DNA of 35,887 nt from Candidatus Aminicenantes bacterium (GTDB lineage: Bacteria; Acidobacteriota; Aminicenantia; UBA2199). Positions within the stretch are counted from its first letter, which is position 1. Each line of letters begins with the position of its first letter. Shown one piece after another: positions 1 through 35,887 of the stretch. The translations under genes were made by a program, and so were the position numbers. The notes under the pieces are model-generated. The model searched no databases. It saw only the letters and a program-made list of their open reading frames with translations, and was not told the origin of the DNA. The DNA lies in assembly GCA_026393795.1 (NCBI GenBank), contig JAPKZL010000002.1, positions 1 through 35,887 of the forward strand, given 5' to 3'.

Positions 1-426
1 GGCGAACCGGTCAAGGAGCGCCGGGAGCATTCCGAAAGCGTCATCGACGACCATTGGCACTGGCGCTTGCACATGGCCGAAAAGATCGCCAGCTTCCTGG
101 ACGGCAACCGTTTCGGCGTCAAGGCCATGTACGTGTTCGGCAGCACCAAGAACGCCACCGCCGGGCCGAAAAGCGATATCGACCTTTTGATCCACTTCCG
201 CGGCAGCGAGGACCAGTTGGAACAATTGATCCTCTGGCTAGAGGGCTGGAGCTTGTGCCTGGCGGAAATCAATTACTCGCGCACCGGCTACCAATCGGAG
301 GGGTTGATCGACTACCACATTTTGACCGACGATGACATCGCCAAGAAATCAAGCTATGCGGTCAAGATCGGCGCCACCACCGATGCCGCGAGGCCATTGA
401 CTTTGAAAAAAGTCATGCTGGCTTGA
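1..426 (+). CDS. Nucleotidyltransferase-domain protein, C-terminal part (5' end outside window)
   Basis: The reading frame is open from base 1 to a TGA at 424-426, so the gene begins upstream of the window. A TTG at 67 or ATG at 73 could serve as internal starts, but upstream in-frame codons read as ordinary protein. The visible 141 residues contain the signature of the MNT/KNTase-like nucleotidyltransferase fold: the GSTKNATAGPKSDIDLLI stretch, a glycine-serine loop followed by the DxD metal-binding pair. Proteins of this fold transfer NMP to proteins or small molecules. The fragment may be the C-terminal domain of a larger multidomain protein, possibly related to the PEP/pyruvate-binding protein next door, but this is inference. 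It converges on the metallophosphoesterase gene with only 3 bp between the stops. Confidence 0.75.
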   Translation, partial: GEPVKERREHSESVIDDHWHWRLHMAEKIASFLDGNRFGVKAMYVFGSTKNATAGPKSDIDLLIHFRGSEDQLEQLILWLEGWSLCLAEINYSRTGYQSEGLIDYHILTDDDIAKKSSYAVKIGATTDAARPLTLKKVMLA

Positions 427-429
427 GTT

Positions 430-1305
430 TTAAAGCAAACGTCGTATCGCTTTTTCAGGTTCTGTGGGGTCGAAACAGACCAACGCCAGTTCAGGCCCAT
501 CATGGGCCGCGGAAAAAGCGTAGGTCCGGCCGATTTTTTCCTGCCAGGAACCGGTCAGGCGCGCCGATTCGTGGACATGGCCGTGCAGCGTAACCAGGGG
601 CTGCCGCTCCTGGATGAAGCGCTGGATGGCGATGCTGCCCACGTGCACATCCAGGGGAACATGTTCCACGAAACGGCCGTCCAGGGCGGCACGGTCCAGG
701 CTGGTCTGATAGGGCGGCGCATGAAAAAGAAAAATGGACTTTTCAAGGGCGGCTCCGGCGCCCAGATTTTCAAGATCTTCCCGGATGGTATGTTCGCGAA
801 TTTCTTTTTCACCGATCGCGGCCGTCAACCTTCCCTCTTCGGGCGGGAGCGCCCCGGGATCGACAAAATGGGATACGTCGTATCGTTCCCAGTCCTTTAA
901 AGCGAAAGGCGTGGGCGGCACGCAGGAATACCCGAAAACCCGGTAATCCAGATAGGGGATTTGGCGCTGATGCATGTAGGTCCATAAGCCCTTGCCATCG
1001 TAGCGCAAAAAAACCGGTTCTTCGCTGCGGGCATCATCATTGCCCATAATGACAAAAATCTGCGGGAAGTTGTCTTTAAGAACTCCCTTCAATTTCATCA
1101 GTTCGGGGGCCAGAAAATCTTCCACGAAGCTGCTGGCCGAACTGCTTGTTTTCCCGAAATAACGGGCAGCCGACGGCAGAAGATCGCCGCCGAAAAAAAC
1201 CGCTTGTGGAACATGCAGTTCAAGTTCAGAAAAAAGAGCCCTGTAACGCGTTTCCCGGCCATGCAAGTCGCTGACAAAATAAAACGGATAACCGTCCTTG
1301 CCCAT
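430..1305 (-). CDS. Calcineurin-like metallophosphoesterase
   Basis: A 291-residue protein with the full set of metallophosphoesterase blocks in order: SDLHG (D-x-H) near residue 12, GGD near 40, GND near 88, a lone FH near 194 and HGHVHES near 240. These bind two metal ions and hydrolyse phosphoesters; the substrate cannot be told from sequence. No signal peptide is seen, so it is probably cytoplasmic. Its ATG overlaps the TAA of the upstream gene by one base (TAATG), and no Shine-Dalgarno is visible, which points to translational coupling as the third gene of the signalling operon. The downstream stop almost touches the convergent nucleotidyltransferase gene. Family assignment is firm, role unknown. 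Confidence 0.88.
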   Translation of the reverse strand: MGKDGYPFYFVSDLHGRETRYRALFSELELHVPQAVFFGGDLLPSAARYFGKTSSSASSFVEDFLAPELMKLKGVLKDNFPQIFVIMGNDDARSEEPVFLRYDGKGLWTYMHQRQIPYLDYRVFGYSCVPPTPFALKDWERYDVSHFVDPGALPPEEGRLTAAIGEKEIREHTIREDLENLGAGAALEKSIFLFHAPPYQTSLDRAALDGRFVEHVPLDVHVGSIAIQRFIQERQPLVTLHGHVHESARLTGSWQEKIGRTYAFSAAHDGPELALVCFDPTEPEKAIRRLL

Positions 1306-4289
1306 TACGAAACGGTTGTTTCGGGTTTTAAAATGACGCCCTGGCTCTTGCGCCCGTCAATCATCACCGTGAGCGGCTCCGCCAACCGGGCATGCTTCAA
1401 AAATGGAGTTTCAGCGCATACCGGCAGGGATTCGAGCCAGGGCCAGTCCATGAATCCCAGCTCGCCGTTCAGGGGAATGGTGAAATAGCCGATGCGCAAC
1501 GAAGTCATATTCTGAAAAAAATGCGACCCCTGCGACGGGTCCACATTCATGTTCGGCAGACTCACCTCCACCACCACCTTCACGCCGCTGATCTGGCTCC
1601 ATTTGACCGGGATCCCCAGCCAGGAGTCGGTGCTCCCCCAGCGGCCCGGCCCGATCAGCAGATAGGGGAGGTTTTCAGCGCGCAGCTGCGAATTGAGCTT
1701 GTCGACCTCGTCCGCGATCTGCGGGCTTTGGGCGGCATCAAACACGGCCGGTTTTACAAAAATTATGTCCTTAATCGAGTCGACGATCCCGTTGCCCAGG
1801 ACCTGGTTGCTGAAGCACAAAGTCGCTTCTTTTTTTGTTTCGGCCAATTCCACCTTGACCAGCTCATCACTGACCACCAGCGGCCGGACCTGCAAAATAC
1901 TAAATGATGCGGGAAAGACATTGGCTGCGTCCAGGGTCGCGGCAAATTCCATTTCCACCGGACAGTCCATGGCTTCACTGCTCAATTTAAGCAGGCGCTC
2001 CAGTATCTTGGCCAGAGGAAATATCTCGTTCTTCAGGATATGGGCAAAATTGACAATCCGCGGCCCGGAAAAACTGATTCCGTCATAGACGGCATCGTTC
2101 TCGCGCGAATAGGTGGAAGCCACATATTGCAGAACGCCGTCCTTTTCCGCCTTATCAAGCCCCTCCTTGACCAGGTACTGGTCTTCATCCAAAAAAGCGA
2201 TCGATGCGGTATGCTTCATGGAGATGGCATAAAAGTCCCGCTGCGAAAAATTGAACATGTCCTTGATGCTGGTAAATTGGGGCAGGATGCCGGCGTAAGC
2301 CGGGGTGAATCGCAGTGAAACCCCGCCGTCGACGACGGTTTTTCCAAGCCCCAAGGCGACGTTGACCACGCCGTCTTCCGGCTTGGCCTGGCCGACAGGA
2401 TAATAGTTGTAAGAGCGCCCCACGCCGGAAAAATCGGGATAAAAACAATCTGGGTGCAGCGTGCCGACAACGGGCTGGATGACCACGGCCATTTTTTCAT
2501 CTTCGATGCGATGGGGCGTGCTGCTGATATACGCCTTGGCTTGGCGGCAGAAGGTGGATGCGTAGACGAATTTGATGGCGTTGACCAAATTGAGAAAACG
2601 GATGTCATCGCCATATTGATCATTGGGAAGCATTTTGGTGGCATAGATCCCGGCGAACGGCAGATACAGGGAATCCTCCAGCAAGCTCGAAGAGCGGACC
2701 GCCAGCGGGACGCGAACATTCTTGATGAAATCGCGCAGATCGCCGACCATCTTGGCCGGCAAGCTGGCGTTGATGAAGCGGTTGATGATCTGGTTATCCG
2801 AATGATCCTCCACGGCGAAAGCGAGCAGATCGTTCTCGCGAATGAAATCGTCGAACATGTCGGTGCCGATGACCACCGTGCGCGGGATGGCGATGGCGAT
2901 ACTGGCAAACTCGGCCGGGTCAAAGTAGTTGGCCAGGATGCGATCCAAAAAAGCCAAGCCCCTGGCCTTGCCGCCGATGGAGCCGCCGCCGATGATGCTG
3001 AATTGCGAGTAATCCTCATGAAAATACCTGGAATAGGCTACGATCGAGCCCCGATGGCTGGAGCTGCGGATAGCGGCGATTATTTTTTTTATTTTCGCGC
3101 CCAGCCCGGGGGTTGGCGGCGGAATTTTTCCAATGAAATCCTGAACGGCATCGGCCAGGGCGAATTCGGTCCTGGCCCGCAGCCAGCGATCCAGATCGCC
3201 GCGTTCGATGAGTTCGCGTAAAACGGGGTCGGGCAGGTCGCCCAGGATGGAGAACAGCTGATTGATATTCGCGACCTTGCTCGCGGGCGCGCCTTCAGCA
3301 TCCCTTATTTCCAGCTCGCCAAAACCAAAAGAGGATAAAAGGAATTGCTTCAAATCGCGCATCAAGGTCGGGGAATTCTTGGATAAAAACGTGATGCCCA
3401 TTTTGGCCGCCATGGCTTCAGCAGCAGGTTCGCTGCTCTGCAGCAGCACGGGAAGGTTGGGCAATTCGGTGAACACTTTTTCAACAAACGAGAAGCCGGC
3501 GTAGGGATTCAGGGTTTTGTTCTGCGGGAAGCTGGAATCGGTAATGATGCCCAGCAGGTGGCCTTTGAATTTTTCGAAAAGGGTCGCCGCTTCCTCGTAG
3601 GAGGTCGCCAGCTGCACCCGGGGACGACCGTTTTGACGGAGCAGTTTTTGCGCGAAAGTCAGGTCCTCTTTGAGCGATTGCTCGTTCAGTTCGCGCAGAA
3701 GCGAAAAAACCAGCGGCAGATACGACGAATAGAAATCAATGGCATCCTCGATCAGCAGGATGTTTTGCAAGCCGTTGTTTTGCAAATCATAAATGGCATT
3801 TTTCCTGTCCTCGATGTATTGCAGGATGCCAAGCAAGATACGCCCATCTCCCTGCCAGACAAAGATCCGCTCTACCGCCGTGCCATCATCCATCTCGAGC
3901 AACCTGGAGAGTTCCGGGGTATTGAACGCCAAGCCGACAACTGGCAGACCCGGATCAATTTCCTTGACATGGCGGCCAAAGGTGAACGGATCCATGTCAC
4001 CCAGACGCATGACCGCGATGACCAGGTCGAATTTTTCATTTTTCAGGGTCTTTAACGCGTTCTCGCCGCCGCTTATCCTGGTGAATTGCGGGATATAACC
4101 AAAATTCCATTGTTGGTAGAACTTAAGAAGCAGTTCCTGCAACCGGCCGTCTTCCTCGATCATGAAATAGTCGTACAGACTGGCCACCAGCAAAAATTTT
4201 TTGACTTGATAGGGTTGGCAGTGGTTCATTTCAGCCGAAGCGGGTCGGCCGCCCGATGTTTGGTACACATTTTCCGTACTAATTTTCAC
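1305..4289 (-). CDS. REC-REC-PEP/pyruvate-binding (ATP-grasp) signalling protein
   Basis: A 994-residue multidomain protein. Residues about 30-155 look like a receiver domain whose phospho-acceptor position is Ala92. Residues about 175-325 form a second receiver-like domain keeping the acidic pair E181-D182, acceptor-like D251, S285 and K304. From about 430 to 805 there is a PEP synthase/pyruvate phosphate dikinase N-terminal ATP-grasp domain: glycine-rich GGGSIGGKARG at 434-444, RSSS at 532-535, EMEF at 779-782 and QVRP at 800-803. A C-terminal block with GPGRWGSTDSW (880-890) and DPSQGSHFFQN (917-927) follows. The swivelling phosphohistidine domain and the PEP barrel of a true PEP synthase are absent, so it is not a metabolic PpsA. 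The GTG start (4289) overlaps the upstream HD-GYP gene by 11 bp; ATG at 4229 is an alternative start. Probably a phosphorylation-responsive ATP-dependent enzyme, substrate unknown. Confidence 0.8.
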   Translation of the reverse strand: MKISTENVYQTSGGRPASAEMNHCQPYQVKKFLLVASLYDYFMIEEDGRLQELLLKFYQQWNFGYIPQFTRISGGENALKTLKNEKFDLVIAVMRLGDMDPFTFGRHVKEIDPGLPVVGLAFNTPELSRLLEMDDGTAVERIFVWQGDGRILLGILQYIEDRKNAIYDLQNNGLQNILLIEDAIDFYSSYLPLVFSLLRELNEQSLKEDLTFAQKLLRQNGRPRVQLATSYEEAATLFEKFKGHLLGIITDSSFPQNKTLNPYAGFSFVEKVFTELPNLPVLLQSSEPAAEAMAAKMGITFLSKNSPTLMRDLKQFLLSSFGFGELEIRDAEGAPASKVANINQLFSILGDLPDPVLRELIERGDLDRWLRARTEFALADAVQDFIGKIPPPTPGLGAKIKKIIAAIRSSSHRGSIVAYSRYFHEDYSQFSIIGGGSIGGKARGLAFLDRILANYFDPAEFASIAIAIPRTVVIGTDMFDDFIRENDLLAFAVEDHSDNQIINRFINASLPAKMVGDLRDFIKNVRVPLAVRSSSLLEDSLYLPFAGIYATKMLPNDQYGDDIRFLNLVNAIKFVYASTFCRQAKAYISSTPHRIEDEKMAVVIQPVVGTLHPDCFYPDFSGVGRSYNYYPVGQAKPEDGVVNVALGLGKTVVDGGVSLRFTPAYAGILPQFTSIKDMFNFSQRDFYAISMKHTASIAFLDEDQYLVKEGLDKAEKDGVLQYVASTYSRENDAVYDGISFSGPRIVNFAHILKNEIFPLAKILERLLKLSSEAMDCPVEMEFAATLDAANVFPASFSILQVRPLVVSDELVKVELAETKKEATLCFSNQVLGNGIVDSIKDIIFVKPAVFDAAQSPQIADEVDKLNSQLRAENLPYLLIGPGRWGSTDSWLGIPVKWSQISGVKVVVEVSLPNMNVDPSQGSHFFQNMTSLRIGYFTIPLNGELGFMDWPWLESLPVCAETPFLKHARLAEPLTVMIDGRKSQGVILKPETTVS

Positions 4290-5493
4290 TATACTTGTTT
4301 TTAATGGCTCTCAGCACGTCGTAAATGGAGAAAAAAACATCAACCAGTTCGGGATCAAAATGCTTCCCTTTCTGATCGCGTATATGCTGCAGGACTTTCT
4401 CCTCCGGCCATTCGTCCTTGTATATCCGTTCCGAAGTCAAGGCATCGTACACGTCAGCCAGCGCGACGATCCGAGCCGTCAGCGGGATTTCAACGCCCTT
4501 TTTCCCCGGCCCGGAGCTTAAGTCATCGGCAAAAATGTCGGCGATTTTCCCGGGGTAGCCCGTCCCGTCCCACTTTTCGTGATGGTTCAGGGCGATTTCG
4601 GATGCCATGTCATCCCAATCCGAGGTGGAATCCTTGAAGAGCCGGGCACCGAGGATCACATGCCCCTTCATTTGCCTGAACTCTTCCTGGCTTAAGGGAC
4701 CGTTTTTTTTCAGCACCAGATCGGAGATCGCCACCTTGCCGACATCGTGCAGCATGGCCGCTATGCGCAAGATGTCGCGGATCCTTTTGATTTCATTTCC
4801 GCTCTTGCGCTCATTCAATGCCCAGGCACTGTAAATCTCGATGGCGTAAGCGGCGACGCGGTTGACGTGGGCTCCGGTTTCTTCGGGGTCATGCAACTCG
4901 GCGATCTTGATCATGCGCAGGATAATCTCCCGGGTCATCTTGGCATTTTCGATGCAGCTGGCCGCGTGATTGGCGAAAAAGGAAACGACCAGCTCGTCTT
5001 CCTTGCTGAAAGGAATAACCGATTTTTTATCATCCATGGCGTTGATGATCTGCATGATTCCGATCAGCTTGCCGTAGTGGGTGATCAAGGGAACGGTCAA
5101 AACCGAACGGGTCAGGTAGCCGGCCGACTCGTCGAACGAACGGTTGAACTTGTAGGGGACGCCAGCGGGCAGCCGGTAGGCATCGGCGATGACCAGCGGT
5201 TTCTGGGTCAAGGCGACATAGCCGGCCATCGATTGGTCGTTGATCTCCAGGCTGTGATTCTGGTAAAGATACTTTTTGCCGCTCTCTTTTTGGATGAGGG
5301 TGTCGTTCTGGACGAAATTGATCCGCAATTTTCGATTTTCAAGCAGATAGATCGAACCGGCATCGGCCCACGAAAAACGCCGCGCTTCAAACAGGACCCG
5401 GTCCAGCAGCGAATCAATGTCCCTGATCTGATTCAAAGCCTCGCTGATGGCTAAAATCGCCGTCGCTCTGTCTTTCTTTAAAACACTGATCAT
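4279..5493 (-). CDS. GAF domain - HD-GYP phosphodiesterase
   Basis: A 404-residue protein. Residues roughly 15-185 form a GAF sensor domain (SIYLLENRKLRI, SVLTVPL, LIGIMQIIN). Residues roughly 190-400 form an HD-GYP domain with MLHDVGK, the HHEKWDGTGYP signature and ALADVYDAL. Intact HD-GYP proteins hydrolyse cyclic di-GMP (sometimes cGAMP) to linear products or GMP, here probably in response to a ligand of the GAF domain. I chose the ATG at 5493: the frame stays open to 5616, but that would run into the tatD start, and a TTGACG-N17-TATAAT promoter lies just upstream of 5493 with a weak GAGAAA ribosome site. It is the first gene of an operon with the receiver/ATP-grasp protein and the phosphoesterase. 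Confidence 0.88.
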   Translation of the reverse strand: MISVLKKDRATAILAISEALNQIRDIDSLLDRVLFEARRFSWADAGSIYLLENRKLRINFVQNDTLIQKESGKKYLYQNHSLEINDQSMAGYVALTQKPLVIADAYRLPAGVPYKFNRSFDESAGYLTRSVLTVPLITHYGKLIGIMQIINAMDDKKSVIPFSKEDELVVSFFANHAASCIENAKMTREIILRMIKIAELHDPEETGAHVNRVAAYAIEIYSAWALNERKSGNEIKRIRDILRIAAMLHDVGKVAISDLVLKKNGPLSQEEFRQMKGHVILGARLFKDSTSDWDDMASEIALNHHEKWDGTGYPGKIADIFADDLSSGPGKKGVEIPLTARIVALADVYDALTSERIYKDEWPEEKVLQHIRDQKGKHFDPELVDVFFSIYDVLRAIKNKYSEN

Positions 5494-5508
5494 GAGTTTC
5501 TCGCATTC

Positions 5509-5537
5509 ATTATACGATTGCCCGGCACCCTCGTCAA
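5509..5537 (-). promoter_or_regulatory. Sigma70-type promoter of the HD-GYP operon
   Basis: On the minus strand TTGACG (plus coordinates 5532-5537) is followed after 17 bp by a perfect TATAAT (5509-5514). The predicted RNA start lies about 8 nt before the ATG at 5493, giving a very short leader. The -35 box is only 4 bp away from the -35 of the divergent tatD promoter. Confidence 0.7.
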
Positions 5538-5541
5538 CCGG

Positions 5542-5571
5542 TTGCCATTGTCCCCGCTTTAACGGTACAAT
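5542..5571 (+). promoter_or_regulatory. Sigma70-type promoter of tatD, leaderless spacing
   Basis: TTGCCA (5542-5547) and TACAAT (5566-5571) are separated by 18 bp. The -10 box ends 6 nt before the tatD ATG, so transcription would start at or within a base or two of the start codon. No Shine-Dalgarno sequence precedes the ATG. Confidence 0.65.
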
Positions 5572-5577
5572 GCGTCC

Positions 5578-6363
5578 ATGCTCAACAAATGCGGCTACAG
5601 CGATTTTCACTGTCATTTGGACGACGACTGCTTTGCCAAGGACTGGCAGCAGCTCGTCAGCCGCTGTTTTGCCCAGGGAATGTGCAACATCGTGTCGGTG
5701 GCCGACCCGTTCAAGGAAATCTCATTGGGAAAAACTAAAGAAATAATGGCCTACCATGCCAATGTATATGCGGTTTGCGGAGCCCATCCCCACCAGGCCG
5801 ATCTGTATTCCCCGGCCATCGAAAAACGAATTTTCGCTTTTTACGAAAAAGCAAAATATATGGCTGTCGGCGAAGCGGGGCTCGATTTCCATTATGATTT
5901 CGCCAGCCGCGAGAATCAGGAAAAAACCTTCCGGAGACAAATCGCCATCGCCCGCGAGCTCGCTCTCCCGCTGGTCATCCATTCCCGGAATGCCGAAGTT
6001 GAAGTCCTGGAAATACTGCTCGCCGAAAAATTCCCTGGTTCGGTGGTCTTTCACTGTTATACCGGGAACATGGCCAGCGCCGCGGAAATTTTGCAGAGAG
6101 GTTATTCGATTTCCATTTCAGGAATCGTCACCTTTAAAAAAGCGGACGAACTCAGGGAAATCGTCACGATGATTCCCATGACGAACTTGTTCACGGAGAC
6201 CGATTCGCCTTATTTATCGCCCGAACCCAGGCGCGGCGAAACGAACACACCGCTCGGCGTGATCGAGGTGGTGAAGCAGGTCGCCGCCTTAAAAAATATG
6301 ACCGCGGCCCAGGTTAATGAAGCGGTCGCGCAAAACTTGTCACGCCTGCTGAAAATAAATTAA
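5578..6363 (+). CDS. tatD: TatD-family metal-dependent hydrolase (DNase-like)
   Basis: A 261-residue TIM-barrel hydrolase of the TatD family. Visible metal-ligand and family motifs in order are DFHCHL near the N-terminus, [25 protein letters not shown] and [11 protein letters not shown], then the RGETNTP stretch typical of the family end. Length matches the usual 255-265 residues. Known members are Mg-dependent 3'-5' exonucleases or DNases acting in DNA repair or turnover. The ATG at 5578 agrees with homologues and sits 6 nt after a -10 box. The gene is divergent from the HD-GYP operon and its stop overlaps the gyrA stop by 4 bases in convergent orientation, leaving no room for an intrinsic terminator between them. 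Confidence 0.93.
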
Positions 6364-8816
6364 TCGGTCTCCCGGGTCACTTTTTCAATGGCCACCAGCC
6401 GGTCGCCGGGTTTCAGGTTGATCAGCTTGACCCCCTGGGTGGCGCGGCCCTTGGAGCGGACTTGCAGCGCGTCATGTTTATTCACAATGCCCTTCTCCGA
6501 GCACAGGATGATCTCGCAATCCTCCTCGTGCAGCGTGACCAGGCCGATTACTTTTCCGAGTTTTTGGGTGATCTTGATGTTGATCAACCCCTTGCCGCCC
6601 CGCTTCTGCAGTCGGTAGAGGGACAGATCGGATTTTTTGCCGAAGCCGTTTTCGGTCACGGTCAGGATGTACTTGCCTTTTTTGTCGATCACGTCGGCGC
6701 CAACCACAAAATCATTTTTGGCCAATTTGATGGCCGTCACCCCGCGCGCCCCGCGCCCCATGGCGCGAACATCCTTTTCGTTGAATTTCAGGGCCTTGCC
6801 AAGATAGGTTCCCAGGATTATTTCATTGTTGCCATCGGTGACCTGGGCTTCAAGGAGCATGTCGCCGGCGGGGACTTCGGCGGCAATGATGCCGTTGATG
6901 CGCGGGTGCGAAAAAGCGGAAAGGGCGGTTTTCTTGACAAAGCCGTACTTGGAAAACAGCACCACGTACTTGTCCTCGGAAAATTCCTTGATGTTGATGA
7001 CCGAGCAGACCTTCTCCTCGGCCCCGATACCGATCAGGCGGTTGATGGGCTTGCCGCGTCCGGCGCTGTCGCCTTCCGGAATTTCATACACCTTGATCCA
7101 GAACATGCGGCCGTTCTCGGTGAAGGACAAAATATAATCGTGGGCCGAAGCGATGAATATCCGCGAAATGACATCCTCTTCCTTGAGGCCGATCCCGCGC
7201 TTGCCCATGGTGCCCCGGTGCATGCTGCGGTAGGAACTCAGCGTTGTCCTCTTGATATAACCGTTGCGGGTATAGGAAATGACGAAATCCTCGTCCTTGA
7301 TCATGTCTTCGATCTTGAATTCGGACAGTTGCTTTTCAACGATCACGGTGCGACGCGGATCGGCATATTGTTCGCTGACTTTTCGCAGTTCTTCCTTGAT
7401 CAGGTTCAACACCATGCGCTCGCTGGACAGAAGCTCCTTCAGATAATTGATCAGCTTGATCAGTTCAATGTATTCGTTCTCCAGCTTTTCGATTTCCAGG
7501 CCGGTCAGGCGGTACAATTGCATGTCCAGGATGGCATCGGCCTGGACCTGGGTCAGGGGAAGCTTTTCGGTCAAATTGGCGCGCGCCTCCAACCGGTTCT
7601 TGGAGGTGCGGATGATCTTGATCACCAGGTCAAGTTTGCCCATGGCGATTTTCAAACCCTCGATGATGTGGGCGCGCTTCTCTGCCTTGTCCAGTTCGAA
7701 CAGGGAGCGGCGGCGGATGATCTCCTTGCGGTGGCCCAGGAAATAATTGAAGTAATCGATCAGGTTGAATTGCTTGGGTTGCTGGTTGATGATCGCCAGG
7801 AAGATCATCGAATAGCTCGCCTGCAGCTGCGTGTGCTTGAAAAGGGCGTTCAAAATCACATCGGGAATTTCATCTTTTTTTATCTCGATCACCATGCGCA
7901 TGCCGTCGCGGTCGGATTCGTCGCGCAGGTCGGATATGCCGTCAATTTTTTTGTTCTTGACCAGATCGGCGATGTTTTCCAAAATTTTCGCTTTATTGGT
8001 TTGATAGGGAATTTCGGTGACGACAATTTTCTGCCGCCCGCGCGCGTCGGTCTCGATCACCGATTTGGCGCGCACGACGAAGCTGCCCCGGCCGGTTTCA
8101 TACGCGGTGCGGATCATGTCCTGGCCGAAGATGAACCCCCCGGTCGGGAAATCGGGGCCAGGCATGATCTTCATCAGTTTCGCCACGCTGACATTGGGGT
8201 TGTCGACGTAATGGATGAAGGCGTTGACCAGTTCACCCAGGTTGTGCGGCGGGATGGCCGTGGCCATGCCGACAGCGATGCCCGAGGTGCCGTTCAAAAA
8301 CAAGGTCGGCAGCAGGGAGGGAAAAACGACCGGTTCGGCCAGCGAGCCGTCATAGTTGGGGATGAAATCGACCGTGTTCTTGTCGAGGTCGTTGAGCAGC
8401 TCGTTGGTGATTTTTTCCAGGCGGACTTCGGTGTAGCGCATGGCGGCCGGCGGATCACCATCGATGGAACCGAAATTTCCCTGCCCATCGACCAGGGGAT
8501 AGCGCAGGGAAAAATCCTGCGCCAGGCGGACCAGCGTGTCGTAGACGGCCATGTCACCGTGGGGGTGGTATTTGCCGATGACGTCGCCGACGATGCGGGC
8601 CGATTTTTTGTACGGCTGATTGAAATGCGAACCCGTTTGGTGCATGGAAAAAAGAGTGCGCCGGTGGACCGGCTTCAGACCGTCGCGGATATCGGGGATG
8701 GCCCTGCCAATAATCACGCTCATCGAATAATCCAAATAAGACGTTTTCATCTCATTTTCGATGCTGACTTCCTCAATGGCCAGTTTCTTTTCTTTTTCCT
8801 TCTCTTTTTCTTCCAT
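6360..8816 (-). CDS. gyrA: DNA gyrase subunit A
   Basis: An 818-residue GyrA. The breakage-reunion domain is complete: [12 protein letters not shown] near 48-59, the quinolone region with [12 protein letters not shown] at 83-94, and catalytic Tyr128 in [10 protein letters not shown]. The C-terminal beta-pinwheel spans about 505-818. Two oddities: position 89, equivalent to E. coli Ser83, is Met, and the canonical GyrA box QKRGGKG lies at 737-743 in what aligns with the fifth blade, while the first-blade position (532-538) reads MHRGTMG. The N-terminus has an unusual run of Glu and Lys. With GyrB it forms the tetramer that introduces negative supercoils using ATP. It starts 9 bp after gyrB with an AAGGAA ribosome site and is the last gene of the dnaA-dnaN-recF-gyrB-gyrA operon. 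Confidence 0.96.
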
Positions 8817-8825
8817 CGTTGTTCC

Positions 8826-11240
8826 TTAGATGTCGAGGTTGCGGACGTTTAAGGCATTGCTCAAAATGAATTCCTTGCGCTTGGAGGCGTCGTTACCCAT
8901 CAGGGTGTCAAAAATGACTTCGCTTTCCTGAAAGTCGTTCACGGCCACCTGCAGCAGGGTCCGCTTCTCCGGGTCCATGGTCGTTTCCCACAACTGTTCC
9001 GGATTCATTTCGCCAAGCCCCTTGTAGCGCTGGATGGTCAAGCCTTTTTTCAACCGCTCGAACAGAAAGGCAACCAATTCCCGGCGGTTCTCTACGGTAT
9101 AATTCTCCTTGCCGATCAGCAGATAGTATGGGGCTAGCGGAAACTCGGCCAGCTTTTCATAGATTTCGTGGATGTCGGAAAATTCGGGTCCAGTCAAAAA
9201 AGCATGATCAATCACCCGGCCGGTTTTTACGCCGTTGAATTCAAATTCGATTTCCAAAACATAGGTGGTGTATTCCTTGTCATATTTGATGTCCACATTC
9301 TTGCATAGGGAGTTCTCCAGCAATTTTTTGGCCAGGCGCGCTGCTTTCTCCTTGGTTTTAAAATCATTTTCGCTCTTAATGATTTCAATGAGCTTTTTGG
9401 TCAGGGAGCGCGGCATTCCCCGCTTTTCCAGGTTGTTCATCAACAGGTTCTTTTTATGAACCAGCTTGATGAATTTGAGCAATTTCTGCCCTTTGAGCAA
9501 TTCTTCCTTGAAGCCTTCCCGATAAAAGACAACCTCGTCGCCGATCTTGGCGAACAGATAGTTTTCCAGTTCCTTCTCGTTTTTCAGGTAGGCCTTGGTC
9601 TGGCCTTTTTTTATCAAGTACAACGGCGGTTGGGCCAGATAGAGATAACCCTTGTCGATCAGCGAATGCATTTGCCGGAAGAAAAAGGTCATGATCAGGG
9701 TGCGGATATGGGAACCGTCCACATCGGCGTCGGTCATGATGATAATTTTATGATAACGTATTTTTTCAATGTCATAATGTTCTTTGCCGATGCCCACGCC
9801 CAGGGCGGCGATCATCTTTTTTATTTCATCGCTTTCAAGCATTTTGGTCGTGGAGGCTTTTTCCACGTTGAGTATTTTGCCTTTCAAGGGAAGAATGGCT
9901 TGAAAGCGCCTGTCGCGGCCTTGCTTGGCGGAACCGCCGGCCGAATCCCCTTCGACGAGGTACAATTCACTCTCTTCGGGACTTTTGGATTGACAATCGG
10001 CCAGCTTTCCGGGCAGGGTGGTGTTTTCCAGCAAACTGGATTTCCTGACCAGATCCTTTGCTTTTTTGGAAGCTTCCCTGGCCTTGGCTGCCAGGAGAAC
10101 CTTGTTGATGATCGCCCGGGCAACGTGCAGATTATCATCAAAATAGTCGCCGAGTTTTTTGTTGACAAACGACTCGACGATCCCCTTGACGTCGGAATTT
10201 CCCAGTTTGGCTTTCGTCTGGCCCTCAAACTGGGGGTCTTTAATGCGGATGGAAATCACCGCCGTCAGCCCCTCGCGCACATCATCACCGGAAAAACCCT
10301 CCTTGCAATCCTTGATCAAATTGTTGGCTTGGGCAAAATTGTTGATCGTGCGCGTGATGCCCGATTTGAAACCGGACAAATGGGTTCCGCCCTCAATCGT
10401 GTTGATGTTGTTGACAAAGGAAAAGATCGTGTCATTGTAAGAATTGCCGTATTGAAAGGCGATCTCGATTTCGATATCTTCCTTCTTGTTGGATAGATAG
10501 ATGGGGGAGGCGTGGATTTTTTCCTTCGCTCCCACCAGGTATTTAACGTATTCGACGATGCCGCCCTTATAATAAAAGGTCTCCTTTTTATCCACCCGTT
10601 CGTCATTCAAGGTGATGGTCAACCCCTGGTTCAGGAACGCCAACTCTCTCAGCCGCCGGGATAAAATGCTGGCTGTGAATTCGACCGCTTCGAAAATTTC
10701 CTCGTCAGGCCAGAAGGTGACCTTGGTTCCCCGCTTGCTGGTCTTGCCGATTTTGGTGAGCTCGGTCACCGGCTTGCCGTACTCGTACTTTTGCGAATAA
10801 ATGTTACCGCCCCTTTTGATCTCCAAATCCAGTTTGGCCGAAAGGGCATTCACCACCGAAACGCCGACCCCGTGAAGACCTCCGGACATTTTGTAGCTGT
10901 TCTTATCAAATTTACCGCCGGCGTGCAGGGTGGTCATGACCACTTCGGCGGCGGTTTTCCCTTCCTCCTTGTGCAGGTCGACCGGGATGCCGCGGCCATT
11001 GTCGTTGACCGTGACCGAATTATCGAAACGGATGGTCACGTCGATCTGGTCGCAAAAACCGCCCATGGCTTCATCGATCGAATTGTCCACGACTTCATAA
11101 ACCAAGTGATGCAGCCCAGAAGAGCCCGTGCTGCCGATATACATGGCCGGACGGACCCTGACCGCCTCCAACCCCTCCAGAACTTTTATGTTTTCCGCCG
11201 TGTACGACTTGTCCTCGAAATTGGCATTGGTTTTGTCCAC
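8826..11240 (-). CDS. gyrB: DNA gyrase subunit B
   Basis: An 804-residue GyrB from the GTG at 11240, which has an AAGGAG site 8 nt upstream; an in-frame TTG at 11246 is possible but lies too close to that site. Features in order: GHKL ATPase with [18 protein letters not shown] and [15 protein letters not shown]; transducer domain; TOPRIM with [15 protein letters not shown] and DADVDGSH; then an insert of about 170 residues as in proteobacterial enzymes; and the C-terminal [14 protein letters not shown] tail for GyrA contact. It is the ATPase half of gyrase. The start lies 2 bp beyond the recF stop, with the ribosome site inside recF, so expression is coupled to the replication operon. Confidence 0.96.
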
Positions 11241-11242
11241 GA

Positions 11243-12280
11243 TCAATTCTCCTTTTCAAGTTCGAACAAATGATCGAATTTTTCATTCTTGAACACGGAC
11301 GTGGCAATGATCTGCATCTGCGGAAAATGGTCGATAATGAAATTCAGATTTTTTTCGTCCATGGCCACATCATAATCATCGATCAAAAAAACCGGGAAGT
11401 CATTCTGGGAGCGAAAAAACAAATTGATGAAGGCCAGATAAACGATAATGAGATGTTTCTTCTTTTCACCCGACGAGAACAACTGCAATTTTTTCCCAGA
11501 CACCATGAGCGCAAAACGGTCGCGCTGCGGGCCGAGCAGAGACCGCCGACTCCGGATCTCCGAATTTTTCATCAGGCACATATCGTTAAAAATAGACGAT
11601 TCAGATATCTCGCGATTGGAGAGCAGGGCGGGAAAATATTTGATTTCCAGTTCTGAAGCGAAAGCGGTTTTGATTTCACCGTTCAATTGGTTTATGAAAT
11701 TCATCCTTTCTTTGACAATTTCAAATCCACTCTCGGATAATAATTTATTCCAACTGTCCAATTCGGAGCTATTAACTGGTTTAGTCAATTTTTTCAGCAA
11801 AAAATTCTTTTGCTTTACCAGGTGATTATACCGCAAAATATGGTGTAAGTAAAGGGAGTGCACCCCAAATATGAAGCGATCGATCATTTTTCTAAAGTGG
11901 GGGTTGTGGTCGATGAACAAATTGTAGTTTAAAGAGGAAAAGAACAGGGGATACAAATATTTCCCGATTTCGGCCACTGGCCCCTTGGCGCTATCCATTT
12001 GCAATTTGAATTTTTTTTCAAACCTGGCGATCAGATTGTTTTCCACCGCCTGCCGGTTTATCTCGGCCTGAATGAAAAAGCCGGAGCTGTCGAAATTGAC
12101 CATTTCCTGCTTGCTGACCTGCAGAAATGACTTGCCAAAACCAAGCAAATACAAGGCTTCGATGATCGATGTTTTGCCGCTGCCGTTGGCGCCATAAATC
12201 AAATTTTTTGAGTTGCCGAAGTGGATGGTAAATTTGTTTAAATTTCTAAAACCATTGATCTGCAAATTTTTTACTAGCAA
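11243..12280 (-). CDS. recF: DNA replication and repair protein RecF
   Basis: A 345-residue SMC/ABC-type ATPase. Walker A is GANGSGKT at 30-37, the ABC signature is SSGEKKK near 270, and Walker B is VFLIDDYDVAMDE near 300. The N-terminus LQINGFRNL matches the RecF family start. RecF loads RecA at gapped DNA with RecO and RecR. The signature helix is diverged from the common SQGQQR form. The start is a TTG 7 bp after the dnaN stop, chosen because no ATG or GTG lies near and because the family begins at this point. The gene sits in its classical place between dnaN and gyrB. Confidence 0.93.
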   Translation of the reverse strand: MLVKNLQINGFRNLNKFTIHFGNSKNLIYGANGSGKTSIIEALYLLGFGKSFLQVSKQEMVNFDSSGFFIQAEINRQAVENNLIARFEKKFKLQMDSAKGPVAEIGKYLYPLFFSSLNYNLFIDHNPHFRKMIDRFIFGVHSLYLHHILRYNHLVKQKNFLLKKLTKPVNSSELDSWNKLLSESGFEIVKERMNFINQLNGEIKTAFASELEIKYFPALLSNREISESSIFNDMCLMKNSEIRSRRSLLGPQRDRFALMVSGKKLQLFSSGEKKKHLIIVYLAFINLFFRSQNDFPVFLIDDYDVAMDEKNLNFIIDHFPQMQIIATSVFKNEKFDHLFELEKEN

Positions 12281-12287
12281 GTAGAAT

Positions 12288-13391
12288 TTAAATGTTCAAT
12301 GGCATAATGATATAGATGAAATGAGAGCTGCTGCTGTCTAAGGGCTTGAAAAGAAAAGAGCTTTCGCTGTCATTCAAGCCGATCGAAATTTTTTCAGAAT
12401 TGGTATGAGTCAGAAAATCAAGAACAAAACTACCGTTAAAACCGACGTTGACCGCCTTTCCCTGATACTCGATCGGGATTTCATCATAACCTTCGCCTTT
12501 TTCCGGCGTCGTTCGTTCCAGTGCCAATTTATTTTTGGAGAATTTGAACAAGACGCCGTTGTTCCTGGTTTTAAAGATCAGGATCCGGCGCAGGGTTTGC
12601 AACAATTCTTGTGAATTGACGATGGCTGTCTGCTCGGTCTTTTCAGGAATAACGGTTTTATAGTTTGGAAATTTTTGATCAACGATGCGCGAGCATAGGA
12701 TCCTGTTTTTGTGCTTGAAAAAAAGATTGTTCTTGTCATAGGCGAACTCAATCTCTCCCTCGTTGCCTATCTTTAAAACCTCAAGCAATGTTTTTCTGGA
12801 AAGAATGTATTCCACAGGATCGGCGACCGGAAATTCGCCATCAAAAAATGTGTACGACAAGCGATGACCGTCGGTGGCGGCCATTTCCAGCCTGTTGTCC
12901 GAAATCGTCATCAACGCGCCGCCCAGGTTGAACTTCAACTCCGGAGAAATCACGTAATAACAATTGTTGATCATGGTATGAAAATCAGCCAGGGAAAGTT
13001 TCAAGGCAGTCGACAGGTCGTTGACCGGCAATTCTGGATAATCCGACGATTGCAGACCCAGCATTTTGTATTTGCTTGTTTTTTTCTCATTGGTGATCAG
13101 AATTTGCAAATCATTGTCTTCGGAAATTTCAATTTTCCCTTCAGGCATTTTTGAAATCAGATCATACAAATCCTTGCCGTTCACTGTAAAGGCGCCGGTC
13201 TTTTGAATATCCACTTGAATGTTGGTAGTTAAACCAATTTCCAGATCGGTGGCGACCATTTCCAAAATGCCGCCATTCTGGGCGGTCAACTTGATATTCT
13301 GCAAAATCTCCATGATGGCTTTCTTCTCAAAGATCCCTTGAAACAGCCGCAACTCGTTTTCAAGTTTTGCTTTTTCCACAAAAATTTTCAT
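12288..13391 (-). CDS. dnaN: DNA polymerase III beta sliding clamp
   Basis: A 367-residue DnaN with three repeated clamp folds. Recognisable are VATDLEIGL near 48, AATDGHRLSY near 170 and the C-terminal YIIMPLNI tail, which closes the binding groove for polymerase and other partners. The ring of two subunits tethers DNA polymerase III. I chose ATG 13391, which has a GGCAGG-like ribosome site about 6 nt upstream; a TTG two codons earlier is less likely. It follows dnaA after a 155-bp AT-rich spacer that is a candidate origin element, and is followed by recF after 7 bp. Confidence 0.96.
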   Translation of the reverse strand: MKIFVEKAKLENELRLFQGIFEKKAIMEILQNIKLTAQNGGILEMVATDLEIGLTTNIQVDIQKTGAFTVNGKDLYDLISKMPEGKIEISEDNDLQILITNEKKTSKYKMLGLQSSDYPELPVNDLSTALKLSLADFHTMINNCYYVISPELKFNLGGALMTISDNRLEMAATDGHRLSYTFFDGEFPVADPVEYILSRKTLLEVLKIGNEGEIEFAYDKNNLFFKHKNRILCSRIVDQKFPNYKTVIPEKTEQTAIVNSQELLQTLRRILIFKTRNNGVLFKFSKNKLALERTTPEKGEGYDEIPIEYQGKAVNVGFNGSFVLDFLTHTNSEKISIGLNDSESSFLFKPLDSSSSHFIYIIMPLNI

Positions 13392-13546
13392 ATTCAACCT
13401 GCCTTCTTATTTTTAGTCAAAATATATAATAATAAAATTATTAAAAACAAGCAATAAGAAAAAGTGGAAAAAATTGAAAACAATGATGGGGTGAATGGCT
13501 TCTCCAATTTTCACTTGTTGAAAACTTGTTAATCTTGTTGAAAAAA
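13392..13546. other. AT-rich dnaA-dnaN spacer, candidate oriC element
   Basis: This 155-bp gene-free spacer has a strongly AT-rich block at about 13403-13463 that could act as the DNA-unwinding element. Beside it are two exact 11-base direct repeats CTTGTTGAAAA (13514-13524 and 13534-13544) with a shortened CTTGTT copy at 13525-13530 between them, and an AGTGGAAAA site (13463-13471) one base off the DnaA-box-like sites upstream of dnaA. The location between dnaA and dnaN is a common origin site in bacteria. No consensus TTATCCACA box is present, so the call is positional. Confidence 0.5.
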
Positions 13547-14884
13547 TCAATCGGTAAAAAATTCAACATAGTAATTGACTTTTCTGGAAAAATCGTCGTC
13601 GGTTTCCAGAAGTTTTTCTATTTTTTTTATGGAATGAAGCACCGTTGTATGGTGTTTGCCGCCGAATGAATTGCCGATTTCAACCAGGGGATAACGCGTC
13701 AGTTTTTTTGTCAGGTACATGGCCACCTGCCTGGGCAGGGCGATCTTGGGTGAGTTGTTTTTTGATTTTAATTCCTCAATCTTAATATCAAACTTTTCCG
13801 AGATAAATTCCTGAATGGTATCAATGGTGATGATCTTTTTTTCAATATTGATGTACGGCTTCAGGGCCTCCTTGGCAAATGGCAAGGTGATGTCGGCCGA
13901 TTGCAATTCGGAATGTTTCAAATCGGCATAACCAAGCAAGCGGTTAAGAGCCCCTTCCAGTTTTCTGATATTGTCCTTAATGGAAGTCGCTAAAAAATAG
14001 ACCACTTCATTGGGGATGACAAAATCGTTGTGGAAGGTGTTTTTCCTTTCGGCAATTTTTCTTTGCAGTATGGCGATTCTTGCTTCCAAATCATATGGGA
14101 GGATGTCAACGATGCCGCCCATTTCAAACCTTGATTTTATCCTCTTTTCTAGGTCCGGCATATTGTCGGGATGCTTGTCGGCGCAAATGACAATCTGCTT
14201 TTCCTGCTGGATCAGGCTGTTGAAGATGTAATAGAATTGTTCACTGGTTCCGCCCCACTTGGTGATATATTGGATATCATCGATCAGCAGGACATCGATT
14301 GAGGTATACTTTTTCAAAAATTCAGACCGTTTGTTCAGGCGGGTATATTCGACATACTCGTTCATGAAATCACTGGTGGTCAGGTAAATGACGTTGATGT
14401 TGGCGTTGTTTTCAACGATGCGGTTGCCGATCGCCTGCATCAGGTGCGTTTTGCCGAGTCCGACGTCGCTGTATATGTACAGGGGGTTGTATGATTTGCC
14501 GGGGAATTCGGACACGCTGTAAGCGAAGGAATAAGCGATGCGGTTGGAATCGCTCTGGACCAGAGAATCAAATGTGTATTTTTTTTGCAATCGCGATTCG
14601 TTGTTGAGATTTTTTTTTGCGCTTTCTTTGTGGCCGCGTGGATTTTCTTCTTCGCCCAAAGGAACTATCTTGGTGACGAAATTGAAGTTCTTCTTGGTAT
14701 AACTATTTATATTTTCCAGCAGGTTCTGCTTGATCCAAAGCAGATTTTTCTGTTCCGGGGCCCCGAGAAAAAGGGTGTTTTCAAGGGTACCGATATATTT
14801 TAACGGTTCGATCCATTTTTTGAATGAGGGTTCATCCAAAACGCTTTTTAGATATTTTGTCAGTTTTTCCAGGTTGTTCATCAT
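13547..14884 (-). CDS. dnaA: Chromosomal replication initiator DnaA
   Basis: A 445-residue DnaA from ATG 14884 (ATG 14881 and GTG 14899 are alternatives; a GGTGGA site favours the two ATGs). Domain I is at 1-75, a short linker at 76-100, and the AAA+ domain III has Walker A SDVGLGKT at 139-146, Walker B LLIDDI at 199-204, arginine finger in KSRFEMG and sensor II NIRKLEGALNRLL near 305-317. Domain IV has PRQVAMYL at 384-391 and GGKHHTTVLH at 408-417. Two DNA-contact positions depart from E. coli: the Arg399 equivalent is Asn377 and the Asp433 equivalent is His411. The first Walker A glycine is Ser. It opens the origin and loads helicase. A promoter lies at 14962-14990, with DnaA-box-like sites in its leader suggesting autoregulation. 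Confidence 0.95.
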   Translation of the reverse strand: MMNNLEKLTKYLKSVLDEPSFKKWIEPLKYIGTLENTLFLGAPEQKNLLWIKQNLLENINSYTKKNFNFVTKIVPLGEEENPRGHKESAKKNLNNESRLQKKYTFDSLVQSDSNRIAYSFAYSVSEFPGKSYNPLYIYSDVGLGKTHLMQAIGNRIVENNANINVIYLTTSDFMNEYVEYTRLNKRSEFLKKYTSIDVLLIDDIQYITKWGGTSEQFYYIFNSLIQQEKQIVICADKHPDNMPDLEKRIKSRFEMGGIVDILPYDLEARIAILQRKIAERKNTFHNDFVIPNEVVYFLATSIKDNIRKLEGALNRLLGYADLKHSELQSADITLPFAKEALKPYINIEKKIITIDTIQEFISEKFDIKIEELKSKNNSPKIALPRQVAMYLTKKLTRYPLVEIGNSFGGKHHTTVLHSIKKIEKLLETDDDFSRKVNYYVEFFTD

Positions 14885-14891
14885 TCCACCA

Positions 14892-14923
14892 TTTTCCACA
14901 ACTATTTTAACAAATGTGGAAAA
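14892..14923. promoter_or_regulatory. Inverted pair of DnaA-box-like sites upstream of dnaA
   Basis: TTTTCCACA at 14892-14900 and its reverse complement TGTGGAAAA at 14915-14923 face each other across 14 bp. Each differs from the consensus DnaA box TTATCCACA at one base. They lie in the predicted 5' leader of dnaA, overlapping its possible GTG start, where DnaA binding could autoregulate the gene or take part in origin function. Inferred from sequence only. Confidence 0.45.
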
Positions 14924-14961
14924 AAATCCTTTATTTCACCTATTCGCCATACGACCATCCA

Positions 14962-14990
14962 ATCCTATTGGAAAAGCCGCCGGGTGTCAA
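14962..14990 (-). promoter_or_regulatory. Sigma70-type promoter of the dnaA operon
   Basis: On the minus strand TTGACA (14985-14990) and TAGGAT (14962-14967) are separated by 17 bp. The predicted leader to the dnaA ATG is about 70 nt and contains the two DnaA-box-like sites. The -35 box forms the left half of a palindrome shared with the glnA promoter. Confidence 0.6.
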
Positions 14991-14999
14991 GTCTTGACA
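14985..14999. promoter_or_regulatory. 15-bp palindrome holding both divergent -35 boxes
   Basis: TGTCAAGTCTTGACA is a perfect palindrome of two 7-base arms around one T. The left arm carries the dnaA -35 on the minus strand and the right arm the glnA -35 on the plus strand, 3 bp apart. It may be simply two back-to-back consensus -35 boxes, or an operator allowing one regulator to control both directions. It resembles the TGTNA-TNACA nitrogen-regulator pattern but has the wrong spacing for GlnR/TnrA. Confidence 0.5.
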
Positions 15000-15022
15000 A
15001 AAAAATTTTTTTTGTTTAGAAA
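14994..15022 (+). promoter_or_regulatory. Sigma70-type promoter of glnA, leaderless spacing
   Basis: A perfect TTGACA (14994-14999) is followed after 17 bp by TAGAAA (15017-15022). The -10 ends 6 nt before the glnA ATG and no Shine-Dalgarno is visible, so the transcript would be leaderless. Confidence 0.6.
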
Positions 15023-15028
15023 GTAGAC

Positions 15029-16408
15029 ATGAAAGACAAAGCATTGCTTAATCAGGTTCAAAAAAAAATCCAGGAATTACAGGTTGAGTTTTTAGATTTA
15101 AAGATACTCGATTTAAAAGGCAAGCTGCATTCGTTGCTGCTTCCCAGTAAAATGCTCGACGCCAAGCTGATCGAGAGCGGGGTCGGTTTTGACGCCTCCT
15201 CCTATGGATTTGCCAAGCCGGAAAAGAGCGATATGGTGATGATCCCCGATCTGGGCACGATGGTCATCGATCCTTTTCGCGAAAGAAAGACCGCGATTTT
15301 CCTGGCCAACATCCACCTGGCCGACAGCGGGCGCACCCGCTTCGCCGAGGACCCGCGCTTCATCGCCCTCAAGGCAGAAGATGCGTTGGCCAAATCAAAG
15401 ATTGGCACCAGTGCCCTGTTCGGACCTGAATTTGAATTCTTTATTTTCAAGGAAGTCGGCTTTGGGGTCAACGCGGAAGGAAGTTTCTATTTTTTAAAAA
15501 AAGACAGCGAAGAAAAAAGAAACTTCTATCATGCCGGCTCGCCGGATGATGAGTTCATTGATTTTAAAAACGAGGCGGTTGCCCTGTTGCAAACTTTGGG
15601 TGTCGACATCAAGTATCACCATCACGAAGTGGCGGTCAACCAGCATGAAATCGAGACCAAGTTCAACCCATTGCTAAAAACCGCCGATCAATCCGTAATC
15701 ATCAAGTACGTTTTGTTTAACCTGGCCAAAAAACGTAACTTGTACGTAACCTTCATGCCCAAGCCTTTTTACGGCAAAGCCGGAAATGGCTGGCACGTGC
15801 ACCAATATATTAAAAATAAGGAGAAAAATGTTTTCCTAAAAAAAGGGAATTATGCCAACCTTTCGGACATCGGGCTCCATTACATGTCTGGACTGTTGTT
15901 TCATTCTGGTTCCTTGTGTGCTTTTTCCAACCCCTCAACGAATTCTTATAAAAGATTGGTCAAAGGATTTGAAGCCCCGATTTCGGCAATTTTCGCCATG
16001 TCCAACCGGAATGCCGCCATTCGCATTCCGGCTTACGTGGATGAAAACGAGACGCGAATTGAATACAGGCCTGGAGACTCCGCAACCAACCCGTATTTGT
16101 TCTTAGCGGCCATGTTGCTCTCCGGCATCGATGGAGTCAACAAAAATATCTCCCCCGAGAAATTCAATTTCGGCCCCTTCGATGGCGTGATTCCCGAAAC
16201 CCAGGTATTTAAAAACAAGATCAAAGAGCTTCCCGAAAGCCTGGCCGAGGCGTTGGATTGCCTGGAAAAGGATAACGAGTATTTGCGCTACAACAATGTA
16301 TTCGATTCAGGCCTCATTCAGCAATGGATAAAAATGAAGAAACTCGAAATTTTCGAGGTCGCCCAGATCCCCCATCCCAAAGAATTCGAATTGTATTTTA
16401 ACTTTTAA
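15029..16408 (+). CDS. glnA: Type I glutamine synthetase
   Basis: A 459-residue GSI enzyme that makes glutamine from glutamate, ammonia and ATP in the cytoplasm. Motifs in order: GFDASSYGF and SDMVMIPD (N-terminal domain), GPEFEFF with metal ligands, HHEVAVNQHEIE, MPKPFYGKAGNGWHVH, NPSTNSYKRL, GFEAP flap, NRNAAIRIP and RIEYRPGDSATNPYLFLAA. The C-terminus HPKEFELYF is typical. The region that carries the adenylylated tyrosine (NLYDLP in enterobacteria) reads NFGPFDGVIP, so regulation by adenylylation is not expected. The ATG at 15029 is the family start and lies 6 nt after a -10 box. It is divergent from dnaA and shares its control region. Confidence 0.95.
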   Translation: MKDKALLNQVQKKIQELQVEFLDLKILDLKGKLHSLLLPSKMLDAKLIESGVGFDASSYGFAKPEKSDMVMIPDLGTMVIDPFRERKTAIFLANIHLADSGRTRFAEDPRFIALKAEDALAKSKIGTSALFGPEFEFFIFKEVGFGVNAEGSFYFLKKDSEEKRNFYHAGSPDDEFIDFKNEAVALLQTLGVDIKYHHHEVAVNQHEIETKFNPLLKTADQSVIIKYVLFNLAKKRNLYVTFMPKPFYGKAGNGWHVHQYIKNKEKNVFLKKGNYANLSDIGLHYMSGLLFHSGSLCAFSNPSTNSYKRLVKGFEAPISAIFAMSNRNAAIRIPAYVDENETRIEYRPGDSATNPYLFLAAMLLSGIDGVNKNISPEKFNFGPFDGVIPETQVFKNKIKELPESLAEALDCLEKDNEYLRYNNVFDSGLIQQWIKMKKLEIFEVAQIPHPKEFELYFNF

Positions 16409-16410
16409 TC

Positions 16411-16575
16411 TTGTTCATAAAATTATTCAAAAAAGTCGCTGCAGTCGCCGCAATCCTTGTGATTTTACTTTCACCGCTTTTGTTGTTTTTTGACTTTAAA
16501 AAATATACTCCTTTCGTTTTAACTGTTTGGCTCCTTTCCGCAGTATATTTTGTCTTTGTCAAGGACCGGCTGTGA
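16411..16575 (+). CDS. Possible small two-helix membrane protein
   Basis: A 54-codon frame starting with TTG 2 bases after the glnA stop and ending with TGA at 16573-16575. The translation has a basic start (residues 1-8), a hydrophobic helix at about 9-27, a short charged turn with DFKK near 28-31, a second hydrophobic helix at about 33-50 and a basic end KDRL. This positive-inside pattern is unlikely in random sequence. No Shine-Dalgarno is seen; translation would be coupled to glnA. It ends 20 bp before the first parS site. I do not recognise the family. Confidence 0.5.
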   Translation: MFIKLFKKVAAVAAILVILLSPLLLFFDFKKYTPFVLTVWLLSAVYFVFVKDRL

Positions 16576-16595
16576 ATCCCCGGCTCGAACAGATT

Positions 16596-16611
16596 TGTTT
16601 CACGTGAAACA
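16596..16611. other. parS: parS centromere site 1
   Basis: TGTTTCACGTGAAACA is a perfect 16-base palindrome identical to the widely conserved parS consensus to which ParB binds and spreads. It lies between the small membrane ORF and rsmG, 1.4 kb upstream of parB. Confidence 0.95.
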
Positions 16612-16651
16612 ATCGTTGACTGGATTTTTTTTGTAGGGGGGCTTTCTTTTT

Positions 16652-17206
16652 ATGAGACTCGCCGCATACGTGGATTTCTTGTTGGCGTACAATGAAAAGG
16701 TGAATCTGGTCTCAAAAAAGTCGACCCGGGAAACGGTGGGTGCGCTTATTTCCGAATCGCTGCTGCTGAAAGAGCATATTTCGACCCCTTTTGTCATCGA
16801 TGCGGGCAGCGGCGGGGGGTTGCTGGGCATTCCCCTAGCTTTGGCATTCCCAGAAAAAAAAATAGTTCTTTCGGAGACAGTGCAAAAAAAAGCAAGATTT
16901 CTCAATCTGGTCGTCGAAGAACTGGCTTTGAAAAACGTGTCGGTCTGGGCGGGGGCGATCCAGGAGTACATGCAGCGGCAAAAAAAGACAGCCGGCTCAC
17001 TAATTTCCAGGGGTTTTCCCAGGCTTGACGTTTTGGCTGAATTTGTATACAGGCAAAACGTCAAGGAGTTGGTACTGATCACATCTCCTTTGAAAATTAA
17101 TAATATTCAAAAAAGGATGGCAAATATCGAGCAAAACAGCTATAATATCCCCTCAAGGAACAATCTGATAATTTTTAAAATGGAGAATGTTTCACGTGAA
17201 ACGTAA
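16652..17206 (+). CDS. rsmG: 16S rRNA (guanine527-N7)-methyltransferase RsmG, divergent and short
   Basis: A 184-residue protein resembling RsmG (GidB), which uses SAM to methylate G527 of 16S rRNA. The AYNEKVNLVS segment matches the N-terminal WNKxxNLT region, and VIDAGSGGGLLGIPLALAFP matches the SAM-binding DxGSGxGFPG loop, followed by KKARFLN. It is shorter than the usual 205-240 residues: an in-frame stop at 16634-16636 prevents an earlier start, so the usual first helix is largely missing. An AGGGGGG site lies 12 nt before the ATG. The last residues NVSRET are encoded by the second parS site. Position just upstream of parA-parB is classical for this gene and supports the name. Confidence 0.82.
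   Translation: MRLAAYVDFLLAYNEKVNLVSKKSTRETVGALISESLLLKEHISTPFVIDAGSGGGLLGIPLALAFPEKKIVLSETVQKKARFLNLVVEELALKNVSVWAGAIQEYMQRQKKTAGSLISRGFPRLDVLAEFVYRQNVKELVLITSPLKINNIQKRMANIEQNSYNIPSRNNLIIFKMENVSRET
17188..17203. other. parS: parS centromere site 2, inside the rsmG 3' end
   Basis: TGTTTCACGTGAAACG matches 15 of 16 bases of the parS consensus. It encodes the last residues of RsmG and ends 8 bp before the parA start. It is 592 bp from site 1, so ParB loaded here could also affect parAB transcription. Confidence 0.92.
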
Positions 17207-17211
17207 AAGGT

Positions 17212-17970
17212 ATGGGTGAAATTATAGCGGTTGCCAATCAGAAGGGTGGGGTGGGAAAAACCACCACTGCGATCAATCTGTCGGCAGCTCTGGCTATTGC
17301 CGAAAAGCGGGTTTTGCTGATCGATCTTGATCCCCAAGCCAATGCCACCACCGGAATCGGCATGGATAAGAACGCAAACAAAAAAGACATCTATTCGATT
17401 TTGGTCGGTGAAAACAGCATCCGCGAGTCGATGGTGCCGACCGAACTTAAATATCTCAAAATCGTCCCGGCTTCGCGGAACCTGGCCAAGTTTGAGCTGG
17501 AGATTGTTTCTGAGGACAACAATCATTTGTATCTGAAAAATGTGCTTGCGGAACTGGAGAGCGAATACGACTATTTGTTTATCGACCTGCCCCCTTCCTT
17601 GGGGTTGCTGACCATCAACGCCCTGACCGCGGCCCACAACGTGTTGATCCCGATCCAGGCCGAATACTATGCGCTGGAGGGGTTGTCCGATTTGATGAAT
17701 ACGATCAACCGCATCAAGGAGCATTTCAACCCCGTCCTTGATATCAAGGGTGTGCTTTTGACCATGTATGACGAACGCACCAACCTCTCCAAACAGATTG
17801 AGGACGAGTTGAGGAAATTTTTCAAGACCAAAGTTTATGAAACGATAATTCCGCGCAATATTCGTCTTTCCGAAGCGCCCAGTTTCGGCAAGCCTATCCA
17901 GGTATACGATATCAAATCGGCGGGAACCCGGGCCTATATGTCCTTAGCCAAGGAGATGATGAAAAAATGA
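17212..17970 (+). CDS. parA: Chromosome-partitioning ATPase ParA (Soj)
   Basis: A 252-residue ParA/MinD-type ATPase. The deviant Walker A KGGVGKTTT is at 11-19, Walker A' is LLIDLDPQANAT near 34-45 and Walker B is LFIDLPPSLG near 119-128. Length is typical for Soj-type chromosomal ParA without an N-terminal HTH. It forms ATP-dependent DNA-bound dimers that move ParB-parS complexes. The ATG at 17212 is the family start, but the AAAGG before it is almost adjacent, so initiation may be weak or coupled to rsmG, whose stop is 5 bp upstream. It overlaps parB by 4 bases (ATGA). Confidence 0.96.
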   Translation: MGEIIAVANQKGGVGKTTTAINLSAALAIAEKRVLLIDLDPQANATTGIGMDKNANKKDIYSILVGENSIRESMVPTELKYLKIVPASRNLAKFELEIVSEDNNHLYLKNVLAELESEYDYLFIDLPPSLGLLTINALTAAHNVLIPIQAEYYALEGLSDLMNTINRIKEHFNPVLDIKGVLLTMYDERTNLSKQIEDELRKFFKTKVYETIIPRNIRLSEAPSFGKPIQVYDIKSAGTRAYMSLAKEMMKK

Positions 17971-18809
17971 AACGAAATGTCTTGGGCAAGGGGATCGCGG
18001 CCATAATTTCCAACGAACCAATCGGCGAAAAAAAACTTTTCGATATCGCAGTCGACAATATCTATCCCAATCCTTTCCAGCCGCGAAAAAATTTTCGCGA
18101 GGATGCGCTTCGGGAACTGGCCGAATCGATGAGGGAGATGGGGATCATTCAGCCGCTGGTCGTGTTCAAGCGCGAAGGCAAGTATTTTCTTGTCGTTGGC
18201 GAAAGGCGTTGGCGGGCAGCGCAGTTGCTGAAATGGGAAAAAGTACCGGCACTGGTCAAAGAATTTTCTGAAGATGACGTTATGGCTGAAGCCTTGATCG
18301 AGAACATTCAAAGGGAAGAATTGAATGCCATCGAAATCGCCGAAGGGATCGAAGCGCTAATCGCCCAGAGCGGGGAAGGACAACATGAAATCGCCGGTAA
18401 GCTGGGGATGAATCGTGCCACGGTGAGCAATTTTTTAAGGCTGCTGAAGTTGCCGGCAAAGATTAAAGAATACGTGGTCAATGAAAAGCTCGATCAGGGG
18501 CACGCCCGCGCTTTGCTGACATTAAAAAGCAGCAGCGACATGCTGGAGGCAGCGAACCGCATAATCAGAAAGAATCTTTCTGTCCGCCAGGTTGAAATGT
18601 TGGTGAAGAATTATTACGTTTTACCCGAAAAATCCGACCCCGATCCGGATATTATGAAAATGGAGAACAAACTGACCCAGTATTTGGCGAGCAAGGTGAA
18701 GTTGGCCTATGCTAAAACCGGGAAAGGAAAAATCGAGATTTTTTTCAATTCTCTGGCTGAATTTGAGCGTTTGTTTTCGATTTTGAGCAAGGAGAAAAAA
18801 AATGAATAA
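17967..18809 (+). CDS. parB: Chromosome-partitioning protein ParB (Spo0J)
   Basis: A 280-residue ParB. Visible in order: LGKGI at 6-10 (ParA-stimulating N-terminus), YPNPFQPRK near 33, GERRWRA near 78 (CTP-binding motif), ENIQREELN near 112 (second CTPase motif), HTH around EIAGKLGMNRATVSNFLRLL near 140-159 and a C-terminal dimerisation region. ParB loads at parS, slides as a CTP-dependent clamp and acts with ParA. Two parS sites lie just upstream. Its ATG overlaps the parA stop by 4 bases and its end overlaps the bactofilin gene by 8 bases. Confidence 0.96.
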   Translation: MKRNVLGKGIAAIISNEPIGEKKLFDIAVDNIYPNPFQPRKNFREDALRELAESMREMGIIQPLVVFKREGKYFLVVGERRWRAAQLLKWEKVPALVKEFSEDDVMAEALIENIQREELNAIEIAEGIEALIAQSGEGQHEIAGKLGMNRATVSNFLRLLKLPAKIKEYVVNEKLDQGHARALLTLKSSSDMLEAANRIIRKNLSVRQVEMLVKNYYVLPEKSDPDPDIMKMENKLTQYLASKVKLAYAKTGKGKIEIFFNSLAEFERLFSILSKEKKNE

Positions 18810-19184
18810 GGTCGAACCGGTTACCAAGATCAGTGGATTTATTGATCATGATTCCGAAATCATCGGTGATATAAAATTCAAGGAAAGTTTCAGAATTGAC
18901 GGTGTTTTCAAGGGGAAAATCCTTTCCGGCAAAGGATTGATTATCGGCGAAACCGCCGAGGTGGAAGCCGATATCGAAGTGGACAGCCTGACCATCAACG
19001 GGCGCTTGAAGGGCAACATCAAGGCAAAGGAAAGAATAGAAATATTTTCCAAGGGGCGAGTAATTGGAACCGTGAGCACTCCGAAACTGACCATCGAAGA
19101 AGGGGCTTTCTTTCAGGGATCGTGCCAGATGGAGATGAAAGCCTTGGAGAGCCAAAACAGGGGAAGCGACGACAAAGGGGTGAA

Positions 19185-19188
<4 letters not shown>
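18802..19188 (+). CDS. Bactofilin (DUF583) cytoskeletal protein
   Basis: A 128-residue protein with the bactofilin core: repeated hydrophobic beta-helix turns such as IIGDIKFKESFRIDG, FKGKILSGKGLIIGE, VEADIEVDSLTINGRL and GNIKAKERIEIF, with a short hydrophilic N-terminus and a charged C-terminal tail. Bactofilins polymerise without nucleotide and act as scaffolds for cell-wall enzymes or, in Myxococcus, for the ParABS machinery. An AAGGAG site precedes the ATG, which overlaps the parB end by 8 bp. The location directly after parB suggests a role in placing the origin complex; this is inferred. Confidence 0.92.
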
Positions 19189-21376
<2,188 letters not shown>

Positions 21377-21392
21377 TTGACTGTTATCGGTA

Positions 21393-22286
21393 TTATTCGA
21401 TTTTTTTTATAAACTCGTGAAAGATCACTTTGACCATGGCGGTCAGATTGATCAATAGCGCTTCCCTGGGGCCGGCGATGGTCGGCAGGGGATATTCCAG
21501 GTCAAGTAGTTTTTCACCTATGGCGGCAAAATCGGAGCTGGCTTGCAATTCCCTGGAGATGGTTTCCTTCAGCTTCACCGTTTCCTGCTGCGAACGGTCG
21601 AAAAAATCCTTCACGTTCTTCCGGCCTCTGATTATCCGGTTGTGCGGCAGGGCCAGTATTTCGGGGTTCAGCCGGCTTATTTTTTCCAGCGAGCCGATGT
21701 ACGGGCTGAAGCCGGACAAAAAAAGCGGTTTGACAAGGCCGTTTTTCTCCATGACTCCAGCGGCATCGCCGGGGAAAAGAATGTTTTCGGGCAGCAATAA
21801 AAATGAAATCGAGCAGCGGGTATGACCCGGGGTTTCGTAAACTTGCAACCATCGGTTCTCGCCAACCGGGATTGCGTCCCCTTCATGGACAGCGCTTATG
21901 TTTTCTGGCATGGTAACTCGCAGCGCGTTGTCCTGGTTGAGGAGACGCTTGAATTCCTGGTTCAATTTATCTATAAATTCGATCGCCTTTGGATTCTGCA
22001 AAATTTCCATCGTGCGCTGCGAGGCGATGATGTTAAAATGCTGTTTTGCCTGCAGGTAGGCGCACGCCCCGGTGTGGTCGTAATGGGAATGGGTAAGTAA
22101 AAGGGTATCGACTTTGTCATTTCCCATAATCTCGGCCAAATTCCTTTCTATTTCATCCCCTTTGGCCAGGATACTGGCATCGACCATTATTTTTTTTTGT
22201 CCGCGAATGACATAAATGGGAAACATCGAATCGTTGATCACGAACACATTCGCGGCAATTTCCTCGACTTTTTTTATTTTCACCAT
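21393..22286 (-). CDS. Metallo-beta-lactamase-fold hydrolase
   Basis: A 297-residue protein of the MBL superfamily. The metal-binding THSHYDHTG is at about 64-72, PGHTRCS near 153 and FPGDAAG near 170 supply further ligands, and an HN motif (ALPHNRII) near 212 provides the last histidine. A helical C-terminal extension of about 75 residues follows, as in glyoxalase-II-like and LACTB2-like proteins. Substrate is not evident. No signal peptide, so cytoplasmic. Its ATG overlaps the nitroreductase stop by 7 bases as the last gene of the minus-strand operon, and it converges on pyrG. Confidence 0.87.
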   Translation of the reverse strand: MVKIKKVEEIAANVFVINDSMFPIYVIRGQKKIMVDASILAKGDEIERNLAEIMGNDKVDTLLLTHSHYDHTGACAYLQAKQHFNIIASQRTMEILQNPKAIEFIDKLNQEFKRLLNQDNALRVTMPENISAVHEGDAIPVGENRWLQVYETPGHTRCSISFLLLPENILFPGDAAGVMEKNGLVKPLFLSGFSPYIGSLEKISRLNPEILALPHNRIIRGRKNVKDFFDRSQQETVKLKETISRELQASSDFAAIGEKLLDLEYPLPTIAGPREALLINLTAMVKVIFHEFIKKIE

Positions 22287-22792
22287 CTATCCCAGCCGGT
22301 CAAATCCTCTATTTTTTTTCGCTTACTGGCCAACGGCACCTTTTTGGGATATCCCAGACTCATCAGTTCGACGATGCGCACCTCTGGCGGTATGCCCAGA
22401 ACCGCCTTGGCCTTGTTTTCATCGAACGAACCGATCCAGCATGTTCCCAGGCCTTCGCGAACGGCCTGCAAGGCAACATGCTCCAAAACGATAGCCAGGT
22501 CGATCAGAAAAGCCGGATGGCCGCAGCGCATCACATAGACAGGATTCAAGGCGCAGGCAGCGATAATGATCGGCGCTCCTTTCAGAAATTGCTGATGGGG
22601 AGCGGCAGCCTCAACCAATTGTTCTTTAATATCGGGATTTTTCACTAAAAGCAATTTCCATTCCTGTTGATTGCGCGCCGTTGGCGCCAGCCTGGCTGCC
22701 TCAAGTATGCGGGCGATTTTCTCCGCTTCGACAGTTTTGGTGCTGTACTCGCGAATCGACCGCCGCTCCACTATCTCTTCTATGATTTTCAT
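22280..22792 (-). CDS. Nitroreductase-family flavoprotein
   Basis: A 170-residue FMN-dependent oxidoreductase. The ERRSIREYS start (residues 9-17), the APTARNQQEW segment with FMN-contacting Arg/Asn/Gln near 37-46, the middle IDLAIVLEHVALQAVREGLGTCWIG block and the ELMSLGYPKK end are typical. Such enzymes reduce nitro compounds, quinones or flavins with NAD(P)H as homodimers. I chose ATG 22792: family start, GGAGGGG site upstream, and a 4-base ATGA overlap with the preceding beta-barrel gene. Confidence 0.9.
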   Translation of the reverse strand: MKIIEEIVERRSIREYSTKTVEAEKIARILEAARLAPTARNQQEWKLLLVKNPDIKEQLVEAAAPHQQFLKGAPIIIAACALNPVYVMRCGHPAFLIDLAIVLEHVALQAVREGLGTCWIGSFDENKAKAVLGIPPEVRIVELMSLGYPKKVPLASKRKKIEDLTGWDRW

Positions 22793-23403
22793 AGATGATA
22801 AGCCCCTCCGAGTAGCAAAGCGAACGACTCGCTTCTTGCCTCGGTTTCGGGATCGATCAAAAAATTGTTCAACCAACGGCTGTAGCGAATCTCAACGGTC
22901 AAGCTCCATTCGCCAAACGGCAGCTCGTAGCCGAGCATGGCGGTGACAGCCAGAATGAACTTTTTTGTACTGTCGCTCAAGTTATAGTCATTTTCACCGT
23001 CGGGAAGGAGAAAATGGTGGGATAGGAGAAAGACAAATTCGGGTCCCAAGGCGATGTATGGTGTGGCTTTGGTTTTAAATTGGTATTTTAAAAAAATCGG
23101 CAAAGCCAATGAGGTATTTCTATAAAATCCTGAGAGAGATTGGTTTGGCGCAAAGGCGATGGAAGCTTTAGCTCCCCCTTGGCTGTACAAGGCATTGAGC
23201 TCCAATTTGATTTTTGGGACAAGGTTGAACGCCCAGCCCAGGCCAAAACGCACTCCTGTTTTCTGCTGACTGTTCAAGGAACTGGCCGCGGCAGTAAAAA
23301 GATATTTGCTGGAATTCATGCCAACCAAAGCCTTGACCTCGCCGGCTTGTATTGTTCGGGCAAATATAAATAGAAAAAGCACAACTGAGAGTTTTCTATA
23401 CAT
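22789..23403 (-). CDS. Outer-membrane beta-barrel protein
   Basis: A 204-residue protein with a signal peptide: MYRK, a hydrophobic core LSVVLFLFIFA and likely cleavage after TIQA near residue 20. The rest alternates hydrophobic and polar residues with glycine and aromatic girdles, for example GVRFGLGWAFNLVPKIKLEL and PYIALGPEFVFLL, as in small eight-stranded PorT/OmpA-like barrels. It ends in an aliphatic residue, not the usual terminal aromatic. I chose ATG 23403 because it gives a clean signal peptide and lies 7 nt after a -10 box; the frame is open to 23457. First gene of an operon with the nitroreductase and MBL genes. Confidence 0.78.
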   Translation of the reverse strand: MYRKLSVVLFLFIFARTIQAGEVKALVGMNSSKYLFTAAASSLNSQQKTGVRFGLGWAFNLVPKIKLELNALYSQGGAKASIAFAPNQSLSGFYRNTSLALPIFLKYQFKTKATPYIALGPEFVFLLSHHFLLPDGENDYNLSDSTKKFILAVTAMLGYELPFGEWSLTVEIRYSRWLNNFLIDPETEARSESFALLLGGAYHL

Positions 23404-23410
23404 ATTTCTG

Positions 23411-23439
23411 AGAATAGCATAATGATCCATGTTTTTCAA
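23411..23439 (-). promoter_or_regulatory. Promoter of the beta-barrel operon, leaderless spacing
   Basis: On the minus strand TTGAAA (23434-23439) and TATTCT (23411-23416) are separated by 17 bp. The -10 ends 7 nt before the ATG at 23403 and no Shine-Dalgarno lies between, so the transcript would be leaderless. Confidence 0.55.
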
Positions 23440-23535
23440 CGAGTTTGATTGGTTCAATTCATGAATTACTGGCTTATTTCTGGGTAAGAATTGCTTGTAA
23501 TGAAAATACTGAAAAATTTGTCCAGAAATACAAAT

Positions 23536-25596
23536 TTACAAATAACCCAAAGACTTGAAATGCTCAAGTTCTTTTTGGCTCAGGGATCTGAGGTCCGCCC
23601 TGGCTGCTTCGGTGGTTTTCGTCTGGATCAAACGCAACCATCCCAGGAAGCGCAAGCGCAAGAAACTTGTCAAATCGGGCTGCGCTTGGATTTGCGAACG
23701 GGATGGCTTGTCGCCCAATTTAAAGAGATCCTCCCAATTGCGCTTGAGGGAGTTAATGTAGTACCAACCGTTCCAAGCGATGGCATAGATCTGTTCATCT
23801 TTAAATCCCTGAGTCACGACCATGCCTCCGACCTTATACTGACGGTTGTTGAGGATTGGAGTAAGGCTTTTAATATCGAATGGACCATCTTGTCCGGTCA
23901 ATATTTTATAAATAGTGGGAAAAATGGCTCCCAATTGTGTCGGCGAGCCAATTTCCCCTTTCAGTCCGCATGCTGCGGGAAATTTGATGACCAGGGGCAC
24001 CCGGGTGATTTCGGGATAAACGTCGTAGCCGTGGCCCCAAGCCCCATGCTCATAACACCCCTCGCCGTGATCTGACACGAGTATGATCAGGCTGCCATCG
24101 TAGCGGTTGATTTTTTTCAGGTAATCGATGGTTTGTCCGAACAACGAATCCACATAATTAATCGTGGAATCATAGTCGTCTATAACATCCTGCACTTCTT
24201 CTGGCGAGTAGAATCTGCCATCCCGGGTAATGTGGCGAATGACCAGGTCCTTTTTTTGGTGGATAATTTTTTTATACTGGTTAAGAAAAGGCGGGGGCGG
24301 AACAATGGGGAAGTGCGGTTCCATGAAATGCAGGTAGGCGAAGCTGGGGATCGGGCTGGCCCGGACCCAGTCCGTAAAGGCTTCCACCATTTTGTAACTT
24401 TGGCCGAATCGGTACTCCTGCAGGAACTGCTTGTAGTAGTCGACGCCGCGAACGAACCCGGAACGGTTGGATATGTGGGCATTGGCTGTAAAAACAGAGG
24501 TGCTGTAACCGGTCCGCTTCAAAAATTGGGGAAGTGTCAGTATGTTTTTGTCCAGAATATCCAGGATGCCCAATATCTGGTGGTGATTGGGATAGAGTCC
24601 GGTAAAGATCGTTCCGACCGATCCGGGTGTATAGCTGGCATTGGTGAAAGCCTGTTTGAATACAAGGCTGTCCTTGGCAAATTCGGAGATGCGCGGGGCT
24701 GTTCCCCGGCTGTAGCCGTACAACCCCAAGTGACCGGCTTGGCAGGCGTCGATAAGAAAAATAAAAATATCTTTTATTTTATTCTTATCGATGTGCGCGG
24801 TGGTTTCTGCAACAATAGGTTCCTTTTTTTCCGTTTTTTCGGCACTGTACCAAAGGTTAAGGATGTTGGCCTTTCCCTTGAGGCAACTGATGCTGGCCAC
24901 GAAAGGTGTTGCTGAACTGTATGAATAAACAGTCTTTTTCTCCGATACGGGCAGAATTTGGGAAAAAGGGGCGGACAAATCACGGTCAGCAACGATTTTG
25001 AAGGAATGAGCTTTCAAGGAAGCTTGGCCCTGGAATTCAAACTCGATGTGTCCAGGCAACAGGTAAATCTCGAACCGTTCCCCTTCCACAAGCTTGCGAA
25101 TATTCCGGTCGGCAAAGCGGGTCCCTTTTTTTTGCAGATAAAGAGCGCGCAAGCGGAATTTTTTACTGGGCAGAACAAAACGTATCTGGTTGAATCCCGA
25201 GCGCAATTCGGTGCAGGAAAACGAGTAGCGCGAAAATTTTGGCGATGCGGGGAGAATGGCCGCCAACTGGTCGTTGACGAAAACTTGGATCGTCCTAAGA
25301 TCGGCGCAGTTATAAACAATGTGCACAAATTCCCGGGCAGCAGTTTTTTTCAGATTAAATGCGATGGTTGGATTTAGGGTCCGGGGAGTGAGAAAGTCTT
25401 CATTGGCGTCAAATCCCCGCCAAATGTTGGCCGGAGTCGCGTAATTCGTCTGCTCCCCCTCCCAATTGAGCCAATATTGGGACTGTTTAAGGAGGTCGAT
25501 CCGTTCTTTTGCGTTTGCCTTGCAACCGGTGCTCAACGTCAAGACAGTCAGAATGGCGAATAAAAAAAATCTTTCAATCAGTCTTTTGGCTTTCAT
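23536..25596 (-). CDS. Lipoprotein of the alkaline phosphatase/sulfatase superfamily
   Basis: A 686-residue protein with a lipoprotein signal (hydrophobic 10-21, lipobox LSTGC with Cys25; Lys at +2, so outer-membrane sorting is plausible). Residues about 35-250 form a beta-rich domain. The catalytic domain runs from about 275: metal ligand Asp283 in FLIDA, LGLYGYSRGTAPRI, TPGSVGTIFTGLYPNH at 323-338, and SDHGEG with Asp509-His510 and His522. The position of the sulfatase formylglycine carries Thr323 and the following Arg is Val, so it is probably a phosphohydrolase or phospho-transferase using threonine, not a sulfatase. The end SLGYL is common in this family. It stands before a glycan region and may modify surface polymer. 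Confidence 0.82.
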   Translation of the reverse strand: MKAKRLIERFFLFAILTVLTLSTGCKANAKERIDLLKQSQYWLNWEGEQTNYATPANIWRGFDANEDFLTPRTLNPTIAFNLKKTAAREFVHIVYNCADLRTIQVFVNDQLAAILPASPKFSRYSFSCTELRSGFNQIRFVLPSKKFRLRALYLQKKGTRFADRNIRKLVEGERFEIYLLPGHIEFEFQGQASLKAHSFKIVADRDLSAPFSQILPVSEKKTVYSYSSATPFVASISCLKGKANILNLWYSAEKTEKKEPIVAETTAHIDKNKIKDIFIFLIDACQAGHLGLYGYSRGTAPRISEFAKDSLVFKQAFTNASYTPGSVGTIFTGLYPNHHQILGILDILDKNILTLPQFLKRTGYSTSVFTANAHISNRSGFVRGVDYYKQFLQEYRFGQSYKMVEAFTDWVRASPIPSFAYLHFMEPHFPIVPPPPFLNQYKKIIHQKKDLVIRHITRDGRFYSPEEVQDVIDDYDSTINYVDSLFGQTIDYLKKINRYDGSLIILVSDHGEGCYEHGAWGHGYDVYPEITRVPLVIKFPAACGLKGEIGSPTQLGAIFPTIYKILTGQDGPFDIKSLTPILNNRQYKVGGMVVTQGFKDEQIYAIAWNGWYYINSLKRNWEDLFKLGDKPSRSQIQAQPDLTSFLRLRFLGWLRLIQTKTTEAARADLRSLSQKELEHFKSLGYL

Positions 25597-25644
25597 ATTT
25601 AAAAACCTTAAGCGAAGGGAATTCTTGCGGGAGTAACATAATTT

Positions 25645-25673
25645 ATAATAGCATAGGGCTGGAAAATCTGCAA
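25645..25673 (-). promoter_or_regulatory. Probable promoter of the lipoprotein gene
   Basis: On the minus strand TTGCAG (25668-25673) and TATTAT (25645-25650) are 17 bp apart, giving a leader of about 40 nt to the ATG at 25596, with an AAGG sequence 9 nt before the start. Here a leader is present, unlike the leaderless genes nearby. Confidence 0.45.
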
Positions 25674-25710
25674 CCTATACGGTCCTGTATTTGCTAAAAC
25701 CAAAATTGAA

Positions 25711-25914
25711 ATGTCGGACGAAAAATTATCATTCGATTCATATTCCATTGATCTCATTTCCTTGATTGACTTTGCAGATGATTATCCTCAAAATACCATC
25801 ATGCAGGAAATGATTCCACCCAAACGTGTTCCGCTGGGTACAAACCTTATTAAACCTGCTTTAATGATCAGGCGATTCGATGATAAGATCAAGGGCAAAA
25901 AATTCCATGTTTGA
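25711..25914 (+). CDS. Small hypothetical protein upstream of methyltransferase
   Basis: A 67-residue frame, MSDEKLSFDSYSIDLISL at the start and a basic end IRRFDDKIKGKKFHV. No family recognised, no signal peptide or membrane segment. Its TGA overlaps the start of the methyltransferase gene by 8 bases, which supports it being translated and coupled. Base composition is AT-richer than the replication genes, like the methyltransferase. No clear ribosome site before the ATG. It may also be the remnant of a longer gene. Confidence 0.5.
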   Translation: MSDEKLSFDSYSIDLISLIDFADDYPQNTIMQEMIPPKRVPLGTNLIKPALMIRRFDDKIKGKKFHV

Positions 25915-26620
25915 GAAATTTCCGAAACAGAGAAACCCACTGCCTCCTGAATATATTTTAATTTACAATAGCCATATTAAAAGCAACCGGGAAGGAAAGA
26001 CTACCGCAACATCGTTTTCAATGAAAATGGAGCGCTGGCTTCACAAGCAAACCGCTGCCGATGTAGGCAAATCCAAAAATGTTTCAACTTTGGAAATAGG
26101 GGCAGGAACGCTCAATCAATTCAATTATGAAAACACGACGCCTTATGACATAGTTGAACCCATGCCTGAACTGTATGCGGGATCTCCACATCTCTCTAAA
26201 GTAAGAAAAATTTATAACGATATTGAAGACGTATCGACTGATAACAATTATGAGAGAATTATTTCAATAGCCACCTTTGAACATATAACAAATCTGCCCG
26301 CTGTTGTCGCAAAAACCTGCCTGCTTTTAAAGAAAGGCGGCTCATTACGTGTTGCCATCCCCAATGAAGGCACAATTTTGTGGACGATGGGTACGAAACT
26401 GTTCACAGGAATTGAATTTAAAATTAAGTACAAGCTTGATTATGGGGTGATTATGAAATATGAGCATGTTAATACTGCCGAAGAAATTGAAGAGGTTCTG
26501 AATTATTTTTATAAGGCAGTCACATGTTCTGTATTTGGAATAAGTAAATTACTTGCCTTTTACCGCTTCTATGAATGCAAGGGACCAAGGATAGAAATTG
26601 CCCGTTCATTCAGGATATAG
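25907..26620 (+). CDS. Class I SAM-dependent methyltransferase
   Basis: A 237-residue protein with a Rossmann methyltransferase core: motif I TLEIGAGTLNQ near 60-70, the acidic end of strand 2 in YDIVEPMPELY near 78-88, ERIISIATFEHI near 112-123 and LLKKGGSLRVAIPNEG near 139-154. The substrate is not apparent; its place before a GT2 gene suggests glycan or lipid-carrier modification. ATG 25907 is chosen over an in-frame ATG at 25880 because it overlaps the upstream stop neatly, though the choice is uncertain. The AT-rich codon use here (many AAA, ATT, AAT) differs from the flanking genes and suggests transfer. Confidence 0.8.
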   Translation: MFEKFPKQRNPLPPEYILIYNSHIKSNREGKTTATSFSMKMERWLHKQTAADVGKSKNVSTLEIGAGTLNQFNYENTTPYDIVEPMPELYAGSPHLSKVRKIYNDIEDVSTDNNYERIISIATFEHITNLPAVVAKTCLLLKKGGSLRVAIPNEGTILWTMGTKLFTGIEFKIKYKLDYGVIMKYEHVNTAEEIEEVLNYFYKAVTCSVFGISKLLAFYRFYECKGPRIEIARSFRI

Positions 26621-26687
26621 TTGTTAGACCTGCTTTTTATCGTTATTATCCTTCGAAAGTTGAAGTCGGGGAGACTAAAAAACGGAT

Positions 26688-26716
26688 TTGACCTTGAAGC
26701 TTGGATTGATTATAAT
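26688..26716 (+). promoter_or_regulatory. Strong sigma70-type promoter before the GT2 gene
   Basis: TTGACC (26688-26693), 17-bp spacer and a perfect TATAAT (26711-26716). An ATG follows 6 nt later at 26723, so the transcript would begin at a start codon and the first translated frame would be a 19-residue peptide. Confidence 0.7.
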
Positions 26717-26722
26717 CGCTTC

Positions 26723-26782
26723 ATGAGATTTTTCCTGATGTTTGTGTTTGTATGGGGAATGAACGCCTGGGAAGCAATATGA
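26723..26782 (+). CDS. Putative leaderless 19-residue leader peptide
   Basis: ATG 6 nt after the TATAAT box opens a frame of 19 codons: a hydrophobic peptide beginning MRFFLMFVFVWG and ending AWEAI. Its TGA overlaps the ATG of the glycosyltransferase gene as ATGA, the same overlap used by co-translated genes elsewhere in this window. It could be a translational-coupling device or a regulatory leader. Alternatively the first ATG is unused and the GT2 gene starts at 26752 or 26779 from a short leader. Confidence 0.4.
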   Translation: MRFFLMFVFVWGMNAWEAI

Positions 26783-27714
26783 AACGACTTGCCGTGCTTA
26801 TTCCCGCATTGAATGAAAGCCAACGGGTGGAAACCGTTATCGCCGGCATGCGCAGCATCCAATCCGGCTTATCGGCATCGGAAGTCCAGATCATTCTTGT
26901 CTTGATCGATGATGGTTCGCGGGATGATACCTTTGGATTATTTGAAAAAAAATTGTTTAAGGAAAAAATTAAAGCGAAATTGATTCGTTTCGACCGTAAT
27001 TTTGGCAAGGATAGCGCCGTGTTTGCTGGCATCCAGGAAATGGAAGCCGATTTTTATGCGATCGTCGATGCCGACGGGCAAACGCCGTTCTCCCTGGTTC
27101 CCGACATGTACCACCGGATTGAAGAAACAAAAGCTGAAGTCGTCTACGCGGTCAAGGAGCAGGAGCCGTATCATTGGTTGAGGCGTTCCCTTACCGCCAT
27201 GTTTTTTTTCATTGCGCGAAAATTAGGGATTCGCGAACTGAAAAAGGGTTCCTCCGATTTCATGCTCTTTTCGCGAGCGGTCAGGGACCGGTTGCTGCTC
27301 ATGCAGGAGAATGGCATCGTTGTCCGCAACCTGGTGCGCTGGCTGGGGATGGCTTCGGTGGAAGTGGTGTTCAAACCAGGAGAAAGCGACAGCTCCACCT
27401 TCACCTTTAAAAAACTCTTTTTGCTGGGCATGAGGAGCATCATCTCCTTTTCCCACATCCTGCGCATCAATTTTTTCATCGCCCTGGGCTACTGGATTTT
27501 CTCGTTTTTTTATGCGCTCCTCATCCTTTACAACAAATTCACCGGCAGGATCGTGGTCGGCCTGAGTACCATGACCCTTTTAACCCTGATCTCATTCGGC
27601 CTGATGTTTTTCATGATCGCCATTATCGGCGAATATCTGATCATCCTCTTTGAAGAGGTAAAAAAACGTCCTCGCTTTTTTATCGAGCGGATCCGCGATA
27701 TTGAAGGGGAATAA
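26779..27714 (+). CDS. Polyprenyl-phosphate glycosyltransferase (GT2, DPM1/GtrB-like)
   Basis: A 311-residue GT2 enzyme of the dolichyl-phosphate mannosyltransferase group. Visible: LIPALNESQRVETVI at 7-21, VLIDDGSRDDT near 45, FDRNFGKDSAVFAG near 75, the metal-binding IVDADGQTP near 97, GSSDFMLFSR near 155, and two C-terminal membrane segments at about 220-245 and 258-285 followed by a basic tail. Such enzymes load a sugar from a nucleotide donor onto a polyprenyl phosphate on the cytoplasmic face; GT-C enzymes then use it on the outer face, and three GT-C-like proteins lie just downstream. The ATG at 26779 is preceded by GGGAAG; ATG 26752 is an alternative in the same frame. Confidence 0.87.
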   Translation: MKRLAVLIPALNESQRVETVIAGMRSIQSGLSASEVQIILVLIDDGSRDDTFGLFEKKLFKEKIKAKLIRFDRNFGKDSAVFAGIQEMEADFYAIVDADGQTPFSLVPDMYHRIEETKAEVVYAVKEQEPYHWLRRSLTAMFFFIARKLGIRELKKGSSDFMLFSRAVRDRLLLMQENGIVVRNLVRWLGMASVEVVFKPGESDSSTFTFKKLFLLGMRSIISFSHILRINFFIALGYWIFSFFYALLILYNKFTGRIVVGLSTMTLLTLISFGLMFFMIAIIGEYLIILFEEVKKRPRFFIERIRDIEGE

Positions 27715-27726
27715 TTATTTTCTTTT

Positions 27727-29844
27727 TTACTCGATCCTTACCTTGAGCAATTCCAAGGAGGGGCCAGAGTCTATTTCCAGATAATTGAATTGCCAAGCCA
27801 GGGGCAGGTTTTGGAGATTGATCACGATATTGTTTTGGCTTTCTGGCCGCAGCCGCTGGTTGCTGACCGGTTTTTCATTGAAAAGAAATTCCACCGCCGT
27901 TTCCCTGTTGGCGTTGAAAGTGCAGACAAGGTTTTTTTTGCCTCTTAGAGAATAATAAGGGAGGAAATAAAGAATTTTTGCCCCCTGTTCCCGTTCGGAT
28001 AGAACCAGGAGGATTCCGTTGGGGGTTTTTTCGACTTTTTCGAACAATCCCTGGCTTTCGCCTTTTCGGATCTGATTTTGCAACGCATACCAGTTTTTTT
28101 GACCTTGATTTGGATCAATGCATATCTTGTTTTTGAAGAGGAGAATCAGGCGAATCCCCTTTGTCTTCAACATCTGGATGAATTGCGGATCGCCCAGGCC
28201 GGAAAACCCGGTTTGTGCTTGAAGTTGCGGAGCGTCATTCAATTCGTAATAATCGCGCAGGTAAAAGATGTGCCCGTGATAGGTGTGTTTGTCGTGGTAG
28301 GGGGTAAACAGGGGGTAATGGTTCGAATTTTGCGGATAAAAAGGAAGCTCCAACAAGCCGAAATGATCCGGATAGAGCGCCAGCGGTTGATAGAATTTCC
28401 GGTAGAGCGGTCGGTCGTCATCCAACCTTTCCGGATGTACCGGCCAGCGGATACGTTCGGCGAAGACCAGCAACAGCACAAGTGCCAGGATGATTTTTTT
28501 TTCTTTGAAATGTTTGAAAAAATAGGAGAATCCAAAAGCGGAAATCGTAAAAAAGAGCAATAACAGGATATATTCCGTACGAATGCCGCGGCTGCGGAGA
28601 AGGGCCGGAAAGAGCCGGGCCAGGCCCTGAAATAGGTTGAAAAAAGGCAAACTGATCTGGCTGGAATAAAACTGCAAAACCATCCAGGTGCTTGTGAGCA
28701 TGAGAAGTTCTTTGGGAATTTTTTTGCGGATCAGGATCAAGAGGAGAGACAGGCTCAGGATAAACAGCAGGAGTGTCCAGCTGCAAATCCGGTCCAGTAT
28801 GACGAAAGACAATTGGTTGTAAACGATTGGCAGGGCCAAGGCCGGTACGATCAGGAAAACAGAGCAAATCAGGGCAATGGTTTTTTGCAGACGGTTTGCC
28901 AAGTAAGGTACAAAGGCAAGAAGGAAAAAAATAAACAGGCTGATTCCCGGGCAGCGCGGGGATTGATTCCAGAAAATCCGTTTGAAAAAAAGAAGCACAT
29001 AGGACCAATTGCTGTAAAAACTCAGCGGGGTACTGAACGAATTGACCGAGATAGATTCGACTTCGTCGACAGAGGAAAAGGAGGTTTTTGGGCTCAGGTA
29101 AGGGAGAAAAACGAGCGCGACGGAAATGACGAAAAGGAGCGAAGCGGCAATAAGCAGCAGCCAGGAGCGCCGGGGCAGGAGACCGAATAGAATCTGTCGA
29201 ATCAGAAAAAAGATCCCCAGGGCAATTCCCAGAAAAAGGCCCAAAGAGAGGTCGAATAGAAACTGGAAAAACAGCGAGAAAAAAAAGAAAAAGAGATCGT
29301 TGGTCCGGTTGTTTTTTAAAAATCGTGAAAAAAACAGGAGAGTAAGCGGGATGGGAAAGCTGAACAGCAGGTTCAATTGGGGGATGTTATGCACCCGGAA
29401 AGGCAGGAGGATATAGAGGGCCCCGGCGATCCAGGCGATCCAGCGCTCCGGGACCCATTCGCGCACAAAGCGATATGAGCAATATCCGGCCGCGATGTAT
29501 GCAAAAAAGACCAGGAAATTGTAAATGATATACATATTCCTGATATGAACGAGGTAGAACGGCAGGACCAGCACGGTTTGGCCGAAAAGGTTGACTCCTG
29601 CCGTCAAAGTATGGGACAAGGGAAAGAGGATGGGAAGTTGGAAAATATTAAGGAAATCGCCTTGGGAGAATTTTTTCAGATTGGAAAACAGGATTGTTAT
29701 ACTGAGGCGAATATCGCCATTGGAGGCAAAGGGCAGCTGGCTGAATAGATGGGGTAAAAGGGGAAAGAGAATCAGCAGGGATACCATGAAATAGGAGAAA
29801 ATTATTCCAGTTTCCGCGCGATATTTTTTAATTTCCAGCGCCAT
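27727..29844 (-). CDS. Polytopic membrane protein, YfhO/GT-C-like
   Basis: A 705-residue protein with about 12-13 hydrophobic segments over residues 14-460 and a C-terminal extracytoplasmic domain of about 240 residues. The first outer loop has NGDIRLSI, with an Asp in the place where GT-C glycosyltransferases keep a catalytic acidic residue. The soluble part includes LLELPFYPQNSNHYPLFTPY and YLRDYYEL. The layout matches YfhO-like membrane glycosyltransferases that use polyprenyl-linked sugars, but the match is by architecture and not by strong motifs. The ATG at 29844 has no clear ribosome site. It lies opposite the GT2 gene (convergent, 12 bp apart) and divergent from the GT39 pair. Confidence 0.68.
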   Translation of the reverse strand: MALEIKKYRAETGIIFSYFMVSLLILFPLLPHLFSQLPFASNGDIRLSITILFSNLKKFSQGDFLNIFQLPILFPLSHTLTAGVNLFGQTVLVLPFYLVHIRNMYIIYNFLVFFAYIAAGYCSYRFVREWVPERWIAWIAGALYILLPFRVHNIPQLNLLFSFPIPLTLLFFSRFLKNNRTNDLFFFFFSLFFQFLFDLSLGLFLGIALGIFFLIRQILFGLLPRRSWLLLIAASLLFVISVALVFLPYLSPKTSFSSVDEVESISVNSFSTPLSFYSNWSYVLLFFKRIFWNQSPRCPGISLFIFFLLAFVPYLANRLQKTIALICSVFLIVPALALPIVYNQLSFVILDRICSWTLLLFILSLSLLLILIRKKIPKELLMLTSTWMVLQFYSSQISLPFFNLFQGLARLFPALLRSRGIRTEYILLLLFFTISAFGFSYFFKHFKEKKIILALVLLLVFAERIRWPVHPERLDDDRPLYRKFYQPLALYPDHFGLLELPFYPQNSNHYPLFTPYHDKHTYHGHIFYLRDYYELNDAPQLQAQTGFSGLGDPQFIQMLKTKGIRLILLFKNKICIDPNQGQKNWYALQNQIRKGESQGLFEKVEKTPNGILLVLSEREQGAKILYFLPYYSLRGKKNLVCTFNANRETAVEFLFNEKPVSNQRLRPESQNNIVINLQNLPLAWQFNYLEIDSGPSLELLKVRIE

Positions 29845-29894
29845 CGCTCAAGGGTAACATAAACGAGCTCGTTTGCCAACGGCTTCAATTGCAG

Positions 29895-29924
29895 TGGACA
29901 CGATCGATCTTCCTGTGCTATAAA
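29895..29924 (+). promoter_or_regulatory. Promoter of first GT39 gene, leaderless spacing
   Basis: TGGACA (29895-29900), an 18-bp spacer and TATAAA (29919-29924), ending 6 nt before the ATG at 29931. No Shine-Dalgarno is visible. Confidence 0.6.
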
Positions 29925-29930
29925 TATTCA

Positions 29931-32384
29931 ATGCCCGCCGATAAACGCAAACCAATCGATACTCTAGCCCTGTTGCTGCTTCTGGTCTTTGCTTTGGCTA
30001 TGCGACTGCAGCAGTGGAACCGCATTGCCGTCCCCGATGAAGCCGCGCTGCTGAACATGACGTTCCACCTCTATGACAATCCTTTCCCCAATGGCACCTA
30101 TCCGGGCTATCCCGGTTTTCCGCCGTTTTTTTTATATCTCAATTTTCTGATCTCCTTCGTCTGCCAGAAGCTCCTCCTTTTTTTCGGCGTCATTCAATTT
30201 CCTTCTCAATTCGTTTATTCCAACCAGGGCTTCGATTTCGTCCTCAAGGCCGGCAGGATCATTTCGGCTTTAACGGGAACGGCTCTGGTGGCACTGTCCT
30301 GGCGCCTGGGCCGCGAGTTTTTCAACCGCACAACGGCCTGGGCCGCCGCATTGTTGATGGCCGTCAACTCTTTACTGGTTTTCGACAGCCATATCTTCAA
30401 ACCAGACACCATGATGGCCCTGTTGCTCTGCGCCAGCCTTTATTATGCGTTACAACACGACCGCGAAGCGCACTGGCGATGGCTCTTTTTTTCATCTTTG
30501 TTTTTCGGACTGGCGGTGGCCGCCAAGTACAATGCAGCGGTGGAACTTTTTTTCCTGCTGCCTGTATTCCTGATCACCTGCCGCCGCAACCGCCAGCCGC
30601 TCTGGAAACCATTGTTCATGGCGCCGGCAGCCATGGCACTCGGGTTTTTTGCCGGCGCTCCAAATTGGATAGTCCATCCTTTCCTGAACCTTGCGGAAGC
30701 TTACCGCTTTGTCACCTATCATTATTCCAGCTTTCATTTTTACAACGACAAAAAGCTGGCTTACTCCGCTTTTAGCAAAACGTTCCTGGAGAGCTTTGGG
30801 CCGATCCTCTGCGCCTTCCTGCTGATCGGGCTTTTGGCCATCATTTTCAACCGCCGACGCACGGACATGATCATCGCGGCCTACATCATCGTCTATGTCG
30901 CCATCTTGGGCAATACCTCCTATTTCGGCGTGCGCATGGTGTTGCCGCTGCTGCCGGCAGCCGCTTTGCTCATCGCCAGCGGCATGTTTGATGCTCTGCC
31001 GCGGTTGCTGCGCAAATTCAAGAACTTGGCTGCGGCATATCGATTTGTTGCCTGGGCCTTGTTGGCGATCTTTGCCGCAAGTGGCGCCCTGCAGAACATC
31101 CGCCGCTTCAACCTTCTAGGGACCGCTTCCACCTATGACCAGGCGATCGATTACCGCTTCCGCCATATTCCTTTCGGATATACCTTGGCCCGGGAAAACC
31201 TGACCCCCGGGTTCAGCGGTGACATGGGATTCTCCGATCTCACCTCCGTGCCGAGACAGTGGTTCAAAGGGCCAAATGCCATGCGTTTCCTGTGTACCGG
31301 ACTTTTTACGCACTACATACTCGAGGAAACCGGAAACTCTCCCATCAAACACAAACTGAAGCGCTATCTGACATACTACACTCCAATCGAACGCATTCAC
31401 AAGCCGCGCTTTTCTTCTTTTGACGATGACATTACTTTTTGGTATAAAAAACCCTCCTGGGTGAAAGATTTGAACCTTGACCGCCCTTTGCCGCACCTGC
31501 CTTCCGTTTTCAGCCTGCCGCCCAGCGAGCTTGCCAGCGATACCTGCTACTTGCCGCTGCAGAATTTCGAGAAATCAGCGCTAGCGGGAAAAATCGCCAG
31601 GGATATCTGGACAAAAAAAATCTATTCCACGCGGCCGTTCTCGCGCATTGTTTTTTACATCTTGCCCAATGGGGTCAGCAAACAGCTTTTTGTCACGGTC
31701 AACGGTGAAAAGGAGAAATTCCCGCTCGGGCAGGTCCGGCGGATCCGCAGGATCGTTTTCGACCGCATCCGTCCCCAGTTCCTGCATGATGATTATATTT
31801 ATTCAGTCGAGATGGCCACGGACGCGACCAGGCTGCCTATTTTCCTGGTCTGTATGCCTGAGTTTGCGTCTGCGCCTGATCCTGCACCCGAAGCAGCCCT
31901 GTTCGACCGGCCGCAGATCGACCCGCTTCCCGATCTCTTTTCCGCTTCGGAAGCCCCATGCTGGTGTCGGGAGGTTTACAGGATTGCGGGCATCGATCCC
32001 ATCCTGCACCGTTTCATCCAGACCGAGCGGCTTTTTTCAAATTTTGAGCAATCGAACCAGGACAGGGTTCTGGATGATTTCCCGCTGGTTGCCGGCGGCT
32101 ACCTGCTGCGCATCAAAGGCAAAAAAATAGTTGCCACCCAGCCGTTGACGGCAAATCTAAAATTGACCTGGCATGCCATCGGCTTGAACAAAGAAGACAA
32201 CGGCGAATTCAATTTTTCACCGGCGGAAATGGCGTCCGGGATCGTGCGGCCAATCGCTGTTGACGAACTGGCGTTCGTGCAATTCGGCATCGAGGGCCAG
32301 TGCCCGAGCAATTTCCTGATCGATGAACTCAGTATCGAGCCCGACTATTTGACTTATATCAATACGTATTGGCTGAAAAAATAA
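29931..32384 (+). CDS. GT39/ArnT-like membrane glycosyltransferase, copy 1
   Basis: An 817-residue GT-C protein. A first membrane helix at 10-25 is followed by the outer-loop acidic pair Asp36-Glu37 (VPDEA), the hallmark of the PMT/ArnT group, and later FKPDTMMALL, a second typical outer-loop motif. About ten further membrane segments extend to about 395. The C-terminal half is a large soluble, presumably periplasmic, domain with KPRFSSFDDDITFWY and REVYRIAGIDP, both echoed in the next gene. It would transfer a sugar from a polyprenyl phosphate to an acceptor at the outer face. I chose ATG 29931 because it precedes the first helix properly and sits 6 nt after a -10 box; a TTG at 29889 is rejected. 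Confidence 0.82.
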   Translation: MPADKRKPIDTLALLLLLVFALAMRLQQWNRIAVPDEAALLNMTFHLYDNPFPNGTYPGYPGFPPFFLYLNFLISFVCQKLLLFFGVIQFPSQFVYSNQGFDFVLKAGRIISALTGTALVALSWRLGREFFNRTTAWAAALLMAVNSLLVFDSHIFKPDTMMALLLCASLYYALQHDREAHWRWLFFSSLFFGLAVAAKYNAAVELFFLLPVFLITCRRNRQPLWKPLFMAPAAMALGFFAGAPNWIVHPFLNLAEAYRFVTYHYSSFHFYNDKKLAYSAFSKTFLESFGPILCAFLLIGLLAIIFNRRRTDMIIAAYIIVYVAILGNTSYFGVRMVLPLLPAAALLIASGMFDALPRLLRKFKNLAAAYRFVAWALLAIFAASGALQNIRRFNLLGTASTYDQAIDYRFRHIPFGYTLARENLTPGFSGDMGFSDLTSVPRQWFKGPNAMRFLCTGLFTHYILEETGNSPIKHKLKRYLTYYTPIERIHKPRFSSFDDDITFWYKKPSWVKDLNLDRPLPHLPSVFSLPPSELASDTCYLPLQNFEKSALAGKIARDIWTKKIYSTRPFSRIVFYILPNGVSKQLFVTVNGEKEKFPLGQVRRIRRIVFDRIRPQFLHDDYIYSVEMATDATRLPIFLVCMPEFASAPDPAPEAALFDRPQIDPLPDLFSASEAPCWCREVYRIAGIDPILHRFIQTERLFSNFEQSNQDRVLDDFPLVAGGYLLRIKGKKIVATQPLTANLKLTWHAIGLNKEDNGEFNFSPAEMASGIVRPIAVDELAFVQFGIEGQCPSNFLIDELSIEPDYLTYINTYWLKK

Positions 32385-32395
32385 AGGGTAACTAT

Positions 32396-32437
32396 CCGCT
32401 TTCCCTTCACAACAGAAACTTCCAGGAAAGCGGTTTT
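32396..32437 (+). terminator. Possible intrinsic terminator between the GT39 paralogues
   Basis: A perfect 9-bp stem CCGCTTTCC (32396-32404) and GGAAAGCGG (32425-32433) with a 20-nt loop is followed by TTTT. It lies 12 bp after the first GT39 stop and before the second gene's own promoter. The loop is long, so efficiency is uncertain. Confidence 0.45.
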
Positions 32438-32453
32438 CTGGCGTCTGAAATTC

Positions 32454-32482
32454 TTTACTCGCTCTCGCCATTTTGCTAAAAT
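32454..32482 (+). promoter_or_regulatory. Promoter of second GT39 gene, leaderless spacing
   Basis: TTTACT (32454-32459), a 17-bp spacer and TAAAAT (32477-32482). The -10 ends 7 nt before ATG 32490. A second ATG at 32481 overlaps the -10 box itself, so it could not be in an RNA from this promoter; this decides the start. Confidence 0.55.
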
Positions 32483-32489
32483 GCGCACA

Positions 32490-34925
32490 ATGAACTCATC
32501 GATTTCACTCCGACGTTTCCAGTTGCCGCTCCTCCTGCTGATCGCCTTTCTCCTGCGTTTGCAGGGCTGGTATCCGTTCCATGTCGTCGATGAAGATGCA
32601 ATTCTGCAAATGGTCTGGGGACTGCACCTTAATCCCCTTCCTCCCGGCATGCCCCTTCCTTTTCCCGGCTATCCGCCCTTGTTCATGTATCTCAATTTTT
32701 TCCTCTCCTTGCTCTACCGGGAACTCCTTGTCTTTTTGGGCGTCTTTGCTTCCGCCGGCGACTTTCTTGCCTCGCCCTATGCGCAGTCCTTCGTTTTCAA
32801 GACCGGACAGATATTGGTCGCTCTTTTAGGGACATTGCATATCGCCGTGGTTTGGAAGATCGGCCAGGAGTTCTTTGATCAACGGGTGGCTTGGCTGGCG
32901 GCGCTCATCGTGGCGTTTCATCCCCACCTTATTTTAAACGGCCACATTTTCAAGTCGGATGTCCCGCTGGCTCTTTTCTTCGCCCTGCTTCTTTTCTATG
33001 CTCTCCGCTTTGTCAGAAACCTGGAAACAAAGGATTTCCTCGCCGCCTGTTTCATCGCCGGCTTGACCACCGCCTGCAAGTACAACGGCGCGGTGGAGGT
33101 TCTGCTCATCCCTGTCATTCTATGGGCCGTCCGCAGAAAATTGGCTCCCAAGCGTTGCTGGCGGCTTCTGCTTCTCTCCCCTCTTTTCGGGCTATTCGGA
33201 TTTCTGGTCGGCGCACCCAACTGGATGGTCCACCCCGTAAAGAGTTTCCTTTTTGCCTCTCGCCTCGCCTTCTTTAATTTCCGGGAATACACTTTCTATG
33301 GTTCGTTTTCCTCAACCTATGGCCATTATGTCGTCGATCTCTGGCGAACGCTGGGGCCCATATTCGTACTTTTGTTTGTTATAGGTATCCTTTTTGCTTT
33401 CCTGCGACGAAACAGAGAGGAAATGATAGTAGTGCTTTCCCTTTTTTTATATTTTCTTGTTCAAGGCAGTTCAGACTACTATGGAACCCGCGTCATCCTT
33501 CCCTTGTATACGGGAGTCGCTTTGATTATTGCCAAGGGGGCCTTCCGTGATCTCTTCTCTTTTTTGAAGAATCCCTCCCGACAACGGATTTTTTCGATCT
33601 TGGTCTTTTCATTCGCCCTCCTTTTTTCGCTGGGGAATATCAAGGATTCTCTCACCCTCTTTAACCTCTGGAAAACTTCCTCCACCCTGGATGAGGCCGC
33701 GATCTTCCGGAGAGACCACATCCCTTCGGCTTTTCCCTTTGGCCGCGAAACATTCACTCCCCGTGAGGCGGGAGATCGTGGATACTGGGACATCTATAGC
33801 ATCCCTGATTTCCGCCTCTTCCAAGGCTCCACGGCTCTCCCATTCCTCACTACCGGGATTCTGGCCGACCATATCCTGAATCACTCCCCCAGCAAGGATC
33901 TGAAGGAAAAGCTGCGATTCCGGCTGCGGGAGTACCGTACCTTCCACAAGATCTCAAAACCACGCTTCGGCGCATGGGATGGTGATATTATTTTTTGGTA
34001 CCACCCCCACCCCAGGATCCTCGCCTATACTCCCGGCAGCAAGATTTATCCCCTACCGCGACTCATCTCTTCTTTCCAGCGGAGTACACTATTCTTCCCG
34101 CTTCAACCCTATGAAAAGGATCCCGGTTTTTTCCCTTTGGAAGGTGCCTTCTTCGGGAAATGGATTCTGTCCTCCAAACCCTTGGCGGCTTTGTCCGTGA
34201 CTCTTTTTTGTCCTGAGGGAGAAATCGAAGCCAAAGTGAAAGTCAACAGCAAGGGAATCCTACTCAGGGCTTCCCGGGGCATGGCGGAATTCGTCTTCCC
34301 TGCACCGCCCCCTCTCTTCTTCCAGAAATCCCCCCTTTATCGAATCGAGATACAGCTGCCTGATGAACATCCCAAGGCTTTCCTTCTGGTTCAAGAACGC
34401 CCCCTTGTTCTTCCTTCAGAAACACCTCATATCTCCAGTCCTCTTGAGGGGGATCCGCCCCCCCTGTTCTCCTCAGAGGTGCCTCCCGGTTGGGTCAGGG
34501 AATTCTACCGCCTGACAGGGATTGACCTCTCTCTGCTCACCTTGACCCAGGAGGTAATACTTTGGGAGAATCCGGAACGCTCCATTCTGCCCTTTGCTTC
34601 AGAGTGGATGGTTCTTTCTCGGGGAGTGTATCGCTGGGAGATAGAAACCGAACCCCTTGCAAAGAAGGTCCCCGGGAGCGATCCGCCTCCTTTTGAAATA
34701 GTTTGCTTTTACGGGAATCGCCTTGAAACACGGACTCTGGTCTGGGAGAAACTCGACAATGGACGCTACGCGACATTTCTGGAAAACCCGGAGGAGAGAA
34801 TTTTCCTGAAGGTCAATACCGGGGATTTTCAGAAACAGAATCTTCTCCTCCTCCGCCTCCGCCTCTATCCGGATTACCTTCGCTCCATTCGCCAAGGGCT
34901 GATTTCCCGGGATCCGTCGCAATAA
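32490..34925 (+). CDS. GT39/ArnT-like membrane glycosyltransferase, copy 2
   Basis: An 811-residue paralogue of the preceding protein with the same plan: first helix at 11-24, outer-loop Asp34-Glu35 (VVDEDA), FKSDVPLALFF, multiple membrane segments to about 385 and a large soluble C-terminal domain. Shared signatures include PGYPPLFMYLNF (compare PGFPPFFLYLNF), KYNGAVEVLL (compare KYNAAVELFF), GAPNWMVHP, KPRFGAWDGDIIFWY and REFYRLTGID. The soluble domains are more diverged and the second copy has proline-rich stretches. A likely tandem duplication with divergence in acceptor or donor. ATG 32490 is chosen from the promoter position; three codons more are possible from 32481. Confidence 0.82.
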   Translation: MNSSISLRRFQLPLLLLIAFLLRLQGWYPFHVVDEDAILQMVWGLHLNPLPPGMPLPFPGYPPLFMYLNFFLSLLYRELLVFLGVFASAGDFLASPYAQSFVFKTGQILVALLGTLHIAVVWKIGQEFFDQRVAWLAALIVAFHPHLILNGHIFKSDVPLALFFALLLFYALRFVRNLETKDFLAACFIAGLTTACKYNGAVEVLLIPVILWAVRRKLAPKRCWRLLLLSPLFGLFGFLVGAPNWMVHPVKSFLFASRLAFFNFREYTFYGSFSSTYGHYVVDLWRTLGPIFVLLFVIGILFAFLRRNREEMIVVLSLFLYFLVQGSSDYYGTRVILPLYTGVALIIAKGAFRDLFSFLKNPSRQRIFSILVFSFALLFSLGNIKDSLTLFNLWKTSSTLDEAAIFRRDHIPSAFPFGRETFTPREAGDRGYWDIYSIPDFRLFQGSTALPFLTTGILADHILNHSPSKDLKEKLRFRLREYRTFHKISKPRFGAWDGDIIFWYHPHPRILAYTPGSKIYPLPRLISSFQRSTLFFPLQPYEKDPGFFPLEGAFFGKWILSSKPLAALSVTLFCPEGEIEAKVKVNSKGILLRASRGMAEFVFPAPPPLFFQKSPLYRIEIQLPDEHPKAFLLVQERPLVLPSETPHISSPLEGDPPPLFSSEVPPGWVREFYRLTGIDLSLLTLTQEVILWENPERSILPFASEWMVLSRGVYRWEIETEPLAKKVPGSDPPPFEIVCFYGNRLETRTLVWEKLDNGRYATFLENPEERIFLKVNTGDFQKQNLLLLRLRLYPDYLRSIRQGLISRDPSQ

Positions 34926-35093
34926 GGTACTGTTGGCGAAACCAGCGAGGAATTGAGAATGTTGACCCATATCAAAGGAAGCAATGTTTTCCCAATTGCT
35001 CCATTAAAAAATACCGCCACTAAGGCATTATATTAACTCAATCTTCAAAACCTGCAAAAGTCCAACATGTCAACCAGGAGAACGGGATTGGAT

Positions 35094-35887
35094 CTAGAAT
35101 TTTAGTCTTCCGGCCTTGCGTGTTGAGCTGGCGTATTTCAGCGCCTCGGCTTTGACGCTTTCCTTGCCCTTGTCGCTGATCGCGCTCACCGCGTAATCGT
35201 ACTGGGTTTGCTGCCTGATCTCGATCGAGTAGTCCTCAATGGAATTGGTCGTGGCGTCGACCACTTTCCATAATGAATAGCTGTCCGTGGACTGGCCGGT
35301 CAATTTACGGTAGACGTTATAGCCGATGATGGGGATCTTCTTTTCAACGTTGGCGGGGTTCGGCGCCCAGCGGACCCAATTGTATGCATAAAACTCGTTC
35401 CCGAGGCTGTCGACTCCGCGCACCTGGTAATCGAAAAGATCCTCCCCGGTGACGCCGTTTTTGTCGATATAGAGCAGCACCGCTGGGTTTACCTCGGCCA
35501 GCGTTTCCCAGGCAGCGGATGTTTTCAGCTTGCGATAAACCCGGTACTTGCTGAGGGTAATGCCCCAGTTGTTCCAGCTGCCATCGAATGCCCAGGTGAG
35601 CTTGCGAAAATACTGGACCGTGAACAGATTGCGGTTGATGATCAGCTCGTTTTTTAAGTCCAGTGCCGTCAAGGGGATGTTCAGGTAGTTGGCTTCGACT
35701 CCGAGCGGGGGCTGGGGTATGGGAATCGAAGGCGGAGGCACAGGGGGGCCGGGCGTGTCTGAATCGTCGGGATCAAAAATAGCGACGAACACGTCGCTGC
35801 TCACGGAGAAATCGGTCCAGGCGGCAACGGCTCCGATTGAGGAGCTGTAATCGATGCTCGGATGATAAGTTTGGTTGCTGCTGGTTA
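35094..35887 (-). CDS. Secreted or surface protein with FN3-like repeats, C-terminal part
   Basis: The frame is open from the window end to a TAG at 35094-35096, so the N-terminus is missing; the GTG at 35804 is merely internal. The visible 263 residues hold a segment ending AAWTDFSVSSDVFVAIF, a proline-rich linker with PPVPPPSIPIPQPP, then two fibronectin-III-like modules, each with a YxVYRKL strand (KYRVYRKL and GYNVYRKL) and a tyrosine-corner-like end (FDYQVRGVDSLGN and YDYAVSAISDKGK). Such tails are common on extracellular enzymes and adhesins. The catalytic or binding part, if any, lies outside the window. Confidence 0.7.
   Translation of the reverse strand, partial: TSSNQTYHPSIDYSSSIGAVAAWTDFSVSSDVFVAIFDPDDSDTPGPPVPPPSIPIPQPPLGVEANYLNIPLTALDLKNELIINRNLFTVQYFRKLTWAFDGSWNNWGITLSKYRVYRKLKTSAAWETLAEVNPAVLLYIDKNGVTGEDLFDYQVRGVDSLGNEFYAYNWVRWAPNPANVEKKIPIIGYNVYRKLTGQSTDSYSLWKVVDATTNSIEDYSIEIRQQTQYDYAVSAISDKGKESVKAEALKYASSTRKAGRLKF

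Follow-up and report, generated by a model that had tools for sequence, protein, structure and literature searches.

What can an ATP-grasp domain of the phosphoenolpyruvate (PEP) synthase type do when it stands behind receiver domains and lacks the rest of the enzyme? The question is raised by a locus at one end of a 35,887-bp stretch of Candidatus Aminicenantes DNA (contig JAPKZL010000002.1; hereafter the window). A sequence-only reading had proposed that three overlapping genes form a phospho-signalling operon with c-di-GMP as input, in which the truncated ATP-grasp enzyme modifies some other target and a phosphoesterase reverses the modification. An ORF check and Pfam searches recovered all three minus-strand ORFs, together with the end of a fourth gene:

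4279-5493, minus: GAF-HD-GYP gene, a putative cyclic-di-GMP phosphodiesterase with GAF input (Pfam GAF 6.9e-13, HD_5 8.8e-24)
1305-4289, minus: REC-REC-linker-PPDK_N(ATP-grasp)-CTD gene (P0001, 994 aa; hereafter REC-PPDK)
3795-4202, minus: REC1, degenerate receiver, residues ~30-165 (Response_reg 4.2e-6, below the Pfam cut-off; receiver fold in the AlphaFold2 model)
3324-3764, minus: REC2, intact receiver, residues ~176-322, with D251, S285 and K304 (conservation and fold)
1827-2981, minus: PPDK_N ATP-grasp domain, residues 437-821, with K441, R532, T551, E781 and Q800 (PF01326, 7.1e-35)
1308-1826, minus: C-terminal domain (CTD), residues 822-994, motif LLIGPGRWGSxDxxLGIPV...IVE...SQGSHFFxN
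430-1305, minus: calcineurin-type metallophosphoesterase gene (P0003, 291 aa; Metallophos PF00149 1.5e-8, above the cut-off)
1-426, plus: nucleotidyltransferase (NTase) domain, the C-terminus of a ~1060-aa PPDK_N-CTD-NTase protein, cut at the contig edge

The receiver-gated ATP-grasp protein and its neighbours

Pfam matches, motifs and AlphaFold2 receiver folds bore out the domain content first described for the three genes. The GAF-HD-GYP protein has intact HDxGK and HHExxDGTGYP motifs, by which it is a putative c-di-GMP phosphodiesterase; an alternative upstream start at 5616 is possible and would overlap tatD. The phosphoesterase carries the calcineurin-like set of ligand motifs (DxH, GD, GN(D), H, GHxH), and its metal ligands D13, H15, D41, N89, H195, H243 and H245 are invariant in 13 diverse orthologs. 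The reported overlaps of 11 and 1 bases exist in the window if the genes start at GTG 4289 and ATG 1305, but the first of them is not conserved: in L005/L029, a sister sequence with 87% identity, 48 nt separate the HD-GYP stop from the point at which the REC-PPDK frame first opens. The spacing between these two genes falls into two classes within the window genus, and the junction of REC-PPDK with the phosphoesterase is always tight and of variable exact length. Because the overlaps are not conserved, the fixed stoichiometry deduced from them has no support.

In the AlphaFold2 model, two receiver folds occupy the N-terminus of REC-PPDK, with Foldseek matches that include the REC-REC response regulator PleD, and a helical linker connects REC2 to PPDK_N. 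Judged by acceptor Asp, Ser/Thr, Lys and fold, only REC2 qualifies as a complete receiver. REC1 has lost the acceptor, position 93 being M or V in 38 of the 40 aligned rows having the domain, whereas among the rows having REC2, D251 is kept in 40/42, S285 and K304 in 41/41 each and the E181/D182 pair in about 40-41; the L035 homolog even gives a Response_reg match above the cut-off at this position. D251, which the sequence-only reading had named, is thus the correct phospho-acceptor position.

The ATP-grasp domain belongs to PPDK_N by both its PF01326 match and its ATP-binding residues, since K441, R532, T551, E781 and Q800 are kept without exception in 46/46 relatives. Its top fold and profile matches in the PDB are HpeI (9goj) and rifampin phosphotransferase (RPH; 5hv2/5hv6). 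R532, T551 and K441 align with Arg117, Thr136 and the GGK lysine (Lys22) of RPH, where K22, R117 and T136 are essential and their mutation abolishes resistance (PMC4844700). Given this invariance, REC-PPDK is unlikely to be catalytically dead; a defective nucleotide site, which would speak against the original proposal, is not what the alignment indicates. The description of the protein as a PPDK_N domain under receivers, with neither PEP-utilizer (phosphohistidine) nor PEP domains in Pfam, was likewise right: we did not find a PF00391 swivelling phosphohistidine domain with Pfam, HHalign or Foldseek of the CTD, nor a Pfam match to the C-terminal PEP/pyruvate TIM barrel, and the protein ends ~170 aa past PPDK_N.

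Several known systems resemble parts of this arrangement. PEP synthase and PPDK (PpsA) have the same PPDK_N ATP-grasp domain with its ATP-binding K, R, T, E and Q, but REC-PPDK lacks their PF00391 domain and PEP-binding TIM barrel and has two receivers in front and the CTD behind. The split dikinases HpeHI, CreHI and PpsAB, which are phenol kinases (PMC12167813), also keep a PPDK_N ATP-grasp apart from the swivel domain, and HpeI (9goj) is the best Foldseek match of REC-PPDK. They are linked to aromatic catabolism, however, whereas REC-PPDK is linked to glutamate dehydrogenase (GDH; see below), its ATP-grasp is fused to receivers and CTD, and its cluster contains no swivel partner: no separate swivel subunit gene was seen nearby, and the genome has its PF00391 genes on contigs C218, C82 and C147, with none on C2 or C122. 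RPH (PMC4844700) has the ATP-grasp fold and catalytic residues in common with REC-PPDK, which lacks a drug-binding or swivel domain and scores 20.1 bits against the NCBIfam cut-off of 999.

The C-terminal domain and a second PPDK-like protein

The sequence-only reading had missed three elements, namely the conserved CTD, a second PPDK-like protein and the glutamate dehydrogenases. The CTD has no Pfam match at E<=1, yet R883, W884, D888, E908 and H923 are invariant in 46/46 relatives. Its AlphaFold2 model (pTM 0.83, built from only 27 sequences) has no PDB match below E 0.03 in Foldseek. By its sequence conservation it is a new domain, standing where the phosphohistidine and PEP domains are missing, and as modelled it cannot be recognised as a phosphohistidine domain or assigned to a known fold. 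A divergent TSHAA-like phosphohistidine swivel, considered for the GSHFF at a helix start, was rejected for now (HHalign 0.1%, nothing in Foldseek).

The nucleotidyltransferase at 67-426 had been taken for a separate adjoining gene, but its frame is open to the start of the window, which is the contig end. The window part and residues 928-1063 of the L029 protein share 85% identity. Residues 4-935 of a ~1060-aa protein are encoded on another contig of this genome, C122, downstream of a glutamate dehydrogenase gene; an overlap of 44 exact bases with the window start shows that C122 is linked to the window. The long protein consists of a GAF-like N-terminus, PPDK_N, the same CTD and the NTase. 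In C122 (locus L051) it changes frame relative to L029 at ~5211-5220, near residue 722-726, and the last ~120 bases of C122 past the overlap do not match the window, so that either a frameshift or an assembly error is present. The NTase was also compared with MntA, the antitoxin of the type VII MntA/HepT system. It has a weak similarity as a small NTase domain (27.8 bits against an NCBIfam cut-off of 60), but it forms the end of a 1060-aa protein and has no HepT neighbour, and this assignment was rejected. So was a defence system, for which PADLOC gave weak generic domain matches only.

The CTD is common to three groups of proteins (HHalign 99.5%): REC forms, short forms of 590 aa with PPDK_N-CTD only and no receivers, and long forms with PPDK_N-CTD and in some cases the NTase. 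REC-PPDK has orthologs over nearly its full length in Desulfobacterales, Bacteroidota, Spirochaetota, Ignavibacteriota and Acidobacteriota; the complete REC-REC-PPDK_N-CTD architecture is widespread in the last of these and occurs in Desulfobacterales, Prolixibacteraceae, Spirochaetales and Ignavibacteria. In a maximum-likelihood tree the long and the short forms each make one clade, and the REC-PPDK of the window, with those of its genus and of genome G087, is sister to the short clade (100/100). Short forms occupy a GDH-short-long operon, and the window genus has no short form; as its receiver-bearing sister, the REC-PPDK of the window takes the short-form slot beside the long gene. In some Bacteroidota and Spirochaetota (L040, L042, L048, L050) REC-PPDK has an extra N-terminal extension of ~550 aa that has no Pfam match and repeatedly matches the GAF-like N-terminus of the long protein; it is probably made of several GAF-like sensor domains.

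Conserved gene neighbourhoods

Linkage was counted in 297 Acidobacteriota genomes, with proximity defined as within 3 kb and with counts that ignore phylogeny. REC-PPDK had an NADP-specific GDH within 3 kb in 67/92 cases from about 26 families, at a median gap of 162 bp, GDH being upstream in all 60 same-strand pairs. An NADP-GDH was present in 83 of the 89 genomes with REC-PPDK as against 26 of the 208 without; three of these 26 have closely related GDHs. For the long PPDK-NTase protein, the neighbour within this distance was the other, archaeal-type GDH, in 47/61 cases. From these counts, each PPDK subfamily goes with a GDH type of its own. In a genome of several megabases that has one or two such genes, proximity by chance would be expected in well under 1% of cases. 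Outside the phylum, GDH was near REC-PPDK in 5/13 loci: downstream in three Desulfobacterales and one Prolixibacteraceae genome and divergent in one Ignavibacteria genome. The link is thus found again there in other gene orders, which tempers the missing correction for phylogeny. The linked GDHs that were tested exceed the NCBIfam cut-off as NADP-GDH. In the window genome an archaeal-type GDH lies beside the long gene on C122, and in the window genus the NADP-GDH is on another contig.

The phosphoesterase follows a different partner. It is present in 24/297 Acidobacteriota genomes in an all-or-none manner, every copy being a close ortholog (at least 51% identity), and adjoins an NTase domain almost throughout, with about one or two exceptions at a contig end or outside the search reach. 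This NTase may be part of the long protein, stand alone (L119, L105, L121) or be a remnant (L104). Stand-alone forms are found beside the phosphoesterase in genomes G087, G099 and G242; those of L119 (6845-7180), L105 (2386-2721) and L121 (6661-7023) have 127-141 aa and are convergent with it, and in the genomes of these three loci the long PPDK protein is located elsewhere. The NTase-phosphoesterase pair can therefore exist as its own unit.

How many of the three window genes belong together can also be read from these neighbourhoods. The link between REC-PPDK and the phosphoesterase is evolutionarily real, REC-PPDK being directly upstream of the phosphoesterase in the window genus and in G205, G218, G226 and G086, which represent three further families. 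A fusion of the two in G205 and G218, suggested by open frames of ~1270-1300 aa, was discarded, as these are overlapping frames in GC-rich DNA and the genes are in different frames. The HD-GYP gene adjoins REC-PPDK in all loci of the window genus that include that flank and in no locus outside the genus. Co-occurrence of three genes, as originally proposed, thus holds for REC-PPDK with the phosphoesterase but, outside the window genus, not for HD-GYP, and a place of HD-GYP and c-di-GMP in the core has no support.

A possible control module for glutamate dehydrogenase

GDH linkage is the strongest functional clue to the "other target" that the sequence-only reading had left unnamed. Our tentative interpretation, to which we would give a probability of about 0.42, is that the window genes form the end of a larger module dedicated to GDH, a phosphotransferase system of the PPDK type gated by receivers, with the NTase and the phosphoesterase as opposing modifiers. 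The module would comprise GDH, the PPDK_N-CTD-NTase protein, a second PPDK_N-CTD protein (with two receivers here, and elsewhere also as the receiver-less 590-aa form) and the metallophosphoesterase. A histidine kinase would phosphorylate Asp251 of REC2 and so switch the PPDK-type ATP-grasp, which would use ATP to modify the partner GDH or a bound effector, the CTD perhaps taking over from the lost swivelling phosphohistidine domain, either as acceptor or for docking. Modification of GDH would set ammonia assimilation or glutamate breakdown, and the partner NTase domain and the phosphoesterase might work against each other, one writing and the other erasing a nucleotidyl or phosphoryl mark. 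In the window genus, c-di-GMP may be connected with the module through the GAF-HD-GYP protein added upstream. In this way an uncharacterised ATP enzyme that resembles PEP synthase and bears receivers may control ammonia uptake or release through glutamate.

GDH is not proven as the substrate, because genes that are co-regulated, or whose products work in one metabolic route, would be linked in the same way. The 26 genomes that have an NADP-GDH but no REC-PPDK, and the separate contig of the NADP-GDH in the window genus, also speak against the interpretation, and no fold match hints at the role of the CTD. When linked and unlinked GDHs were compared, no residue stood out as a modification site and the differences were clade-like. 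Reportedly, the NADP-GDH of E. coli carries phosphohistidine, which we take as a lead, not as evidence.

The main rival is metabolic: the two PPDK_N-CTD proteins would phosphorylate a small molecule of glutamate, ammonia or keto-acid metabolism, and the NTase and the phosphoesterase would process the product. The closest solved relatives of the ATP-grasp domain, HpeI and RPH, are small-molecule dikinases (PMC12167813, PMC4844700), GDH is itself a metabolic enzyme, and the invariant R883, D888, E908 and H923 of the CTD look enzyme-like. That the PPDK proteins carry receiver, GAF and NTase domains nevertheless suggests control, the same core accompanies two different GDHs with no other common pathway gene seen, and the cluster has no gene for a phosphohistidine domain, the three of the genome being on other contigs; we regard this explanation as unlikely, though a serious competitor. 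That the PPDK_N domain merely senses ATP/ADP in an inactive, allosteric subunit would agree with the missing phosphohistidine domain and a CTD unrecognisable as a phosphocarrier, but is very doubtful in view of the catalytic residues, essential in RPH and invariant in 46/46 relatives, and of the invariant histidine and charged residues that the CTD keeps.

Two further explanations concern the partners of REC-PPDK. If GDH linkage were incidental, the operon could be one with c-di-GMP input whose truncated ATP-grasp transfers phosphate or pyrophosphate to some unspecified protein, with the phosphoesterase undoing the transfer. HD-GYP motifs are intact and the three genes stay together throughout the window genus; HD-GYP is, however, missing from every cluster outside it, GDH is present across several phyla and the phosphoesterase tracks the NTase domain instead of HD-GYP, all of which makes this quite improbable. 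A slightly better case, still an improbable one, can be made for a self-modifying sensor pair, in which the PPDK proteins would be the substrates of NTase and phosphoesterase, in a GlnD-PII-like manner, and GDH would be controlled by binding, not covalently. It would account for the fusion of the NTase to a PPDK_N-CTD protein and for the phosphoesterase accompanying the NTase so regularly; several NTase-bearing clusters have no phosphoesterase, so that the NTase can work without it. The same observations, though, fit GDH as the target equally well.

GlnD and GlnE combine a polymerase-beta-type NTase with an opposing hydrolase in nitrogen control, their targets being PII or glutamine synthetase. 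The module proposed here similarly has such an NTase and an opposing hydrolase next to an ammonia-assimilating enzyme, but it would target GDH, its NTase is fused to PPDK_N-CTD and its hydrolase is separate and calcineurin-type. A stronger form of our GDH-module interpretation is speculative and, we think, rather doubtful: a new PPDK-like family in which the CTD replaces the phosphohistidine carrier would be a dedicated covalent regulator of GDH, with distinct members for the NADP- and archaeal-type enzymes, receiver-gated and balanced by NTase and phosphoesterase, as the GDH counterpart of GlnD/GlnE.

Linkage to two GDH types offers a first testable function for the PPDK_N-CTD family and suggests a layer of post-translational control of ammonia assimilation outside PII/GlnD/GlnE. 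It also flags the CTD, a conserved domain of unassigned fold with an invariant histidine. Since only their ATP-grasp domain is recognised, such proteins probably end up annotated as PEP synthase, and models of these organisms would then contain an erroneous step of carbon metabolism. The domains are known. Their combination, like the CTD and the link to GDH, seems to be new to the open full-text literature, our search of which (subscription papers being outside its scope) found no paper on the REC-PPDK architecture or its GDH linkage.

Elsewhere, the window that carries the GDH-linked module also has, at 15029-16408 (plus strand), an ORF that looks like a member of the glutamine synthetase family. 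Throughout the window genus (L029, L030, L053, L054) the PPDK/phosphoesterase operon has gyrA as its neighbour, and positions 6360-14899 read as a replication-start gene block with gyrA, gyrB, a recF-like ORF, a dnaN-like ORF and dnaA, with parA/parB-like ORFs at 17212-18809. A CTP-synthase-like ORF of 370 aa (19906-21018, plus) has a premature end and an out-of-family tail, a possible frameshift of the gene or the assembly. Two neighbouring paralogous multi-membrane proteins with the look of PMT-type glycosyltransferases (29889-34925, plus) represent a tandem duplication.
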